The translations under genes were made by a program, and so were the position numbers. A stretch of 64,000 nucleotides of DNA, taken from positions 1-64,000 of the forward strand of contig NZ_SAIS01000013.1 in NCBI RefSeq assembly GCF_004360155.1, given 5' to 3'. Every line of letters begins with the position of its first letter. Within the stretch, counting starts at the first letter, position 1. Below the pieces are notes generated by a model, which was given only the letters and a program-made list of their open reading frames with translations, was not told where the DNA came from and ran no database searches. Source of the DNA: Paraglaciecola marina (GTDB lineage Bacteria; Pseudomonadota; Gammaproteobacteria; Enterobacterales; Alteromonadaceae). Shown here piece after piece: positions 1 through 64,000 of the stretch.

Positions 1-974
1 AATGCTTGGCCAGCACATGCCCCCATCATCAATGAAAAACCCACTGAACTAAGCATTATGGGCAACATAAAACCAGCTGGATGGTGCCATGACAAAAACA
101 CTAGCATTAACAGTCCAGATACAATGAGCACTAACATACCAAAACCAATAGTTATTCGTGGCCCCCATTTGATTAACGCTTTTGGCGCTAACACACTGGC
201 AGCTACATTTAACACTGCATTTAAACTAAACCAAAACACAAAGCCTTCTCTGTCTAGCCCAAGGTGTACCATCAACCAGCCCGGTGCAGCCGTGACATAA
301 GCAATAATCACTGCCATGGCTAGCATCACAACTACGGCGTTAAATAAAAAAACAGGATGTTTTACAATATCTGCATAGGCATTTATGTTGATTAGCTTTG
401 TTTCAGTTGCCGGTTTTTTAAGCTGAGTTTCAGTTAGGGAAAACACAATAATCAGCCCTGCAAAAACGGCGTACCCAGTCATAAATTCAAAATTGCTGCG
501 CCAGCCAAAATATTCAGTTAGTAGGTTACCTAAAAGTGGGGCGAGTGCCGGAATGCAGCAAATAGCGCCATTTAGGTAGCTATACATCACACCACTTTGG
601 ACGGCATCGTAACGATCCCGAACACACGCAAAGGCCGCCACTACAATGGCACAAGCCCCAAACCCCTGTAGTAAACGAGAAATGAGTACCAACTCAATAC
701 TGGATGCGATGACAATGAGCGCTGACGATAGGCCATAAACAATTACACCTGCCAAAGCTACTGGTTTTCGGCCGTATTTGTCAGCTAATGGGCCAGTTAC
801 TAGTTGCCCAAGCCCCAAACTCAGTAAAAAAATGGTAACGCTCCAACTCATGGTAACTAATGACACTGAAAGTTCTTGCGCCATAATCGGCAGCGCTGGT
901 AAAAATATATCAATCGCTAAGGGACTGAATAACACCATTAATATCAATAGGGGTAATAAGCTTGTGCGTGTCAT
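1..974 (-). CDS. Bcr/CflA-family multidrug efflux MFS transporter (3' part off the left edge)
   Basis: Reading the minus strand from ATG at 974 gives an open frame that runs off the window at base 1. The protein starts MTRTSLLPLLILMVLFSPLA and continues as a string of hydrophobic helices. The motif GPLADKYGRKP between TM2 and TM3 is the MFS motif A, and the order of helices fits the 12-TM Bcr/CflA drug:H+ antiporters of the inner membrane. About 324 residues are visible of an expected 390-400, so the C-terminus is missing. An upstream ATG at 978 is in another frame and stops quickly. The gene is divergent from the LysR regulator at 1104, which is a common arrangement for LysR-controlled efflux pumps, so that regulator may control it (inference). 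Substrate cannot be predicted. Confidence 0.88.
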   Translation of the reverse strand, partial: MTRTSLLPLLILMVLFSPLAIDIFLPALPIMAQELSVSLVTMSWSVTIFLLSLGLGQLVTGPLADKYGRKPVALAGVIVYGLSSALIVIASSIELVLISRLLQGFGACAIVVAAFACVRDRYDAVQSGVMYSYLNGAICCIPALAPLLGNLLTEYFGWRSNFEFMTGYAVFAGLIIVFSLTETQLKKPATETKLININAYADIVKHPVFLFNAVVVMLAMAVIIAYVTAAPGWLMVHLGLDREGFVFWFSLNAVLNVAASVLAPKALIKWGPRITIGFGMLVLIVSGLLMLVFLSWHHPAGFMLPIMLSSVGFSLMMGACAGQA

Positions 975-1103
975 TCATTGCTCCGAAAATTGGACTGCTC
1001 TGAAGATTAGGCAGCCACTATAGACAGCGCAAGTATAAGACATTAGCATTATGAGTAAAAATGAATTGTTGTGATTGAAACTATTCTATAATGGAATGCA
1101 TTT

Positions 1104-2033
1104 GTGATAAATATTGATTTAAAGCTATTACATGTTCTAAACACCTTGTTTGAAGAACACAGTGTGACTTCTGCGGCTAGGCGTTTACATTTGAGTCAGT
1201 CAGCTGTTAGTAAGCATCTAGCGCGACTGCGAGATATATTTGAAGATCCATTATTTGAGCGTACAGGCCAAGGTTTAAAACCGACGCCCCGTGCCATCGA
1301 ATTATTACCTCAATTGCGACAACTGTTATCCCAATTTGATCAACTTACAAGGCCCAAAGCCTTTGAGCCTGAAGTGAGCGATCGTAGCTTTCGCATCGAT
1401 TTGTTGAATACAGCATATTCTTTGACCTTCCCGCATTTTATGCCCAACTTATTGTCTACAGCCCCAAATGTAAGATTACTTACGCAAACATGGGAGCCCC
1501 AAAGCCTCGATAAATTACTTAAGTGTGAGATAGATTTAGGCATTGCTTGTCGCGAATTGGACCAACGCTCGCCACTGCATATGCGCTTCATCCCTGATGA
1601 CTTAAATCAGACCACATTAATACGCGAACACTCTTTATGTTTAGTACGAGAGGACCACCCAGCACTACACAAAACTTGGGACTTAGAGAGTTTTTTACAA
1701 TACAGGCATATCCAAGTCATTATGGGCGGGTTAGATCAATGGTTGTTAGATGATGTGTTGACAGAGCAGAACATATATCGTGGTATTGCGATAGAAATGC
1801 CTGATTTCTACTGCGCAATGAGCCTATGTGAGCAAAGTGATTTAATGTTATGCGCCCCTGCTAGGCATGCCAACCAAATGGCGTCGCATTTTAAGCTACG
1901 CACCTTACCCATACCTATCGACTTTGAATCCGGGGCTTATGTATTACTATGGCATAAACATTTTGAACAAGATTCAGGGCATAAATGGTTGCGTGATTTA
2001 ATCATTAATAACGTTAACGAAGTTGAGAATTGA
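1104..2033 (+). CDS. LysR-family transcriptional regulator
   Basis: The 309-residue protein has the N-terminal winged HTH of LysR regulators (residues about 5-65, with SVTSAARRLHLSQSAVSKHL as recognition region) and a C-terminal periplasmic-binding-like effector domain (about 90-300). The start codon is GTG at 1104; an ATG at 1091 is out of frame. Ribosome binding upstream is weak. It lies 129 bp from the divergent Bcr/CflA transporter, so the shared intergenic region probably holds its operator and the pump is the likely target (inference from gene order). Effector unknown. Length is normal for the family. Confidence 0.9.
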   Translation: MINIDLKLLHVLNTLFEEHSVTSAARRLHLSQSAVSKHLARLRDIFEDPLFERTGQGLKPTPRAIELLPQLRQLLSQFDQLTRPKAFEPEVSDRSFRIDLLNTAYSLTFPHFMPNLLSTAPNVRLLTQTWEPQSLDKLLKCEIDLGIACRELDQRSPLHMRFIPDDLNQTTLIREHSLCLVREDHPALHKTWDLESFLQYRHIQVIMGGLDQWLLDDVLTEQNIYRGIAIEMPDFYCAMSLCEQSDLMLCAPARHANQMASHFKLRTLPIPIDFESGAYVLLWHKHFEQDSGHKWLRDLIINNVNEVEN

Positions 2034-2143
2034 GCGAAGCCAATTAATGGCCGCCGCTAGATGAGCTGACGGGCTAAAGCTTGACCTAGAGCTTCTGTAG
2101 GTTTCTTTTTTCTGTGGGCAAAGCCCATAAGCCAACAAAGCGG

Positions 2144-5100
2144 TTACACAATTGCAAACTCTCGTTCTAACTCACTGACCCCTAGCCCACTCTTCTTGGT
2201 CACCCGTAACTGAGTTGGAATGCGCTCTTTCATGGCTTCGATATGGCTAATCACGCCAATCATCTTGCCAGAGGCGTTAAGGTTATCTAGGGCATCTAAC
2301 GCAATATCTAAGGTCTCAGCATCTAAAGTGCCAAACCCTTCATCTAAAAACAGCGAGTCGATACTAGTTTTATGGCTCACTAAGTCAGACAAAGCCAGGG
2401 CCAACGCTAAGCTCACTAAAAAACTCTCGCCCCCCGATAAGGTTTTGGTGTCGCGCTCTACATCACCTTGCCATGTATCGAGTACCGTAAGCGCCAAACC
2501 TTGCTCTTCTTTGCGTTTAAGTAAGTAACGGCCGTGTATTCTGTCTAGCTGTTTGTTGGCTAAGTACACTAGGTTATCTAGGGTTAGTCCCTGAGCAAAG
2601 CGGCGAAATTTATCACCATTGGCCGAGCCAATTAAGCCGTGCAAGTAGCTCAATTGGTCGTACTCTTGTTGTTGCTCGGCGATTTGATCTAACAAGGTTT
2701 GTTGTCGCGCGGTTTCGTTTTCATCTTTTTGCAGTTGGCTGCTAATGCCACCTTTGCGCTCAACTAAGGCGTCTTTTTCAGTTTGTAGTTGCGCTAGTAA
2801 GAGTTGCACTTGTTGCGGCTGTGTTTGCTGCCAAGTACTTGCTTGGGGTTCATTATTGAGGGCATTGAGCTCGATTTTTGATTGTTCTAATAAGGTATTG
2901 GCCTTTTGCAATTGGCTGTCTAGGCTTTGCTTTTTAGTGAGTAAACCACTGCGTTGTTGCTCAGGTAATAGTGCATCTTCAAATTCACTTTGGCTCGTAA
3001 ATGGGCTGTTAGTCAGTAACTCATGCCACGTATCAGCTAGCTCTTTACGTAACTGCTGCAACTCAGTTTGCTGTTGTAATTTAACTTTTATGGCGGCTAA
3101 TAGGTCGCCATGTTGTCGCTCTATTTGCTTATGAGAATCAAGCGCAACTTGATAAGACTGCTCGGCTTGAGTTAATCGCCCATTGACGTTTTCTCTAGCA
3201 TTAAATACAGATTGTTCACCAAATAGTTGGTGTCGCTGTTGGTTGGCATTAGCTAACTCTTCTTTAAGGCGAACTTCTTCTGCTTGCATCGAACTTAATT
3301 GCTTACCCAGCTCAATCAAAGCTCGCTCAAATCCAGACAATTCAGCACTTTTAGCTACAAATTTATTATTTATCAGTTCATTTTGACGACTTTTATCTTG
3401 GTACACTTTTACATCAGACACTTTAACTTGTAGCCATTGTGCAAGTTCTTGCTCCGCTGGCAATGTGTAATTTAAAGCCTCAATGCTGCTCATTAATCTA
3501 GTTTGAGCCTGTTCTACGAGTGTATTTAATTTATTTAAATCTGTAGCGGTTTGTTGCCGATTTTGCTCAAGGGTTTGTTGACTTTGCTCAAGCAATTTTT
3601 GCTCACTATTGAGTTTATCTGCTTCTCTTTCGCTATGGCTAAGTGATTCTTTGCAGCTAAGTAATGCTTTATCAGCTTGTTTCAGGTTATTGATCTGAGT
3701 TGATAGCTTATCGAGCTGATTTTTGAGGTTTTGCTCGAAGCTTTGCAAACCTACTTGGTCACTAATGGCAAGGTCGCATTGCAGGGCCTGCTGGCATTGT
3801 TGCCAATGCGTATTGAGTTGCGCTTCTTGGGTGTCGTGTTCAGATAGTTGCTTTTGTAATTGCTGAATATTGAGGTGTAACAAGTCTAGTTTTTCACGTA
3901 CCCCTTTGCCCTCAGTTTCTAATTGACTAAGCAGAGCTTCGGCCTGTTTTTTTCTGGTAACCGTTTCAGGAATATCCAGCTGCATGTCAGCGGCCTTAGG
4001 GTGCGCCAAGGCACCACATAAAGGGCAAGGCTCGCCGCCTTTTAAGTGTCTTCTGTACTCGGCTAACTGCTCTTCTTGATTCACTAATAGCGTTAGGTCT
4101 TTACAGTGCTGAACTTGCTCTTGGTATGTTTGAAGTAACGAGGTGCGCTCGCTACCTAGCGAGTCTGCATTAGCTTGACTCGATAATAGCTTTTGCTGGT
4201 CGTCACGTTTAGCAGTTATTAGCTGTTGTGCCCGGCGCTGTATATCTTGAGCTTTAAGCAACTCAGGCCACACATTATTAAGCTGTATTTGTTGTTGCTC
4301 AGCTTCTGCCGCACTTAAGCTTTGGCTTAATGCTTGATACTCAGCTTGTTTAGCAGCAAAGGCCGCTTGTTGCTGAGTTACCCCTTCATTAAGGGTTTGC
4401 CATTTTTGGTTAATTAGCTTCTGGGCTTGGCTGTTCTCGCTAACCTGCTGTTCTAAGGTAACAGTTTGCTGTTGTAGCCTATGTGCGCTTTGTTGGTCTC
4501 GATTAATTTGTTCAAGGGCCGTAGTCCAGCCACTGAGATATTCAGCCACTTGGCTATCAGCTGCATGTTTATTTAAGTAATCTTGTACTTGGGTCTGCTG
4601 CTCGGTTAATTCGGCTAAGTCTTTACTTAGCCTCTCTTTATTACCTTCCGACACATGTTGTTGCTGCTGTGTCTCTGTAATGTGTAGCTGCTGTTTATTT
4701 AGGTTTTCTTGAAGGTTAGTAATTTGATTATCTAACGGTATCACTTGCTCGGTGATGAGCTTTTCTTGGGCAAGCTGATTATTCTTAGCCGTTTGCAAAG
4801 CGAGCGTCGCAGCTGCGAGTATTTCGCTTGCCGCTGATAACTGTTTTTGCAGACTTAACTCTGTTTTTTGATGCTCATTTACCTGTTCTTCGGTATTTTG
4901 GCACTGGCTTGTGATCTCAACTAGGCGCTGCCAATTAGGGCGTAGTCGTTCTGCTGGTTCACTTTTTTGCAATAAAGCCAAGTCATCTTGGGCATCTGCA
5001 ATTGCCTGCTTCGCTTGTAAACAAAGGGTGGTTGCATTGTCATGACCTTTTTGAGCGCTTTGCTGTTTGTCCCACCATTTAATATGATTTTCATGAATGT

Positions 5101-5818
5101 TAACTTGCTTTTCGACACTTTTTTGTTTGCTTTGCAATTCAGCAAGCTCGTTTTGCAATCCGAGTTTTTGCTCAGCGCTGAGTAAGGCGAAGGTATTGGC
5201 TCCCGCTTGTAATTCTTTTAAATGTTGTTTGGCTTGGCTGTAATGTTCGTGCACCTGAATAGAGATTTTACCGTATATCTCGGTACCTGTTAGCTCTTCT
5301 AAAAGCTCGGCTCGTTGCTTTTCGTCGGCATTCAAAAATGCGGCAAAGTCTCCTTGAGATAACATCATAGACTTAGTAAAGCGGCCAAAATCTAACCCTG
5401 TGATATTTTCGATTTCTTCACTTTTTTGGCGTATTTGCGTGGCTAAGACCTTACCCGTACTGACTTCGGCTAGCTCTGTATCTGCGGGCTGTAAATTGCC
5501 ATCTACCTTACCCCGAGAGCGGCGCATACTCCAAAACGCACGATAAGCCTTACCTTTTACTTCAAACTCCACCTCAGCCAAACATTCGGCTGTACCACGG
5601 GTCATGATCTCATTGGCTGAATTAGTAATTTGCCCAAGCCTTGGGGTTTGGTGATACAAGGCTAAACAAATGGCGTCAAGCAAGGTAGTTTTACCTGCTC
5701 CAGTGGGGCCGGTAATGGCAAACAGTCCATTATCAATAAAAGGGGACTGGGTAAAATCTACCTTCCACTCGCCCTTTAATGAGTTTAAATTTTTAAGACG
5801 TATGCTTAAAATTCTCAT
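2144..5818 (-). CDS. sbcC: Nuclease SbcCD subunit C (Rad50-like ATPase)
   Basis: SbcC is the SMC/Rad50-type ATPase of the SbcCD complex, which opens hairpins and processes DNA ends and palindromes at replication forks. The 1224-residue protein shows Walker A GPTGAGKT at 37-44, two long Gln/Glu/Leu-rich coiled coils, a zinc hook CPLC with cysteines at 598 and 601 in the exact middle, the ABC signature LSGGES at 1127-1132, and a Walker B/D-loop LFLDEGFGTLD shortly after. Its ATG overlaps the sbcD stop by 4 bp (ATGA), so translation is coupled. Length is somewhat above the E. coli protein (about 1050), due to the coiled coils. All catalytic elements are present. Confidence 0.97.
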   Translation of the reverse strand: MRILSIRLKNLNSLKGEWKVDFTQSPFIDNGLFAITGPTGAGKTTLLDAICLALYHQTPRLGQITNSANEIMTRGTAECLAEVEFEVKGKAYRAFWSMRRSRGKVDGNLQPADTELAEVSTGKVLATQIRQKSEEIENITGLDFGRFTKSMMLSQGDFAAFLNADEKQRAELLEELTGTEIYGKISIQVHEHYSQAKQHLKELQAGANTFALLSAEQKLGLQNELAELQSKQKSVEKQVNIHENHIKWWDKQQSAQKGHDNATTLCLQAKQAIADAQDDLALLQKSEPAERLRPNWQRLVEITSQCQNTEEQVNEHQKTELSLQKQLSAASEILAAATLALQTAKNNQLAQEKLITEQVIPLDNQITNLQENLNKQQLHITETQQQQHVSEGNKERLSKDLAELTEQQTQVQDYLNKHAADSQVAEYLSGWTTALEQINRDQQSAHRLQQQTVTLEQQVSENSQAQKLINQKWQTLNEGVTQQQAAFAAKQAEYQALSQSLSAAEAEQQQIQLNNVWPELLKAQDIQRRAQQLITAKRDDQQKLLSSQANADSLGSERTSLLQTYQEQVQHCKDLTLLVNQEEQLAEYRRHLKGGEPCPLCGALAHPKAADMQLDIPETVTRKKQAEALLSQLETEGKGVREKLDLLHLNIQQLQKQLSEHDTQEAQLNTHWQQCQQALQCDLAISDQVGLQSFEQNLKNQLDKLSTQINNLKQADKALLSCKESLSHSEREADKLNSEQKLLEQSQQTLEQNRQQTATDLNKLNTLVEQAQTRLMSSIEALNYTLPAEQELAQWLQVKVSDVKVYQDKSRQNELINNKFVAKSAELSGFERALIELGKQLSSMQAEEVRLKEELANANQQRHQLFGEQSVFNARENVNGRLTQAEQSYQVALDSHKQIERQHGDLLAAIKVKLQQQTELQQLRKELADTWHELLTNSPFTSQSEFEDALLPEQQRSGLLTKKQSLDSQLQKANTLLEQSKIELNALNNEPQASTWQQTQPQQVQLLLAQLQTEKDALVERKGGISSQLQKDENETARQQTLLDQIAEQQQEYDQLSYLHGLIGSANGDKFRRFAQGLTLDNLVYLANKQLDRIHGRYLLKRKEEQGLALTVLDTWQGDVERDTKTLSGGESFLVSLALALALSDLVSHKTSIDSLFLDEGFGTLDAETLDIALDALDNLNASGKMIGVISHIEAMKERIPTQLRVTKKSGLGVSELEREFAIV

Positions 5819-7053
5819 TGCTCACTCCCTTGCACTTGTACCTCTGAGAGTATTTGGTTAAACCTTAGACGTACCTTATTTAGGGTGGCTTGCTCGTGTT
5901 CTGTTTCGAAGGTTTCCATGGTTAAACGTTTTTCAAACACCTCTTCAGGGGCTAATTCGGCTAGGGTTTCGTTGCTCGCTTGATTCAAGAGTTGACGGCG
6001 CTGATTACGAGAACGGCGCAGTTGCAGCACCTCAACATTTAAGTCTGCAGTTAACCCTTGAACGCGCTCTTGCAGGTCAGACAAATAATCTTGGCTGTCT
6101 ACCTCAAGGCACAACCAACAAGTTAGCGAAGTTGCATTTGATTGCTCAAAAGCTTGCAACCTAGCAGTAATAGCAGCCAAGTCACCTTTAATGACTTCCA
6201 TAGGTTGAAAATTAGGAACCTCTACTGGCTGTAACTGGCTGACTGTCGCTCCAGAAAATTCCACCAGCATCACTTGTTTGGGCTTACCCAGCTCATCAAA
6301 GCTCAATGGTATTGGCGAGCCGCAATAACGAATATGTTCAGACTTAGCCACTATTTGTGGTTTATGAATATGCCCCAGTGCAATGTAATCTGCCGGCGGA
6401 AAGCCATCTGCAGCAAAGCCGTCGAGTGTGCCTATGTATATATCTCGCACACTTTCTGATTGCGTTACCCCTAATGCAGTTAAATGACCAGTGGCGATAA
6501 TAGGTATATCTCGCCCTGTCTGCAGCTTTTGAGCTAAGGCTAATTGATAGAGCTCTTGATAGTGCTGCTTAATGGCTTCGCCCAAGGCTTGGCGTTTTTG
6601 TAGGCCGGTTTCACCTGCCGTGCTTTGCAACACATCTCGGGCGCGAATAAAGGGGACAGCACATAAAATAGCCCCAGGTTGGCCTTGTTTATCGGGAATG
6701 CTAAACACTTGTTCACTGGCTGCGACCCCAGTACTTGCGACCACAAAGGTATTTAAGCAGGCTAATATTTGTTTAGATTCGTTTAGGGTAGATACCGAAT
6801 CATGATTCCCCCCCAGCACCACTAACACGCAATTGAGTTTTTGCATGTCGACCACAAATTGGTTGTACATTTCTCGAGCATAGCTAGGAGGGGTGCCAGT
6901 ATCAAAAATATCACCGGCTATGATGACGGCATCGATATGCTCTGTTGCAACTAGCTGCAATAACCATTCAATAAATTTTTGATGTTCGTCTTTACGGCTT
7001 TTGGTGAAGAAGCTTTGTCCTAGATGCCAGTCAGAGGTGTGCAGTATCTTCAT
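5815..7053 (-). CDS. sbcD: Nuclease SbcCD subunit D (Mre11-like nuclease)
   Basis: SbcD is the metallophosphoesterase subunit that, with SbcC, cuts DNA ends and hairpins using Mn2+. The chosen start gives MKILHTSDWHLGQ, the canonical N-terminus with metal ligands D8 and H10. GDIFDTG, GGNHDS and GHIHKP follow as the remaining phosphoesterase motifs. The open frame extends upstream to 7257, but the extra 68 residues look like non-protein sequence, and AAGG about 10 nt before 7053 supports the internal ATG. The 412 residues match the usual 400. First gene of the sbcDC operon, divergent from mtfA. Confidence 0.96.
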   Translation of the reverse strand: MKILHTSDWHLGQSFFTKSRKDEHQKFIEWLLQLVATEHIDAVIIAGDIFDTGTPPSYAREMYNQFVVDMQKLNCVLVVLGGNHDSVSTLNESKQILACLNTFVVASTGVAASEQVFSIPDKQGQPGAILCAVPFIRARDVLQSTAGETGLQKRQALGEAIKQHYQELYQLALAQKLQTGRDIPIIATGHLTALGVTQSESVRDIYIGTLDGFAADGFPPADYIALGHIHKPQIVAKSEHIRYCGSPIPLSFDELGKPKQVMLVEFSGATVSQLQPVEVPNFQPMEVIKGDLAAITARLQAFEQSNATSLTCWLCLEVDSQDYLSDLQERVQGLTADLNVEVLQLRRSRNQRRQLLNQASNETLAELAPEEVFEKRLTMETFETEHEQATLNKVRLRFNQILSEVQVQGSEQ

Positions 7054-7260
7054 TTTGAGCCTTGTTTGATAAAAAATGGTACGAGTACGAGAAAAAGTAA
7101 TAGGGGTTATTGTATCGCAAAATCTGTGGTCACCGTGCTTACCCTTTATAAAATCCCATGGTTTTTTATTCTCCCACCAAGCAAGATTACTTGATAAGCG
7201 ATTACTTGATAAACTAAACACCGACTTTTCATCAGTACCCGCCATGCTAAGGTTCACATT

Positions 7261-8103
7261 ATGATTTACTGCTTGTTATCTATTCCTCTTTTAATACTGT
7301 TCTATTGGTTTTATCGAGATAAGCGCACACTTCAAAAACAGCAGCAAAGACGCGCTGAACTGCGAGCCCAGCCATTTTCTGCGGCCTATTCACAGATATT
7401 AGAAGCTGATTTCCCCCTTTACAGCCGCTTACCTGATGAACTACAGCAGACATTAAAACAACATATTCAGATATTTTTAGACGAAAAAGAGATAGTGGGC
7501 CGTGATGGCTTTGTCATAACCGACCAAGTCAGAGTATTGATTGCAGCCCAGGCTTGTGTGCTTATCTTAAAACGACCCGGCAACTACTACCCTGGATTTC
7601 AAAGTATTTTGGTTTATCCAGATACCTACCAAGCAGACAGCACCCGCACCGACGGTATGTTACACATTACAGATACCAGCACACGCGCTGGCGAATCGTG
7701 GCACAGAGGGCCAATCGTTTTAGCATGGAGTCATGTAATACAAGGTGCTAGGGACAGCCGCGATGGCCGTAACGTGGTGATGCATGAATTTGCCCACAAA
7801 TTAGATGAAGAAAATGCTGCAATGGATGGGCTACCTATGCTGCCAACTGCAGCCCAATATAAAGCCTGGTCAGAGGTATTAAATGCAGAATTCAAAGTAC
7901 AGCAACAAAAATGGGCTGAAGGTGTAGATGATGTGATTGATACCTATGGGGCAACGTCACCGGCGGAGTTTTTTGCTGTAGTCACAGAGACATTTTTTGA
8001 AAAACCTCACCCCTTAGAAAACCACCACCCAAAACTCTATGAACAATTTAAACAGTGTTATTTAGTAGACCCCAAACAGTGGTCTAAAAACAGAGTAGAT
8101 TAG
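7261..8103 (+). CDS. mtfA: Zinc peptidase MtfA (Mlc/DgsA anti-repressor family, M90)
   Basis: MtfA is a gluzincin-like peptidase that in E. coli binds the glucose-system repressor Mlc. The 280-residue protein has an N-terminal hydrophobic stretch (residues 1-18), followed by a cytosolic domain with the zinc motif HEFAH at 175-179 (VVMHEFAHKLDEENAAMDG), and a downstream AEFFAVVTETFFE segment that should supply the third ligand. AAGG about 11 nt upstream supports the ATG at 7261. Whether this organism has an Mlc partner is not visible here. It faces the MlaC-like gene and shares a hairpin terminator with it. Confidence 0.93.
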   Translation: MIYCLLSIPLLILFYWFYRDKRTLQKQQQRRAELRAQPFSAAYSQILEADFPLYSRLPDELQQTLKQHIQIFLDEKEIVGRDGFVITDQVRVLIAAQACVLILKRPGNYYPGFQSILVYPDTYQADSTRTDGMLHITDTSTRAGESWHRGPIVLAWSHVIQGARDSRDGRNVVMHEFAHKLDEENAAMDGLPMLPTAAQYKAWSEVLNAEFKVQQQKWAEGVDDVIDTYGATSPAEFFAVVTETFFEKPHPLENHHPKLYEQFKQCYLVDPKQWSKNRVD

Positions 8104-8116
8104 AGGAATAACTCTG

Positions 8117-8150
8117 TGGGAGTATTTTGATAAGCTCAAAAACACTCCCA
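8117..8150. terminator. Hairpin between convergent mtfA and MlaC-like gene
   Basis: Arms TGGGAGTATTTT and AAAACACTCCCA can pair with one mismatch around a 9-10 nt loop. The T-run and A-run flanks make it usable in both directions, which fits the convergent genes on each side. Confidence 0.7.
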
Positions 8151-8177
8151 GCAGACAGTAAGATTAATTAACTGAGT

Positions 8178-8831
8178 CTAGTTAACAGCCACAGATAACG
8201 GCTCGCTATTTTGGCTTTTCATAACGTCGATTACTGCTTGTATGCCTTGTTGGCGGATCATAGGTGCAAATTCACTTTGCTTACTAGATAACAAGCTAAT
8301 GCCCTCAGCTACCAGGTCATAGGTTTTCCACTCTTGGGTTTTCTTATTTTTACGTAGTTTAAAGTTAATATGAATGTCTGGGCGTTCAGCTTCTCTAATG
8401 ATCGCTTTCACAGTTATACTTTTAGCTTCTTCCGAATTTCTAGTGGGTTCAAATATTAATTCTTGGCCACCATAACTTGCTAAAGCTACCGCAAAGTTAG
8501 AGATTAAGTACTGTCTAAACTCTTCAACAAACTCAGGGATTTGCTCTTTAGGGACCGCTCTAAAGTGTTTACCCAATACCTTAAATGCAGCGAATTTGTA
8601 ATCAATATGAGGCATTAACTCTTCTTCAATTATAGTGCGCAAATGATCTGGGTTAGACCCAATAGTTTGCTGCTCTGTTTCAATGCGCTCAAAGGTAGTG
8701 TTAGTGACTTTTTCTAACAATAGCTGTGGGTTATTTTGCTCAGCATAACTTGCATTGGCAACAAGTGTTGTCACAAGAAAGAGCGTAACTGAGCTCACAT
8801 TCTTTATGATTTTAGACAAGGGTGTGTTCAT
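8178..8831 (-). CDS. MlaC/Ttg2D-family phospholipid-binding protein, orphan copy
   Basis: The 217-residue protein has a Sec signal peptide ending ...ANASYA near residue 30, then an all-soluble domain with the MlaC pattern (LRTIIEEELMPHIDYKFAAFKVLG, then EFRQYLISNFAVALASYGGQEL). MlaC is the periplasmic carrier that moves phospholipids between the outer membrane MlaA complex and the inner membrane MlaFEDB transporter. No mlaFEDB genes are next to it, so it is an isolated paralogue rather than part of the standard operon; its lipid cargo is unknown. The start is the ATG at 8831, with a plausible purine-rich RBS (GGAGCG) shortly upstream. Confidence 0.87.
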   Translation of the reverse strand: MNTPLSKIIKNVSSVTLFLVTTLVANASYAEQNNPQLLLEKVTNTTFERIETEQQTIGSNPDHLRTIIEEELMPHIDYKFAAFKVLGKHFRAVPKEQIPEFVEEFRQYLISNFAVALASYGGQELIFEPTRNSEEAKSITVKAIIREAERPDIHINFKLRKNKKTQEWKTYDLVAEGISLLSSKQSEFAPMIRQQGIQAVIDVMKSQNSEPLSVAVN

Positions 8832-8901
8832 GTGTGTGCGCTCCTTTGAGCTTAAAATTAATAATTAAAATAAAACGAATACAATCATGCTTAACTAGGT
8901 A

Positions 8902-9471
8902 TTAAAGGCGCCTAGCATACGAAACATTTAAAAAATCCAAACCTGGGTTATGGTCGTTTAAACCACCATTTGAGTAATGCATATAGCGCACAGCTACCGA
9001 GCTTTTGAGTTCCTCACCAAACTCCATAATAACCCCTAGCCTGTCTTCAAACTGGTAATGTGACCCAACATTCTTACCCGCAAAGCGAGTGTCTGTTATC
9101 AATGAAACTCCAATTCCAAACTCCCATTTAAGGGGGTATTTGCCATATAAAGTATCAAATTGCTTTGAGAACACAGGGGACAGCGCTACGGCATAATTTG
9201 TTTCATGTTGATTTTGATCGCCAAATTCCCAGAAATTCAGGCTCATTTCCCAATACACATCTAAATCACCTAACCACTCAAATTTTGCTAAATTTGTATA
9301 ATAGGGACGATACGCCAACCGGATACCTGTTAATTCTTGCTCTCCATGAAGATAGTCAATCGCTACCCCCTGTTCGCTTGCAAATGAATGCTGACTTGTA
9401 AGTATGGTGAAAACAGCCAACCATATAGCTACACCAAAACGTTTACCAACCCTCACCCTCTTAATCCTCAT
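8902..9471 (-). CDS. PagL-like lipid A 3-O-deacylase (outer membrane)
   Basis: The 189-residue protein starts with a basic signal peptide (cut predicted near FAS-EQ, about residue 32) and then alternating hydrophobic strands that suggest a small outer-membrane beta-barrel. Near the C-terminus it carries MHYSNGGLNDHNPG, the PagL H-x-S-N signature (H165, S167). In PagL a glutamate 12 residues after the serine completes the triad; here that position is Asp179. PagL removes the 3-O acyl chain from lipid A. The protein is followed on the same strand by the MlaC-like gene, so both may concern envelope lipids (inference). Confidence 0.82.
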   Translation of the reverse strand: MRIKRVRVGKRFGVAIWLAVFTILTSQHSFASEQGVAIDYLHGEQELTGIRLAYRPYYTNLAKFEWLGDLDVYWEMSLNFWEFGDQNQHETNYAVALSPVFSKQFDTLYGKYPLKWEFGIGVSLITDTRFAGKNVGSHYQFEDRLGVIMEFGEELKSSVAVRYMHYSNGGLNDHNPGLDFLNVSYARRL

Positions 9472-9597
9472 TGTTTGTCATTTCTCGAGTGTGAATTATG
9501 AAGACTTAAAAAACATAAAAATAATTATATATTTATATGTGACACATTTTATTTTGTGATGTATTGTATGCAAACAATTTTTACTAGTGAGTAACCC

Positions 9598-10575
9598 ATG
9601 CGGCCACAAGAATTAAACCTATTAATGGTTTTCGACGCCATAATGACCGAGCGTTCGATCACCCGAGCCGCTAACCGCTTGGCGATGACTCAGCCAGCGG
9701 TATCTAATGCAGTAAGTAGAATGCGCGCTGCATGGAAAGATGAGTTATTTGTAAAAGATGGTCGAAATATTCAGCCCACTTTACATGCCCAGAATTTATG
9801 GAATCAAGTTCGAGATCCTCTTTCATCCCTAACCGAAGCGGTCGACCCTAAGGCATTTGACCCAGCTACGGCAAAACGTACCTTCCGAGTAGCGGTAACC
9901 GATATAGTCGTAGACATGGTGTGGGCAGAGTTACGTGAGGTCATAGAGAAAGAAGCCCCAGGGGTAAATCTTCATGCGGTGCCCTACACAATAGTGAATA
10001 CCGAGCAAATTTTGGAAGATGCAGAAGTCGATATGGTGATAGGCACTTCAGGGGTTATTTCGAATACCTTTAGAGCCGAATATTTATTCTCCCCTCTATT
10101 TATTTGTGTAATGAATCATGACCACCCTTTAGCGAAAGCCAATCTCAATATAGAAGAATTTGCTGCAGCCGATCATCTTCTAGTGTCTCTATCCGGAGAT
10201 ATTACAGGTTACACAGACCAAGTTTTACTGCAACACGGTTTATCTAGGCGTATAGCGGTCACTGTTAATCACTTTTCGTCGGTGGCATGTTTGATAAAAC
10301 ATAGCGACTTGATTTGTGTGGTACCTATTTCAGCTGTGGCAGAAGAAATTATTAATGGAGACATTGCTGCAACCAAACCGCCATTAGATTTAATGCCGCA
10401 ACAAGTCTCTAGCATTTGGCATAAACGGCAAGACAGAGACCAAGGCTTAATTTGGTTACGTGAGCATTTCAAAAGAATCATCAGCAAAAACGTAGAGCTA
10501 GAAACAGCCCAAGTGATGGATAGTTTATGTAAAGGCAACTCACCTATGTGTAATAAGGGGCAAGAATCCCACTAA
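9598..10575 (+). CDS. LysR-family transcriptional regulator (second copy)
   Basis: The 325-residue protein has the LysR HTH at residues about 5-65 (ITRAANRLAMTQPAVSNAVS) and the substrate-binding fold after it (TFRVAVTDIVVDMVWAELRE). It resembles the NodD/LeuO-type branch, in which the effector domain begins FRVAxTD. It is preceded by an AT-rich intergenic region, and its stop overlaps the stop of the convergent gene at 10572 by 4 bp. No clear target: neighbouring genes are not divergent from it, except the PagL-like gene across 126 bp. Confidence 0.9.
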   Translation: MRPQELNLLMVFDAIMTERSITRAANRLAMTQPAVSNAVSRMRAAWKDELFVKDGRNIQPTLHAQNLWNQVRDPLSSLTEAVDPKAFDPATAKRTFRVAVTDIVVDMVWAELREVIEKEAPGVNLHAVPYTIVNTEQILEDAEVDMVIGTSGVISNTFRAEYLFSPLFICVMNHDHPLAKANLNIEEFAAADHLLVSLSGDITGYTDQVLLQHGLSRRIAVTVNHFSSVACLIKHSDLICVVPISAVAEEIINGDIAATKPPLDLMPQQVSSIWHKRQDRDQGLIWLREHFKRIISKNVELETAQVMDSLCKGNSPMCNKGQESH

Positions 10576-11948
10576 ACTTCACCTATATCTGAATCCATGG
10601 CTTCAATATTAATAATATTGGAGCGATTAAGCGTGATTTTGAACCGTTGCACTTGTTGTTCATCTTCTTTGTCGGTATGCATTAACACCATATTTATTTG
10701 GTATCTACGCTCTACCGCTTGTTTAGATATTTTACTGCCTTCAAGTGAGTACAAACGCCCCTCACCTTTTCTTAAAAAGCGAATAAATGGCGTTAAATTA
10801 AAATTAATACGTTGTTGAATGGCTTCATAGCCTGGCAAAAAGCTTTTAGCGCTCACCCTAGTGTCACTTCTAAAATGTAGCAATTGTGCAGCTTGTTTGT
10901 TTTGTTGGCGACGGGTTTGAAACAAGCTGTCTACTCGAATGGGCAAGTCTTTATTACGAATGTATTCTAACCAAATGGTTTGCGTCGCTACCCGTGACTT
11001 AGTGGCTGTGTGGCTGAAAATGATGCGCCATTTGGGTAAGCCTTTTTGGATCCAGCGCCATAATATACGGGTAATGTCGTCTTTAAAAATTTCCCGTAAG
11101 CCATATACCACACCTAACATCCCCACTAAAGCTATGGTGACCTCAGTGAAACTCGTGCGGGCGTTTAAGACTAACATCATAACAAAGGCCATTATTACCG
11201 CAGTAACCGTACCCCGCACCATACGGTTTAAGTTAGTATTTAAGTTTCTGAAATCTTTGTTAAACACCACACCATATTCAATTAATCTTTGTAGCAAACG
11301 CATTTTATTGGTAATGCGATTGGGATCACTTAAGGTAATTTCTGAGTTGTAGTTATTCTTGGCTCTGTATTCATTCTCGCGGCGGCAGAAGGCCAACAAA
11401 AAGTTTCGCTCGCTAGAGAAATCGCTACTTTTAGGCGCCCTTGATATCAACTTTAAAAAGGACTGCTCCACTTGCCAACTCAAGTAATTATCAGCATTTT
11501 CAAAATACGCTTTAAACTTTTTATCCGGTGGCGTGTAGCGTCGTAGTTTTTTAAGCAACCCAGAAATTTGTTCAGCTATTTCTATGGCTTGAGGATAGAA
11601 TTTTTTTGGCGTCTTAAGCTTAAGGGTTTGTTTTATATCGATATCTAAGGCGATGCGAATTTGATAAGAAAACAAGTTTAGATTTAATCGATAGTCGCTT
11701 TGTTCACCTTTCTTTTGACTGATAAAACGGCTTCGTACTAGAGGTAAATGTAGCTGATCAGAATAATAAGCACTTTGACTTTGAATACTACTGTGAAAAT
11801 AGTGTTCTTCAGTGAGGGTTTTGGAGCTTATACCCATTTCTTCAGGCAAAGAAAAATACACATCTAGCCTTTGATGATCACTAGGTAGCAAAGGAAAACT
11901 AATGTTAATGGAAAGATTCTCATCTTGTGTAAGCTTAATTTTATCCAC
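10572..11948 (-). CDS. Conserved two-TM protein of unknown function
   Basis: I do not recognise this 458-residue protein. The N-terminal 240 residues look soluble, with beta-rich and then helical segments. Two hydrophobic helices follow near 252-270 (VTAVIMAFVMMLVLNA) and 274-292 (VTIALVGMLGVVYGL), and a basic C-terminal soluble domain of about 160 residues after that. It is likely an inner membrane protein with large cytosolic parts. It is convergent with the LysR gene (stop codons overlap by 4 bp) and is transcribed alone. It appears intact, and coding composition resembles the core genes around it. Confidence 0.8.
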   Translation of the reverse strand: MDKIKLTQDENLSINISFPLLPSDHQRLDVYFSLPEEMGISSKTLTEEHYFHSSIQSQSAYYSDQLHLPLVRSRFISQKKGEQSDYRLNLNLFSYQIRIALDIDIKQTLKLKTPKKFYPQAIEIAEQISGLLKKLRRYTPPDKKFKAYFENADNYLSWQVEQSFLKLISRAPKSSDFSSERNFLLAFCRRENEYRAKNNYNSEITLSDPNRITNKMRLLQRLIEYGVVFNKDFRNLNTNLNRMVRGTVTAVIMAFVMMLVLNARTSFTEVTIALVGMLGVVYGLREIFKDDITRILWRWIQKGLPKWRIIFSHTATKSRVATQTIWLEYIRNKDLPIRVDSLFQTRRQQNKQAAQLLHFRSDTRVSAKSFLPGYEAIQQRINFNLTPFIRFLRKGEGRLYSLEGSKISKQAVERRYQINMVLMHTDKEDEQQVQRFKITLNRSNIINIEAMDSDIGEV

Positions 11949-12095
11949 TAATATTTATTCCACCTTGCCAATGCACTATCAAACACTACCAAAGTAATTA
12001 TGCCTGAGTTTTTAATTTTTACCCAGTCTCAAAAGCTACCTACACCCTTTAATATACATCACACCTCAAAGTTAGTTTAGGTGTGATCATCTGGT

Positions 12096-12755
12096 TTATA
12101 GCGCATATCGTTGCAACTCATTTAATTCTTGAGCAGCCCGCCATGCTTGATTGCCACAACCTCTTAACAGCACTTTAGTCAGGGGCTTATCAACATTATT
12201 TGGGGAAAGTTGCTTAAATAAATAGATTGCCAACACAGCAAATAGCACTGAGCATACTAGTTGTGAGATTAACCAATTGGTATCGCCATGCTGAACTATG
12301 TCTACGCCAAAAAACAACTCAAAACCCACCACTATATAAGCAAAGTAAAAAGGTAGAATCAGTAAAGACGCCCTTAAATAATAAAGTACAGACAAACCTA
12401 TTTTATTAAGTTGCCGCTGCACGTCTATTACAGGTTTAGAATAATCTAACGTCAACTGCATAAACAAATGCCTTATACCACCCATTGTTATTAAGCATGA
12501 CCAAATTAAAATGGCGGCGCCCGCTAGTAGCATATTAATGTTGCTCATATTGCTCACAATAAAGTGCAACATAAAACTACTCATTAAAATCCCCACAATG
12601 ACTGTGAAGGTATTGACCATCAAAAAGTTGCCCATTGTTTTTTCAGCCTTGAGCAGAGCTACCTGCTTCAACGCCTCTGAACTTACCGCAATACTTTGTT
12701 CTAGTTTTTCGTTTTGCTGCGCCCATGCTTGGGTCATTCTCTCTATGTTATCCAT
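12096..12755 (-). CDS. Four-TM membrane protein coupled to ECF sigma factor (possible anti-sigma)
   Basis: The start is placed at the ATG at 12755 because a GGAG sits 6 nt before it inside the end of the sigma gene; a second ATG at 12761 is too close to it. The 219-residue product has a short N-terminal cytosolic helix (MDNIERMTQAWAQQNEKLEQ), then four hydrophobic segments and a basic C-terminus. It overlaps the sigma factor gene by 8 bp, so the two are translated together. Such a pairing usually means the membrane protein holds or modulates the sigma factor. No zinc-binding HxxxCxxC anti-sigma motif is seen, so the role is inferred from context. Confidence 0.82.
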   Translation of the reverse strand: MDNIERMTQAWAQQNEKLEQSIAVSSEALKQVALLKAEKTMGNFLMVNTFTVIVGILMSSFMLHFIVSNMSNINMLLAGAAILIWSCLITMGGIRHLFMQLTLDYSKPVIDVQRQLNKIGLSVLYYLRASLLILPFYFAYIVVGFELFFGVDIVQHGDTNWLISQLVCSVLFAVLAIYLFKQLSPNNVDKPLTKVLLRGCGNQAWRAAQELNELQRYAL

Positions 12756-13251
12756 TATCATCTCCGATAAAAAGTGTGTTTAAACGCTGTTTAATGCGTG
12801 AAATTTTTGTACTGACATTACTTGCCGAAATATCTAATACGTCTGCTATTTGGGCATAATCCAAACCATCTAAATGCATGATAAATAGAGCTCTATCGTA
12901 TTTGTTTAATACCTTTAGTAACCTTTCTACCTCTAGCATTAACTCAGTATTGGCACTATCAACTGGCTCAGTTAACAAACTCATATCCGTTAACTCAATA
13001 TGTGCTTTTCTTAGGGAGTCTCGCCTCAAAAAAGATATAGCTGTGTTTAAAGCCACGCGATACACCCAAGTACTTAGTTTAAACTTTGGGTCATATTGGG
13101 CAAACGAACGCCACAACTGCAATGTGATTTCTTGAATCAAGTCTCGCCTTTCTTCATCACAATAACTGTAGCTTCGGGCTATCTTATAAAGAATACCTTT
13201 ATGAGTAGCGATCATTGCCTCAAAGGTCAGTGGTTCATTATGTGAGCTCAC
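12748..13251 (-). CDS. ECF (sigma-70 family) RNA polymerase sigma factor
   Basis: The 167-residue protein has region 2 (RDLIQEITLQLWRSFAQYDPKFKLSTWVYRVALNTAISFLRRD, residues about 37-80), which binds core polymerase and the -10 element, and region 4 HTH (LDGLDYAQIADVLDISASNVSTKISRIKQRL, about 128-158), which reads the -35 element. Length and two-domain structure fit group IV sigma factors. It is the first gene of a two-gene unit with the membrane protein at 12755. The 274-bp stretch separating it from divergent thiI should hold both promoters. Confidence 0.93.
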   Translation of the reverse strand: MSSHNEPLTFEAMIATHKGILYKIARSYSYCDEERRDLIQEITLQLWRSFAQYDPKFKLSTWVYRVALNTAISFLRRDSLRKAHIELTDMSLLTEPVDSANTELMLEVERLLKVLNKYDRALFIMHLDGLDYAQIADVLDISASNVSTKISRIKQRLNTLFIGDDNG

Positions 13252-13525
13252 TTTGCTTTACTCTTTTCCATACCTTGGCTCTCGGTTTCTGTAGTTTGGT
13301 TAAAATGTCCATAACACCTTCCAATTTCGGTGTCACTGTAATGATTCGCAGCACCTTTAAAAAAATCACAAGCTATGTGAAATATTTATGATTTATAGTG
13401 TAGATAGCCCTATAGTAGCCAATAGCCCTTGTTACTGGTTAGTTTCCTGCTTTCTTTGCAATATGTTAGCGCCCCGTTATAATCCGCGCTTCAACTCTAT
13501 TTAGTAAAAAGCCTACGTCTTCATT

Positions 13526-14980
13526 ATGCAGTTTGTCATCAGATTACACCCCGAAATCATCATTAAAAGCCGCCAAGTACGTAAGCGATTTACATTTTTA
13601 CTTGAGGGTAATATTCGCCGTATTTTTAAAAGTAATCATCTATCTGTTGAAGTGCGTGCTTCTTGGGACAAATTTACGTTAATCGTAAACAAAAAGTCCT
13701 TAGATAAAGTTGATGAGGTAATTGAACTACTGCAACGTATTCCTGGTATCGATCAAATAATACAGGTTGAAAAAAGCACGTTTACCGATTTAGACGACAT
13801 ATGCCAACAAGTTAAGCAAGCTTGGCAACCTTTACTAGTAAATAAAAGCTTTGTAGTACGAGTAAGACGACGAGGAAAACATGAGTTTTCGTCATTAGAA
13901 ATTGCACGCTACGTGGGCGGTTACCTTAACCAAAATTGTGACACCAAAGGTGTTGAGCTGAAACACCCCGACCTGACCATAGAGTTTGAAGTAAACGAAA
14001 ACACCTTGATACAAAGCCACCACCGCATCAAATGTTTAGGTGGAATGCCCCTACCTACCCAAGAAAGTGTGTTATCACTTATATCTGGTGGTTATGACTC
14101 AGGTGTGGCCTCTTATCAAATGATACGCCGTGGCGCCCGAACTCATTTTTGCTTTTTTAACCTAGGTGGCCGTGAACACGAAATTGGCGTAAAGCAGGTT
14201 AGTTACTACTTATGGAAGCGTTACAGTGAATCCCACAGAGTTAAATTTATCTCCGTTGATTTTGAACCTGTGGTGGCAGATATTCTTGAAAACGTAGCCA
14301 ACAGCCAAATGGGAGTAGTGCTAAAACGTATGATGGTGCGAGCTGCTAGCAAAGTAGCCCACAAAATGAATATTAGCGCCTTAGTCACAGGTGAGAGTTT
14401 GGGTCAGGTCTCTAGCCAAACCTTAGTCAACTTGAGCATAATAGATAAAGCAGCAGATGCTTTAGTTCTGCGCCCATTGATCTGCATGGACAAGCTAGAA
14501 ATCATTGATCAGGCCACTCACATTGGTACTGAAGAGTTCGCAAAAGTGATGCCAGAATACTGCGGCGTAATTTCAAAAAAGCCCACCACTAAGGCAGACC
14601 CTCAGCAAGTAGCTCACGAAGAAAGCAAACTCGACTTTGGCATTATCGAGCGTGTAGTGGCAGAAGCCAAAATACAAGATATCTTATCAATTGCTGAAGA
14701 AGCCGCACAACAAACCGAATACGTGACTGAAGTTGACGTACTCCCAGGTAACGCCATAGTGCTAGATATACGCACTACCGAAGAACAAGAGCAAACACCT
14801 CTAACGCTAGCAAACACCAAAGTACAACACATACCGTTTTTTAAATTGGCATCACAGTTCGCGGCTTTACCTCAAGACCATCAATACTTTTTATACTGCG
14901 AGCGGGGCGTAATGAGTCAGTTACAAGCTATGCTGTTAAACGAACAAGGATATAAACAAGTGCAAGTATACAGGCCTTAA
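13526..14980 (+). CDS. thiI: tRNA 4-thiouridine synthase ThiI with rhodanese domain
   Basis: ThiI adds sulfur to U8 of tRNAs and can donate sulfur for thiamine synthesis. The 484-residue protein has an N-terminal ferredoxin-like/THUMP region (1-165), the PP-loop ATP motif SGGYDS (near 188), the conserved cysteine in EYCGVISKKPT (near 345), and a C-terminal rhodanese domain with the persulfide cysteine in LYCERGV (C458). This is the long enterobacterial-type form with all key residues. It stands alone, between the sigma factor and the diguanylate cyclase. Confidence 0.97.
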   Translation: MQFVIRLHPEIIIKSRQVRKRFTFLLEGNIRRIFKSNHLSVEVRASWDKFTLIVNKKSLDKVDEVIELLQRIPGIDQIIQVEKSTFTDLDDICQQVKQAWQPLLVNKSFVVRVRRRGKHEFSSLEIARYVGGYLNQNCDTKGVELKHPDLTIEFEVNENTLIQSHHRIKCLGGMPLPTQESVLSLISGGYDSGVASYQMIRRGARTHFCFFNLGGREHEIGVKQVSYYLWKRYSESHRVKFISVDFEPVVADILENVANSQMGVVLKRMMVRAASKVAHKMNISALVTGESLGQVSSQTLVNLSIIDKAADALVLRPLICMDKLEIIDQATHIGTEEFAKVMPEYCGVISKKPTTKADPQQVAHEESKLDFGIIERVVAEAKIQDILSIAEEAAQQTEYVTEVDVLPGNAIVLDIRTTEEQEQTPLTLANTKVQHIPFFKLASQFAALPQDHQYFLYCERGVMSQLQAMLLNEQGYKQVQVYRP

Positions 14981-15012
14981 TTTAGGCCTATAAAATGAAT
15001 CTAGTTCACAGG

Positions 15013-16338
15013 CTACATCGCCACTATGGTGTTGCGCCCCATTTCTTTAGCTTTGTATAATCGCAAATCAGCTATAGCAAACAACTCTTTAATCGAACCT
15101 TCTTCACTTGGGACTACAGAGGCAACCCCACAACTCATAGTTAGGTGCGCAGCGACAGAAGATTTTTCGTGAGGTATATGTTTTTCACGCAATTTTTGCA
15201 TAAATTTTTCCAAGTTTTTTACACAACTTTGTACACTGGTATTTGGAAGAATAAAAGCAAACTCCTCTCCACCGATACGAGCACCAATATCAGATGGCCG
15301 TTTGAAAATTCCCTTCCATAAAATGGCCACCTCTTTTAGGCACTCGTCTCCTTTACCATGCCCATAAAAATCATTGTAGGCCTTAAAGAAATCTACATCA
15401 CCAATAACTAGAGTTAACGGAGAAGCGTTCAATTCACACTTTTGCCATTCAGCTGCTAATTCCTGATCATACTTTCGCCTATTAAATAAACATGTCAATC
15501 CGTCTTGCATAGACACATCAAGTAACTCTTCTTTCTCTTTCTGTAGCTTTTTATCTCGCTCTTCATATTGATGAAGCTTTTCTAATAAGACTCTACGTGG
15601 CATAAAAACAAAATCTTTAATTTGTAATGGTGCTTCTATAAATTGTACGAGTTTATGCTTAAACACAGTGTAAAAAATCAATAAAGGCACGCTATAACAC
15701 ATAGCTAACAGCCACTTACTGTATACATTGCCTACAATTATTTCAGTTAATTGCGGAGATGTACTAAAAGCAATTATTGGGAATAAAAATCCGTCTAAAC
15801 ACATCACAAAGATAAAGGCTAAAGTATAGATAATTGCGATAATGGCAACGTTGGAAACCAGCTTGCTGACTTGAGTAAAAATAACTATTAACACAAAGAG
15901 TTCGAATATAATTAGCACTCCTCCAAACAGCAGTATATTAAAGGAAATACTGAATAGTTCTGCCGGTAAATTAAATGTGTTAATGCCAATTTCTGAAGAA
16001 ACTACCCAATAAATAAAATAAAAAATAACGAAGATAAAAGTATCAATGAGAATAACAAACCTAAGCATGTTTCGTAACGAGTCCACATTACGCTCTATTA
16101 TGATTAACATTACGGTATTCATCAAAAATGCACCGAAGGCAATATTCCCTCCAGATACCACTAGGTTTTCAGCTAAAGAAAAAGAATAAACACTCCCAGC
16201 GAAGCTACCAATAAAGAGCACAACACCGTTAAATACATAAAAGGAGATAAGCCGTGTTTGGGATTTATATGTTGTTAAATAAAGTGGAACGATTGAATAC
16301 AAAGCTATATTCAATAGAAGTGCAGTAAATTGATCCAC
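15013..16338 (-). CDS. Membrane diguanylate cyclase (GGDEF)
   Basis: The protein makes c-di-GMP from two GTP. The N-terminal half has about seven or eight hydrophobic helices, a short coiled coil (LHQYEERDKKLQKEKEEL) links it to the output, and the GGDEF domain contains GGEEF with an RxxD inhibitory site (RPSD) five residues upstream, so it should be active and product-inhibited. Start: the frame opens with TTG at 16365, but the GTG at 16338 has GGGG 6 nt upstream and is preferred. That gives 441 residues. The membrane domain is not a family I can name; its signal is unknown. Confidence 0.9.
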   Translation of the reverse strand: MDQFTALLLNIALYSIVPLYLTTYKSQTRLISFYVFNGVVLFIGSFAGSVYSFSLAENLVVSGGNIAFGAFLMNTVMLIIIERNVDSLRNMLRFVILIDTFIFVIFYFIYWVVSSEIGINTFNLPAELFSISFNILLFGGVLIIFELFVLIVIFTQVSKLVSNVAIIAIIYTLAFIFVMCLDGFLFPIIAFSTSPQLTEIIVGNVYSKWLLAMCYSVPLLIFYTVFKHKLVQFIEAPLQIKDFVFMPRRVLLEKLHQYEERDKKLQKEKEELLDVSMQDGLTCLFNRRKYDQELAAEWQKCELNASPLTLVIGDVDFFKAYNDFYGHGKGDECLKEVAILWKGIFKRPSDIGARIGGEEFAFILPNTSVQSCVKNLEKFMQKLREKHIPHEKSSVAAHLTMSCGVASVVPSEEGSIKELFAIADLRLYKAKEMGRNTIVAM

Positions 16339-16365
16339 ATATACCCCGCAGAAAAAGATAGCCAA

Positions 16366-16899
16366 CTAAAAATTATAGCTAGTATTAAAACCACTTTAAA
16401 TTAGCCTTTAGTTGTAAATCAAGCAGATGACAGCCTACCTATTATTTAAATATTTGAGCGCAATTCTGTTCACTAGATTATACATCTAAGCGGTTGTTAG
16501 GTACCCGCACTTAGGCGATTAAATAGAAAAAACTGAAAATAATGCCCCAATATGTGAAATGTGATTTAGCTACATATCCACTATTACACATCAATAACTA
16601 TCAACCTAGATAACGGCTGCTGCGTTATTCGACCTTCCAACATCTATACAAGGGCAGCTCAAAAGACCAAAGCAGTAGCAGAGTTGGTCGCTAATTTGGT
16701 GGCTGATGTGTTTAATTACCATGACTAAATCGTGTAGTGTTAAGTCTAACTTCCCACAATAAGCTCTTTTACCTCGCCAAAAGAGGGTGTTTGCTCACAT
16801 CCCAATGCCCAATTGAAATAATAACTTTATCGATATGGTCATTACATTCGTAACTCTATATTATTGCTTAAATAATAAGCTATTCAGGGAGTTGAATTT
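16366..16899. other. Gene-free stretch before the KAP NTPase; start of accessory region
   Basis: I see no gene in these 534 bases. Composition becomes AT-rich. It contains one copy of a 42-nt repeat at 16663-16704 that recurs after the NTPase gene. The NTPase start at 16900 has AGGGAG 9 nt upstream. It probably carries the NTPase promoter, but no clear -35/-10 pair stands out. Confidence 0.6.
16663..16704 (+). repeat. Left copy of 42/48-nt direct repeat bracketing the NTPase gene
   Basis: This copy begins AAGACCAAAGCAGTAGCAG and ends GCTAATTTGGTGGCT. The copy at 21158-21205 is the same apart from a duplicated GTGGCA and a few substitutions. Both are in the same orientation about 4.5 kb apart and enclose only the NTPase gene. 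Confidence 0.75.
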
Positions 16900-19800
16900 A
16901 TGACGGGCGACAAGCAAAACACTTTACCTAACGACTCTACACATAACAATAAGTCAAATAGTAATAGCAACAGTTATATTCAATACATGGTTTTACCCAT
17001 CAAGAGCAACCAAGCTGATAAAGACGTATTTGTCGGTAGAGACAGATTTAAAACCAAGCTCAAACAGTCAATTTCAAATGCGCTTTCAAAAAAGAGTCGT
17101 GGTGGTAGCTTCTTGGTGGGTGGATATAGAGGTGTCGGCAAAACCCATTTGGTTAACACTGTTGTGAAAGAACTTATTAAAGGTAAAAAATGGTTTGCCT
17201 GCATACGGCTAATGTTTAGAAAATTTTTGTACAAATGTAAGTCTTCACATGATTTAAACAGTGATAGTTTGTACCGCACCTTAGAAATAAATGACCTTCG
17301 TTTAGATATAGGCGTAGATTCAGATTTGTCTACTCGAGATATTCTTTGTGACTTAGTAGAAATTATGTACTCACTTAGCCTAAGTTCATATCGAAGAATT
17401 AAAGTCTGGTCGCTACTCCTCTCGACTGTCGTGTTTATCGCGCTTACTGGTTTTACACTCTATCAAGACCAAGCTTTTGAATTAAAAAACTTCTTTGCAA
17501 CTGACCTTTCAGGTTTATTTCAAACTTACAAAGCGAATTTGATTTTCTACCTAACATGCGTTGCCCTAGTATATGTAAGCGCCAAGTTCGTTTATAAAAA
17601 ACTATGCTCTTGTCATGGGATGATTGAAGAACTAGCCCTTGCGTCTAGATTTAGTAGAGAGTGGGACAATACATCAGGGGCCGCTTTTCCAAGCGGTCTA
17701 AGCGCTGTATTCCAGAGCCGACAAAAATTATCACAAGAGCCCATTTCAGCAAGAAGAATTCAACAAAGTCTAATCACCTATATTAACAAACAACGAGAAA
17801 AGGGTATTAGCTACATCATTACCTTTGATGAAGTTGATAAAATTAACCCCTCCACCTCAGAAAGCTACACAACTAACAATAAATCTCGAAAACAAAAAGT
17901 GGATGAGCTTTTAGGAGGGCTCAAGGCACTGATGAACAATTCCCATTGCGTATTTATCATAGTGGCAGGCAGAGAGATCGTTGATGCTTATTATTCTGAA
18001 TCAGGATACACAAGCGTGCTATACGAGAGTGTATTTGATGATATTTTCTATATCCCTACCCTACTGACAGATTGGTCTGATGGCCAATCTGATTGCTATT
18101 CGTCTATGGTCAGACAATATGTCAACACAGTGATATTTGGTTCTGGCTCAGATAACCTTGATAATCTATTAGAAAACGCACTTACGTCAGGTGATGATTT
18201 CAAAGACCTTAATGACAAAGAGCAACAAAAAATCACCCTTGATTACCTCTTTTATTTTGAAATCTTTATTAAGTATTTGACCTTACATTCGTGGGGCAAT
18301 TTTAAACGCCTCAAACTCATGCTTAACGATCACATTGAATACTATAACGATCATATGGAAACTAGAGTGAATACCCGTGGAATACCTAAAGTTTTCGCAC
18401 CAATACCAAACCAAAAAGTATTAATTTTTACCCCCTCAGATATATGCCGCATGTTTGTCAGTGCACGATTGTACGCAATGTTTGACGTTAATATAGGCCG
18501 CTCAACATCAAAAACCGATGATAAAGCAGCTGTCTCAGGGCTTATCACTATTCTTGATACTTTTCGATTTCATAGTCGAGGGTTTTCACGGGCAATGATA
18601 GACCGCACTATTGCGGGAATAGATGTTCACGCTGAGTCATCTCTTTCTTACATTGCCGATGATTACGTGCATTCAACATTTCAATCAATGATCAGGCAAA
18701 CCTCAAACAATATTTACCCCTATCGCTATTACCTGTCTTCCGATATGGAATTTAGTTACTTTGCAAAAATACTGGGAGCTAAGTCGTCAAGTTTTGAGTT
18801 TGCCCTTGACTCTGCCGAACCCGTAAGGGAATTCTATTTACGAGAAGCCCAGCGGCAAGCTCCCGATGGCTCTTTAAATAGCTTTCTAGCAAGTGCCAAA
18901 CTTCAAGCCATACTGGGCGATATTTTTGTATGCGAACATCGCTACGATTTAGCATCGAGCAGCTATAGCAATACAATCTATTTATTGAAAAAAGTGTTAA
19001 GAACTGACAACGAAGAAGCATGGCGAGAAAACGGCGGTATTTCCCTTGAAGCACAATACATGCTGATCCGCAGTTTACTGAAAAAAGGTCGGTTAGAAGA
19101 AGAAAGAGAAAATACCACCAAGGCAATCTCCCTTTACCACGAAGCTCAAAAAACAGCGCAAATTATCTTTGAAGTAAGCAGTAATGCAATTGGCTACAAA
19201 ACAACAAACAAGTACCTAAGCGACGGCTTGCCCAACTTTAATTCAGAAGAAAATACTCATCACTTCGTTAATCAGTCAATCATTGCCAAATTAGCAATAA
19301 ACTTTGCCAATATTAAATCAGGTAACTTCACCAGAATTGACGATTACCAAAGACACTATTGCGTAGGCGGTGGGGATCAGGGCGGAACTGAGCATCGTCA
19401 TGTGTTTTTATCGAAATACCTAACTACCGCCTATTTTAGTGGTATGTATACTGAGATAGAAGGTAACGAAAGCCTATCGCGTCTCATTAATAATGTTCTA
19501 AAAGGAAGCCTTGATTCATCTGATGTAAGAAGCACGGCTAGTTCAATTCTATATATTTTGGGACAATCTCAGTTTTCTTCTTTAGCCCATAATTTAAAAA
19601 AGTTAGCTGGTATGAAAGAGACTCAAAACTTGGCACCTTCTAAGTTTTATCGCCAATGGTTTGTGTTAGTAGAATATATGTTGAAGTTAGAGGGCGAGTT
19701 ATCGAAGTTTTCTAGTGGGCCCAAAATAGAATTAAGTGATCACGAAAGTCATCCTCTTACATCCGAGGAAGAACACAACATCAATTTACTAGCTAATAGC

Positions 19801-21090
19801 TTTATAAACATATTTAAAGCCGCAGATAAATCAAAGAAAGCCGGACGTTACGCCGAAGCAGCCCATCAATACACCGCTATTCTACTTAATTGGATTGCGT
19901 TGCTAGAAATCATACCTTGGAAGCATTTGGAGCCAAACAATAAAGACTATCAAGCTTTAACGGAAAGATTAAAACCTGGGGCCTTTTCCAGATTAACTTC
20001 AAGGTTAAAGAGCAGAACTGACTGGCTGAATGATATCATCGGATGTGCTCAAAATTGTGTGGAAAAAGCAGACAAGTCCTCGAATGTAGCACTGCGACAA
20101 GGCGTATTATCTCGATATAAAGCGTTAAATAAAAATAACGATGACAAACTTCATACTGATGACAAACTTCATACTGATGACAAACTTCATACCAATACAT
20201 TTAGAGCTTATGATGTGCTCGAGTCATTAAGTAAAGATGAAAAATATGAAACACATGAACAATATTCAACTATGGTGTGGTGTCGTTCGAATATTAGTAA
20301 CTATTTACTGATTTTTGGCATATGGGAAAACTACTGCAGATACTCAATTGGTGGTTGGATTTCATCGACACCAGAGATACCTTTTAACTTCAATATCATT
20401 CCCGTACCAATAGGTAACCTACCCAGAGTCCATGCCCTATACCGCTGGTTGAGTGCAAGGTTTGATATGCATAAATTAAGAGAAGAGATGCTTAAGTTGT
20501 CAGAACCGTCTGAAACTGAAAAACACACTATATTTGACCTCATTGCAAACATTGTTGAACAATTATCTGAAGCACTAGATGATTACAAAAAAGCCTTTCG
20601 AAGTGATGATCCTGATAGCTTCCCATCAAAAACACACATCTATTTCAATCTAGCCGAATTAATCGATTACGTTAACACACAGAGTAAATTAATAAGCTCT
20701 ACTGGCGAACCCATCGACTTCATTGACGGAGCATTAAAAAAGTTAAAAGATAGAGCGAAAGAGAAAGTAGAGAAATTTACACCCGGAACAAATAATAGCT
20801 CCTCTTATGAAGAGGATACCTTACCCACTATGTACCTAGACAAAAAATACGTTGAACTACATCTAAACAAATTTCGCTATGACCTACTTGAAATTGATAA
20901 TATTCAATCGCTGTCGTACCAACGAAAGTTGCGCCATAAGTACTTTTTGTATGATGACTTCGATGACCCGTTCTACATCGCCGAATGGGCTCATTTACGT
21001 ATGATGTCGAGTTCCTGCCGTTTATTGACTGTAGACAAAGAACAGCCAACAAACGCATCAGGTGAAGCAGAAGACAGTGCGAGTGAATGA
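16900..21090 (+). CDS. Large KAP-type membrane P-loop NTPase (candidate phage-defence protein)
   Basis: The 1396-residue protein has Walker A GGYRGVGKT at 74-82, two transmembrane helices at about 170-188 and 213-232, then Walker B ISYIITFDEVDK at 303-314 and a sensor-like VFIIVAGRE at 351-359. Two TM helices inserted between Walker A and Walker B is the hallmark of KAP NTPases, the family of plasmid F PifA, which blocks phage T7. Residues from about 640 onward are long, helical and repeat-like (TPR-style SSSYSNTIYLLKK, AAHQYTAILLNW), a likely sensing or scaffold part. A perfect 18-bp tandem repeat gives three DDKLHT units near 1080-1098. AGGGAG 9 nt before the ATG supports the start. No partner gene is adjacent. 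Family assignment comes from topology; the defence role is inference. Confidence 0.85.
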   Translation: MTGDKQNTLPNDSTHNNKSNSNSNSYIQYMVLPIKSNQADKDVFVGRDRFKTKLKQSISNALSKKSRGGSFLVGGYRGVGKTHLVNTVVKELIKGKKWFACIRLMFRKFLYKCKSSHDLNSDSLYRTLEINDLRLDIGVDSDLSTRDILCDLVEIMYSLSLSSYRRIKVWSLLLSTVVFIALTGFTLYQDQAFELKNFFATDLSGLFQTYKANLIFYLTCVALVYVSAKFVYKKLCSCHGMIEELALASRFSREWDNTSGAAFPSGLSAVFQSRQKLSQEPISARRIQQSLITYINKQREKGISYIITFDEVDKINPSTSESYTTNNKSRKQKVDELLGGLKALMNNSHCVFIIVAGREIVDAYYSESGYTSVLYESVFDDIFYIPTLLTDWSDGQSDCYSSMVRQYVNTVIFGSGSDNLDNLLENALTSGDDFKDLNDKEQQKITLDYLFYFEIFIKYLTLHSWGNFKRLKLMLNDHIEYYNDHMETRVNTRGIPKVFAPIPNQKVLIFTPSDICRMFVSARLYAMFDVNIGRSTSKTDDKAAVSGLITILDTFRFHSRGFSRAMIDRTIAGIDVHAESSLSYIADDYVHSTFQSMIRQTSNNIYPYRYYLSSDMEFSYFAKILGAKSSSFEFALDSAEPVREFYLREAQRQAPDGSLNSFLASAKLQAILGDIFVCEHRYDLASSSYSNTIYLLKKVLRTDNEEAWRENGGISLEAQYMLIRSLLKKGRLEEERENTTKAISLYHEAQKTAQIIFEVSSNAIGYKTTNKYLSDGLPNFNSEENTHHFVNQSIIAKLAINFANIKSGNFTRIDDYQRHYCVGGGDQGGTEHRHVFLSKYLTTAYFSGMYTEIEGNESLSRLINNVLKGSLDSSDVRSTASSILYILGQSQFSSLAHNLKKLAGMKETQNLAPSKFYRQWFVLVEYMLKLEGELSKFSSGPKIELSDHESHPLTSEEEHNINLLANSFINIFKAADKSKKAGRYAEAAHQYTAILLNWIALLEIIPWKHLEPNNKDYQALTERLKPGAFSRLTSRLKSRTDWLNDIIGCAQNCVEKADKSSNVALRQGVLSRYKALNKNNDDKLHTDDKLHTDDKLHTNTFRAYDVLESLSKDEKYETHEQYSTMVWCRSNISNYLLIFGIWENYCRYSIGGWISSTPEIPFNFNIIPVPIGNLPRVHALYRWLSARFDMHKLREEMLKLSEPSETEKHTIFDLIANIVEQLSEALDDYKKAFRSDDPDSFPSKTHIYFNLAELIDYVNTQSKLISSTGEPIDFIDGALKKLKDRAKEKVEKFTPGTNNSSSYEEDTLPTMYLDKKYVELHLNKFRYDLLEIDNIQSLSYQRKLRHKYFLYDDFDDPFYIAEWAHLRMMSSSCRLLTVDKEQPTNASGEAEDSASE
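20140..20193 (+). repeat. Three 18-bp tandem repeats inside the NTPase gene
   Basis: GATGACAAACTTCATACT occurs three times in a row (last copy ends ACC), adding DDKLHT units in frame. The copies are almost identical at DNA level, so they are recent and may vary in number between strains. Confidence 0.95.
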
Positions 21091-21157
21091 TTTGATTTAG
21101 TTTTGATATTTAAAAAAGTTAAAGTTTCAAAAAATCTGCACCTACAGGTTTCCAGAC

Positions 21158-21219
21158 AAGACCAAGGCAGTGGCAGTGGCAGAACTGGGCGCTAATTTGG
21201 TGGCTCAGCCATTGCTTTT
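21158..21219 (+). repeat. Right copy of NTPase-flanking repeat, fused to an FGG-type repeat core
   Basis: Bases 21158-21205 match the 16663-16704 repeat. Its 3' end runs into the 24-nt core TTTGGTGGCTCAGCCATTGC followed by TTTT (21196-21219), which recurs at 31885 and 33571. The core contains the small inverted repeat TGGC-tca-GCCA. Confidence 0.75.
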
Positions 21220-21384
21220 AGTTCTTCGAACTATGATGGCTGCCTTGATAATTATTGTTAATTGATGACACTGAAATCTTCAGTTTCCTAGCTCGCTAAG
21301 ATTACATAAATTGTCACTAACTTGGCATGCTACTTCATTAAATTTAAGCTTGGTTAAACCTGAAACTATTGGTGCTGAATTGTG

Positions 21385-21720
21385 TTACTTAGTTGAACGG
21401 TTTTCATCATTCAGCAGTGTTAATTGAGCATGTAACTCTTTTGCTCTAATTAACGCTTGTAAGTCGTTCTTATCTGGTGAAACCCAAAAAGACTCTTCCC
21501 CCTCTTCAGCAAGGCTAATGAAACGATCTAAAGATGACGAGATTGCCATTTGAGTTAGCTCTGGATTGCCTTGCTCAATTTGACGGTAAAAGATAACGTT
21601 ATCGGTTAATTTTCCAATGACTGCGTCGTAGCCTAGACCCATCAGCAATTTAAAGCTTACTAAGGCAGCTATGGCCAAACCAAATATAAAACTTATTATT
21701 GCAACACTGATTATTTTCAT
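21385..21720 (-). CDS. Small single-TM protein, unknown function
   Basis: The start is the ATG at 21720, which has GAGGGAA just upstream; the longer frame to 21774 lacks an RBS. The 111-residue product begins MKIISVAIISFIFGLAIAAL, one N-terminal TM helix or uncleaved signal, then a soluble domain of about 85 residues (KLTDNVIFYRQIEQGNPELTQMAISS and a Ser/Glu-rich tail). It is probably anchored in the inner membrane facing the periplasm. I do not recognise the family. It lies alone between the NTPase and a divergent secreted protein. Confidence 0.7.
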   Translation of the reverse strand: MKIISVAIISFIFGLAIAALVSFKLLMGLGYDAVIGKLTDNVIFYRQIEQGNPELTQMAISSSLDRFISLAEEGEESFWVSPDKNDLQALIRAKELHAQLTLLNDENRSTK

Positions 21721-22085
21721 ATGTTCCCTCACTCTGACTCTGGCAAAAGTATATTGAAAAATATTCTTAGGCAAGGTTTGAGAATGTTAACTTTAGACAA
21801 ACTAAGCTAAACACCGAAACTAGGCCCAAAGACACTGTTTGTCTTCCTGACAAATAGGGCTTATGTCATCTACAACAAGTCGGTAACCACACCAAAAATT
21901 TCGATACCCCTAGATTAATCGAATACTGAAAATACGATTCTAACGTTTATATCACTCCATAAAGAATAATCACTAAGTTTCTCATTGAGATTATTCATAT
22001 AAAACCACTTTACATTGCGGGTAATTTATTTACCATGAAATGACGGTATTTTTGCCGTGTAAACAATATTTGATAAGGAATGATT

Positions 22086-22448
22086 ATGAAAAGAATGATT
22101 ATTAATACATTTTTAATAGGAACTACAGTCGTTACGGGGTCAGCTTTATCTAGTGAAATGCAATGTTTTGTAGATACATTAGCATATGATACGTTTACAT
22201 CTGGCGGTTGCTTATCCGCAGCTCCTGCTAGAGTTACATCTGCAGTATTTAAAGTTTCATCAAACAACAGTATTAGCAGCATTATTTGGACAGGTGACGC
22301 ATCAGGACAATGTGCTACCACTGATATGACTTGCTCCATAGATATTCGCCAATATAGCTCTAAAAATGTTGGTGCTACCGTACTTTACAGCGACGGAACA
22401 TGGGAATCAGTCCCTCAAATAACAGCTTGGTATGAAGGTCTAGACTAG
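22086..22448 (+). CDS. Small secreted cysteine-containing protein, unknown function
   Basis: ATGs at 22080 and 22086 are in frame; AAGGA at 22075 is at the right distance (7 nt) only for 22086. The 120-residue product has a signal peptide (MKRMIINTFLIGTTVVTGSALS) and a mature domain rich in Ser/Thr with four cysteines that could form two disulfides, ending WYEGLD. It resembles small exported beta-sandwich proteins, but I cannot name it. An intrinsic terminator follows 10 nt after the stop, so it is a complete single-gene unit. Confidence 0.75.
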   Translation: MKRMIINTFLIGTTVVTGSALSSEMQCFVDTLAYDTFTSGGCLSAAPARVTSAVFKVSSNNSISSIIWTGDASGQCATTDMTCSIDIRQYSSKNVGATVLYSDGTWESVPQITAWYEGLD

Positions 22449-22457
22449 TTTTTCATA

Positions 22458-22481
22458 AGACTCCCTCAAGCGAGGGGGTCT
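22458..22481 (+). terminator. Intrinsic terminator of the small secreted protein gene
   Basis: AGACTCCCTC and GAGGGGGTCT pair (one G-T) around a 4-nt loop, followed by an AT-rich stretch (ATTTATAAT). It lies 10 nt after the stop at 22448. Confidence 0.8.
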
Positions 22482-22514
22482 ATTTATAATCGATAAATAA
22501 TGTTGGTAACTAAT

Positions 22515-22536
22515 AATTATCATGCCTGTCCTGTTA
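22515..22536 (+). repeat. Dispersed repeat, copy A (AATTATCATGCCTGTCCTGT...)
   Basis: The 22-nt core AATTATCATGCCTGTCCTGT plus TA is repeated at 24123 and 25259 in the same orientation. Copy A is 12 bp beyond the stop of the AbiEii toxin gene. Confidence 0.85.
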
Positions 22537-22547
22537 GTCCTTTATCG

Positions 22548-23444
22548 CTACATTTTAAATCTGGCTGATTTTGGTGATCCTTTACCTTTTAATACATCGT
22601 TGATTTGCGTTACGTCATCCATTATCTCTTGTCCCACAGCTCCCCAGAAATTCGGATTGTTAAGTGTGTTGGTACGAATATCTTGTGGTAAAAAACGGCT
22701 CATTTCTCGTTCAAAATCTAACTTGGTTGTTTTGTCTTTCATTACCAGTTGGGAATGTTGCTCTGTGTTTTCGATATATGATTGAATAGACTTTTCTCTG
22801 ACTTCTAGCTTTCGACGGATAAGCGCGGGATCTTGCATAAGGCCCCGTTGCTTTAACCACATGATATCCCATACATCTCTCGGTTTTATTCTGCGCTGAC
22901 GAAAAGCAAATGCGACCATTTTGTCAGCAAGAATTTCAGACAAACTTTGAACAGGGATAGGTAAACTTGCTATCGGTGATTGGATCCCGTAATGATCGAT
23001 AGCAGGATGAAACTGACGGTCAAATGAGGGTAAAGCACATACATCGATATGCATTTTTTGCGATGGAAGATCGGGTCTATCTGCATGTTTTTCTATGGCA
23101 ATTTTCCACGTAGAAGTATCGCTAGTAGTTAGCTTTGGCTCTCTAACATCTACCTGTAATCCATATTTATTATGTAGATGCAGTTGTAATTGCTCTGCCA
23201 TACCTTCGAATTGACTTGCTTTAAAATTAAGTCCCGCAGTGAAGTCAAGATCCTCAGACAAGCGACTTGAGTTGTAGCACACCCTTAAAGATGTACCACC
23301 GATAAATGTTAATTGATGCAAAATACCTTCAGATTGCAAAACCTGCAGGATGTCATGGTGCAATATTTCTTTTTCAACGACATCATCCAGCCCCAAAAGT
23401 TTATCGTCTCTACGTAATGCATTTTGAACAATCTTATCCAACAT
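22548..23444 (-). CDS. AbiEii-type nucleotidyltransferase toxin (type IV TA)
   Basis: AbiEii toxins are nucleotidyltransferases of the DNA polymerase beta fold that block growth, and as part of AbiE they abort phage infection; some modify tRNA ends. The 298-residue protein has the NTase motif GGTSLR at 49-54 followed by SEDLDF at 63-68 (catalytic D65, D67), a third strand with IDV near 155, and the helical C-terminal part with RIKPRDVWDIMWL. GAGGAA 8 nt upstream supports ATG 23444. It overlaps the antitoxin gene by 11 bp and comes second, as in other abiE operons. Confidence 0.93.
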   Translation of the reverse strand: MLDKIVQNALRRDDKLLGLDDVVEKEILHHDILQVLQSEGILHQLTFIGGTSLRVCYNSSRLSEDLDFTAGLNFKASQFEGMAEQLQLHLHNKYGLQVDVREPKLTTSDTSTWKIAIEKHADRPDLPSQKMHIDVCALPSFDRQFHPAIDHYGIQSPIASLPIPVQSLSEILADKMVAFAFRQRRIKPRDVWDIMWLKQRGLMQDPALIRRKLEVREKSIQSYIENTEQHSQLVMKDKTTKLDFEREMSRFLPQDIRTNTLNNPNFWGAVGQEIMDDVTQINDVLKGKGSPKSARFKM

Positions 23445-23976
23445 CGTCTATTTCCTCGATCATATTGATGTTTCTTCCAACACGTTTAAGATCAGTTATT
23501 GCCCGCTCTTTATTAGCTCGAAACATACCGCTCTGTTCATCAAAATACACTCCATCTTCCAACAAGCTAATATCTCGATTGGTATGGGTAAATTCAATTG
23601 TTCCGTAATCAGTTATAAAATGACCACTACGCCCTTTGGTCATTACGCTCAAATACCCCATGGGAATTTGAGATATCACACCTAAATGACTCAATTGCGA
23701 TTCGAGACTCACATAATTGAAAGACTTCCATCTAAGCTGTTTTGCAATTATGTATATTGCACCTTTAGGATTAGGAGGTAGATGAGCATTAACATAAATA
23801 CCTTTGGTAATACGTTTAAGGGTATCGTTGCTAACACTCTTGGTAAGAATGGCGCGAAAAGCTTTGTTATCCTCTCGATTGAGCATCATAGACAGATCAC
23901 TCGCGGTAAATATTCCGCAATGGCCATTATTGATAGCCTGAATGGTTAACTTATTTAACTCTCTAAATATACTCAT
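23434..23976 (-). CDS. AbiEi-type antitoxin / transcriptional repressor
   Basis: AbiEi antitoxins neutralise AbiEii without direct contact and repress their own promoter through an N-terminal winged helix. The 180-residue product has that N-terminal HTH region (GIFTASDLSMMLNREDNKAFRA, then LKRITKGIYV) and a C-terminal antitoxin domain (KSFNYVSLESQLSHLGVISQIPMG). The frame opens at 24012, but MSIFRELNKL at 23976 is the more family-like start. The region just upstream contains CCATAATGG and a possible TATATT box, where autoregulation could take place (weak evidence). Confidence 0.9.
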   Translation of the reverse strand: MSIFRELNKLTIQAINNGHCGIFTASDLSMMLNREDNKAFRAILTKSVSNDTLKRITKGIYVNAHLPPNPKGAIYIIAKQLRWKSFNYVSLESQLSHLGVISQIPMGYLSVMTKGRSGHFITDYGTIEFTHTNRDISLLEDGVYFDEQSGMFRANKERAITDLKRVGRNINMIEEIDDVG

Positions 23977-24122
23977 CAGACTTACAGCTCTATCTATACA
24001 ATATACCCCCATAATGGCAGTTTTTTGTTAACTTATCAACTTTGCATCTTACTCAAATTTTATAGACGGGAAAGGCAATGGTGACGCCGGCAGAAATGGG
24101 GATTAAAGGACTAACAGTTCAG

Positions 24123-24147
24123 AATTATCATGCCTGTCCTGTTAATT
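24123..24147 (+). repeat. Dispersed repeat, copy B
   Basis: AATTATCATGCCTGTCCTGT continuing TAATT; identical to copy A over 22 nt. It lies between the AbiE pair and the following membrane protein gene. A degenerate partner (GGACTAACAG) precedes it at about 24108. Confidence 0.85.
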
Positions 24148-24298
24148 TTAATTTAAAATGACACTGATCCTTTTAATTCTGTGGCTTGATATGCCAGTTA
24201 TTTAGAACCCACAACATTATGATTCAAATATACTCTGTCCTCCATTACTATTGGTTATTAAATCGCCAATGAATTCGCCTTTAGCAAGGAAAATAATC

Positions 24299-25048
24299 AT
24301 GCAAATATCATTTCTCAATAGAGTTGAAGGAGTGTTTGTTTTAATTAATGCTTTTTTGCCCGCTATTATCGTTATTGTACTATCAAGCATGTTTTATTTA
24401 ACTTGGAAAAGTGCTGAATCAACGCTGGCCCAATACACCGAATCTATAGAAAACGTAATTGAAAATGCACAAGTAACTAAGGTCGAATTGCAAAACGCAT
24501 CCATTGAGCTGGCTGCCATGGCGGTAAAAATCAAAAAGAACGGCCAAGAAGTCGTAAAGAATGTGAATAAAATGACTAAGGGATTTAATGCAACCATTGA
24601 TGACTTCGGCCCAAATTTTGAAAAAGCTGTAGGCAATTTATCACTCGATATAAAAATCCCTGTCATTAAAAAAGTGGTTCCCATTAAATTCGGCAAAGTG
24701 CTGGCCAAACCTATGGGGAAAATTGGCGACGCTATTGCGAAACCTTTTGGACCATTAAGTGACTCCTTTGGTGATTTGGGTAGCTCTGTTGGGGAAATTA
24801 AACAGGAGATGGTCAAGATAACCGAGCAGATTCAAAAAATGCAAAAAATGGAAATTTATCTAGATGCTGTGATTATTGAATACCAGAATATTTTGTCTAA
24901 TGTAACCGAAATCGTGGGTCTAGTGGGGCGATTAATCCAATGGATACTCATTGGTATCTGCGCGCTGGTTTTATGGTTTGCCCTTAGCTACATCATATGG
25001 GTAAGAAGGCGAGTGATAAATGCTATGCAATTAATACGCGGCGTTTGA
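24299..25048 (+). CDS. Membrane protein with N- and C-terminal TM helices and a coiled-coil core
   Basis: ATG 24299 has AAGGA 8 nt upstream; earlier ATGs in the frame (24251, 24269) have no RBS. The 249-residue product begins MQISFLNRVEGVFVLINAFL with a TM helix at about 13-35, a periplasmic or cytosolic segment of coiled coil (TESIENVIENAQVTKVELQNASIELAAM), a Gly/Pro/Lys-rich middle (KPMGKIGDAIAKPFGP), a second coiled coil, and a C-terminal TM (LIQWILIGICALVLWFALSY). I do not recognise the family. It occupies its own interval between repeat copies B and C, so it may be an independent module or the partner of the NERD protein. Confidence 0.75.
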   Translation: MQISFLNRVEGVFVLINAFLPAIIVIVLSSMFYLTWKSAESTLAQYTESIENVIENAQVTKVELQNASIELAAMAVKIKKNGQEVVKNVNKMTKGFNATIDDFGPNFEKAVGNLSLDIKIPVIKKVVPIKFGKVLAKPMGKIGDAIAKPFGPLSDSFGDLGSSVGEIKQEMVKITEQIQKMQKMEIYLDAVIIEYQNILSNVTEIVGLVGRLIQWILIGICALVLWFALSYIIWVRRRVINAMQLIRGV

Positions 25049-25241
25049 TTCAAGCTATACGCCGATGACTGCAACCCCGACTAGTAATTGTGGATGGTAT
25101 TCATTTCTGTGTTGCCTATTTAAGGTGTTTGAGCTAAACGACCTACCTATAAATGCAGACCCTAAGCGTAAAATAATTTTGTTACGACCCTGATTAATTT
25201 AAAGCAGTGACGCAGCAATCTGAGATAGGGATTAGGATATT

Positions 25242-25283
25242 TGGACAGAGCTTTTTTAAATTATCATGTCTGTCCTGTTAATT
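25242..25283 (+). repeat. Dispersed repeat, copy C, with hairpin
   Basis: AATTATCATGTCTGTCCTGT plus TAATT at 25259-25283, one substitution from copies A and B. Here the element is more complete: GGACAGA at 25242 pairs with TCTGTCC at 25269 to form a 7-bp stem. The stem-loop resembles REP-type or transposon-end structures. Confidence 0.85.
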
Positions 25284-25430
25284 TTTTTATCGAAGTAAAT
25301 CCTTAGTATTCCACCAAGACCATTTAAAACGGATAGTATTTTAACCATTGTTATATAAAGAAATATTTATTACAGCCTTTAGCTCGCTGTATCATTTTTA
25401 TATTCTGCAAATACATTTGGATAAGTTTCT

Positions 25431-26324
25431 TTGAATATTTTTGATGGATTAATAATGCCTGCAGCTGTTTTACTACCGATGCTAATTTTTGTTGGCGTAA
25501 TCAAGCTTACTTTAGCTGCTGCAGGTCGTAATAAACGCTACCCATTTGATGTAAGTATTAGCCATAGAGTCGCTGGCCAAAGTGTGCTGTCAGAATTTAA
25601 TGATAAGTCGGCCGATCTTTTCGGGCACTTAATTATGCTAACTTTCTTATTTAATTTGCCATTTATTTATATCGGAGCATATAAACTTCTAGGAATAGAA
25701 AAAGTGATGCCTTGGTTATTAGTACCCTTTTACGCCGCAGGGATTATCTACATTTTAGTTAAAACAATAAGAACCACAAAAAGCAAAAATAACCTTAGAC
25801 TCGGTTTGGAAGCAGAATGGTTTGTCTCCTCAGAGTTACATGGTATTGAAACTACTGGATATAAAGTATTCCACGACATTCAATGTGACAAATTCAACAT
25901 AGACCATCTAGTCGTTGGCCCCAATGGCGTATTCGCAATCGAAACCAAAGGTAGAAGAAAACCCACCAACTCTAAAACTGCAAAGGAAAAATCCCAAGAA
26001 CACGTCGTGAATGTTAAGGGCAAAATTCTAGAATTCCCTAACTTCACAGACACCAGCATTATCGAACAAGCCACAAGGCAAGCTAAATGGGCTGGCACTT
26101 GGTTGAGCGAAGCCACAGCCGAGCAAATAGTAGTATCCCCAGTAGTTACCATTCCTGGTTGGTTCGTTAAAATAATATCTAAACCAATAGTCCCTGTTAT
26201 AGCTACTAAAATACTAAGAAAGCAAATCCCTAAATTACAAGGGCAGCAGCTCAGCTTTGAACAAATTAAACGGATCACCCATCAAGTCAAACAGAAGACT
26301 TTACGGGTCGATGATGTGATTTAG
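25431..26324 (+). CDS. Membrane-anchored NERD-domain protein (nuclease candidate)
   Basis: The 297-residue protein has three hydrophobic helices (about 8-30, 66-84, 93-112) followed by a cytosolic NERD domain (about 124-240). NERD (nuclease-related domain) shares the restriction-endonuclease-like core; here FNIDHLVVGPNGVFAIETKG gives D158 and E171-x-K173, the expected metal and catalytic residues, so the nuclease may be active. Start is TTG at 25431 (GGATAAG upstream) or ATG at 25455; the second would trim eight residues. Related membrane NERD proteins are often found in defence islands. It follows repeat copy C. Role inferred. Confidence 0.83.
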   Translation: MNIFDGLIMPAAVLLPMLIFVGVIKLTLAAAGRNKRYPFDVSISHRVAGQSVLSEFNDKSADLFGHLIMLTFLFNLPFIYIGAYKLLGIEKVMPWLLVPFYAAGIIYILVKTIRTTKSKNNLRLGLEAEWFVSSELHGIETTGYKVFHDIQCDKFNIDHLVVGPNGVFAIETKGRRKPTNSKTAKEKSQEHVVNVKGKILEFPNFTDTSIIEQATRQAKWAGTWLSEATAEQIVVSPVVTIPGWFVKIISKPIVPVIATKILRKQIPKLQGQQLSFEQIKRITHQVKQKTLRVDDVI

Positions 26325-26372
26325 GTTTGATGTTTAAAAGCGAAAGTAGCAAAGAAGCTAATCCACCGATCT

Positions 26373-26873
26373 TTAATGGTGAGCATGTTTGCTTTTGATA
26401 GGTTGTGAGGTGAAATTGTGCAGTACAAATTGCTCTTTAGATAAATCTAAAAATATCGAGCCTACTATGTTGTGTTCATTCGATACCCAGTTTTCATGAG
26501 CGTGACTATTTAGTGATATGGCCACCTGATTCACACCATCTTTTAACCAGCTTTGGGGGATATGGATATCGCTTCCATATAGACGTTGACGTTTAGAGCC
26601 ATTAACAAATACATGGGCATGGCCTTGCAGAAAACCTTCATTAGAAACAACAGACTTTGTTGCTAAATCTGGGGCACTTAACACATAGTTCGCAATTGAA
26701 ACATGTATGTTAACCCCGTCTATAACGTCTCTAAAAGCCGTTAACTCGATTTTAGGGATAGGAATGCCAGATCCAATTTCTCTTGATTGATGTTGATGAA
26801 TTTCAATGTTTGCAGCGAATAAAAAAGAGCTAAAAAATAATGAAATCAGACAACCATATTTTAGTGTATTCAT
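26373..26873 (-). CDS. Secreted His-rich protein, unknown function
   Basis: The 166-residue protein has a signal peptide (MNTLKYGCLISLFFSSFLFA, then ANIEIHQHQ). The mature part is a beta-sandwich-like domain with GHAHVFVNG and SLNSHAHENW, and a C-terminal KHAHH. The GHAHVFVNG-plus-IPQSWLKDG pattern resembles periplasmic proteins built around a shell of His residues, possibly metal-binding, but I cannot assign a function. It is 101 bp downstream of the YHYH lipoprotein gene on the same strand and may be its partner. Confidence 0.75.
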   Translation of the reverse strand: MNTLKYGCLISLFFSSFLFAANIEIHQHQSREIGSGIPIPKIELTAFRDVIDGVNIHVSIANYVLSAPDLATKSVVSNEGFLQGHAHVFVNGSKRQRLYGSDIHIPQSWLKDGVNQVAISLNSHAHENWVSNEHNIVGSIFLDLSKEQFVLHNFTSQPIKSKHAHH

Positions 26874-26974
26874 TTGTTTTTTCTTTATGGGCAGAAACTA
26901 AAAAGTTACAAATTCTGAAATATATCAAAAGTGGCATCATAAAATAATGATGCCACTTTTGTGAGTACTAGAGC

Positions 26975-28549
26975 TTAAGGAGGAGGGCCCATACCGCTAT
27001 CACCAGTATCACAAGAAGCAACCGCGTTGTCTTCTAATTCGCCGGCAAAACGTAATCCAATCACATATGGAAATGCCGGTGAGTATGTACCATCGCCATC
27101 ATCACTCAAAGTAATATGATAATGATAACCGCGCTCGCTATCAGTATGAGCATTGTATTGATCAAGATATTCGCCACCTAAGGCAGTTAAGTCACTGTCC
27201 CAATAATAATCTTCATAATAGTAACCATTAGTAGCAACTAACTCGTTTTGCGATAAGGTTGTGACGGTTTCATCAAAAGCAGGTCCGTCTGTAGCTGTTT
27301 CTGTGCCAAGAGATACATCATATGGGTCAACCATGGTGCAGCTTCGTGTTCCGTCAGCACATCCAGTTTCAGAGGTAGGTGACGAATAGTCACGTGTTGT
27401 CCACGCACTAACAGCTAAAACGCCATCTGATTCCCACGGACCATAAATAGGATAACCGTCTGCTGCATAACCATAAATCGGAGAATGTTCATCACCATCG
27501 TCCCCTAGTAAGGTGGCTAAACAGCTGGTATAAAAATGATGATGATAATCGCCATTTGCCGAGTGCCCCCCACAAACATCCACATCATATTGCTCGGCAA
27601 CTGGGGCTAGGTTCAACCATGTACCATCATTCGCCCAACTCATACCGTCACCCCAGTTATAAATAGAGCTACCATTAACCATAAGCCCAACTTTACCTAA
27701 ACCATTTTCGCATGCCTCGGTTGTAGGTGTAGGCTCTGTAGGAAAATATACCTCCCTCTCATCCGCTTGTGGGCAAGCAGGGCCTTTGGGCCAGTATCCA
27801 TAACCCCCTGTAGTGTCACAATTGTCGCCAGTGCTGATGTAACCAATATCAGCCCCAAACTCAACGATTTCACCTGCAACTGCTGTCGTCGCGCCGTCAG
27901 TGAAATCAGAACTTGCTTTAGGGCGAGCATTTAACGAATCAATCATGTCTTGAGTAATAGTCACATCGTATTCTGGAATACCTTGGCTCGACACGACTGT
28001 ATAGGTTATGCCATCAATAGTTTCTTCTGTAACAGACTGCACATCAACTAAGACTCCTTCACCCGTACTAGCATCAGTAATATTAGTTGAGACTGCATCA
28101 GTTTCATTGATTATCCAGATATCGCTTGTAGGTGTTGCTGTCGTTGTTTCAGCTTCAACCGTGATAGATACTGAGTCGGTGACCACCGCATTTACACCAT
28201 CATCTACAGAGATTTCAAATACAAGCGTTTCATCTTCAGTGACAGTGGGAGCTGTAAAAGTAGTCGAGGCGGAGCCACTATCAGTTAAAGTGACATCTGT
28301 TCCGTCAGTTTGGGTCCAAGCAACAGTGTAATCTGAGTCATCGTCGGTAATCGTTGCTGCTAAGGTCACCAACGACGCCGAATCTACCGTCTGATTAGCC
28401 CCAGCATCCACAACAGGAGAGGTATTTTCTTCAATTGCAATATCGTCATCATCATTGTTATTAGATGAGTCGGAACTACAAGCTCCTAGCGTCAAGCATA
28501 GGATAAAAACACTGACAAATTTAGTTAAGTTAAACATTGATTTATTCAC
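26975..28549 (-). CDS. YHYH-domain lipoprotein with N-terminal Ig/PKD-like repeat
   Basis: The 524-residue protein has a lipoprotein signal (LTLGAC, Cys24), an Asp/Asn-rich linker, an Ig/REJ-like domain (PVVDAGANQTVDSASLVTLAATITDDDSDYTVAWTQTDG is too long to quote further; about residues 45-135), then a large C-terminal YHYH domain. That domain shows DYHHHFYTSC, the YGYAADGYPIYGPWE core, and RGYHYHITL. YHYH proteins are common in marine bacteria, are exported and have no proven activity. It ends with a Gly-Pro tail. Likely outer-surface or periplasmic lipoprotein. Transcribed with the His-rich protein downstream. Confidence 0.88.
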   Translation of the reverse strand: MNKSMFNLTKFVSVFILCLTLGACSSDSSNNNDDDDIAIEENTSPVVDAGANQTVDSASLVTLAATITDDDSDYTVAWTQTDGTDVTLTDSGSASTTFTAPTVTEDETLVFEISVDDGVNAVVTDSVSITVEAETTTATPTSDIWIINETDAVSTNITDASTGEGVLVDVQSVTEETIDGITYTVVSSQGIPEYDVTITQDMIDSLNARPKASSDFTDGATTAVAGEIVEFGADIGYISTGDNCDTTGGYGYWPKGPACPQADEREVYFPTEPTPTTEACENGLGKVGLMVNGSSIYNWGDGMSWANDGTWLNLAPVAEQYDVDVCGGHSANGDYHHHFYTSCLATLLGDDGDEHSPIYGYAADGYPIYGPWESDGVLAVSAWTTRDYSSPTSETGCADGTRSCTMVDPYDVSLGTETATDGPAFDETVTTLSQNELVATNGYYYEDYYWDSDLTALGGEYLDQYNAHTDSERGYHYHITLSDDGDGTYSPAFPYVIGLRFAGELEDNAVASCDTGDSGMGPPP

Positions 28550-29340
28550 TTGCTTTACCTTTTGTTAAATTTACTTTTTTTAAAATATTAGCATATGTAA
28601 AAATAACTAAATGTGTAAAAACCTTGAAAGCCTGTCCTACACAAATAGTACTGCCACTTTTAAAACCATTCAGGTCCAAGCTAGCCAGCTATAAGCATCA
28701 GACTAGGCTTGCACTGTCGAGATTCGTTTCCGTTTTCTCAACGAGCTTTGCATAATTTATGGGCGTAGTTATTGATTCTGATTTTAGGTTATTGAAGAGC
28801 ACGCTTCGCACCATCGTCCATGATGGTTTTTGACTTGAATCCTTTCAAGCCAGATACTTTTCTACGTGGTAAGTAAAAGCATGTGCACAGCACACTGGCA
28901 TCCATGCATTTTTTCAAGCCTCATCCATGAGTCCCGACTTACTTTTCTTCTACAGCTAAGAAAAGTAAGCTAAAGAAGCCGCTCGCTACTAAAGTTCTTA
29001 ACCGCAAAAAATGACTTATTCTTGAGTCGTTACGAATGTATCCCTTCAAGCTCCACTCAAATGGCGTCCGTGCCATTTGCCCCAATAACAAGCCATGTTT
29101 AGCTGAAACTTTAAATGCGGGTAAAGCAGTAACGGAGCCACCAGTACGGTTATCGGCGAAGCCGATGGTTGTGATTTCAACTGCTCTGCCCTGCAGGTTA
29201 TTTAAGGAATATGACACCTATATCCTGCGATTTGAAAAGGCTACTCCCCCTTATATTTTCAAAGGGCTAGTAATACCAAATGACTGACCAACTCATCGTA
29301 CAAATTGAAAATTGGAATGCCTTTAACCCATGACAATAGA
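28550..29340. other. Gene-free stretch of about 800 bp with a long inverted repeat
   Basis: No convincing gene. Short frames at 28537, 28939 and 29036 lack ribosome sites and protein-like composition. The sequence around 28800-29000 contains a perfect 11-bp inverted repeat at 28939-28968, and its flanks look like the dispersed intergenic sequences often seen in Alteromonadales. It separates the YHYH unit from the restriction-modification unit and may be the remnant of an insertion. Confidence 0.6.
28939..28968. repeat. Perfect inverted repeat in gene-free stretch
   Basis: TTACTTTTCTT and AAGAAAAGTAA are exact reverse complements separated by 8 nt. It could form an RNA hairpin, but there is no T-run after it that would make it a clear terminator. 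Confidence 0.85.
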
Positions 29341-29357
29341 TATCAAATATGGCAAAA

Positions 29358-29377
29358 TACTGTATGCGAATACAGCA
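29358..29377 (+). promoter_or_regulatory. LexA (SOS) box upstream of the C5-methyltransferase
   Basis: TACTGTATGCGAATACAGCA contains CTGT-N8-ACAG at 29360-29375, with the inner AT/AT flanks conserved. It matches the gammaproteobacterial LexA consensus (TACTGTATATATATACAGTA) at 15 of 20 positions, with full identity in the two half-site cores. It lies 36 bp before the ATG at 29413, where bound LexA would repress the gene. Confidence 0.75.
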
Positions 29378-29412
29378 TGTTAAACAGTGATATTTATAAT
29401 AAGGACTACACT

Positions 29413-30540
29413 ATGCCTAAAAAACTATTTTCGTTTTTTTCTGGGAGTGGATTTTTAGATCTTGGCTTCGAAAGAAGTGGTTTCGATGTGGTATATGTAA
29501 ACGAATATCATCAACCGTTTTTGGATGCGTATCAATATTCAAGAGAGCAAATGAATATAGAGCCACCTTATTATGGCTTTGATAATACGAGCATTGAAGA
29601 AATAGCTAAAGCCAAGGATTTCTTGAATCGGTTAAGTGGGAATGTAGAAGAACAAAAAGCACAAGGCCATATCACTGGATTCGTTGGAGGCCCGCCATGT
29701 CCGGATTTTTCTGTTGGTGGTAAAAACAAAGGGAAAGAAGGAGAAAATGGTAAACTCACAAGCACCTACTGCGATGTAATATGTAAGGTAAAGCCAGACT
29801 TTTTTCTATTCGAAAATGTTAAAGGTCTTTGGCGCACGGCGCGTCACCGAGAGTTTTATGATCAAATTAGAGCTAAATACAAACGTGCTGGGTACGTAAT
29901 GTTTGATAGGCTTACAAATAGTTTAGAATATGGTGCACCGCAAGATCGAGATCGAATTATACTCTTAGGTTTTCACAAATCATTGCTTCAAAGTACTGAA
30001 ATTAGAAGTGAAAAAAAATTAGAGTCCGCATTAAATTGGAATCAGCATATCCAGTTCGACCTAGAGCAGGTACTACAGCATCCTTGGCCTGAAAAAAGTG
30101 TTTATGAGGAAAATAATGAAACGCCACCACCAGATGGCGTACCACTTGAATTAACTGTCGAATATTGGTTTCAAAGGAACGACGTCAGAAATCATCCAAA
30201 TGCCAATCATCATTTTGTTCCTAGAGCGGCACTACCAAAATTTCAAACCATTTCTGAAGGCGATGACTCAAAAAAATCCTCTAAAAGGCTTCATAGATGG
30301 AGATACTCACCAACAGCAGCTTATGGCAATAATGAAGTGCATATTCATCCTTATCTGCCAAGAAGAATAAGTGCGTCTGAAGCACTCGCAATTCAATCCT
30401 TGCCGGCAGAGTTTGCACTGCCAGCAAATATGACTTTGAGCAATATGTTCAAAACTATTGGCAATGGAGTTCCGTATCTAATGGCTAGTGGACTCGCAAG
30501 AACTATAGAAGATTTTCTGGATGAAAACTGTCAGAATTAG
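29413..30540 (+). CDS. DNA (cytosine-5) methyltransferase of a type II R-M system
   Basis: The start is ATG 29413, with AAGGAC 6 nt upstream; it gives MPKKLFSFFSGSGFLDLGF, the typical SAM-binding motif I. The 375-residue enzyme has motif IV GGPPCPDFS (catalytic C96), motif VI ENV at 134-136, motif VIII QDRDRI from 177, and motif X IGNGVPYLMA near the end. It methylates C5 of cytosine in a sequence set by its target recognition domain (about residues 210-320), which I cannot read. It is convergent with the probable endonuclease at 30556, 15 bp away. A LexA box lies in its promoter region. Confidence 0.94.
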   Translation: MPKKLFSFFSGSGFLDLGFERSGFDVVYVNEYHQPFLDAYQYSREQMNIEPPYYGFDNTSIEEIAKAKDFLNRLSGNVEEQKAQGHITGFVGGPPCPDFSVGGKNKGKEGENGKLTSTYCDVICKVKPDFFLFENVKGLWRTARHREFYDQIRAKYKRAGYVMFDRLTNSLEYGAPQDRDRIILLGFHKSLLQSTEIRSEKKLESALNWNQHIQFDLEQVLQHPWPEKSVYEENNETPPPDGVPLELTVEYWFQRNDVRNHPNANHHFVPRAALPKFQTISEGDDSKKSSKRLHRWRYSPTAAYGNNEVHIHPYLPRRISASEALAIQSLPAEFALPANMTLSNMFKTIGNGVPYLMASGLARTIEDFLDENCQN

Positions 30541-30555
30541 CTCCTCAAGTTTAAA

Positions 30556-31635
30556 TTAGGCTTTTGTAGGCTCTAAAAAAGTATGGAGGAACTTTATGTT
30601 ATCAATGCCTTGGATTTTTCTTCGACTCAGAAGATACATATCTTCAATTGATGAATAAGAAAGATATTTAATATCCATATCTTGAAACTGTGGATCAAGA
30701 GACTTTCGAACAACTTGTGATCTAATTTCATCTGGAGCCGCAATTATATAAGTCATATGCGCCAGTTCAGGCGCTTCGGTTTTAAAAGATTTCATGCGTG
30801 TTAGACCTGAGGTAACACCTGTACTGTGCTCTATCTCTATAACCGCAGGAATTTTTTTACCATCTTTGGATAACCAGATTAAATCAATTAGGTCGCCAGC
30901 AGTTGCTGCCTTTCGATATCCTTGTAATGCTGCAGCGTCAACTAATTTTTTTACAACACTATTCATTTCAATAAAGGATTGTCCATTATATTTTATTCCT
31001 TGATCATTTCTCGCAACCCATGAATGCAAGCCAAATGATTCTGCTATCTTGATTAGCATTAATTGAATTTGAGCATGCCTTCGATCTATCTCTACTTTTG
31101 CTTTATCTCTGTTAGTTCCTTCAGTTAGATGAAGGGCGTCGAAATGTAGCTCTCTATCAACTTGAGTGACAACTATCTCTGACTTTTCTAACTCTGTAAT
31201 TACACCTTTTTTATGCGGTTCATCTGGAAGATAAATCAGGTGTTTATGTCCAGTTTTAACTTTTGTATTTTCTCCCATTTTTTCGAGTCGTCCTGGATAG
31301 CAAAGGTAAAAAAACTCTGTGTGTAACAGTAACGCTTCTAGCGCCGATCTTGAGTTGTAACTGGCACCAAAGACTCGATCGACATTTATAGGTCGCCCGG
31401 GTTCTATTGCGTTGGCCATTCTCCACAGAGCTTGAACAGAAATGGTGACAATCTTTGCATTCTCATAACTCCCTTTTAAAGGGTTCCATCTTTTAATAGT
31501 TACTGGACCTTCACCTCTTTTAACATCAACCACTTTTATTTTTGTATGCGTTTTTTCATGAGGATAATCATAAGCTACTGATTTATCTAATCCATCGATC
31601 GCTTTTGCCAAGTTAGAAGCTGTAACTTTTTCCAT
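30556..31635 (-). CDS. Probable type II restriction endonuclease partner of the methyltransferase
   Basis: The 359-residue protein lies tail-to-tail with the C5-methyltransferase, a classic R-M arrangement. Its C-terminal third has AGDLIDLIWLSKDG then IPAVIEIEHSTG: D251 followed by E267-x-E269, a fit to the PD-(D/E)xK nuclease core in its ExE variant (as in BamHI), and the phrase EIEHSTGVTSGLTRM recurs in restriction enzymes that I have seen next to C5-methylases. The N-terminal half (1-150) may be the DNA recognition part. Cognate site unknown. Start is ATG 31635. The assignment rests on context plus the catalytic motif. Confidence 0.78.
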   Translation of the reverse strand: MEKVTASNLAKAIDGLDKSVAYDYPHEKTHTKIKVVDVKRGEGPVTIKRWNPLKGSYENAKIVTISVQALWRMANAIEPGRPINVDRVFGASYNSRSALEALLLHTEFFYLCYPGRLEKMGENTKVKTGHKHLIYLPDEPHKKGVITELEKSEIVVTQVDRELHFDALHLTEGTNRDKAKVEIDRRHAQIQLMLIKIAESFGLHSWVARNDQGIKYNGQSFIEMNSVVKKLVDAAALQGYRKAATAGDLIDLIWLSKDGKKIPAVIEIEHSTGVTSGLTRMKSFKTEAPELAHMTYIIAAPDEIRSQVVRKSLDPQFQDMDIKYLSYSSIEDMYLLSRRKIQGIDNIKFLHTFLEPTKA

Positions 31636-31884
31636 TCTTTACCTTTTAGCCGAGAAATTTGGGGATATTTTATAAAAAGGGGAGTCAATCTAGTTAGATA
31701 ATTCCTTTACCTGATTAAACGCAAGGTGTACTAACTGCAAATCACTTGCCATGTAACTTCATATCCATCGAACGTAAACTACTGTTTTTAGTATTTTTAT
31801 TATACAAACGAGACTACTATTTTTACCCCGAAAAGCAAAGTGGTTATTTTTACTCTCCATTATTTTTGTATGCAAAGCGCATGC

Positions 31885-31908
31885 TTTGGTGGCACCGCCA
31901 CTGCTTTT
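31885..31908 (+). repeat. FGG-type repeat core, second copy
   Basis: TTTGGTGGCACCGCCACTGC followed by TTTT; 20 of 24 positions are shared by all three copies (also at 21196 and 33571). It contains the perfect hairpin GTGGC-acc-GCCAC. It sits in the 490-bp gap between the restriction enzyme and the HTH/PIN operon. Confidence 0.8.
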
Positions 31909-32048
31909 GACCATCCTCGCATGTATGTTCGCCAATTATCAGGTGAATTTAGTGGGGCTATTGGCAAGCGACCAACATGGATGTTAGAAGGTAGAATAAC
32001 GCAGGACGCAGTTATCGAGATGCTTAATCGGCAAAGCCATCCCCCTTT

Positions 32049-32100
32049 CGAATATTTCGAATACTTGACAAAACCACTAACATTGCGAATACTTCGAATA
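32049..32100 (+). promoter_or_regulatory. Promoter and operator of the HTH/PIN toxin-antitoxin operon
   Basis: TTGACA at 32065-32070 and AATACT at 32088-32093 are 17 bp apart and form a good sigma-70 promoter. Four CGAATA units at 32049, 32058, 32086 and 32095 lie as two pairs (9-bp pitch) that straddle the -35 and cover the -10. Such paired repeats are the expected binding site of a regulatory antitoxin. Confidence 0.72.
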
Positions 32101-32127
32101 AGTCCAAACAGTGGATAACTAAAGAAT

Positions 32128-32586
32128 ATGACAATGTTAAACGTACAATCATTACCAAATGCTGAAGAGGTTGCGCTGGCAAAGTTGAGTAGCCAAGCGC
32201 TTTCTGCTGTGATGGAAACCAGTGGCGAGGTGCAACAATTTAATGTGGTAGGAAAGGATGGAGAAAATCATCCACTTACACTTCCAGCCAGCGCTGTTAA
32301 ACTTATGATTGAGTTACTAACACAACTTGGCCAAGGCAATAGTGTAAACATTACGCCGATCCACGCAGAACTGACCACACAAGAAGCCGCTGACATTCTA
32401 AATATGTCGCGACCGACTTTGATCAAGTTATTGGATGGCAGTGACATCCCTTATTCAAGAAAAGGGAATCGTCGGAAAGTAGCCTTTGTGGATGTGATGG
32501 CATTTAAACAAAATATGGACAATAAACGTCTTGCGTCTTTAGATGAGTTAACTGCTCTCGATCAGGAACTCGAATTAGGATATTAA
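32128..32586 (+). CDS. HTH (excisionase/MerR-like) antitoxin of PIN toxin
   Basis: The 152-residue protein carries a C-terminal excisionase-type winged HTH (LTTQEAADILNMSRPTLIKLLDGSDIPYSRKGNRRKVAFVDVMAFK is the core, residues about 85-130; only its start is LTTQEAADILNMSRPTLIKL). The N-terminal 80 residues probably dimerise and bind the toxin. It precedes the PIN gene by 7 bp, as do the antitoxins of this family. The repeats at 32049-32100 are its probable autoregulatory site. Starts at 32128 and 32134 are both possible; AAAGA is better placed for the second. Confidence 0.86.
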   Translation: MTMLNVQSLPNAEEVALAKLSSQALSAVMETSGEVQQFNVVGKDGENHPLTLPASAVKLMIELLTQLGQGNSVNITPIHAELTTQEAADILNMSRPTLIKLLDGSDIPYSRKGNRRKVAFVDVMAFKQNMDNKRLASLDELTALDQELELGY

Positions 32587-32593
32587 AATTTAA

Positions 32594-33163
32594 ATGGCAA
32601 CTTACACCGTTATTCTGGATGCGTGTGTTATGTACCCAGCACCATTACGCAGTTATTTACTTTATCTTGCACAAACTGGATTGTTTAGAGCTCGCTGGAC
32701 AGCACAAATTCACGATGAATGGATAAGAAACTTAGTGAAAAATGTCCCAACTTTAGACAAGAGTAAACTAGAAAGAACTCGTCAACTTATGGACGCTCAT
32801 ATGCCTGATTGTTTAGTCGAAGGTTATGAGTTTTTGGTACAAAGCATTGAGTTGCCAGATGTAGATGATAGACACGTTGTTGCGGCTGCAATTAAAGGGC
32901 AGGCTGAAGGTATTATCACCTTCAATTTAAAAGACTTTCCTGATGATAAGTTGACTGATTATGAATTGTCAGCGATACACCCAGATGCATTTTTGGCTGA
33001 TATGTTTGAGCTGAGTCCCAGTGCAGCAATTCAAGCAGCACAAAAACAACGGGCAGCACTTCAAAATCCCCCCATGACAGCTGATGATTATCTTGACTGT
33101 TTATTACGTCAAAAGTTACCTGTATTTGTTTCAAAATTAAGAGCTTTTGAGAAAATAATTTAA
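32594..33163 (+). CDS. PIN-domain ribonuclease toxin (VapC/PIN_3 type)
   Basis: PIN toxins are Mg2+-dependent endoribonucleases. The 189-residue protein has D9 in VILDACVMYP, E42 in IHDEWIRN, D92 in VDDRHVVAAA and D114 in FNLKDFP, the four acidic active-site residues in the right order. The C-terminal 60 residues extend the PIN fold and are found in the longer PIN_3 branch. It starts 7 bp after the antitoxin stop, so both are on one transcript. Target RNA unknown. Confidence 0.88.
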   Translation: MATYTVILDACVMYPAPLRSYLLYLAQTGLFRARWTAQIHDEWIRNLVKNVPTLDKSKLERTRQLMDAHMPDCLVEGYEFLVQSIELPDVDDRHVVAAAIKGQAEGIITFNLKDFPDDKLTDYELSAIHPDAFLADMFELSPSAAIQAAQKQRAALQNPPMTADDYLDCLLRQKLPVFVSKLRAFEKII

Positions 33164-33528
33164 AGCATAAATATATGAGGGCTGCTGTTTAGACAGCTGA
33201 AACAAATTCGAAGTTACAAATCACGGATGCTCAGAATAAAATTAGCTATGCGGCTGTCCTGCTAATTTATCCCACATTATCCACCGGGGTATCCTCCTGC
33301 ACATCCTCCGGGGTCTTTAGATTTCCATAGTACCCACTACAATCGACTGCAGGCCCATGCTAAATAGTCATTTCAGCTCAATTAAGAACAATATGAAACG
33401 CAATTAATTAACTTACCAAGTCACCCTTATGCCAAATTAATAGCTAGTTTCCGATTTAACGAAATAGTTAGATCGGAAACTCGTACACCGCGTAAGAAAA
33501 CAGACTGCAAAAACAAGGAGGATCAATA
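33164..33528. other. Gap after PIN toxin: partial dispersed repeat and a 10-bp inverted repeat
   Basis: No gene seen in 365 bp. At 33253-33270 GCTGTCCTGCTAATTTA is a partial, diverged copy of the A/B/C repeat. At 33446-33455 AGTTTCCGAT and 33472-33481 ATCGGAAACT are perfect inverted arms with a 16-nt spacer, about 50 bp before the next start codon; they could be an operator or a leader hairpin. Confidence 0.7.
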
Positions 33529-33714
33529 ATGATTACTGAAACTCGACTTGTTAAGTCAGGACAAACTTTCTTTGGCGGCCCAGCCACTGCTTTTGCACTA
33601 CCCTCGGAAAAATTTACAAAAATAAATGCGAGCCGTTGTAAGTGGGCTGTACTTAAGCCTCAATCTAGTTATTCAGTTAACAAGCACGGAGGCAAATTCG
33701 GGCAGCTATCCTAG
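33529..33714 (+). CDS. Small protein of unknown function (61 residues)
   Basis: It has one of the best ribosome sites in the window, AAGGAGG ending 5-6 nt before ATG 33529. The peptide starts MITETRLVKSGQTFFGGPAT and is neutral to basic with one Cys; there is no TM or signal. The DNA for FFGGPATAFA is one of the FGG repeat copies, so the gene may be a chimaera or remnant created when the repeat moved. Its stop overlaps that of the convergent hydrolase gene by 4 bp. No family recognised. Confidence 0.5.
   Translation: MITETRLVKSGQTFFGGPATAFALPSEKFTKINASRCKWAVLKPQSSYSVNKHGGKFGQLS
33571..33594 (+). repeat. FGG-type repeat core, third copy
   Basis: TTTGGCGGCCCAGCCACTGC followed by TTTT, same orientation as the copies at 21196 and 31885. 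It lies inside the small frame at 33529. In all copies a GGC-nnn-GCC inverted pair is kept while the loop bases change. Confidence 0.8.
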
Positions 33715-34727
33715 TTTAAAAACTGCCTTATGGTGCTTACGCTCCACTTAGGGTTTAATGTAAGCATGTTGTGCCCCATGTTTTCTGCTTTCACGTGAAT
33801 GGCTTGTGGGGGGAATTTATTAATGTGATATTTTTCCTGAAAGTCATAACCTATCAGGCTACATTCACTGCTTATCAACATTAGTTTGCCCGTGTAATTG
33901 TTCACGCCAGCTGTTAAATCATGGGTAAACATACTTGGGTCATCCATTACGGGTTTTAGCATTTGGTTAAAAGCATCATAGCCTGCTCGTACAAATTTTT
34001 TGTTCCCTTTTGATTGGCCTTCACATTGATAAGGAGGCCCGCTACTTTCACGATTTATAAGTTTTGTCATCACATAGTCAAACCCTTCTTCACCATCGTA
34101 CTTACGAATAAAGGGGTACATACTCATATATTTGAGTAGGGTGAATATCCTAGATACATCTTGATATTCACTCATAATGTCAACAAATGCTTGGCTTGAT
34201 TCGGGGTTAAGGATCCCTGGTTCTACAATAACGGCATGGGATACTTTTTCTGGATAGCTAGATATATATCCAGACACCAACATAGCTCCCCACGAATGCC
34301 CAATAAGTTTTACTTTACGGCCTTGTGAGAAATGCTCCACTATTAAATTCAAGTCTGCTAGGTTTTGCTCCACCGTTAGTTGTGAGGGGTCTACCCTTGG
34401 CGATAACCCAGTTCCTCTTTGGTCATAAAACACAAGGTAGTTATCATCTGACAATGGGCTTAAATATTTTAGAGGTTGATGATCAACTCCTGGGCCACCG
34501 TGAATAACAATCACAACAGGGTCATCTTCATTTCCCATAATGGGGGTATGGAATTTATATCCGGCAATCTCGGTGAATGGTAAGCTTTTATTATGTTGAA
34601 CGGTTTTAGGCATTTCAATGCAGGCCGAAACGCTTAGCAGTATAATGCACACTAGCAGCATGTTTTTAAGCGCATTTACCCTAGGTTTTACTAAGTACAT
34701 ATATGTGTTCATGGTGCTCATAGTCAT
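33711..34727 (-). CDS. Alpha/beta-hydrolase lipoprotein (S33 prolyl aminopeptidase-like)
   Basis: The 338-residue protein has a lipoprotein signal ending in SVSAC (Cys36), so it is exported and lipid-anchored. The hydrolase core shows HGGPG (oxyanion hole), FYDQRGTGLSPR, the nucleophile elbow GHSWGA, and a C-terminal MGHNML (catalytic His). HGGPG and DQRGTG are typical of S33 prolyl iminopeptidases, but a periplasmic location is unusual for that activity. Starts at 34727 or at the ATG 6 nt later are both possible. It follows the TetR gene by 41 bp on the same strand and is probably in its operon. Confidence 0.85.
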   Translation of the reverse strand: MTMSTMNTYMYLVKPRVNALKNMLLVCIILLSVSACIEMPKTVQHNKSLPFTEIAGYKFHTPIMGNEDDPVVIVIHGGPGVDHQPLKYLSPLSDDNYLVFYDQRGTGLSPRVDPSQLTVEQNLADLNLIVEHFSQGRKVKLIGHSWGAMLVSGYISSYPEKVSHAVIVEPGILNPESSQAFVDIMSEYQDVSRIFTLLKYMSMYPFIRKYDGEEGFDYVMTKLINRESSGPPYQCEGQSKGNKKFVRAGYDAFNQMLKPVMDDPSMFTHDLTAGVNNYTGKLMLISSECSLIGYDFQEKYHINKFPPQAIHVKAENMGHNMLTLNPKWSVSTIRQFLN

Positions 34728-34768
34728 TACTTCTCTTTATTACAAATATCACTGTATTAGTGGTGTTT

Positions 34769-35425
34769 TTAGGGTTGTGAATACAGGGCTAATGCACCAG
34801 ATTTTATTAAGTTAAACTGTTGCTCGTATGCAGATTTTATTTCTGTAAGTGGCTGGCCATTAAACATAATAGGGACACTAAAAAATACTGATGAAAAGGC
34901 TACAACTAACCCATTAACATCACTCCTTTCGGGAAGTTCTTTGTCAGATACAGCCTGACTTACATTTGTGCTTAGCAATACCCTTAAATTCGCTAACTCT
35001 ATGTTTTCTATTCCGGCGTAATCTGGGTAGGCAATAAGTTTATCTGCCACTGTGAGTGGTTTTGAGCTTTTCGTTGTGGTGCCTTTTGCCTGCAGGGCTA
35101 TGATCTCACTCATAAGTTGCGGTTGCTTTGCGCAAATATCAGCGGTATCAAAGTACATTTGTAAAATGGCATTTAACCCCGTTAACTTACTTTTGACTGT
35201 AATTTTCCAGTGCGTCTCAACGGTCCACAACTGTATGTAGTAAATTAAAATATCTACCTTCTGCGGAAAGTAGTTATAAAAGCTTGCATGCGAAACTGCA
35301 GAGTCTGCACATAAGTCGGTAATTTTTATTACGTCGAATGGCTCCAAGTGCATTCTCTTGAGTAAACATTGGAGAATAGCCTGCTTGTTTTTTGCTGTAT
35401 TAATTTCACGTTTGCTTGTATTCAT
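34769..35425 (-). CDS. TetR-family transcriptional regulator
   Basis: The 218-residue protein has the N-terminal TetR HTH (IKITDLCADSAVSHASFYNYFPQKVDILIYYI, about residues 34-65; the first 20 are IKITDLCADSAVSHASFYNY) and a helical ligand domain. Two operator-like palindromes lie immediately upstream (35432-35494), the first starting 7 bp from the start codon, so it very likely represses itself and the downstream lipoprotein hydrolase. No Shine-Dalgarno is visible between operator and ATG. Ligand unknown. Confidence 0.9.
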   Translation of the reverse strand: MNTSKREINTAKNKQAILQCLLKRMHLEPFDVIKITDLCADSAVSHASFYNYFPQKVDILIYYIQLWTVETHWKITVKSKLTGLNAILQMYFDTADICAKQPQLMSEIIALQAKGTTTKSSKPLTVADKLIAYPDYAGIENIELANLRVLLSTNVSQAVSDKELPERSDVNGLVVAFSSVFFSVPIMFNGQPLTEIKSAYEQQFNLIKSGALALYSQP

Positions 35426-35431
35426 GGAGGT

Positions 35432-35494
35432 AAACTTATAGTCAACTATAAGTTTATATTACCTAACTAAAAGTTAGAGTCAACTACAAGTTTT
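35432..35494 (-). promoter_or_regulatory. Twin TetR operators with overlapping promoter
   Basis: At 35432-35455 arms AAACTTATAGT and ACTATAAGTTT are perfect over 11 bp with a 2-nt centre. A second, imperfect copy is at 35469-35494 and shares AGTCAACTAyAAGTTT. On the minus strand TTGACT and AATATA are spaced 17 bp and lie within and between the two operators, so a bound repressor would block the promoter. Confidence 0.82.
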
Positions 35495-35559
35495 AAAAGA
35501 CGGGTAAAAGCTTACTCTAGCGCTACTGCAGATGGGCATTATATTTTTGATGTTTATAA

Positions 35560-36202
35560 TCATGCATTTTGCAGCCTATCGATTTGCTTGTTGATGTCTG
35601 ACAAATGCCCTGTTTTAATCCAAACTTTGGCACCTTCTTGTCCTGCCTGCCCATCTATAGTTGAGCTTAATGGCAGGCGTAACTAATTGTGTTTTTGTAG
35701 CACATCGGCAGCTTTTACAAAGCTACCATTAAGGATAAATAACTCCGCTCCGTTTGCTACTTCAGCTTTAAACCTAGTATTAGGCGGTATGTGCAACATG
35801 CTAACTTCTTCATACTCATCTTTAAACAAAGGGGCTATCGTCACTCCAGGGTTGTGCTTATCTACTTGAGTATCAGCATGATCCATTTGAACATTGGCAT
35901 GAGTTCTGTAGCTTGGCTGAAACTGCCATAGCTTAACAAATCTTGCTCAGCCTTCTTCTGAACCTGGTTGATGGTGTGAATGAGAAGGGTTTCGCACGTA
36001 AGAGCCTGCTGGAACATCCCCATGCTCATATTGAAATACTCCATCAAGGACAATAAATTCTTGTCCTCGAGTATGCACATGTTCAGAAAAACTACTTTTA
36101 GAGGCATATTTTACAATGCTGGTAGCATGGGCAACTTCGCCGCCAAGGCAAAGATTCGCAGTGTACAACTTCTCGCTTGTTAAAATTTGCTGCTATTTTC
36201 AT
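35560..36202 (-). pseudogene. ChrR-like cupin gene, broken in three places
   Basis: The minus strand from ATG 36202 reads [20 protein letters not shown], the normal start of ChrR-like (anti-ECF sigma) cupins. Right after LPW about 17 codons are missing and the frame shifts to [20 protein letters not shown], then [18 protein letters not shown]. In-frame TGA at 35947-35949 replaces the usual Cys in the EEG-C-ARFVKLWQF stretch. The frame resumes to a second stop, TAG at 35683-35685, where a Trp is normal, and then runs on as LRLPLSSTIDGQAGQEGAKV to TGA at 35560. The protein would be a zinc-binding cupin with HVH and E ligands. Three independent lesions mark an old pseudogene. Confidence 0.85.
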
Positions 36203-36449
36203 AACTTACCCCTGAGTATTTAGCCACATACTGTTACTACTGTGTATATAAAGATCTGTGAATAAATTCGAGTTGATTACCGCGAGTTTATCGGGGCAGC
36301 CATAATAGTGAATCTATTGCTTGAGCTGCTGCAAAAAAGTAAATCTGGCAGCATCAATATTTACGTAAGCAACTCATCATAATAAAATACAGCAACAGAC
36401 TGTTAAACAGCCATTATTTCTATATACATTTTAAGTTTTGGAGTTAATT

Positions 36450-36677
36450 ATGAATATTGATAAAGATAAAATAGACGATGCAGCTCTCGCTTTAATGTAT
36501 CTCACATTGCACGACCACTTCCGAGCATGGAAACAAATTGATTGGGAAGTGACGAATCGTTTACATGAAAAAGGCTTGATTTGTGATCCTGTTGGTAAAA
36601 CTAAATCTATAGTATTGACAGATGAAGGGCTTAAAAAATCTGAAGAGTTGTTTAATACACTTTTCGTAAAAGATTAA
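36450..36677 (+). CDS. DUF6429-family small protein
   Basis: The start is ATG 36450 (GGAG 7 nt upstream; TTG at 36438 is less likely). The 75-residue product MNIDKDKIDDAALALMYLTLHDHFRAWKQIDWEVTNRLHEKGLICDPVGK (about two thirds shown as an outline in positions 1-50) matches the DUF6429 pattern: acidic N-terminus, LALMYLTLHD, then W-x-x-DWE and RLHEKGLI-DPVGKTKSVVLT. The fold is probably a small winged helix. Function unknown. Commonly found in accessory regions. Monocistronic here. Confidence 0.85.
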   Translation: MNIDKDKIDDAALALMYLTLHDHFRAWKQIDWEVTNRLHEKGLICDPVGKTKSIVLTDEGLKKSEELFNTLFVKD

Positions 36678-36709
36678 AAACAATCAGGAGGATGGCGCGA
36701 AGTCTGCTT

Positions 36710-37018
36710 TTAAATCCCCATCAACAAAGCATCATACGCATTAACAATATCATTCCGCCAATCAATAACATTACAAACAAGGCCACTTAGCCTATTGCTT
36801 TCAATGGTTGCTACAACATTCATACAAAGATGAAATTCAGTATTATCTATGATTATAGGTACACTGACTTTATCAAAAGCAACGGTTGCATCGCCTGTCA
36901 CAAAACATACAACTCGAGTAGACAAACCATCCAACAATTCACTTTGCAGGCAGCACACATAGGGATATAAGCCACGTCCTTTGGCAATTGGGTTAATATA
37001 AATATCAAATTGATTCAT
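36710..37018 (-). CDS. ccdB: CcdB-type gyrase-poisoning toxin
   Basis: CcdB binds the GyrA subunit and traps gyrase on DNA. The 102-residue protein starts MNQFDIYINPIAKGRGLYPY and contains VVCFVTGDATV, with the C-terminal RNDIVNAYDALLMGI of the family; the end of CcdB (W-G-I in F plasmid) binds gyrase and here reads M-G-I. The protein lies 2 bp after the antitoxin stop on the same strand. Length matches F CcdB (101). Confidence 0.9.
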   Translation of the reverse strand: MNQFDIYINPIAKGRGLYPYVCCLQSELLDGLSTRVVCFVTGDATVAFDKVSVPIIIDNTEFHLCMNVVATIESNRLSGLVCNVIDWRNDIVNAYDALLMGI

Positions 37019-37020
37019 AC

Positions 37021-37245
37021 TTAGATTGCCATATCTTCATCATCAAATGGCAAGCCGTTACTAGCAACATGTTGGTTGTAACGCTCTATTTTGCTTTTGT
37101 TAACCTCTTGCCATTTTCTAGCAATCTCGGCTCGCAATGTACGTTCAAGGGATTGGCTCATATTAATACCGAGCTTTTTAGCATCATCAGATAATGATTT
37201 CGCAATGTACAAATTTACTCTGGATTTATCTTGCGTAGTTTGCAT
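37021..37245 (-). CDS. ccdA: CcdA-type antitoxin
   Basis: The 74-residue protein has an N-terminal ribbon-helix-helix (SRVNLYIAKSLSDDAKKLGINMSQSLERTLR is about residues 8-38) that binds the operon promoter, and a disordered C-terminal tail (RYNQHVASNGLPFDDEDMAI) that wraps and neutralises CcdB. The RYN-x-x-VxxxGLPFDD end is diagnostic for CcdA. It is first in the operon, 2 bp before ccdB. On a chromosome it acts as a stabiliser of neighbouring DNA or against plasmid addiction. Confidence 0.92.
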   Translation of the reverse strand: MQTTQDKSRVNLYIAKSLSDDAKKLGINMSQSLERTLRAEIARKWQEVNKSKIERYNQHVASNGLPFDDEDMAI

Positions 37246-37459
37246 TGGCCATCCTTATACTTATGTAATACACACACCAAACTATACACACAAAATTTAA
37301 CAATGAAAAACTTCAATATATTTGCCCTTTGGCGGCGACCGATTTTTATCAAAAGCTTGGCTTGTGAATAAGCAAAATTTAGGTCTGTACTAAAGTGTTA
37401 GATATTTGTTAATAAAGCTAAGCTAAGGTTGTTTTACCTCAACAACCAACAGGTTCATT

Positions 37460-38158
37460 ATGAAAAATGTAATCGTGACAGCAGTGTTTTTATCTCTTAG
37501 TGTAATTTCGCCTTTTGTTTTTGCTAGCAGCTGCAAAGACCCTGTGGTGTTAGTACACGGCAACACCTCAACACCAGCCAGCTGGGACAATACCTACAAC
37601 CTACTGTTAAGCCAGGGTTACACAAGTGCAGATATTTATCGGCCCGACTGGGGTTCGAAATACTGCGCTTCATGTAACAATCACAATGGTAGTGAAGAAA
37701 CGCCAGTCAAGCAGGCAATCAACGACGCTATCGCCAATTCATGTAGCGGCCAAATTGATGTTATAGGGCATTCAATGGGCGCAACCCTGGCAGCTCAACA
37801 AATTAGTAAACTTGCTGCTGCGTCATTTGTTGATACGTTTGTGGGTATTGCAGGGGCGTTTAGAGGGTTATATAGCTGCGGTATTTATCCATTTAATGTG
37901 TGGAGCTCCACCTGTGGTTATTACGGGTTATCTATTCAAAGCCCTTTTTTAGACGGCTTGTATGGCGACCCTTTTGGTGACAAGGTTTATTCAATAAAGA
38001 GTAATTCTGACCAGGTTGTCTGTGCAACGGGGGTCTGCACTGTTTATGGCGTGCATAGCAGCAGTATCTGGAATGAAGATGCTAGCTTCACCTACTCTCT
38101 CGGACATTTTGGTTTACAAACCGACACCGCACAAGAGCAGATCAATTTGATCCAATAA
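37460..38158 (+). CDS. Secreted alpha/beta-hydrolase, lipase-like
   Basis: The 232-residue protein has a signal peptide (MKNVIVTAVFLSLSVISPFVFA) and begins the mature part CKDPVVLVHGNTSTPASWDN. DVIGHSMGATLAAQQ gives the nucleophile elbow G-H-S-M-G; the catalytic Asp and His would be in the C-terminal NSDQVVC and GHFGLQ segments. The sequence is close to small class-2-type secreted lipases or esterases. Six or more cysteines suggest disulfides (periplasm or outside). Alone on the strand, with ATG 37460. Substrate not predictable. Confidence 0.85.
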   Translation: MKNVIVTAVFLSLSVISPFVFASSCKDPVVLVHGNTSTPASWDNTYNLLLSQGYTSADIYRPDWGSKYCASCNNHNGSEETPVKQAINDAIANSCSGQIDVIGHSMGATLAAQQISKLAAASFVDTFVGIAGAFRGLYSCGIYPFNVWSSTCGYYGLSIQSPFLDGLYGDPFGDKVYSIKSNSDQVVCATGVCTVYGVHSSSIWNEDASFTYSLGHFGLQTDTAQEQINLIQ

Positions 38159-38415
38159 CTCGTTATCAAATGGCCCATCCGCATTAACTGCATACTGATA
38201 TTTGATAGGTGTTTTGCCGTTCGGGATGTACTTAGGCACATCCATGTATCTGCCCCTTCGGGTTCCAAAGGCGGTACACCAAAATTTGTTGGAACAAATT
38301 AGAATAGTGTTGGTTAGCCCACGAAGGGCGTGAACTACATGGATGTAGTGAATAAATCGTTCCTGACAATTAGTCGAACCCAAGCTCCGAACTAAGCTCT
38401 CTCTTTGCTATATAC

Positions 38416-38460
38416 AAAAAAACCGCATTAAGCGGATCATTTGGTATATGGCGGAGAAGT
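38416..38460 (-). other. tRNA-Ser 3' end fragment plus its terminator (candidate att scar)
   Basis: On the minus strand CTTCTCCGCCA (38449-38459) matches the 3' acceptor strand and CCA of tRNA-Ser genes in gammaproteobacteria. It is followed after 13 nt by CCGC-TTAAT-GCGG and seven Ts, an intrinsic terminator. The T-arm and everything 5' of it are absent, so it is not a tRNA gene. This is what the distal attachment site of an element that inserted into tRNA-Ser leaves behind. The match is short. Confidence 0.5.
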
Positions 38461-38672
38461 GCCAAAAAGTTACTGAACTTTAAAAATTTTTAAAACTAAA
38501 CTAGTTTAAAATATCACTTGAAAACAAATTTATAAACTGTATAAAAAAACACCTATATTTATTTAGAAAAAGGGGTAATATCACATTCCAGTTTAACTAT
38601 GTGAATTATTTTACACGTTAGACTGAGCGTTTAAATACCTTTTTTAATATTAAAACAACATTATTTGGACAT

Positions 38673-38879
38673 ATGGATATGAAATTAATTTCAAAAAAGA
38701 TTCGAGTTTTAGTTTTGGGTGCAGCAGTTTTATCTTTCAGTGTAATAGCTGTCAGTGAAAGCCAGAACGTTGAAAATATGATAGATAAAAGCCTAACCGC
38801 TGGTAATACCTCAGGTGGTTGGCCCCCTCCAACAAGTAAAAGTTTTTGGGAAAAGTTAATTTCTTCTCGAAAAGCTTAA
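38673..38879 (+). CDS. Small secreted peptide, unknown function
   Basis: The 68-residue peptide has a signal-like N-terminus (MKLISKKIRVLVLGAAVLSF from the second ATG at 38679) with cleavage likely near SVIAVSES, leaving a mature part of about 40 residues containing TSGGWPPPTSKSFWEKL. An upstream ATG at 38673 may be used; GGA at 38667 fits 38679 better. Very AT-rich neighbourhood. It lies 79 bp before the TM protein at 38959, on the same strand, and may belong with it. No family recognised. Confidence 0.55.
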   Translation: MDMKLISKKIRVLVLGAAVLSFSVIAVSESQNVENMIDKSLTAGNTSGGWPPPTSKSFWEKLISSRKA

Positions 38880-38958
38880 AAAAATATTTGTAATACAGTT
38901 GTATGATGCGGCAGTCTTAATGTTGCTTAGATCTATAGAGTAAGAGACTGCAGTATCA

Positions 38959-39756
38959 ATGAATATATCAAAACGACCTCCCAATGATCCTTCCGATAAA
39001 GAACTTGAATTAGGTATTGGCGCAACAGGGTTTACGTTTAAAGGCTCTGTAGGGACCCTAAAAGGTTTAAGCTTTTGGATTTTATCTGTAGCTGTTTCTG
39101 CATTTGTTATAATAACAATCCTATTTTATGCTAACGGATACTTAGGGTCATACTTCGATCCCAAAACCTCTTTCATTGAGGATAAGAAAACAAAAATAGC
39201 TGAGACTTATCCAATAATAAAAAAAGTTATTTCAACTTACGATGAATACCTTGGTTATGCTCCACTCTCTAACTCTGGTGAGCATACAATTGAGACTGAA
39301 GGTGTTGAGTTTTTGAAAAACAATATTGAAGCTGCTATTTATTTATTTGAATCTACTTCACCTCATGACTTTGACTCTGATTTTAAATTTAAATTGTGGA
39401 TTTGGCATCATCAAGCCTTAATGTTTTTAATTCATGGGGATATTCTTGCAGATCAAAGAAGTTTATTAACTGCACTCTATTCAATTAATAAAGCTTCAGA
39501 GATGATCACTATATACTATTCTGAAAGTGTAAACATTGCTCAAGATGACTCTTGGATAAAAACAAGAAACACTCAAATTACAAGAGATAAATTTATAATA
39601 TTAATTTTAAATTATAATATGTTTGGACATAGAAAATACTTGGAAGAAGCATTATTAATTTTCGAAAAATTTGGTGGTTGTGACTATTTACTAAAGCAAA
39701 ATATTTTACATCGTCGAGTTTACGATACTGTTGATTGTGACCCTAGGTTTCATTAA
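38959..39756 (+). CDS. Single-TM protein with cytosolic N-terminus, unknown function
   Basis: The 265-residue protein has a short polar N-terminus (MNISKRPPNDPSDKELELGI), a Gly/Thr-rich segment, a TM helix at about 36-58 (GLSFWILSVAVSAFVIITI), then a helical, aromatic-rich extracytoplasmic domain of about 200 residues (AAIYLFEST, LWIWHHQALMFLIHGDIL). There may be TPR-like pairing of helices (LTALYSINKASEMITIYY, then YLEEALLIFEKFGGCDY). Very low GC and rare codons set it apart from core genes, which suggests transfer. No family recognised. Confidence 0.7.
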   Translation: MNISKRPPNDPSDKELELGIGATGFTFKGSVGTLKGLSFWILSVAVSAFVIITILFYANGYLGSYFDPKTSFIEDKKTKIAETYPIIKKVISTYDEYLGYAPLSNSGEHTIETEGVEFLKNNIEAAIYLFESTSPHDFDSDFKFKLWIWHHQALMFLIHGDILADQRSLLTALYSINKASEMITIYYSESVNIAQDDSWIKTRNTQITRDKFIILILNYNMFGHRKYLEEALLIFEKFGGCDYLLKQNILHRRVYDTVDCDPRFH

Positions 39757-39921
39757 CCAACTCTTAGGTACTTTGAAGCGCTTGTTTGTCATACAGGTAC
39801 GTAGTAGTGCAAGCCTTAATTATTTAAAGATTACTTTGCGGTTGCATGTGAAAAACAACTCTGGCTTTCTCTCCATAAGAGATTGAATTTAGATATCATT
39901 TTTAATATCAAAAGAGCAAGC

Positions 39922-40122
39922 CTACTTTCTCGTTTGCACACTTTTGTGTGCTCCCTCACGTAAGATTCGTGCATTAGCTAGCGTAACCTTTGGGTATATT
40001 TCAAAACTTAGGTGCTTGTACCTAAAGCTCCAATCTTTTGTACCACCAAATGTACCACTATAATTCGGACTTTCAATGAATGTTACCGAACGAAAAGCCA
40101 CAAAAAAACCCGATAAAGCCAT
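39922..40122 (-). pseudogene. Relic of a tyrosine-integrase N-terminus (arm-binding domain)
   Basis: The short minus-strand frame contains KHLSFEIYPKVTLANARILR, the pattern of the DUF4102 arm-DNA-binding domain of phage/island integrases (normally K-x-x-S-L-G-x-Y-P-x-V-S-L-A-x-A-R). Only about 40 of the normal 400 residues are left and the catalytic domain is gone. It lies 1.5 kb from the tRNA-Ser scar, so the two may come from the same lost element. Confidence 0.55.
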
Positions 40123-40142
40123 AATTTAGGCCTTTCGGGTTT
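40102..40142 (-). terminator. Intrinsic terminator between czc operon and integrase relic
   Basis: AAACCCGA (40106-40113) and TCGGGTTT (40135-40142) pair, with AAAGCC/GGCCTT extending the stem past a bulge. On the minus strand seven Ts follow. It would stop transcripts coming from czcA. Confidence 0.65.
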
Positions 40143-40439
40143 CTTATCGGTTCTTACAGAACCTTAATATGGCGGGCTGTTATGGAAATAATTCGAACCA
40201 AATTTTCGATATTTTAGCTGAGTGGAATGAGTATTTAGAACTGAATTGTGCAGATATATATAAAAAATAAAATTGGTTGCAGGAGGGCTATATCATCTTA
40301 TTCTTGCAGATGGCTTAAAGGAACTTTCTAATAAACATAACTGCCGCAAGCGGGCGAGGTATTAATGTGTTTTCGCGCGCTACGTATTTTTCAACTTCAG
40401 TTTATCTTCCACTAGCGCCAAGGAATTAAACCCTAGGTG

Positions 40440-40495
40440 TTCAAAATGTTTTGGGTGGTCAACTTGAACAGCCCCAAACATTTTGAATGGGGCTG
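40440..40495 (-). repeat. Two mutually exclusive hairpins after czcA
   Basis: TTCAAAATGTTT at 40440-40451 pairs with AAACATTTTGAA at 40476-40487 (12 perfect bp). CAGCCCC at 40469-40475 pairs with GGGGCTG at 40489-40495. The second hairpin overlaps the right arm of the first, so an RNA can form only one at a time. It lies 10 bp beyond the czcA stop. Confidence 0.8.
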
Positions 40496-40505
40496 CATGA
40501 ATTTT

Positions 40506-43500
40506 CTATGACGTAAACTCTTTTATTTTTCCCTTAGAAAAGAATCGGTATAGGCTCGGCACAACAAACAGAGTAAGTAACGTAGCGGTTAATAAGCCAC
40601 CAACAATTACACTAGCAAGTGGTCTTTGAATTTCCGAGCCTATCCCATCTGATAGCAACATTGGAATCAAACCTAATGCTGAGGTAATAGCAGTCATTAA
40701 AACAGGCCGTAAACGCGACGTTGCTCCATCAAATATAGCTTCTGATATTGCAAGTCCGCCTTTTATTCGTTGATTAATACTTTCCACCATAACAACGCCA
40801 TTGAGTACAGCAACACCAAATAAAGTAATAAAGCCGACAGAGCTTGGAACCGATAAATATTGGCCTGAAAGGTATAATGAAAATACACCGCCGATAACCG
40901 CTAATGGGACATTGAGCAGAATCAGCATCGCTTGTCCTGCTGAGCCAAACGCAAAGTACAGAAGTAACGCTATCAGAGCCAAAGATAGTGGCACAACAAT
41001 AGAAAGGCGCTTTTGCGCTCGCTGCTGGCTTTCAAATTGACCTCCAATGGATACGGAATAACCTGCAGGTAAGTCAATTTCAGAAGCTATTGTTGCTTGA
41101 ATATCTTCAACAACACTTCCCATATCACGACCTTGCACGTTGGCTTGAATGACCACCCTCCGTTGCACGTCATCACGTCTAACCTGCGGAGGGCCTGACT
41201 CAAAGGATACGGATGCGACATCTCCAATTCGCACCCAAGCTCCTGTAGGGGAACGAAGCCTTATATCTGCAATTGCTTCGCTATTCGCTCTGAATTCTTC
41301 CTGAAGTCGCACGTAAATATCATAGCGTTCGTTACCATTGATAATTTGACCAGCCTCAACACCACCAATTCCGTCTTGAACCACTTCCATAACATCACCA
41401 ACCGACAAACCATATCTAGAAAGTTCAAGTCGATTAGGCGCTATAACCAGTTGTGCTTCACCTGCAATTTGCTCAAGCGCAACGTCCTTTGCTCCGTTAA
41501 TCGATTTAATAGCCGTTTCTATCTCTCGCCCTTTGTTAGCCAGCACCTGCAAATCAGAACCAAATAGTTTAATTGCAAGTTGTGCTTTTACGCCTGATAA
41601 CAACTCATCTACTCGAGTGGCAATAGGTTGCGAAAAATTAAGCAATAGTCCTGGGAATTCTTCCAAAGAGCGTTCCATTTTATCCTGTAGCTCATAGCGA
41701 TTAGATGCGCTTGTCCATTCAGAAACAGGCTTAAGGCCAACGTAAATCTCAATATTATTTACTGGCTCAGGATCGCCCCCAATCTCTGCTCTACCAATTC
41801 GGCTTAGAGCGTAAGTTACTTCTGGAAATGCCATTAACTTTCTTTCCAATACAGGAGCAACCGAGAGTGCCGTTTCTAAGCTGGAAGAAGGCGCGAGTGT
41901 TACCCTAAGATTGATAGTCCCTTCCTCCAATTCTGGTACAAACTCAGAGCCAATGTGTGGAAGAACAGCTACTGCTGAACCAACTAGTGCTAATGATACT
42001 AAGACAACAAGTCTAGTTTGCTTTAAAGCAATTTTTAATAACCTTCGATAAAAAATATCGATAGGTTTCAAAATCAGACTTTCTCTTTCTTTAATGCCAT
42101 TTCTAAACATGAAAGTGGCAAGTGCAGGGACAATAAATAAAGCAACCACAATAGCTGATGTTACAGCTAGCATTATGCTGACAGCCATTGGCTGAAATAG
42201 CTTTGCTTCTACTCCCTCAAAACTAAATAGAGGTGTAAAGACAACGAGAATAATAGACGCCGCAAAGAATATTGGGCGAGCAACCTCTTTACCCGCAAGT
42301 TTTAACTTTTGCTTAGTTGCATCACTTGCTTCATGACTGTGATTTTCCAGTTGTCTATTCAGGTGTTTAAACATGTTTTCAACCATGACAACTGAGCCAT
42401 CAACTAACATCCCAATGGCGACAGCTATTCCACCAAGTGACATTAAGTTAGCTGAAATTCCTAACCAAGCCATGGCCATCAATGCGATACCAATTGAAAT
42501 TGGAATTGAAATAAGCACTAAAAATGTGGCTCTTAAGTTCATTAAAAATAGAGCCAATACAATGGTAATGAAGATAAAGGCTAAGGTAAGTGCTTTAACA
42601 ACGGTTGCCACCGCTTTTTCAATTAAATCTGCTTGGTCATAAAAAGGTTCAAACCTTACACCTTCAGGTAATGCCTGATTTATTAGATTGGTTCTAGCTC
42701 TAATACCGTCTATCGTCGTTTTGGTGTTCGCCCCCATGCGTTTTAATACAATGCCAGATACCACTTCACCTAAGTTGTCAACGGTGCCATTGTCGGCTTT
42801 ACGTGTCATGGTCACAGCACCTTGTCTGATCTCAGCACCAAGTTCTACCATAGCAACATCAGATACAGTGACGACAACACCATTAAGTGTTTTTATAGGT
42901 ACGTGCTGAATATTAGCAATACCTTTCTCACCGCTTTCAAACCAGCCAGTACCGCGAACAACAAGTTGTTCTTGCCCTCGATTCACATACCAACCACCAA
43001 CGTTGGTGTTATTACTTTCAAGGGCGAATACGACGTCTTCTTGAGTTAAGTCGTAAGACAATAGTTTGGAGGGCTCGATATTGACCTGATATTGACGAAC
43101 ATTACCACCAAATGACAATACATCTGTTACGCCATCAACAGGCATAATTAACAGCTTAATAATCCAATCATTAATGCTTCTAAGTGCCATAGAGTCATAT
43201 TTATTGGTATCTTCAGAGATCAAAAGATATTGAAATACTTGCCCTAAGCCTGATGTATTAGGCCCCATTTCAGGGATTCCAACTCCACTAGGAATAAGCT
43301 CTTTTGCAGCCTGTAAGCGCTCAAAAACCAATTGCCTAGCAAAATAGATGTCTGTCCCTTCATTGAAGACTACCGTTACACCTGACAAACCTGTTTTTGA
43401 AATGGAGCGCACTTGTTCTACATCTGGCAGTGCATACATCACAGCTTCTATTGGGTAGGTGATTAGCTGTTCCACTTCTTCAGCAGCTAGGCCTGGTGCT

Positions 43501-43655
43501 TCGGTATTAACAACGACTTGTACGTTTGTTACGTCTGGAAAGGCGTCTAAATTCAACTTAGGTATGGTCATAACAGCACTTGTAAACAGTGCAACCAACG
43601 CGATTAACACAAGCAATCGGTTTTCAATAGACCAATCAATCATTCTATTTAACAT
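40506..43655 (-). CDS. czcA: Heavy-metal RND efflux pump CzcA/CusA family
   Basis: The 1049-residue inner membrane pump belongs to the HME group of RND proteins, which export divalent metals or Cu/Ag using proton flow. It begins MLNRMIDWSIENRLLVLIAL with the first TM and FPDVTNVQV, and shows 12 TM segments arranged as 1+5 twice. The TM4 motif AVAIGMLVDGSVVMVEN keeps the essential Asp; its form is between CzcA (Co/Zn/Cd) and CusA (Cu/Ag), so the metal cannot be fixed from this alone. It follows czcB by 11 bp. CadR-type regulation argues for Cd/Zn/Pb. Confidence 0.94.
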   Translation of the reverse strand: MLNRMIDWSIENRLLVLIALVALFTSAVMTIPKLNLDAFPDVTNVQVVVNTEAPGLAAEEVEQLITYPIEAVMYALPDVEQVRSISKTGLSGVTVVFNEGTDIYFARQLVFERLQAAKELIPSGVGIPEMGPNTSGLGQVFQYLLISEDTNKYDSMALRSINDWIIKLLIMPVDGVTDVLSFGGNVRQYQVNIEPSKLLSYDLTQEDVVFALESNNTNVGGWYVNRGQEQLVVRGTGWFESGEKGIANIQHVPIKTLNGVVVTVSDVAMVELGAEIRQGAVTMTRKADNGTVDNLGEVVSGIVLKRMGANTKTTIDGIRARTNLINQALPEGVRFEPFYDQADLIEKAVATVVKALTLAFIFITIVLALFLMNLRATFLVLISIPISIGIALMAMAWLGISANLMSLGGIAVAIGMLVDGSVVMVENMFKHLNRQLENHSHEASDATKQKLKLAGKEVARPIFFAASIILVVFTPLFSFEGVEAKLFQPMAVSIMLAVTSAIVVALFIVPALATFMFRNGIKERESLILKPIDIFYRRLLKIALKQTRLVVLVSLALVGSAVAVLPHIGSEFVPELEEGTINLRVTLAPSSSLETALSVAPVLERKLMAFPEVTYALSRIGRAEIGGDPEPVNNIEIYVGLKPVSEWTSASNRYELQDKMERSLEEFPGLLLNFSQPIATRVDELLSGVKAQLAIKLFGSDLQVLANKGREIETAIKSINGAKDVALEQIAGEAQLVIAPNRLELSRYGLSVGDVMEVVQDGIGGVEAGQIINGNERYDIYVRLQEEFRANSEAIADIRLRSPTGAWVRIGDVASVSFESGPPQVRRDDVQRRVVIQANVQGRDMGSVVEDIQATIASEIDLPAGYSVSIGGQFESQQRAQKRLSIVVPLSLALIALLLYFAFGSAGQAMLILLNVPLAVIGGVFSLYLSGQYLSVPSSVGFITLFGVAVLNGVVMVESINQRIKGGLAISEAIFDGATSRLRPVLMTAITSALGLIPMLLSDGIGSEIQRPLASVIVGGLLTATLLTLFVVPSLYRFFSKGKIKEFTS

Positions 43656-43666
43656 GAGTGGCCTCC

Positions 43667-44878
43667 TTAGTGGTTGTGCGGATCAAATCCGCCTTTAGCT
43701 ATCTCGGAGGCAACAAAAAAAGCGCCGTGTGTTACGACTTTGGCGCCAAGCTCAATACCAAAAATTTCTCGATACTCTCCAAATGCTCGACCTCGCATAA
43801 CTTCAACAGGTTTAAACTCGTTGGGGTGGTCTTCAATAAATACCATCCAGTCTCCATCACTGCTCCTTATCAGCGCTTCTTCTGGTACAGCTAATACTGC
43901 ATTGTTCGATTCAAACTGAAAATAAACTTTTGCAAACATACCAGAGTGCAGTGTATGCCCAGTGTTGTTAACAGATAATCTTACAATTCGGGTACGAGTA
44001 ATGGGGTCAATCGTGTGAGCTTCTTGTATTACTGAGGCTTGATATTTGGTGCCATTCAAATCAATGAGGGCTGGACTCCCTAATCCAAGCTCTAGTTTTT
44101 TGTTTGGGGGGATGTTGGCTTCTATCCAAAGCTCGCTTTCATCGGCAAGTAACATAATTGTTTCACCAGCTTCAATGCGCTGACCTTGCATAAAGTCGTC
44201 CTGCAAAACCACACCGTCACGTTTAGCAATTAATGCATACTGTCCAAAAGTTGAAATGTCTTGCTGCGATAATTTTTTAATAGCTTTAGTGGTTAAACCA
44301 AACGCAACCAATTTACCGTACGCTGCCTTATAGGTATTTTCGGTTTCAACAAGCGTGCGCTCGCTGATTGAATTGTTGTCAAGTTTTCTAGCTTGGTTCC
44401 AGTCTGATGAGGCAATTAAAAAGTCCGCTTGCGCTTGCGCCATTGTCTCACTGAACAAGGTAACCAATTCTTGTCCAGCTTTTACGTGGTCGCCTAAGAT
44501 TGCATGGCGATCAATCACCACAGAGTCAGTACGAGGAGAAACAATGTAACTCTTATAGCCATTTGCTTTAACTTCTCCCGGAGCGTAAACAGTATTTAAG
44601 TGTTTATGTGGAAGCAGTGCTTTGACTTTAATGCCCGCTAATTTAATTTTTTCAGCGCTTAAAGAAACCCCTTCTTCATGTTTGTCTTCGGTGTGCTCAC
44701 TTTCAGAATGCTCATGTGTATGAGAATCTTCTTTGACGGGCTTTTCTGATTCATGCTCGTGTGAATGTTCGCTATGGGTAGTTGCATTTCGACTTTCACT
44801 AGCTAAAGCTGTGTTTATCGAAATTACACCAATAATAACCACTAGGGTCGCGCCTACGGTTCTTAAAATAATATTCAT
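43667..44878 (-). CDS. czcB: CzcB-type periplasmic membrane fusion protein
   Basis: The 403-residue adaptor has an N-terminal signal/anchor (VGATLVVIIGVISINTALA), then a His/Glu-rich segment at about 33-70 (HSEHSHEHE, HTHEHSESEHTEDKHEEG) that should bind metal, then the barrel-sandwich (NGYKSYIVSPRTDSVVIDR), an alpha-hairpin and beta-barrel of HlyD-type adaptors, ending GGFDPHNH. It links CzcA to an outer-membrane channel, which is not encoded nearby. Start ATG 44878. It is coupled to czcA. Confidence 0.94.
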   Translation of the reverse strand: MNIILRTVGATLVVIIGVISINTALASESRNATTHSEHSHEHESEKPVKEDSHTHEHSESEHTEDKHEEGVSLSAEKIKLAGIKVKALLPHKHLNTVYAPGEVKANGYKSYIVSPRTDSVVIDRHAILGDHVKAGQELVTLFSETMAQAQADFLIASSDWNQARKLDNNSISERTLVETENTYKAAYGKLVAFGLTTKAIKKLSQQDISTFGQYALIAKRDGVVLQDDFMQGQRIEAGETIMLLADESELWIEANIPPNKKLELGLGSPALIDLNGTKYQASVIQEAHTIDPITRTRIVRLSVNNTGHTLHSGMFAKVYFQFESNNAVLAVPEEALIRSSDGDWMVFIEDHPNEFKPVEVMRGRAFGEYREIFGIELGAKVVTHGAFFVASEIAKGGFDPHNH

Positions 44879-44944
44879 AATTACTCTTTACTTTTTGTTA
44901 GACCAAATTGTGACTGCACAAGAATGTGCGTGTACGAAGCAAAG

Positions 44945-45367
44945 TTAAGCTATGGGGGGGCGATACAATTTACTTGAAATACCAAGGGTTGACAGCGTCA
45001 ACTTGTCAAAATTTTGTGAGTGGTTTAATGACAAATTTAGTAAAAATACGGTTGCCATAATCCAGTTGGTGTGGTTGCCACTGCAATGTCCACAATGATG
45101 ACAATCATCTAAATCATGCTCTTGATCACTCTGGACTAAATGATCAGCTTTGTGATCATGCACGCTTTGCAAATGCTCAACGTCTAACTGATGAGTTTCT
45201 AAAGTCGCAGATACAGCAACAACCGATTGTAAAACAATCAATATTATCAATAGCATTTTTATTGCAACGTTAGTGTTCAAAACTTTGTTCTCATTACTAG
45301 ACGGATGTAAAATAACAAATTTATCGGTGTAAATGTAAGCTTGTTTCTCAGCATTGGTATTAATCAC
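44945..45367 (-). CDS. Small His/Asp/Cys-rich protein, CzcI-like
   Basis: The 140-residue protein has one hydrophobic helix (MLLIILIVLQSVVAVSATLE), then a metal-ligand-rich stretch LQSVHDHKADHLVQSDQEHDLDDCHHCGHCSGNH (residues about 66-100; first 20 LQSVHDHKADHLVQSDQEHD) and a second hydrophobic segment. Such proteins (CzcI type) occur beside czc genes. The start is unclear: the frame opens with GTG at 45367, right on its Shine-Dalgarno, and MLLII at 45256 is an alternative. It is likely a periplasmic metal-binding or regulatory accessory. Confidence 0.7.
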   Translation of the reverse strand: MINTNAEKQAYIYTDKFVILHPSSNENKVLNTNVAIKMLLIILIVLQSVVAVSATLETHQLDVEHLQSVHDHKADHLVQSDQEHDLDDCHHCGHCSGNHTNWIMATVFLLNLSLNHSQNFDKLTLSTLGISSKLYRPPIA

Positions 45368-45537
45368 CTCTGCAATATCATTAGACCATTACACAATATC
45401 ACTTACTGTATCAACCATGGTTACTGTACTATTTGTGAGTTGTCCAGCCAATGAACTTAAAAATGGTAAAAGTTACATTTAGAAAAAGCATTCAGCCAAT
45501 CCACCTGCTCTTTTTACGAGCATGATGGTAAAATCCT

Positions 45538-46140
45538 CTAAAGCCAACGCCTAACCCCTTGACAGTAATCAATATAGCTTTTTCCGTACTGCTCATTTAA
45601 GTGGTCTTCTTCCATTGTCACTTGAACCTGAATTAACAGAATGTCAAGAGCAAGCGTTACTAGAGTGATTGCGTTAGGTAGAATTAAAAAATAGCCGAAT
45701 GAGATAATAATAATACCCACAAAAATGGGATTTCTGGAGTATTTAAACAAACCTTTTTGAATAAAGTCAGTTTTTTGATCGTGATCGATGCCGATTCGCC
45801 AAGAAGCGCCCATTTGAGATTGAGCGAGCACAACCCAAATGAACGAAAATATTAATAACCCTAAGCCTACCCATTTAAAAATAGTATGGTTAACGAGACC
45901 TATAGGTCCCATCAATAAGTATTGTGTGGGGAAAAGCACGTAAACAACATAGATAGCAATAGGTAGCAGGGGTAAGTATTTAAAATACGTCGCAATAATT
46001 GCTTCTACTCCAGATTTTTGGTTTAGTTTATATGCATTACTTCCAATCTGCTTTGATACCTTATAGTTTCGCCAGATAACGGCGATACCAAAAAACAGTA
46101 AAAAATAAACAAGCAAAAAATAACTAATAAATTGATGCAT
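45538..46140 (-). CDS. ICMT-like isoprenylcysteine carboxyl methyltransferase family protein
   Basis: The 200-residue membrane protein has five or so TM helices and the family motif KYSRNPIFVGIIII, followed by EEDHLNEQYGKSYIDYCQGV. The RNP-x-Y/F-x-G and E-E-x-x-L-x-x-x-(F/Y)G-x-x-Y-x-x-Y parts bind SAM. In bacteria members methylate unknown small molecules or lipids; several lie in metal-resistance operons. Here it is second in the CadR-controlled operon. The role in metal tolerance is not known. Confidence 0.85.
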   Translation of the reverse strand: MHQFISYFLLVYFLLFFGIAVIWRNYKVSKQIGSNAYKLNQKSGVEAIIATYFKYLPLLPIAIYVVYVLFPTQYLLMGPIGLVNHTIFKWVGLGLLIFSFIWVVLAQSQMGASWRIGIDHDQKTDFIQKGLFKYSRNPIFVGIIIISFGYFLILPNAITLVTLALDILLIQVQVTMEEDHLNEQYGKSYIDYCQGVRRWL

Positions 46141-46174
46141 TTTATGTTTCCTCCAACTCTAATTATGTTGACTG

Positions 46175-46915
46175 CTATAGTTGTCGCTGTGTTTTTTCAA
46201 CTTGCTCATGATAATTGCTGTTTCTCAGCTTACTGACATTGATGTTTATTAGATGGCGAATTATCGACTGATAGAACCAACGTTTTATCCCTGATAAGTT
46301 AGTGCCTTTGTCGCTGTAAAACTCATCTGGTGAGTTATATAATCCAAAATCATCATGAATACCTTCCTTTTGAATGTAGGTATCTTTTCCAGTCCATTCA
46401 GTCTTTGGTTTTGCTAAGCATTTCGTTGCTATGCCATAGCCACAAAAAGACTGTTGGAATGTACGAAAGCGGTTCTGAATTGCACTAAGATATGTATCAT
46501 CAAGAATGAAACCTTCTAGATTAATCCATCTATTTTCGTAGCAAACTTCAACCCAGCTATGGATAATATATTTAGGTGCTAGCCAAAACACGTAAGTAGG
46601 AATAGCGCCTTTTTGAAGCTGCTGGTCAATCGTAAACCCATGAAACCTACATTCAATATTAAGTGCCCGTAGTAGAGCCATCAACAAGTTACCTTTGGTA
46701 TTACACTGACCGTAGCCATCGGCCAAAACTTCGCTAGCAGTGATATCATCACTGCGGTTGTAGCCAAACTTGATCTCATTTTTAACAAAGTTATAAGCAG
46801 CACCTATCTTGCTGTAATCGTCTAAGTTCAGCCAACGTCTTTCTGTAACCAAACGCTGAATGGTATCGTCATTAGAGTTAAGTATCTTAGTTTCTGATAA
46901 ATGGTTCTTGTTCAT
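46175..46915 (-). CDS. Transglutaminase-like cysteine protease fold protein
   Basis: The 246-residue protein has the core transglutaminase triad: Cys in GYGQCNTKGNLLMALLRALN, His in IHSWVEVCYENRWINLEGF, and an acidic partner in the next strand (NLEG). No signal peptide is evident, so it is probably cytosolic. GAGCAAG upstream supports ATG 46915. It is the first gene after the MerR-type promoter, so it is the most strongly metal-controlled gene in the operon, yet its substrate is unknown. Confidence 0.84.
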   Translation of the reverse strand: MNKNHLSETKILNSNDDTIQRLVTERRWLNLDDYSKIGAAYNFVKNEIKFGYNRSDDITASEVLADGYGQCNTKGNLLMALLRALNIECRFHGFTIDQQLQKGAIPTYVFWLAPKYIIHSWVEVCYENRWINLEGFILDDTYLSAIQNRFRTFQQSFCGYGIATKCLAKPKTEWTGKDTYIQKEGIHDDFGLYNSPDEFYSDKGTNLSGIKRWFYQSIIRHLININVSKLRNSNYHEQVEKTQRQL

Positions 46916-46954
46916 AATTACTTGCTCTTACGCAGCTTTACTTTTCATAAAACA

Positions 46955-46985
46955 ACTATAGAATCTATAGTTACTATAGAGTCAA
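46955..46985 (-). promoter_or_regulatory. MerR-type metal-responsive promoter (CadR operator)
   Basis: On the minus strand TTGACT (46980-46985) and TATAGT (46955-46960) are separated by 19 bp, the overlong spacer typical of MerR-regulated promoters. Inside it is the perfect dyad CTATAGT-A-ACTATAG. Direction is toward the transglutaminase and czc genes; the same site probably lies in cadR's own promoter. Confidence 0.85.
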
Positions 46986-47002
46986 GTCAGGTTTGAATAA
47001 AT

Positions 47003-47392
47003 ATGAAAATAGGTCAGCTATCCAAGGTTTCTGGCTGTTCCATACAAACAATTAGATACTACGAAAAGGAAGGATTACTTAATTCCCCTAACCGTAGTGA
47101 GGGCAATTTTCGGCTATATGACAAGAGGGCGCTAAAAGAGTTAGAGTTTGTTAAACACTGTCGAAGCCTTGATATACCTTTATCGGATATTAAGACCCTA
47201 CTTGCTCTTAAAAATAAGCCTGAAGAAAGCTGTTCTTCAATCAATAACCTAATCGCAAATCAGCTTGATTTAGTCAACAAACGCATCAAGGAATTGAGAG
47301 TATTAAAGACGGAGCTTCAATTAATGAAGAAAGCTTGCTCCACTGACAATACGGTTGAAAGGTGCGGAATCATGAAAACGCTAAATGATTAA
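47003..47392 (+). CDS. cadR: CadR/PbrR-like MerR regulator (Cd/Pb/Zn)
   Basis: The 129-residue protein has the MerR HTH (MKIGQLSKVSGCSIQTIRYY) and a long dimerisation helix. Metal-binding cysteines are C77, C112 and C121; the pattern of C77 at the end of the hinge, C112, and one near 119-121 fits CadR-type sensors of Cd(II), Pb(II) or Zn(II). With metal it distorts the 19-bp spacer promoter at 46955-46985 to turn on the divergent operon. ATG 47003 is 18 bp from that site. Confidence 0.92.
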   Translation: MKIGQLSKVSGCSIQTIRYYEKEGLLNSPNRSEGNFRLYDKRALKELEFVKHCRSLDIPLSDIKTLLALKNKPEESCSSINNLIANQLDLVNKRIKELRVLKTELQLMKKACSTDNTVERCGIMKTLND

Positions 47393-47481
47393 TTGAAGCT
47401 CGATGTCCGCTATTCACAATCCAAAGCAGTTACAATAAGTAAACAGAGCTTAGTTTAGTTTAGTTGACTTAATTGAATTGC

Positions 47482-47670
47482 TTAGTGCCTCGTCCTAGAA
47501 AATGCCATTTCTTCAATCATATCCCGCAAAGCTTTCTCCACTGGTAGAAGGTCGTCATTGTTGATGAGCTTTTGGATGTAGTTGTCGTCCTCTGCGTAAT
47601 CCATTAAGAAGTGTGCAACTGAGCGCAAATGCTGCCTGTATTTTTTAATCTCTTTTTGCTCATCATTCAT
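47482..47670 (-). CDS. Small hypothetical downstream of recombinase
   Basis: The 62-residue acidic-basic helical protein (MNDEQKEIKKYRQHLRSVAH onward) begins 18 bp after the stop of the tyrosine recombinase, on the same strand. No strong RBS is visible. It has no signal, TM or known motif. It may be a small recombination accessory or simply a hypothetical of the mobile element. Confidence 0.55.
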   Translation of the reverse strand: MNDEQKEIKKYRQHLRSVAHFLMDYAEDDNYIQKLINNDDLLPVEKALRDMIEEMAFSRTRH

Positions 47671-47688
47671 GACGCGTACGACTTTCTT

Positions 47689-48294
47689 TTAGAGTTCCAA
47701 TGTAAAGTATAATGCTTGTACTTCGTCTGCCTGAATACAGAGATATTCCAGCGTTTGATGCTCAGATGTGTGACCAAACGCTACCATAAGGACAGGAATT
47801 GATGCGTTGCCGTGCATACGCTGTTGGTACCCCCATGTTTTGCGTAAGGTGTGTGAGCCTGTGTTTTCGGTTACACCGACCAGTCTGCACCATGACTTTA
47901 CCAGTCTGTTCAATGTTGATACGCGAATAGCGGAACGTGTTCTTTGAGACAGGAAAAAAGCACATTTAGGCTCATGCTTTCGGGGATGTTGTTTTAACCA
48001 GAATTGAATGGCGGCATAGCTGGCTTTATTAATGGTCACTGCGCGGTACTTGCCTGTTTTGGATTGTTTAACTTCTAAACGGCTCCCGACTTTTAAATTA
48101 GCAACCTGTTTTATTTTCAAAGACAGTAATTCATTGGCGCGAAAAGCGGTATTAATACCAAAAACAAAGAGGCAGTAATTGCGAGGTTGGCTCTTAAGAT
48201 TAGCTTTGATGGCTGCAATCTGTGCCAGCTCACGGATGGGGTGAACTTTAATAGCAGCGCCCTTTTGAGGGTGGTTGGTGTTACGCGCCGTCAT
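47689..48294 (-). CDS. Short tyrosine recombinase (FimB-size integrase/resolvase)
   Basis: The 201-residue protein is a catalytic domain alone, without the N-terminal DNA-binding domain of long integrases. All catalytic residues are visible: R52 (AFRANELLSLK), K79 (SKTGKYR), H148-x-x-R151 (SHTLRKT), H175 (FGHTS), and nucleophile Y184 (TLEYLCI). Proteins of this size include FimB/FimE inverters and small plasmid resolvases. It marks the left limit of the mobile region. Its target and whether it integrates or resolves are unknown. Confidence 0.9.
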   Translation of the reverse strand: MTARNTNHPQKGAAIKVHPIRELAQIAAIKANLKSQPRNYCLFVFGINTAFRANELLSLKIKQVANLKVGSRLEVKQSKTGKYRAVTINKASYAAIQFWLKQHPRKHEPKCAFFLSQRTRSAIRVSTLNRLVKSWCRLVGVTENTGSHTLRKTWGYQQRMHGNASIPVLMVAFGHTSEHQTLEYLCIQADEVQALYFTLEL

Positions 48295-48529
48295 GGCATT
48301 GAACTTTCTTTACATCTGCGAGAAAAAAGGCGCGATACCAACTTTTATTTAAAAGTTTGCATAATACTCACATCCCTTAATTGACGAGGCATTTGGCTTA
48401 TCACCATCCATGTATTATGTGTCACAAATCCATCTGTAACCCGCACTCAGTGTACCAATACCAACAGCTAAATATAAGTTAAGTTTTTTTACCAGTTATT
48501 TTCTGTTTTTAGCCTTTTTTATTGTGGAT

Positions 48530-49078
48530 ATGGGGGATGTGTATGCAAATGAGAGAACAGCTAAACCAGATATGCGTACGCAACTTGGCGCAAAAATATT
48601 ACGCGCTGCGAAACAAGACCTATCATTGTCTGACGAGCAAAAACTTTCAACTCACCGATGTAAAATGCTTCACGATTACGTTGATTTTAAAGACGCGGCA
48701 TTTGGTCAGGCGATTGATTATTCGTGCAGAAACTTGGCGGTAGGCATCACATTTCATGCAGGAAGTGATCTAGGGCGTTACACACCTGAAAACATCATAC
48801 AAGCCCTAGAAATGAAGTTTAAGGAACAATTCATAAACGCCAAGGTGTTTGTAAAGCAGCAACATAAAGGCGGCTCTGCTGTTGCATTTTTTATTAATGG
48901 TCAATCATACACAGCAAATTGGATGACTATTGTTGACGCACTGAATACTGTTCAAGACACCTCTAATGAAGCAAGGTTAATCTACCTAAAGAACAAACAA
49001 ATCACACCGCAACAACTCGGCAAGTGGGTGAAAGGTTCCGAGCCTGAATATTCAAAAGTTAGAGCTATGTTAGATTGA
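48530..49078 (+). CDS. Mobile-element hypothetical (182 residues)
   Basis: The protein (start at ATG 48530; a GTG 6 nt earlier is also possible) is soluble and mixed alpha/beta, beginning MGDVYANERTAKPDMRTQLG and ending QLGKWVKGSEPEYSKVRAML. The C-terminal half has a helix-turn region (ITPQQLGKWVKGSEPEYSKV) that could be a DNA-binding HTH. I do not recognise the family. It overlaps the convergent gene at 49065 by 14 bp. Confidence 0.6.
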   Translation: MGDVYANERTAKPDMRTQLGAKILRAAKQDLSLSDEQKLSTHRCKMLHDYVDFKDAAFGQAIDYSCRNLAVGITFHAGSDLGRYTPENIIQALEMKFKEQFINAKVFVKQQHKGGSAVAFFINGQSYTANWMTIVDALNTVQDTSNEARLIYLKNKQITPQQLGKWVKGSEPEYSKVRAMLD

Positions 49079-49682
49079 ATCCAGCAAGTGCGTTATCTAA
49101 TTCACTTGCGGTGATGTCATGCTCACTTATATCGGAACGCTCTGGCGCTAACTCCGCAGTTCTATTGCTGGCAAGTTTGATGTCATTGTCTCTCTGAGTG
49201 GCGGCTACTTCCTCATGTTTATCTAACCACTGTTTAAAGTCAGGGTTGGCATACACATCGGCAGGGTCAATAGAGCCATCTTTGATGCCATCATTAATCG
49301 CTTTGGCGGTGGCCTTTTCACGCTCTTTCGGGTCTTTAATCTGTGCAAGTTTTTTGCAAGTTTCTTCGTCCAAGAATTGAGCTGCAAAATCATCGGCAAA
49401 GTGTTGGCCGTATTTCTGTCTCATACTGTCGGAAATTGCGTCTAATTGTCTGGATAGCTCACTAAGCAACAAAATATCGTTCGTGGCTTGTTGCTGCCTT
49501 CTCAGTGCCAGTGCGGCCGCATCTTTACGACCATTAGTATTAACTTGAAGGCCGCCAATACTGGCGGAATCATCACCTTTCATGCTGGCTTCAATGAAAT
49601 AATTTTGACGCAGTTCTTCGATGCTTTGACCAGAAGGCGTTTGGCGGGATACATCGAACTGCTTCGTTAAGTCACTTGCCAT
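49065..49682 (-). CDS. Mobile-element hypothetical, charged helical (205 residues)
   Basis: The protein begins MASDLTKQFDVSRQTPSGQS and is Asp/Lys/Gln-rich and helical (KDAAALALRRQQQATNDI, LAQIKDPKEREKATAKAI). No TM or signal. It resembles nothing I can name. It is followed on the left by the convergent 48530 gene. It may work in element maintenance, but there is no sequence evidence for that. Confidence 0.65.
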   Translation of the reverse strand: MASDLTKQFDVSRQTPSGQSIEELRQNYFIEASMKGDDSASIGGLQVNTNGRKDAAALALRRQQQATNDILLLSELSRQLDAISDSMRQKYGQHFADDFAAQFLDEETCKKLAQIKDPKEREKATAKAINDGIKDGSIDPADVYANPDFKQWLDKHEEVAATQRDNDIKLASNRTAELAPERSDISEHDITASELDNALAGFNLT

Positions 49683-49886
49683 GAGAACACCTCATAGCCA
49701 TTGAAAAACCTACCCCTATAGGGGTATCCGCTTTAACGTAGTTAAAGCGGATATTTTTAATAGCTTGCTGTTGTCTGAATCTGTGCATTAATCCTATATC
49801 GCCCCATCGCCCCTTTGTCCCGCCCGACCATTAGCAAAAGCCAAAAATCGACACTTATAGTGTATGGAAAATGGATTAAGAAGTGG

Positions 49887-50177
49887 TTAAAACAAACTCA
49901 ATTGTTCCTTGATGGGTATGGTGCGACGCATATATTCCTGTTTTGCCGCATCATTTAGCAATTGCGCTATGAAGTTAGGTAAGCCGCCCATTGTTTCTAC
50001 AATATCTTTGTTTGCCTTATGAATAGCGCCTTTGATAAAGCGGCTGGGCAAAGCCGATGTTTCGTCAACTTTAATACGCATCGTAAACGAGGAGTTGAAC
50101 CCATCCAGTAGGTAGTGCTTATCAATTGACACTGTAACGCGCTTATTGTGCCACTTTTCTTTAAGTACGGTTTTCAT
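49887..50177 (-). CDS. Small hypothetical, operon partner of DnaJ-domain protein
   Basis: The 96-residue basic protein MKTVLKEKWHNKRVTVSIDK through IPIKEQLSLF is soluble. The C-terminal KEQLSLF ending resembles short beta-clamp-binding motifs (QL-S-LF), which would tie it to the DNA polymerase clamp; this is a suggestion only. It begins 11 bp after the DnaJ-type gene. Confidence 0.65.
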   Translation of the reverse strand: MKTVLKEKWHNKRVTVSIDKHYLLDGFNSSFTMRIKVDETSALPSRFIKGAIHKANKDIVETMGGLPNFIAQLLNDAAKQEYMRRTIPIKEQLSLF

Positions 50178-50188
50178 CGCTGCCCCTC

Positions 50189-50698
50189 CTATGCGTTATC
50201 GCTGGTTAGACTGCGGCGAGAAGGTTTAACAGGCTTGGCACTGCCGTATGTATCGCGTATCTCATCCATGCTGTAGCTGCCACGACTGGCGCTTTTCCAA
50301 TTCTCAGGACGGAAATACCAAGATTTTTTCTTAGATGCGAATTTAAAACCTGCTTCTTTTAATAACGTTTTATGCTTGAAGGTTTCACCAGATACCCATA
50401 GCCATGCCCCGCAGATTTCAAGGGCTAACCCTTCAAGGTCAATAATGATGTTGAGGGCTGCACTTAACGCCTCACTGTAGTTTTGTGTAGTTTCACTTTG
50501 CCTGTCTTCAGTTGGAATTTCGCCGCTAAACTCTTTCAACACATCAAAGGCGGCATTGATGATTTTCATCATCTCTGCGCCTGCAGGGTTCTTGTCTGGA
50601 TGGTATTTAAGGGCTGCTGCGCGATAAGCCTTTTTAATATCCTGCTTGGTCACGTGTCCGCTTAATCCCAATAAATTGGCTGCATCTGTAATCTTCAT
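50189..50698 (-). CDS. DnaJ (J-domain) protein of the mobile element
   Basis: The start is the ATG at 50698, with AGGAGC 7 nt upstream; the longer frame is not needed. The 169-residue protein has a J-domain at 1-60 (VTKQDIKKAYRAAALKYHPD with HPD at 33-35), which stimulates Hsp70 (DnaK). The C-terminal 80 residues (CGAWLWVSGETFKHKTLLKE, SKKKSWYFRPENW) are plasmid-type. J-domain proteins on plasmids usually recruit host DnaK to the replication or transfer complex. Convincing J-domain; role inferred. Confidence 0.85.
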   Translation of the reverse strand: MKITDAANLLGLSGHVTKQDIKKAYRAAALKYHPDKNPAGAEMMKIINAAFDVLKEFSGEIPTEDRQSETTQNYSEALSAALNIIIDLEGLALEICGAWLWVSGETFKHKTLLKEAGFKFASKKKSWYFRPENWKSASRGSYSMDEIRDTYGSAKPVKPSRRSLTSDNA

Positions 50699-50881
50699 GT
50701 TTTTTGCTCCTAATCTTGGCTTGAGGTTCATCGAGCGCTTTTGGCGCTGCGCATGTTCCTCTGCCGACTAGGGCGACTAAGGCGGGGGTGAAAAAATCAA
50801 GAAAAATTGCGGAGGGTCACGCTGGCGGGAAACCGTCATTATTCTTGATTTTGAGCAAACAAGACTGCTCCAGAGGGCGTT

Positions 50882-51093
50882 ACGGGATACTTCCCGTTAA
50901 AAAGGGGTAGCGGAAAACGCTTGCGGTTGCAGTGAGGGGAAGGCCTTCCCCTTTAATGTAATAAGCCTTCTATTTATCAATCCATTGGTGAGCCTGAGTT
51001 TATCCCTAGCGATATTGCGCCCTCGCTAATCCCACTCTTGAACTATCCACAATTGTGAACCTCTCCCAGTGCTGGGCGAGAGAGGTTCACAAT
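50882..51093. other. Cluster of palindromes: candidate oriT or replication origin
   Basis: Three inverted repeats lie within 212 bp of gene-free DNA (50699-51127). ACGGGA-TACT-TCCCGT is at 50882-50897. AGGGGAAGGCCTTCCCCT is a perfect 18-bp palindrome at 50935-50952. Arms ATTGTGAACCTCTC (51052-51065) and GAGAGGTTCACAAT (51080-51093) are perfect over 14 bp, and the spacer begins with CCAG-TG-CTGG. Such clusters are usual at oriT or iteron-free origins; there is no direct proof. Confidence 0.65.
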
Positions 51094-51127
51094 CGTTGCG
51101 AGCCTATAGAAAATCGGGAATATTTTC

Positions 51128-51295
51128 ATGGCGCTGTCACCACACTTCAATTTGCAATCCAAAACACAAAGTGAACTTAAAGGTCTCTATGCTGAATTAT
51201 TCAATCAGGCTGGCAACCAAAATTTGAGCAAGCAGCAGCGTGAGCAATGCTATTCAATGATGCATAAGCTCAATTTGGAAATCGCTGCATTTTAA
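51128..51295 (+). CDS. Tiny mobile-element protein (55 residues)
   Basis: ATG 51128 to TAA 51293-51295. The peptide MALSPHFNLQSKTQSELKGL continues with KQQREQCYSMMHKLNLEIAAF. It is helical, with protein-like composition and no TM. The RBS is weak (GGGAAT). It lies 34 bp after the largest palindrome. Coding is plausible but not proved. Confidence 0.5.
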   Translation: MALSPHFNLQSKTQSELKGLYAELFNQAGNQNLSKQQREQCYSMMHKLNLEIAAF

Positions 51296-51626
51296 CAATA
51301 TGGCATCCAAGGAACGTCCTTGGTCATGATTAACCTCTGAGGAGGTTACGTGCATACAATCTTCGGAAGGTTGTTCGATGTGATTTCAAAGAGAGAGCGA
51401 AGTCTTTCTTTGATGGATGATAAAACTGCGCCACACAGTTTTTGATGCGCAGCATCACATTTTTCTTATTGAAGAACGGGAGCGATCCCGTGATTGAAAT
51501 TAGTAAAAACCAAAAGTGGACGTAAACGGAGTTTGCTCCCAAGCTCGCCCCTTGGCTGAAATGAGGTACGAATGTAAGACAAGGGGACAGCTTGCGCGGA
51601 ACGCAGAAACAGCCTGCTTTAGTTTC
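51296..51626. other. Gene-free stretch of about 330 bp
   Basis: I see no gene. A 70-codon minus-strand frame with a TTG start (51330-51542) has no RBS and an unlikely composition. No clear repeat. Confidence 0.5.
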
Positions 51627-52868
51627 TTATCTGGCTCTTTTAGGTGGTTTCAATACCCAGCTATTATCACGGCTATTAAATATTTTTGCTGCGGCTTTAT
51701 TATCTTTCTTTAATTCATTAATGCTTTTAAAACAGTTCATCTCTTCTGTCATAAATTTGTATTCTGCTTTTGATTTTTCAATTTCAGACATGTCTTCAAA
51801 GTCCTGCTTTATAAACAAAGCTACTGACGAATAAGGGCTTCGGAACTCCCTACCACTTTCGCGCTGATTTAACGATGAAATGACACCGGTAAAATCAGTC
51901 AAACCGAAATCTTTGTCTAGTCCATTGCACATTATAAGAACACTATCTGAGCGAGCCTCAGCAATCTCCATTTCTTCCCTAATTGTTTTCTTGGTTATCT
52001 TTTTTTGCACCTGTTCATTTAAGTCATGGTCTGGCATTTCACCACTAATTGATTTTGTATCAAGCTCAAATGTGAAATATCCGAATTTGTTCTCACACAT
52101 TGGAATGAACTTCCCGCGATATTGATAATAATCCCCACCGCCCATTGTTAGGTTACGCATATTAAGCTTGGCACGTATCACTCCTTTTTTACCACCAGAG
52201 GCTACAACATGAGAAATTCTCAATGCCGACTTAAAAAAGTAGCGTTTATTTTTTCCTATGTTTACAGGGTAATAAACCGCATAAACACCTCTATAGCCTT
52301 CTAAATTTTCCTCTGCTTCATCATAACTTTTGAGGTGGACAGAGCCTTGACTTGGTGCAGACCAGAGCACTTCGTCTATTGCTTTGAGAACGGCAATACG
52401 GTCAACGACTAGCTCTCCATGCTCATTTCTCACATAACAATCCTCACTAATATCACAACCCTCACTATAGGTTTTACCATCTTTCATGAGGCAATACCCC
52501 AACTTTAAAGCGAAGCTGTAGACATCATCATCTGTGCCTGGCTCATTTAAAAAGTCTGTTTTACTTAGCTGGTCTAGTTCTGCTAGATATGGATATTTAG
52601 GGGTTTTATCGTCTATACATTTTGCTTCATATAAGTCTTCACTGAATTTGATTATTTTTTTGATAGAAGTTTCTGATGGCCGATTTTTTTTGTGGCTTAA
52701 GTCCTTAATCAAAGTAATACCAAAAGCACGAGAAAAATACTTATCAGAATAAGTCCTTCTATTCGTTGCTAGGTTGGCGTTTTTATCTATCCCTGCCTTT
52801 GCCGCATGCCAATACGCGTTATAATGTTGGAGCAACGCATATTTCCTTCTCAACGTTTCACAAAACAT
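51627..52868 (-). CDS. Mobile-element hypothetical (413 residues)
   Basis: The 413-residue protein is soluble, Lys-rich and rather beta-containing in its middle (YRGVYAVYYPVNIGKNKRYF, GYFTFELDTKSISGEMPDHD). It starts MFCETLRRKYALLQHYNAYW and ends VLKPPKRAR. No signal or TM. I do not recognise it; there is no obvious replication-initiator, primase or nuclease motif. Position on the mobile element beside the origin-like region makes a Rep function possible but unsupported. Confidence 0.65.
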   Translation of the reverse strand: MFCETLRRKYALLQHYNAYWHAAKAGIDKNANLATNRRTYSDKYFSRAFGITLIKDLSHKKNRPSETSIKKIIKFSEDLYEAKCIDDKTPKYPYLAELDQLSKTDFLNEPGTDDDVYSFALKLGYCLMKDGKTYSEGCDISEDCYVRNEHGELVVDRIAVLKAIDEVLWSAPSQGSVHLKSYDEAEENLEGYRGVYAVYYPVNIGKNKRYFFKSALRISHVVASGGKKGVIRAKLNMRNLTMGGGDYYQYRGKFIPMCENKFGYFTFELDTKSISGEMPDHDLNEQVQKKITKKTIREEMEIAEARSDSVLIMCNGLDKDFGLTDFTGVISSLNQRESGREFRSPYSSVALFIKQDFEDMSEIEKSKAEYKFMTEEMNCFKSINELKKDNKAAAKIFNSRDNSWVLKPPKRAR

Positions 52869-52999
52869 AAAAAAAATCCTTAATTTCTGGTGAAAAACTT
52901 GGTGAATTCAGCAAGTTTTTTATGCTAAATGAATATCGTTCTGAAGTCAGGCAAAACCTTACTAATTGACTTTACAAAAATCAGATAACCCCTTTAAAT

Positions 53000-53398
53000 C
53001 TATATTTCCAGAGCATGGGAAGAAGATGCAAGGCCGCGTTTTTTAAAGCGCGACTTGAGTTGACGTGATAATCCGGAGTGGCTTTGTGCATCGATGATTT
53101 TGCAGGCGGATATATTAAGTATTTTATCTGCCGAATGACTATCGTAGGTCTCGTTTAAGGATACTGCTTGTCGGAAAAGAAGACGCAAGTGACTTTTCTG
53201 TTGGGCGTTGAATTTACAGCTCAATGAAGGAAGAACAGCATTTTTAACGTGTAGCTTAATGTAGTTGCATAAGATATGCGGGACGATTGAGTTATGAGTG
53301 GGATCTGAAAAGGTAAAATGGGAGGCGCATCTTAAAAGAAAGCGAGTTTCCTCTCTAATATTCCTGAAGCCAAATAATCGATTTTGTCCATATGACAC
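53000..53398 (-). CDS. Basic hypothetical protein (132 residues)
   Basis: The protein is strongly basic, with FRNIREETRFLLRCASHFTF near the start and SRQLKSRFKKRGLASSSHAL near the end. Several His/Cys but no clear zinc motif. No TM. Likely nucleic-acid associated by charge alone. It lies between two hypotheticals in the mobile element, in the same orientation as the gene at 52868. Confidence 0.5.
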   Translation of the reverse strand: MSYGQNRLFGFRNIREETRFLLRCASHFTFSDPTHNSIVPHILCNYIKLHVKNAVLPSLSCKFNAQQKSHLRLLFRQAVSLNETYDSHSADKILNISACKIIDAQSHSGLSRQLKSRFKKRGLASSSHALEI

Positions 53399-53539
53399 TG
53401 CTCTTCTTTCTTGTTATGGGTGGTAACCGGGTTACCTGTCAATTAAATAGTTTTACGGAAAATTACAAGAAAAAAATGGAACCTCATTAGCATTTAAAAA
53501 TGCTTGGTCTTAAAAATTGATAAAGCTGGAGTTAGGACA

Positions 53540-54424
53540 GTGGAGAATTTCTTAAAGAATGACTTGCCCTTTAGCGTAGAGCAAGTAACAGAAAAAATAG
53601 GATTTGTAATTCAGGGAATGAAGTGTGGGCTCTTTACTGAGGTAGGATTTAGGCGCGATATAAACTATTACCTTGAGCATGCAAGAAACAGATTAAAGAT
53701 AAGCTCTGCCATGTGCAGGGAGGTGACAAAAAACGCGCTTTTTCTTTGGAGAAAAAATCCGGAACAAGCACACTTGAGAATGACGCGATTGCAATTTAAC
53801 GTCATTTGTTTTGTCTTGAGAGAGAGGACGGCATACCTTGAAACCTTTCCTCGCCCCGACAGCGCAATTCGCAGAATAGATAGGGCTAAAGGGGCAAATG
53901 ATTGTATTTTTGAGCTATCTGAATTGGTTGGTTTTTATACAATTTCACGTTTTTCTGCAATTGATAACGACAAGATTGTAGAAACAATAGCAAAGTTGGA
54001 ATTAGACAATAGTGGTGAAAAGCTGCTTTATTCGGAAGCGACTTGCTATCATCTCCCCGGCGCAAAAAAAAACTATAATAAGCTTTATTTTTGCTTAAGG
54101 GGAGAGGCGTTCGTTACTAATTCAGGGGTGCATATACACGCATTTGATGAATGCGGCTACTCACAATATTACATGTTGTTGGTAGGGAAAATGCGAGGTA
54201 ACGTAGTATTAATGCAAGGCTCGAATAATGCTAATTTCAGTGTTGTGAGGGAATATCAAGTTTGCAATCGCGCGATTTTTGAAAAGATAGATATAAATAG
54301 CTACCCTCAACTTTTGAAGATGTGGAGAAAAATTAGAGGGCTAAAAGACGTGGCTCATCTGGATGAAAAAATCACCATGCTATTACCGGATGGGCAGCCT
54401 GAATTTAGAGTAATTTATTTTTAG
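53540..54424 (+). CDS. Mobile-element hypothetical (294 residues)
   Basis: The frame opens at TTG 53504; GTG 53540 has GGAG 8 nt upstream and is preferred. The 294-residue product is soluble, with the N-terminal half helical (VTEKIGFVIQGMKCGLFTEV) and the C-terminal half beta-rich (YFCLRGEAFVTNSGVHIHAF, LVGKMRGNVVLMQGSNNANF). No family recognised. No adjacent partner on the same strand until 54650. Confidence 0.6.
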   Translation: MENFLKNDLPFSVEQVTEKIGFVIQGMKCGLFTEVGFRRDINYYLEHARNRLKISSAMCREVTKNALFLWRKNPEQAHLRMTRLQFNVICFVLRERTAYLETFPRPDSAIRRIDRAKGANDCIFELSELVGFYTISRFSAIDNDKIVETIAKLELDNSGEKLLYSEATCYHLPGAKKNYNKLYFCLRGEAFVTNSGVHIHAFDECGYSQYYMLLVGKMRGNVVLMQGSNNANFSVVREYQVCNRAIFEKIDINSYPQLLKMWRKIRGLKDVAHLDEKITMLLPDGQPEFRVIYF

Positions 54425-54649
54425 TTAACACTCATGGACGAGTTTTGCTTTCAAATACGCTCCAGTAAATATTTCGTTCTGTATTCGCTCCACCATTCCA
54501 TTTGAATAATCAGCTTTTCCCGAGAAGCGCACACGCTTCTTTCAAACTTACCCATCAACCTAAAGGTCGCTATTTGCGAACTTTAGATTGACATATGCGA
54601 ACTCACGAATTATCCTTGGGTTGAGTCGTTTTATCTTACTGGAGGCATT

Positions 54650-54793
54650 ATGTCTAACGAAAAGAAAAAACGGGACTCAGAGAAGCAAGAGGAAGAACAA
54701 AGTTTTCTGGGAAAGTTGAAGTCAATTTTAACATTCCCAAGAGTACTAAGAATTTTGCTTTGGTGGCTGCTAGATGATGATTCTAGTAACTAA
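54650..54793 (+). CDS. Very small charged protein with C-terminal hydrophobic segment (47 residues)
   Basis: ATG 54650 follows GGAGG by 4 nt. The peptide begins MSNEKKKRDSEKQEEEQSFL and has a hydrophobic end (ILTFPRVLRILLWWLLDDDS), a possible membrane anchor. TAA at 54791. A short leader of about 60 nt separates it from the HTH gene. Plausible real small gene. Confidence 0.55.
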   Translation: MSNEKKKRDSEKQEEEQSFLGKLKSILTFPRVLRILLWWLLDDDSSN

Positions 54794-54855
54794 ATGATTT
54801 GTCCTGTGTCGGCCCTTCGGGGCCTTATCAGGTCGCTAGTAATAAGAGGTATTAT

Positions 54856-55197
54856 ATGAGTACATGTATGTTTTTAGATAGCGAATATATACTTTTTGAT
54901 GAGACAGAGAGGGTATTTGGTATGCTAAATGAAGCGTTAAAATCAATTCGTGTATTTCACAGGCTATCTCAAAATGATCTGGCAAATCGTTTAAATGTTA
55001 GCAAATCTTATGTTTCCGAGATTGAAGGAGGAAAGAAAAACATAACTATGAGTATGTTAAAAAAATACGAAAGTTGTTTTGATATACCTGCTTCTTCGAT
55101 TGTCGAACTTGGGGAGAAAATGGAAAATAGAAAAAAACTTCCAAAACATAAGAAGCTAATAGTTGACATCATCTCTTGGCTATCAAAGGAGGTTTGA
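54856..55197 (+). CDS. XRE-type HTH regulator of the mobile element
   Basis: The start is ATG 54856, with AGAGG upstream; the longer frame to 54799 reads through the leader. The 113-residue protein has a Cro/C1-type HTH (VFHRLSQNDLANRLNVSKSY, VSEIEGGKKNITMSMLKKYE) at about 38-90. It likely controls mobile-element genes. An intrinsic terminator about 80 bp after it separates it from the 55527 gene. Confidence 0.86.
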   Translation: MSTCMFLDSEYILFDETERVFGMLNEALKSIRVFHRLSQNDLANRLNVSKSYVSEIEGGKKNITMSMLKKYESCFDIPASSIVELGEKMENRKKLPKHKKLIVDIISWLSKEV

Positions 55198-55280
55198 ATT
55201 ATTTAAAGTTAAATTAATAATAAATTCAAACCAGAATATTAAATTTAAAGGATATTAAATTTTAATTATTCACGATAATA

Positions 55281-55310
55281 AAAGAGGCCATGAGAAATCA
55301 TGGCCTCTTT
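55281..55310 (+). terminator. Strong intrinsic terminator
   Basis: AAAGAGGCCATGA and TCATGGCCTCTTT form a perfect 13-bp stem with a GAAA tetraloop, followed by TTGATTTATT. AAAG on the left makes it bidirectional. It ends the XRE transcript. The rest of 55198-55526 holds no other feature I can see. Confidence 0.92.
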
Positions 55311-55526
55311 TGATTTATTATCTGTAGATATCAAATCCCTATGGGAGACGAAATTCAAACGTTAATACTGATTTCAAACCATATTCAATAAATATCGATA
55401 TTATTTGCTCAAACCTCCAAATTCCCAATCCAAAATCAAACCGATTTAACACCGTTAAAGAACTGAAAAATATTAAAAAGACGTCAGCATAAATCCCTCA
55501 CTATCAATACATTGCGAGGAAAAATC

Positions 55527-55724
55527 ATGTACGACCCTTACACCATTAAAGAGCTAGATCTAGACAGAATTATTGAGCAGTTAGAGGACTCCGACTATCC
55601 GCTTGATGACGACATTCTTATCGATGAGATTTTTGGGCAAGGCAATCTATGGGCGGCTAATCCCGAAGAAATTGCGATTGCCGTCGAAGATTTTCCGCAG
55701 CTCGAAAGGCTAATCAAAAGCTAA
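55527..55724 (+). CDS. Small acidic protein (65 residues)
   Basis: ATG 55527 has GAGGAAAA 5-6 nt upstream. The acidic, helical peptide (MYDPYTIKELDLDRIIEQLE, ending EDFPQLERLIKS) has no known domain. First gene of a long co-directional array of transfer-region genes on the plus strand. Acidic composition could suggest a DNA mimic, but this is weak. Confidence 0.65.
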   Translation: MYDPYTIKELDLDRIIEQLEDSDYPLDDDILIDEIFGQGNLWAANPEEIAIAVEDFPQLERLIKS

Positions 55725-55786
55725 AACAAAGGCGGTGACTTTATTCCGCCGCCTATTACTTTCCACTGCTACAGACGAGGTTAATT

Positions 55787-56101
55787 ATGAGCCGACTAGG
55801 AAAACAATCTGCCAAGGATGAGCTGATTGCAAATAAAGCGCTGGAAGCGCGAATGAAAACCGTTCTGCGGTCTGGAGTGGCCTTAGACAAAACCGAACGA
55901 ACCGCTTTCGTGAGGGATCTGGCAGGAAGTCTCCATGACCGACAATACCAACCCATTGAGGCACTAACACTTGAAGTTGAGAATGCACGAGCAGCTTTAG
56001 ATAAAGCGCAATCGGCTCTCAAAGCCGAAGAGCAAGAGCTTGAGAGCATGGATGAATACTTACCTAAATTACCGGATGGAGATAACAAAGATGACTATTA
56101 A
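55787..56101 (+). CDS. Coiled-coil hypothetical (104 residues)
   Basis: The 104-residue protein is helical, with a long coiled coil (VENARAALDKAQSALKAEEQELESMD is residues about 64-89; core 20 ARAALDKAQSALKAEEQELE) and an acidic tail. It overlaps the next gene by 11 bp and is in the same operon. Similar small coiled coils precede membrane components in mobilisation regions, but no family is recognised. Confidence 0.65.
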   Translation: MSRLGKQSAKDELIANKALEARMKTVLRSGVALDKTERTAFVRDLAGSLHDRQYQPIEALTLEVENARAALDKAQSALKAEEQELESMDEYLPKLPDGDNKDDY

Positions 56102-56762
56102 ATCATTTTTAGACAGTTTTGAGCCGCCAGAATTTGGAAAATTCTTAGTGCTGGCATTCATAACCCCTTTGGCTATGGTCGCATGTTGGGCGAATTTAGA
56201 AAGCAACCTAATGGCAACTTACGAGCCAGTGTTCTTGGACGCCCCATACAAAGCGGATTTGCTTGCATTATTAGCACCTATTAGTGCTATGGCATTTAAG
56301 GCTATTTTGGAGTTTTTCAAAACAAAGCAAGGCAAGTATCGCTTTAAAATCACCTTGGGTTTTACCAGTGCTGTTACAGCGCTTCTTTGGCTTATTTCAT
56401 GGGCGTATGTATTCAATGGTATCGGCACAGGCGAAGAGGCAGCACCCGCCAGTGATGCAGCGGCTAAATTTTACATGTTTATTCACACTTTAACTGAGAT
56501 TCTTGCCACTAGTGTTCTCTACATCGCGCTTTTTGACCTGCTTGAAGAGAAATTCCCTAAACCTAAATTCCTTAATCCGCACTATCGCGTGCAACTCGCG
56601 AAGGTAAACACGCTCAAGGAAGAAGTCGCTGCTCTGGAAGAGCGATACAAGTTAGCTGTGGCGGCAGAAGCTCATCATAAAAACAGTCGTGAGGCCTTTA
56701 TAAAAGAACAAGAAGCGGCCTTTGCTTTAGAGGTTATGCGCCACGAAACATTTTTCAATTAA
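56091..56762 (+). CDS. Four-TM membrane protein with C-terminal coiled coil
   Basis: ATG 56091 has GGAGAT about 8 nt upstream; the 56040 frame is longer and unlikely. The 223-residue protein has TMs near 15-35, 55-75, 88-108 and 125-147, then a cytosolic coiled coil (VNTLKEEVAALEERYKLAVA). It overlaps the preceding gene. It may be an inner-membrane anchor of a transfer complex, but I cannot place it in a T4SS family. Confidence 0.7.
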   Translation: MTIKSFLDSFEPPEFGKFLVLAFITPLAMVACWANLESNLMATYEPVFLDAPYKADLLALLAPISAMAFKAILEFFKTKQGKYRFKITLGFTSAVTALLWLISWAYVFNGIGTGEEAAPASDAAAKFYMFIHTLTEILATSVLYIALFDLLEEKFPKPKFLNPHYRVQLAKVNTLKEEVAALEERYKLAVAAEAHHKNSREAFIKEQEAAFALEVMRHETFFN

Positions 56763-56777
56763 TAAGGGGTACTTACC

Positions 56778-58025
56778 GTGAAATATTTATCATTAGCTTT
56801 TGCCGCTGTGTTTAACGCAGCGGCAGCAGACACCGCTGTTTTATTGTCTTCTCAACAAGAGGCATCGACATTGAGCCAGCATGTTGCGTTTACCAAAGAT
56901 ATATATAAGGGGTTACCTCTGGGTGACAGCCTGATGGTCTTTGGGGATGGTGGCGTGTTAACCACATTTGATGTCCCTCAAAACCCGAAATACGACCACC
57001 CAAAAGCCAGAATGAAGTTAAGACGAAAAGAGCTTAAACCGGTTAACGATTTCGAGGAAAAAGCCAACGGAAACACGACAAATCAAGGGGCGCTGGATGT
57101 GCCCGCCACATTAGGTGAGATTGGGCAATATCAGGGTAATATCACCGACATTGTCATTCTGGGTAGTCCGTTTTACACCAACCCCCATCATGGCAAGCTT
57201 GATATGACAGGTGGCTTGCTGCCGAGTGATAGTTACCTGTTGGCAAGTCCTGCCGCCAATCCATTTGGCACTAAAGGACTGGAGGCGCAATTAAAAGGTA
57301 AGCGCGTGCACTGGTTATTGCCCAAGACCATTGATAACAGCCTGCTCGGTCACGCGTTGCAACGATTCTGGCATATCTATATTCGCCGCCAAGGTGGTGA
57401 GCTAGTCACGTTTTCGCATAGCCGTGACATCGTACTCAAAAGACTGCTGGATAATGCAATGCCTATCAAGGCCAATTATGAACTGGATAAGAGTGGCAAG
57501 CTGGAAATGCAGCGGGTGCGGGAAGTGGAAGCAGATATCAGCCTCTTCAATGAGCCGCTTAGTGAAGCAACACCTACCATTACCGACTTTTACCAGCCTG
57601 TCACGCTTGGCATTGAGTGGCGCGACAAAGGTGTGGATTTGGATTTATATGCTAAACCTGCTTGCGGCGAATTGCTTTTCTATGGTCAAACCGATAGCCA
57701 GCAAGGACGGCATGAAAAAGATATTCGCGGCGGTCATGGCGAGCAACAGGCGCGCTATGAAATTATCACCTTTCATAAGTCAGTGGATATCCGCACACTA
57801 GTTGTGATTGTTAATTTCTACTATGCAGATAGACCAAAGCCGACTTCTGGCTCATTGCGAGTGCAGCTTGCGGGGCGCACCTATGCTGTGCCTTTTCGCC
57901 TTAAGGCCAGTAAAGGTAATCAGGGCAAGGATGTCAATCGATTGCTCAAGGGTGGCAGTAATACCATCTATTCAGAGCGATTTTCTATCACGGATATTGT
58001 AGGTGCTGCTGGGATTGCAATATGA
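56778..58025 (+). CDS. Exported protein of the transfer region (415 residues)
   Basis: The start is GTG 56778, with AAGGGGT upstream. An N-terminal signal (MKYLSLAFAAVFNAAAADTA) is followed by an approximately 395-residue soluble domain with alternating strands and DSLMVFGDGGVLTTF and ITDIVILGSPFYTNPHHGK, perhaps a Rossmann-like or vWA-like fold. It lacks the metal site of a true vWA. It overlaps the next gene by ATGA. No T4SS subunit I know fits. It may be a periplasmic partner of the coupling complex. Confidence 0.65.
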   Translation: MKYLSLAFAAVFNAAAADTAVLLSSQQEASTLSQHVAFTKDIYKGLPLGDSLMVFGDGGVLTTFDVPQNPKYDHPKARMKLRRKELKPVNDFEEKANGNTTNQGALDVPATLGEIGQYQGNITDIVILGSPFYTNPHHGKLDMTGGLLPSDSYLLASPAANPFGTKGLEAQLKGKRVHWLLPKTIDNSLLGHALQRFWHIYIRRQGGELVTFSHSRDIVLKRLLDNAMPIKANYELDKSGKLEMQRVREVEADISLFNEPLSEATPTITDFYQPVTLGIEWRDKGVDLDLYAKPACGELLFYGQTDSQQGRHEKDIRGGHGEQQARYEIITFHKSVDIRTLVVIVNFYYADRPKPTSGSLRVQLAGRTYAVPFRLKASKGNQGKDVNRLLKGGSNTIYSERFSITDIVGAAGIAI

Positions 58026-58330
58026 ACGCTCAACCACAAGCGCCCAACCCCATAATTAAAAACTTCGGTGTTGCTATTGGCTTCGCGCTGTCACTGTTCT
58101 TGACGGCTCCTATTTATCACGCTTCGCATGGCATATTTCATAAGTTCGCGCTTGTTTACATTCAATGGGACTATCGGTGGATTGCAGAGCTTGTGTATGC
58201 CCTGAGCATTGTTGCGCTTATTACCCTGTCTGGCTGGTTTTTCCTAAATCTGATTTGGGAGCTAGTGAAGCTCTTGGTAAAAACGTTTCATAAGCTTTTT
58301 GGTTTGCTGTTTGTTCTGCTATGGCGTTAA
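58022..58330 (+). CDS. Small two-TM protein next to the coupling ATPase
   Basis: The 102-residue protein has TM segments at about 18-38 and 63-83, and a short positively charged C-terminus (VKLLVKTFHKLFGLLFVLLWR). It begins inside the end of the preceding gene and ends 4 bp before the coupling protein. VirD4-type ATPases normally carry two N-terminal TMs, which the neighbour lacks. This protein is a good candidate for the detached membrane domain. Confidence 0.7.
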   Translation: MNAQPQAPNPIIKNFGVAIGFALSLFLTAPIYHASHGIFHKFALVYIQWDYRWIAELVYALSIVALITLSGWFFLNLIWELVKLLVKTFHKLFGLLFVLLWR

Positions 58331-58334
58331 TACG

Positions 58335-59999
58335 ATGAAACTAAGAAACGCAGAAGAAAAATTTGGTAGTGCAGATTTCGCCACTATCAGCGAAATCAAA
58401 AAAGCGGGACTACTCAATGGTAAAGGTCTACCCATTGGCTATACGCGGGAGAGAAACCTAGAGCAGCTATGCATTTCGAAAGAGTACTCAACCTTCAACT
58501 GCGGAACGTCCGGAAGTGGTAAAGGGTCAACTAGAATTTCGCGGGAGCTACTGGATAATAGTTTTAATCTCGTTACCGTGGACGCCAAGCCAGAGCTTCG
58601 ACATATTGCAGGGCTTAATGTTGGTGCAGATATCTACTCCTTAAATGGTTATGGTGTTGGCTGCGAAGCGCCTTGGTTCGTGCCGCAGCATTCTCTGGAC
58701 GTTTTTGCGTTTATTGACCCACTAAACCCCTCATTTTTTGAAGATGTGCTGCTGATGGCAATGAGTATCGCAGAGAAGCCAAAGGGGAATGGCGGCGGAA
58801 ATAGTGAACATTTCTATCAGAAAACATTATCGCTTATTCAAGCGGTTCTGATGGATGGAAAGAGTGTTCACAAGCACTTTAGTCCCGTAGATTTAAAACA
58901 TGTGGTGGATGATATTCAAACAGGCAGCGGTGAGTTTTTTAACTTTCATATCGATAGGATGAAGCGCTCGCCTTATAGCACGGTAAGTGCCGTAGCAAGG
59001 GAACTTGAAAGCAAAGCACAGATGGTGCCTGCCGAGTTTGGTTCGATAATGAGCACAGCAAGCGTGGCTCTACGACCATTTGGCAGTCCAGCAATACAGT
59101 CTATGTTTGCTAGCCCATCAACTATTACGCCGAAAGAGTTTGTGAGTGGTGATAGACCCAAGCAGCTTTATATTATGTTCCCAGAATATGCCATTGAACA
59201 GGCTAGCGCGCCTATCCGCATTATTGCAACCGCAATATTTGTAGAGCAGCAGCGAAACCCTGTTCGCCCCTTGCGGTTTTTATTCGATGAGGCCTTTATC
59301 TTGGGTAATTTTCACCTCATCCCCAAAATCTGTTATCTAGGAAGAGGTTATAAGGCTACCTGCGATATTTTTTTGCAAAATTACGGGCAGCTTCTTGATT
59401 GTTATGGCGAAAATTTAGCAGATACGATCTTATCAAACTGCCCTTACAAACTGATTTTGGGTGTAGCTTCGGTGAAAACTGCTAAATTTGTATCAGAGCA
59501 ACTCGGCCAATCCACCTATCGTTTCTTACCTAAGTCTAAACGTAATGAAGCGGCCTTTAGGCGCTCTCAAGCGATACAAAAAATGATGGGGGATGGTGAG
59601 TTTACCGCATCCATGTTGGAAGTCATGAAACAGAGCGAAGCGCTCCATATTCCTGACTCCGTGGCGCGCCCACTGATGCAGCCTGATGAAATTATTCGCA
59701 GACCAAATGATATGGGCTTGTTGCTTACGCAAGGCTTAGGATTGAAGCCTGTCCAAACTCAACAGCGGCACTATTTCTTAGATAGGCACTTAGCCCCGCT
59801 TTACCTACCCAATCCACAGCACCCACCTTATGATCGCATCTACGTCCCCAACCGATTTGGACGGTTGAAACCCGTCAAAATCATCAGCGAAAAAGTCCCC
59901 TCTGAAATCGCACATTTGCCGCAGTACGCATTTAACGAGATGTGGTCATATCCCGAAGGATTTAATCCCCTAAAACGAAAACGTTTCGGCTTGTTTTAA
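58335..59999 (+). CDS. VirD4/TraG-type coupling ATPase (T4CP), soluble form
   Basis: The start is ATG 58335; the longer frame from 58299 overlaps the previous gene. The 554-residue ATPase has Walker A GTSGSGKGS at 57-65, a Walker B RFLFDEAFIL, and the conserved Gln motif FLQNYGQLLD typical of TraG/VirD4. It pumps relaxase-bound DNA to a secretion channel. The usual pair of N-terminal TM helices is absent: residues 1-50 are hydrophilic. The gene at 58022 could supply the anchor. Confidence 0.92.
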   Translation: MKLRNAEEKFGSADFATISEIKKAGLLNGKGLPIGYTRERNLEQLCISKEYSTFNCGTSGSGKGSTRISRELLDNSFNLVTVDAKPELRHIAGLNVGADIYSLNGYGVGCEAPWFVPQHSLDVFAFIDPLNPSFFEDVLLMAMSIAEKPKGNGGGNSEHFYQKTLSLIQAVLMDGKSVHKHFSPVDLKHVVDDIQTGSGEFFNFHIDRMKRSPYSTVSAVARELESKAQMVPAEFGSIMSTASVALRPFGSPAIQSMFASPSTITPKEFVSGDRPKQLYIMFPEYAIEQASAPIRIIATAIFVEQQRNPVRPLRFLFDEAFILGNFHLIPKICYLGRGYKATCDIFLQNYGQLLDCYGENLADTILSNCPYKLILGVASVKTAKFVSEQLGQSTYRFLPKSKRNEAAFRRSQAIQKMMGDGEFTASMLEVMKQSEALHIPDSVARPLMQPDEIIRRPNDMGLLLTQGLGLKPVQTQQRHYFLDRHLAPLYLPNPQHPPYDRIYVPNRFGRLKPVKIISEKVPSEIAHLPQYAFNEMWSYPEGFNPLKRKRFGLF

Positions 60000-60012
60000 G
60001 AGGTAAGCACCC

Positions 60013-60378
60013 ATGAAACAGAATTTCAATCATCAGGTACACGGCGTGTCACCTGAGCAGACAAGGCTTGCCTTGTCTGGAAAAACGATGGTGGAGCAAG
60101 AGCAGCCAGTGCCAGTACTTAAACCATCGTTAAGGTTATCACAGGAGGTGGATAACCAAACCCATAAAGAGCGCCTGAAACAAGAGCAGCAGCGCGTGAC
60201 ACGGTATCAAATCCGCGTCACCGAAACCCATTCTACCTACCGCATGAACGGACAGGTAATTAAAACCACCGTGGACAGACAGGTGCAACACCTGAACAAC
60301 ACCCAACAGCTTGCCAATGATTTCAACATGGAGTCAGCCCAAGCCCATGACCAAAAGCAACTGAGTATCAGCTATTAA
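60013..60378 (+). CDS. Gln-rich hypothetical (121 residues)
   Basis: ATG 60013 has AGAGGTAAG upstream. A soluble, Gln/Thr/Arg-rich protein (KQEQQRVTRYQIRVTETHST) with no TM or signal. It lies 13 bp after the coupling protein and precedes a small coiled coil, so it is likely part of the transfer operon. Not recognised. Confidence 0.65.
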   Translation: MKQNFNHQVHGVSPEQTRLALSGKTMVEQEQPVPVLKPSLRLSQEVDNQTHKERLKQEQQRVTRYQIRVTETHSTYRMNGQVIKTTVDRQVQHLNNTQQLANDFNMESAQAHDQKQLSISY

Positions 60379-60397
60379 TAACTTGAGGACAATCATC

Positions 60398-60694
60398 ATG
60401 GAAAATACACCATTAACACCAGAACAGAAGCAGTACAGACAGTTGAGCGCGTTTAGTAAAAAGCTTTATGAGGCTCAACAGGGATTGGATGAAGCGCAGG
60501 AGCGTATGGCGCAAGGCAATAACACTGCCTCGATGATGCGGCTTAATCAAGCTAATCAGGTTGTGCGTGAGGTTGCCAATAACATGTACGCCGAGAAAAA
60601 AGAGCTTGAGCAAGCGCATCCAGAACTGAAAGCTGAGGCGATTGCTTTTGGCAAAGCCCAACAACAAAAACGCGAACAACAGCAAAGCTATTAA
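60398..60694 (+). CDS. Coiled-coil hypothetical (98 residues)
   Basis: The start is ATG 60398 (the 60383 frame is longer). The helical protein MENTPLTPEQKQYRQLSAFS to QQQKREQQQSY has a coiled coil over most of its length (SKKLYEAQQGLDEAQERMAQ). In the same operon as the coupling protein. No known domain. Confidence 0.65.
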   Translation: MENTPLTPEQKQYRQLSAFSKKLYEAQQGLDEAQERMAQGNNTASMMRLNQANQVVREVANNMYAEKKELEQAHPELKAEAIAFGKAQQQKREQQQSY

Positions 60695-60887
60695 GCCTTA
60701 ACTTCAAAAAAACAGGCCTAAACCACACGCTGGTGTATGTCCCTTATCAACAAAAATTAACTAATTTCAGGCATCAAAGCCCATTCGGGCTTTGGCCTGT
60801 CAACCCCTTGTTTTCTTTACCTTTTATTAAGCCGTATAGCGAAAAACTGAAAGGGTCAATGCAACTCAAAATTGAAAAGGAACGACC

Positions 60888-61184
60888 ATGAGATTTAGCG
60901 ATTATGACGATTTTGGCTCACTGCCAGAAAGTGAAATTTTAAAACGAAAGCGGCCTGCCGTTTTTACCTATGAGCCGATTATTTACGAAGGCCAAAAACA
61001 CTTAGTACGAGTAGGCTGTGGGTGGTGGGATAAACCACTCCCGTATTTTGAAATCCCCTTTGTGGTATCGGGCAATGACTATGTGATGGTCAGTAACCCG
61101 CACTTACCACACCCACCAAGTAAACCACCGAAGTCCACTCCCCCAATGGCGCTTCGCAACAAACAGCGTGAATTCGCGCTGTAA
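60888..61184 (+). CDS. Small hypothetical (98 residues)
   Basis: ATG 60888 has AAGGAACG 5-6 nt upstream. The protein (MRFSDYDDFGSLPESEILKR) is acidic at the start and Pro-rich at the end (HLPHPPSKPPKSTPPMALRN), with a beta-rich middle (VRVGCGWWDKPLPYFEIPFV). The 193-bp gap before it holds no clear promoter. Not recognised. Confidence 0.6.
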   Translation: MRFSDYDDFGSLPESEILKRKRPAVFTYEPIIYEGQKHLVRVGCGWWDKPLPYFEIPFVVSGNDYVMVSNPHLPHPPSKPPKSTPPMALRNKQREFAL

Positions 61185-61210
61185 CCCCAACTATTTAAAA
61201 GGAAAATAGA

Positions 61211-61723
61211 ATGTTAAACACAGATACCAAATTAATTAGACCTTCCAATCGCCGTCCGGCAGATTTAACGGCAAGCCTTCTCATACCAAAGGAAGGGGGT
61301 AAACCAGACTGGCAACACTACTTTGCTTTGTGGTTAGTGAAGGAAGGGTTTTACAAGGGAAAAGACAAGGATGGCAACACCATCATTGCCATGACCAAAG
61401 CCGCCAAAGATGCCATTTCAGGCCAAAAGAATAATGGCAAGAAACGCCCGGATTTGTTTATCCATATCGAAGGTGAGGACGAACAGGGAGAAAAAATCTG
61501 GGATGAAATCTTGGCAGCATGGAAATCGAGAAATGGTAATTATCTTACTGAAAATGAAGACGGTATCAAAATCGTTATTCAGCCCCGTGAGGCGAAAGAA
61601 ACGCTGCTTAAAAAGTTTGCGCGTAAGCGTATGGCGGCGATTGATTTAACGCCTGCTACACCGATTGAAGAAGAGGAAGGCATCAGCGAAGCCGTCTCCC
61701 CTGATTTAACCCAAGACACTTAA
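61211..61723 (+). CDS. Mobile-element hypothetical (170 residues)
   Basis: ATG 61211 has AAAGGAAAA upstream. The protein (MLNTDTKLIRPSNRRPADLT) is soluble with DWQHYFALWLVKEGFYKGKD and IDLTPATPIEEEEGI. No TM, signal or named domain. An intrinsic terminator 18 bp after the stop ends this transcript and isolates the mobilisation genes that follow. Confidence 0.6.
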   Translation: MLNTDTKLIRPSNRRPADLTASLLIPKEGGKPDWQHYFALWLVKEGFYKGKDKDGNTIIAMTKAAKDAISGQKNNGKKRPDLFIHIEGEDEQGEKIWDEILAAWKSRNGNYLTENEDGIKIVIQPREAKETLLKKFARKRMAAIDLTPATPIEEEEGISEAVSPDLTQDT

Positions 61724-61740
61724 GTCTCCGCCCCAGCCTA

Positions 61741-61772
61741 GCCGAGGCACATTGTGTTGCCTCGGCGCTTTT
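61741..61772 (+). terminator. Intrinsic terminator before the mobilisation genes
   Basis: GCCGAGGCA (61741-61749) and TGCCTCGGC (61758-61766) form a 9-bp GC-rich stem, followed by GC and six Ts. It ends the upstream operon. Confidence 0.93.
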
Positions 61773-61802
61773 TTAATCCTCATTATGATCTATGGAAATA
61801 AA

Positions 61803-62198
61803 ATGCTAGCAATGCAAATTGACACACTACTAGGTCTACCGCTTGATGCCACGTTGACTATTCGACTGACCAAATTCGAGCGTGAATTATGGGATGAAGA
61901 AGCCAACGTTTTAGGGCTCTCCACTTCAAAATATGTGCGCGTAACGCTTGCCGATGAATTGACTAAGCGCAAGCTTGCTGTGCTTATCAAGCGCCGAAAT
62001 GAGCGCAAAGAATATGTGCGCCTGCTGCGTGGCATTGGACAGTCTCGGATAGCCAACAACCTCAATCAACTGGCCTATGCTGCTAATACAGGCAGCCTTG
62101 TTTTTACCCCTGATGTGATAGCACAAATCAATGAAGCCTATGACGCCATCATGTATATGCGAAGCCTACTCATTGAATTGTCAGGAGTGCGCGTATGA
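61803..62198 (+). CDS. MobC-like relaxosome accessory (ribbon-helix-helix)
   Basis: The start is ATG 61803 (GGAAAT 7 nt upstream). The 131-residue protein has an N-terminal strand plus helix (LDATLTIRLTKFERELWDEE) characteristic of MobC-type RHH proteins, and a helical tail (RGIGQSRIANNLNQLAYAAN) with the conserved RxIANNLNQLA found in mobilisation proteins. It overlaps the relaxase gene by 4 bp. It would bind at oriT and help nicking. Confidence 0.86.
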   Translation: MLAMQIDTLLGLPLDATLTIRLTKFERELWDEEANVLGLSTSKYVRVTLADELTKRKLAVLIKRRNERKEYVRLLRGIGQSRIANNLNQLAYAANTGSLVFTPDVIAQINEAYDAIMYMRSLLIELSGVRV

Positions 62199-63484
62199 TA
62201 CTGAAAATGTCCACTCGCGCAGGCGCTAAGAGTTTAGGTCAACACCTTCTTAACGGTCATGATAATGAGCATGTTGAGGTGCATGAGGTCTGTGGGTTTG
62301 TTGCTGATACTTTACCCGAAGCGATGCAAGAGCTATATGCCACGGCCAAAGCCACTAACGTAAAGAAGTTCATGGCCTCTATGAGTATCAACCCACCGAA
62401 AGGCGAAAATCCGACCATTGCCGACTTTGAAGATGCGGTTAATCGCGCAGAAAAAGAACTAGGGTTAGAACATCAACCAAGGGCGATTGTATTTCATGAG
62501 AAAAATGGGCGCAGACATGCTCATGCGGTCTGGTCACGGGTAGATGAGAACTTAAAGGCCATCAAGCTTGATTATTACAAAAAGAAACTCTTCCACTTGT
62601 CCAAACAGCTTTATCTCGAACATGGCTACGATTTACCAAAGGGTTTTGAAAACAAAAAAGATAAACAAGTCAGTTACGATTTAGCGGACTATCAGCAGGC
62701 CAAACGTAACAAGCTCAACCCTAAAGAGATTAAAGCCAAGGTTATAGCCTGCTGGGAAAGTTCAACTGACCTCAAGAGCTTTAAACAGGCAATTGAGAAA
62801 GAAGGCTACATCCTCGCCAAAGGCGATAGAAAAGACTTTGTGTTGGTTGATAGTCACATGGATATCAAAGGACTACGCCGCACACTGTCTGTGCCTGCAA
62901 AAGAGATTGCTGATAAGCTAGGTAGTAACCAGAACCTTCCCACTGTGGATGCTGCCAAAACACTGATGGCAGCGCAGCATTTAGGGCAACTCAAAGAAAA
63001 GCAAAGCCAGCTTGTACAGCGTCATGCTGAACAAGTCGCACTCCATGAAAATCGCATCAATACACTGGTTAAAACCCAGCAGCACGAGCGCGCTAAACAA
63101 CTCGCCTTGCATGAACAAAGGCAAGTTGAAGAGCGCGAAAACCGTCAAGCCCAATACCAAAAAGGCTTAAAAGCCCTCTGGCACTTTGTTACTGGTCGTT
63201 ATCATAAACAAAAGCAAATGCATGAAGCAGAATATCAAGCAAGTTTAGCCCGTGATGCGACTGAAAAAGACGCGCTGATACAAACCCACATCAATGCCCG
63301 TGAAACTCTCCAGCAGCCTTTAAATGAGATTATTGAGCGCCAACAACAAGAAATGCAGGCCTTTAATAAATGGGCTGTTCAACACCTCAAATCACATTCC
63401 CTCAAACACGAATTTACCCACCAATTTGAGCAAGAAACTAAACCACAGTCACATTCACACAATGCACCCAAATTAGAACTGTGA
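62195..63484 (+). CDS. Relaxase / mobilisation nuclease
   Basis: The 429-residue relaxase has the 3-His metal motif in VFHEKNGRRHAHAVWSRVD (H101, H108, H110) and the family opening MILKMSTRAGAKSLGQHLLN with NEHVEVHEVCGFV. It nicks oriT and leads the strand into the transfer channel. The first Tyr is residue 48, so the catalytic Tyr near residue 25 of MOBP enzymes is absent, and the nucleophile is unclear. The last 170 residues are a Gln/His-rich coiled coil. ATGA overlap with mobC-like gene. Confidence 0.9.
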   Translation: MILKMSTRAGAKSLGQHLLNGHDNEHVEVHEVCGFVADTLPEAMQELYATAKATNVKKFMASMSINPPKGENPTIADFEDAVNRAEKELGLEHQPRAIVFHEKNGRRHAHAVWSRVDENLKAIKLDYYKKKLFHLSKQLYLEHGYDLPKGFENKKDKQVSYDLADYQQAKRNKLNPKEIKAKVIACWESSTDLKSFKQAIEKEGYILAKGDRKDFVLVDSHMDIKGLRRTLSVPAKEIADKLGSNQNLPTVDAAKTLMAAQHLGQLKEKQSQLVQRHAEQVALHENRINTLVKTQQHERAKQLALHEQRQVEERENRQAQYQKGLKALWHFVTGRYHKQKQMHEAEYQASLARDATEKDALIQTHINARETLQQPLNEIIERQQQEMQAFNKWAVQHLKSHSLKHEFTHQFEQETKPQSHSHNAPKLEL

Positions 63485-63519
63485 ATCATTTGCAACCTTT
63501 TAGAAACGGAGTCACCATT

Positions 63520-63702
63520 ATGAAATGCAACCCTGACAAATACCGTGAAAACTTAGCAAGTTTCGATATGACGAGAGAGCAAGAGGACGAGTTACTTTTT
63601 GCACTCTGGCATATCATGAAATTATTCGCTGAATTGGGACACGGAGTAAATTCTATCAACAATATTTTTCCCAATATTTTTGAAAAAGCTGATCAAGAAT
63701 AA
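63520..63702 (+). CDS. Small hypothetical (60 residues)
   Basis: The start is ATG 63520 with GGAG 8 nt upstream; the 63481 frame is longer and overlaps the relaxase stop region. The peptide MKCNPDKYRENLASFDMTRE is acidic and helical. Homologues of this size often lie between relaxase and resolvase genes. No function known. Confidence 0.7.
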   Translation: MKCNPDKYRENLASFDMTREQEDELLFALWHIMKLFAELGHGVNSINNIFPNIFEKADQE

Positions 63703-63755
63703 GTAAATTTGCAACATTAACGATCCACTGAGTATCGAAAGTAAGGAGTATGCCT

Positions 63756-64000
63756 ATGACACAAAAAGCCCTCATTTATTGTCGCGTCAGTACAAAGCGA
63801 CAATCAAGTCATGGCTCTGGATTGTCCAGCCAACAAAAGCGCTGTGAAATACATGCCGTTCAGCATGGCTACGAGGTCGAAAATGTCTTTCCTGACGATA
63901 TTTCTGGCGGCGGTAGCTTTATGCACCGCAAAGGCATGGTGGATATGCTTAAACACATTAAAGCCAATCCAAATGAGCGCTATGTCGTTATCTTTGATGA
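63756..64000 (+). CDS. Serine recombinase (resolvase family), N-terminal part
   Basis: The frame starts at ATG 63756, 7 nt after AAGGAG, and runs off the right edge after 81 codons. ALIYCRVSTKRQSSHGSGLS contains the catalytic Ser of serine recombinases, and EIHAVQHGYEVENVFPDDIS and ERYVVIFD continue the fold. Large and small serine recombinases cannot be told apart from this fragment. It probably resolves or integrates the element. Confidence 0.9.
   Translation, partial: MTQKALIYCRVSTKRQSSHGSGLSSQQKRCEIHAVQHGYEVENVFPDDISGGGSFMHRKGMVDMLKHIKANPNERYVVIFD

Follow-up and report, generated by a model that had tools for sequence, protein, structure and literature searches.

The window analysed here, a 64,000-nucleotide stretch of Paraglaciecola marina DNA (GCF_004360155.1, contig NZ_SAIS01000013.1, positions 1–64,000), contains a gene for a protein of 1396 residues, P0001. 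A genome search finds one copy in 4.6 Mb, and the sequence AGGGAG lies immediately 5' of the start codon. The gene is flanked by two direct repeats, and the locus is laid out as follows.

16663–16704, forward strand: left direct repeat (33-nt core at 16672–16704, extended by eye to 42 nt)
16900–21090, forward strand: KAP-like membrane NTPase gene, ATG start, 1396 aa, reading frame intact
17122–17145, forward strand: Walker A, GYRGVGKT, residues 75–82
17404–17595, forward strand: two predicted transmembrane (TM) helices between Walker A and B, residues 169–187 and 214–232, from a hydropathy scan
17824–17841, forward strand: Walker B, FDEVDK, residues 309–314
18889–19179, forward strand: weak TPR-like helical stretch, approximately residues 664–760, profile match below threshold
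20140–20192, forward strand: 18-nt tandem repeat, 2.9 copies, coding for DDKLHT repeats, from a repeat scan
20938–20967, forward strand: C-terminal motif KYFLYDDFDD, residues 1347–1356
21158–21205, forward strand: right direct repeat (33-nt core at 21173–21205, extended by eye to 48 nt)

An earlier note made from the letters of this DNA had described a protein of 1396 residues in which two TM helices separate Walker A from Walker B, and both observations were borne out. Residues G75, R77, G78, G80 and K81 of Walker A are invariant in all ten alignment rows, as are F, D, E, D and K of Walker B, and the hydropathy scan finds zero hydrophobic helices outside the Walker A–B interval. An FVGR box precedes Walker A. 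The same note had called the C-terminal ~700 residues repeat-like, a description that did not hold, as self-BLASTP of residues 661–1396 returned the diagonal only and a strict TPR pattern gave no matches in this part. When a family profile was compared with solved structures, the best match of the TPR-like stretch was an engineered TPR chain (E 0.052, sub-threshold). Besides the tandem repeat, the gene holds a weak 21-nt repeat of 2.0 copies. Structure prediction, which the note had proposed as a check, gave low-confidence models: the C terminus is predicted to be helical in an AlphaFold model of poor quality, with mean pLDDT of just 34.2 and 42.2 for two models built from only two sequences each.

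P0001 is a member of a rare branch. We found ten relatives across scattered assemblies, with lengths of 1258–2336 residues for those that are complete, and no name for the family in the literature searched. Occurrence is patchy: one of 22 genomes in the genus, which is the source genome itself, and six of 395 in the taxonomic family, one of these six a fragment. No relative was matched in 72,556 plasmid records, 50,697 phage records or viral contigs. Two kinds of candidate were dropped, namely a fragment in G045 (43 residues matched, stop present) and six order-level matches that cover model positions 375–488 alone, the TPR-like part. L033 (G926) was retained as a short or broken relative and left out of the motif and TM counts, and L031, which runs off its contig, was excluded from the C-terminal and bracketing counts. 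In all ten members scanned, predicted TM helices are confined to the Walker A–B interval, their number per protein ranging from 0 to 11 (1–11 in nine members, zero in L030). A [YFH]-D-D-[FYH]-type motif, a pattern drawn up after the alignment had been viewed, is found near the C terminus of all nine complete members, starting 33–50 residues before the end.

TM segments between Walker A and B are a trait of some KAP proteins, and the earlier note had assigned P0001 to this type and proposed a search with the Pfam KAP model. In that search P0001 stays below the gathering cut-off of KAP_NTPase PF07693 (14.9 versus 20 bits), as do P0002 (14.4) and P0003 (14.7), while P0004, P0005, P0006 and L030 give no row at E≤0.1. 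AAA PF00004 does pass in P0001, at 26.5 bits against a cut-off of 21.2, over residues 291–359 in the Walker B half; its cut-off is reached by three of seven members, the others being P0002 (28.9) and P0003 (26.0), and is not reached by P0004 or L030. AAA_16 PF13191 is the top Pfam match in all seven members scanned, attaining its cut-off of 32.6 in two (P0002, 38.7; L030, 34.4) and scoring 27.2 bits, below cut-off, in P0001.

Profile–profile comparison points to a probable but only remote kinship with KAP proteins, resting on a small number of KAP sequences. Eight family rows matched a set of eight KAP proteins (the best 8 of 27 places listed) with a probability of 96.6 over 251 columns, from Walker A to beyond Walker B, and matched 11 AAA_16 regulators (12 chosen of 30 loci, minus L101, whose frame was not recovered) with 93.5 over 83 columns, at Walker A. 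A profile that starts 40 residues ahead of Walker B scored 92.5 against KAP and 0.6 against AAA_16; the Walker B half reached 23.0 and 9.3 against two further AAA_16-hit sets (nine and nine other proteins) and 27.7 against a classical set used as the fourth AAA+ control (FtsH, ClpX, Lon and RuvB of E. coli K-12). The full family profile, when reversed, scored 0.2 against KAP. The points of likeness are TM segments between the Walker motifs and, as far as the profile comparison goes, a possibly similar element past Walker B. The differences lie in the sub-cut-off Pfam score, in a family TM count of 0–11, in a very long C-terminal arm bearing the D-D motif, and in Walker B itself, which reads D-E-V/L/I-D-K in ten of ten family rows and D-x-L-D-R in seven of eight KAP rows.

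The rival reading places the P0001 NTPase on the ORC/Cdc6–AAA_16–STAND side of the P-loop ATPases, with a TM insert that arose independently of KAP. It draws on the Pfam ranking and on matches to solved chains, mostly at Walker A, of which ORC4 (best E 0.001) and 8hr7 ("Archaeal ATPase", E 0.0054), which we take to be RdrA, are examples; the FVGR box ahead of Walker A and the lack of a TM insert in L030 fit it as well. With the TM insert removed, the KAP lead narrows to 96.3 versus 94.1, 94.1, 91.1 and 94.1 for the AAA+ sets, and a single AAA_16 protein, L119, scores 95.1 over 171 columns. Restricting the comparison to the four closest members gives a tie (KAP 89.7, AAA_16 90.0). Only two of eight single KAP sequences match the Walker B half well (L076, 82.6; L080, 62.3), and the two TM-bearing KAP sequences taken jointly score 0.9. 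Because of the classical-set results and the PF00004 match, we give the KAP reading less weight and this rival more; still, we consider the rival unlikely, given the scores from Walker B onward and the fact that all 11 single AAA_16 sequences score ≤1.2 at the Walker B half.

The direct repeats, whose presence around the gene the earlier note had correctly reported, share 33-nt cores at 88% identity, the by-eye extension to 42 and 48 nt requiring one 6-nt indel. Their local score is 46, whereas 300 shuffles of the flanking DNA never exceeded 32, and a search for a 28-nt core that tolerated up to 3 mismatches located these two sites only in the 4.6-Mb genome. The gene is, as had been stated, the sole content between them, since the other listed ORFs of at least 60 aa are antisense and lie inside it; no inverted repeats of at least 20 nt were listed at the unit ends by the repeat scan. 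That the repeats are the gene's "own" was not upheld: both copies are similar to intergenic repeats that are dispersed in the genus, the right one continuing as such to ~21258, and, as judged by alignment, the two are halves of one dispersed intergenic repeat. In the comparison of the locus in related strains, also proposed in the note, flanking DNA matched the genus genomes over short stretches only, so an uninterrupted dispersed copy in G002, a genome with no P0001 protein match, was used as a stand-in; tblastx against G002 found no genes in common beside the insert and one match, at 28.8–29.2 kb of the window. Joined at the repeat, the flanks align with this G002 copy over 120 columns with a score of 117, a value that 1000 random left partners (at most 97) and 1000 random right partners (at most 108) all failed to reach. 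Joining the flanks therefore restores a contiguous repeat copy, and the gene looks inserted.

Dispersed repeats might also flank a gene by chance, as two independent truncated copies that carry no information on insertion. Several observations favour this reading. The right copy resembles a copy in G014 at 86% and one in G002 at 84%, and the G014 copy scores 91 both with and without the join, that is, with no gain. The left flank also holds a second dispersed repeat, at 16606–16647, with matches in nine of 21 other genus genomes, several of them multiple; it recurs in the window at 31977–32019, and its sole match in G009 falls inside a GGDEF gene. Half-sites occur at 31885 and 33571, and both repeats overlap terminator-like hairpins. 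On the other hand, the two copies complement each other as halves, with the 33-nt core as their meeting point; the left part, aligned by itself to G002, scores 52 (maximum 33 in 60 shuffles) and stops precisely where the left repeat does. We hold independent copies to be a fairly unlikely account.

A second locus bears on the same question. In L002, a 49% relative, the gene sits alone between a tRNA-Leu gene (6677–6763) and a displaced copy of the tRNA 3' end, an exact 22-nt match at 1977–1998, where the longest match in 50 shuffles was 12 nt. No integrase gene was found within this unit, the only listed ORFs of at least 90 aa being the NTPase and one antisense frame within its gene. Clear bracketing repeats are present at only two of seven loci. 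Only weak pairs flank the gene in L012 (18 nt, 89%; 21 nt, 81%) and L015 (20 nt, 80%), and none were listed at L013, L030 and L032. A 77-nt terminal repeat in L014 was set aside, as it consists of two contig ends and is probably an assembly artefact. Since joining the window flanks restores the site, and since the L002 gene has tRNA-Leu on one side and the displaced tRNA 3' end on the other, the sequence evidence supports a single-gene inserted unit.

The surroundings of P0001 in the window agree with the defence setting described in the earlier note, with AbiE, restriction–modification and toxin–antitoxin genes nearby.

22548–24012: AbiEii/AbiEi, from a PADLOC scan
29305–31635: type II methylase and restriction enzyme models, from a PADLOC scan
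32128–33163: HTH/PIN_3 pair, toxin–antitoxin
36710–37018: CcdB, toxin–antitoxin

In the same region, 27-nt repeats recur at 22515, 24123 and 25259, on account of which an integron-like reading was weighed and then dropped.

These neighbours are the reason for proposing a defence function. No defence neighbourhood was seen beside the relatives' genes at the loci examined, where ten flanking proteins included no convincing defence gene and the neighbours, mostly named by eye, look mostly ordinary: lpt/pepA/valS, alkZ-like with adenosine deaminase, GGDEF, a PALP enzyme, and the odh/lpd, eno, mnmA-hflD and rlmB-rnr regions. The adenosine deaminase, found beside the L012 relative and of interest in view of RADAR, is a 350-aa A_deaminase.

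Known defence systems offer partial parallels. No PADLOC model matched P0001 at E≤1 or four relatives at E≤0.1, while the PifA, QatA and PDC-S20 models caught three of three KAP proteins in a positive control. PifA of plasmid F is KAP-type, as the PADLOC PifA model catches KAP proteins, and membrane depolarisation has been suggested as its mode of action, a membrane output (PMC8594841); this 720-position model is unmatched by P0001 or the four relatives. Tmn resembles P0001 by description, being a KAP NTPase with two TM domains that blocks several phages (PMC11846954), so a KAP/TM layout can restrict phages. QatA of qatABCD, a KAP NTPase described as not essential to its own system's defence (PMC12424860), differs in that its model is unmatched and no Qat partner is listed among the window proteins scanned. 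RdrA of RADAR joins an AAA+ core to an extended helical domain at the C terminus (PMC9994260), and the weak profile match to 8hr7 adds to this likeness; unlike RdrA, P0001 has no PADLOC match, and no RdrB is among the matches listed for 17 other window proteins.

Our best explanation, put forward tentatively and at rather less than even confidence, is that P0001 is the product of a one-gene accessory unit of ~4.5 kb that entered one copy of the dispersed intergenic repeat, and acts as a sensor of infection or envelope stress with a membrane output. The divergent KAP-like NTPase would be held in the inner membrane by the helix hairpin within its NTPase domain, and its long helical C-terminal arm may be the part that senses such a signal. 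On ATP, the NTPase would then switch and oligomerise, with the membrane hairpin as the output, for example a PifA-like leakage that halts either the cell or the phage. The sequence shows intact NTPase motifs, a predicted TM insert, a gene standing alone, patchy distribution and marks of insertion; the membrane topology, oligomerisation, sensing and anti-phage effect are inferred. Weighing against this account are the Pfam scores (AAA PF00004 above its cut-off, KAP below), the KAP lead that narrows without the TM insert, the few single KAP sequences that match, the missing PADLOC matches, the relatives' neighbours, the zero matches in plasmid, phage and viral collections, the low-confidence structure models, the lack of a TM helix in L030, the limitation of clear repeats to two of seven loci and the dispensability of QatA in its own system. 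An anti-phage role is plausible but unproven. P0001 could instead be a membrane-anchored signalling or stress NTPase without a phage role, spreading as an accessory gene for some other benefit, its place in a defence island a coincidence. The mostly ordinary neighbours of the relatives and the zero matches in phage, plasmid and viral collections speak for this possibility, which we also rate at somewhat under an even chance; the patchy occurrence, the inserted state at two loci, the probable relationship with KAP proteins that serve in defence, and the AbiE, restriction–modification and toxin–antitoxin neighbours in the window speak against it.

A broader and quite speculative extension, which we regard as improbable, is that P0001 and its relatives form a family of 4–5-kb one-gene mobile units that lack a recombinase of their own and integrate at tRNA ends or dispersed repeats via helper enzymes. 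Their sole cargo, a giant membrane KAP-like NTPase, would be a complete sensor-to-membrane immune system, in which the TM part is a freely exchanged insert of 0 to 11 helices and the strongly conserved C-terminal D-D tail a fixed output or docking point.

If the inserted unit does confer phage protection, it would amount to membrane defence by one protein, overlooked by the PADLOC models tried because its kinship falls below profile thresholds. The tRNA-Leu case, in which the gene is the lone cargo, represents an island of minimal content that would need a helper. With a TM insert that varies inside a single NTPase family, the members provide a natural series for how a P-loop domain tolerates, or uses, membrane helices within its fold. 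P0001 itself seems to be a rare variant, distantly related to an NTPase family known from virus defence.

The gene is an intact open reading frame of the full 1396 residues at 16900-21090 (+), as the earlier note had it, with AGGGAG preceding its ATG, and is single-copy in its own genome. Its protein (P0001) carries two hydrophobic helices between the Walker motifs and, in a scan of the rest of its length, none elsewhere, in agreement with the topology claimed.

Residues 75-82 of P0001: Walker A
Residues 309-314 of P0001: Walker B

We collected a family of 11 proteins, P0001 included, of which nine are complete (1258–2336 aa); L031 is truncated by a contig end and L033 is short (555 aa). Walker A, F-D-E-x-D-K and several later residues are invariant across a 10-row alignment, made before the relative L132 was discovered, while the C-terminal half aligns poorly over much of its length. 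A [YFH]-D-D-[FYH]-x-D-type motif, defined post hoc from the alignment already inspected, starts 33–50 residues from the C-terminal end in all nine complete members. Predicted TM helices are restricted to the Walker A-B interval in the 10 members scanned, with counts that may be off by at least one because the predictor is a simple hydropathy method.

TM helices: P0001, 2; P0002, 2; P0003, 1; P0004, 1; P0005, 11; P0006, 5
TM helices: L030, 0; L032, 2; L132, 10; L031, 2

Structure prediction suggests, at low confidence, an all-helical C-terminal half in P0001, and HMM and profile searches showed weak TPR similarity in the family.

The KAP_NTPase HMM search proposed in the earlier note scored P0001 under the cut-off, as the KAP Pfam model did in all members scanned, and by the Pfam definition P0001 is outside KAP. 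Profile-profile comparison matched the family to eight KAP proteins of related genomes (the best 8 of 27 places listed) at 96.6% over 251 columns, and to 11 AAA_16 regulators at 93.5%, there in an 83-column alignment at the P-loop; the full family profile reversed gave 0.2 against KAP. An AAA+ (AAA_16-type) placement instead of KAP would fit the single-sequence HMMs, in which AAA_16 is the top match in 7/7 members (above its cut-off in 2/7) and AAA PF00004 exceeds its cut-off over the Walker B half in 3/7, P0001 among them. With the TM insert removed, the KAP lead shrinks (96.3 versus 94.1, 94.1, 91.1 and 94.1 for AAA+ sets), and L119, one AAA_16 control protein, reaches 95.1 over 171 columns by itself. 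Only two of the eight KAP sequences, taken singly, match the Walker B half well, the pair of TM-bearing KAP sequences combined gives 0.9, and the four closest family members alone leave KAP and AAA_16 tied. Against this placement, a profile starting 40 residues ahead of Walker B reaches 92.5% with KAP, versus 0.6, 23.0 and 9.3 with AAA+ sets and 27.7 with a FtsH, ClpX, Lon and RuvB set, and we consider it the less likely of the two. P0001 is probably a remote KAP relative; the KAP-type claim holds as probable kinship and fails as Pfam membership.

Tmn, described as a KAP NTPase, has two TM domains, compared with two predicted TM helices in P0001, and inhibits phages including T2 and P1 by a mechanism called unexplored (PMC11846954). 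RdrA combines an AAA+ core with a helical C-terminal domain, supposed by its authors to be a sensor (PMC9994260), and the C-terminal half of P0001, if helical as predicted, would resemble this. PifA has been suggested to trigger depolarisation, in a paper that also questions whether it evolved for immunity (PMC8594841); QatA is a KAP NTPase with a C-terminal domain termed unknown, and QatA itself was dispensable in the assays cited (PMC12424860). Both differ from P0001, as the PADLOC models for PifA and QatA, like that for PDC-S20, matched neither P0001 nor the four relatives scanned. Another protein of the window's own genome (L076, G000:C1:546469-547392) is a KAP NTPase over the Pfam cut-off (153 bits) and matches the PADLOC candidate PDC-S20 (E 6.1e-96).

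The direct repeat said to bracket the gene proved real, with 88% identity over 33 nt and a score of 46, where the best of 300 shuffles reached 32; a 28-nt stretch of it, at ≤3 mismatches, occurs at only two places in the genome, both flanking the gene. The right repeat extends into a repeat present in two other Paraglaciecola genomes, G014 (86%) and G002 (84%), whose whole-genome searches returned zero matches to the protein, and further half-sites lie at window 31885 and 33571. When the left and right flanks are joined, their alignment to an uninterrupted G002 copy spans 120 columns, has a single 1-nt gap and scores 117; the right copy kept with its native upstream sequence scores 97, and the left by itself 52. 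Random partners reached 117 in 0/1000 trials for the left (maximum 97) and 0/1000 for the right (maximum 108), only the left half being an independent test because G002 was picked for its right-flank match. With the G014 copy, joining the flanks brings no gain.

Window 16683-16707: terminator-like hairpin overlapped by a flanking repeat
Window 21198-21214: terminator-like hairpin overlapped by a flanking repeat

Because both flanking repeats overlap such hairpins (seven sites in the scan, shuffle mean 4.0, sd 2.2), the dispersed repeat may also serve as a terminator. Separately, a 27-nt intergenic repeat with a TTATCATGCCTGTCCTGTTA core has four copies (74–100%; window 21229, 22515, 24123 and 25259), and a 32-nt family sharing this core has eight copies (66–100%) within a 12-kb stretch of G014 (L066).

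A second unit was found at L002, the locus of a relative 49% identical to P0001.

L002 6677-6763 (-): tRNA-Leu(CAA)
L002 1977-1998: displaced exact 22-nt copy of the tRNA-Leu 3' end

The relative's gene lies between them in a 4.7-kb unit (1977-6763) that holds no other ORF of at least 90 aa except one antisense. The displaced copy, which by eye also resembles the anticodon region, is followed by a terminator-like hairpin in the direction of the tRNA. Clear bracketing was seen in two of seven loci readable on both sides, L012 and L015 having weak pairs only (18–21 nt). No integrase was found inside the P0001 or the L002 unit; we infer a helper enzyme for integration.

The family is patchily distributed. 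A single-sequence pattern scan of an 84,980-species collection, a method that picks up near relatives only, yielded L002 as its one confirmed relative. Whole-genome searches, each counting the window's own genome, matched the protein in 1/22 genomes of the genus, 6/395 at family rank (one a dropped fragment), 7/394 at order rank (six dropped TPR-only matches), 5/369 at class rank and 2/398 at phylum rank. Zero matches were returned when P0001, P0004, P0005 and L030 were searched against 72,556 plasmid records and P0001 against 50,697 phage records, and viral contigs likewise gave none.

The defence island claimed for the window was recovered, with AbiE, a type II R-M pair, an HTH/PIN pair and CcdB near the gene.

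Window 29305-31635: type II DNA methyltransferase and convergent gene
Window 36710-37245: CcdB-like gene (Pfam CcdB) and small adjoining ORF

In PADLOC the convergent gene matches a model for type II restriction enzymes (E 3.2e-87), and it matches no Pfam family at E≤0.01; the small ORF resembles CcdA. The comparison of loci among relatives, also proposed earlier, gave no convincing defence gene among 10 flanking proteins scanned (L002, L012, L013, L015, L030 and L032). Adenosine deaminase and methyltransferase matches there reflect shared domains, a PIN-type neighbour at L032 falls under its Pfam cut-off, L030 is adjoined by an IS200-type transposase, and the remaining neighbours appear housekeeping-like by eye. 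At L033 (G926, 2716-9401), a short or broken relative, a serine/threonine kinase-like ORF adjoins and a WD40-type ORF lies near, by eye; the flanks of L014 and L132 are too short for a neighbour reading. Because the scanned flanks of the relatives gave no convincing defence gene, the case for an anti-phage action is built from kinship, patchy occurrence, apparent insertion and a single neighbourhood, and on these grounds P0001 may tentatively be put forward as a candidate anti-phage protein.
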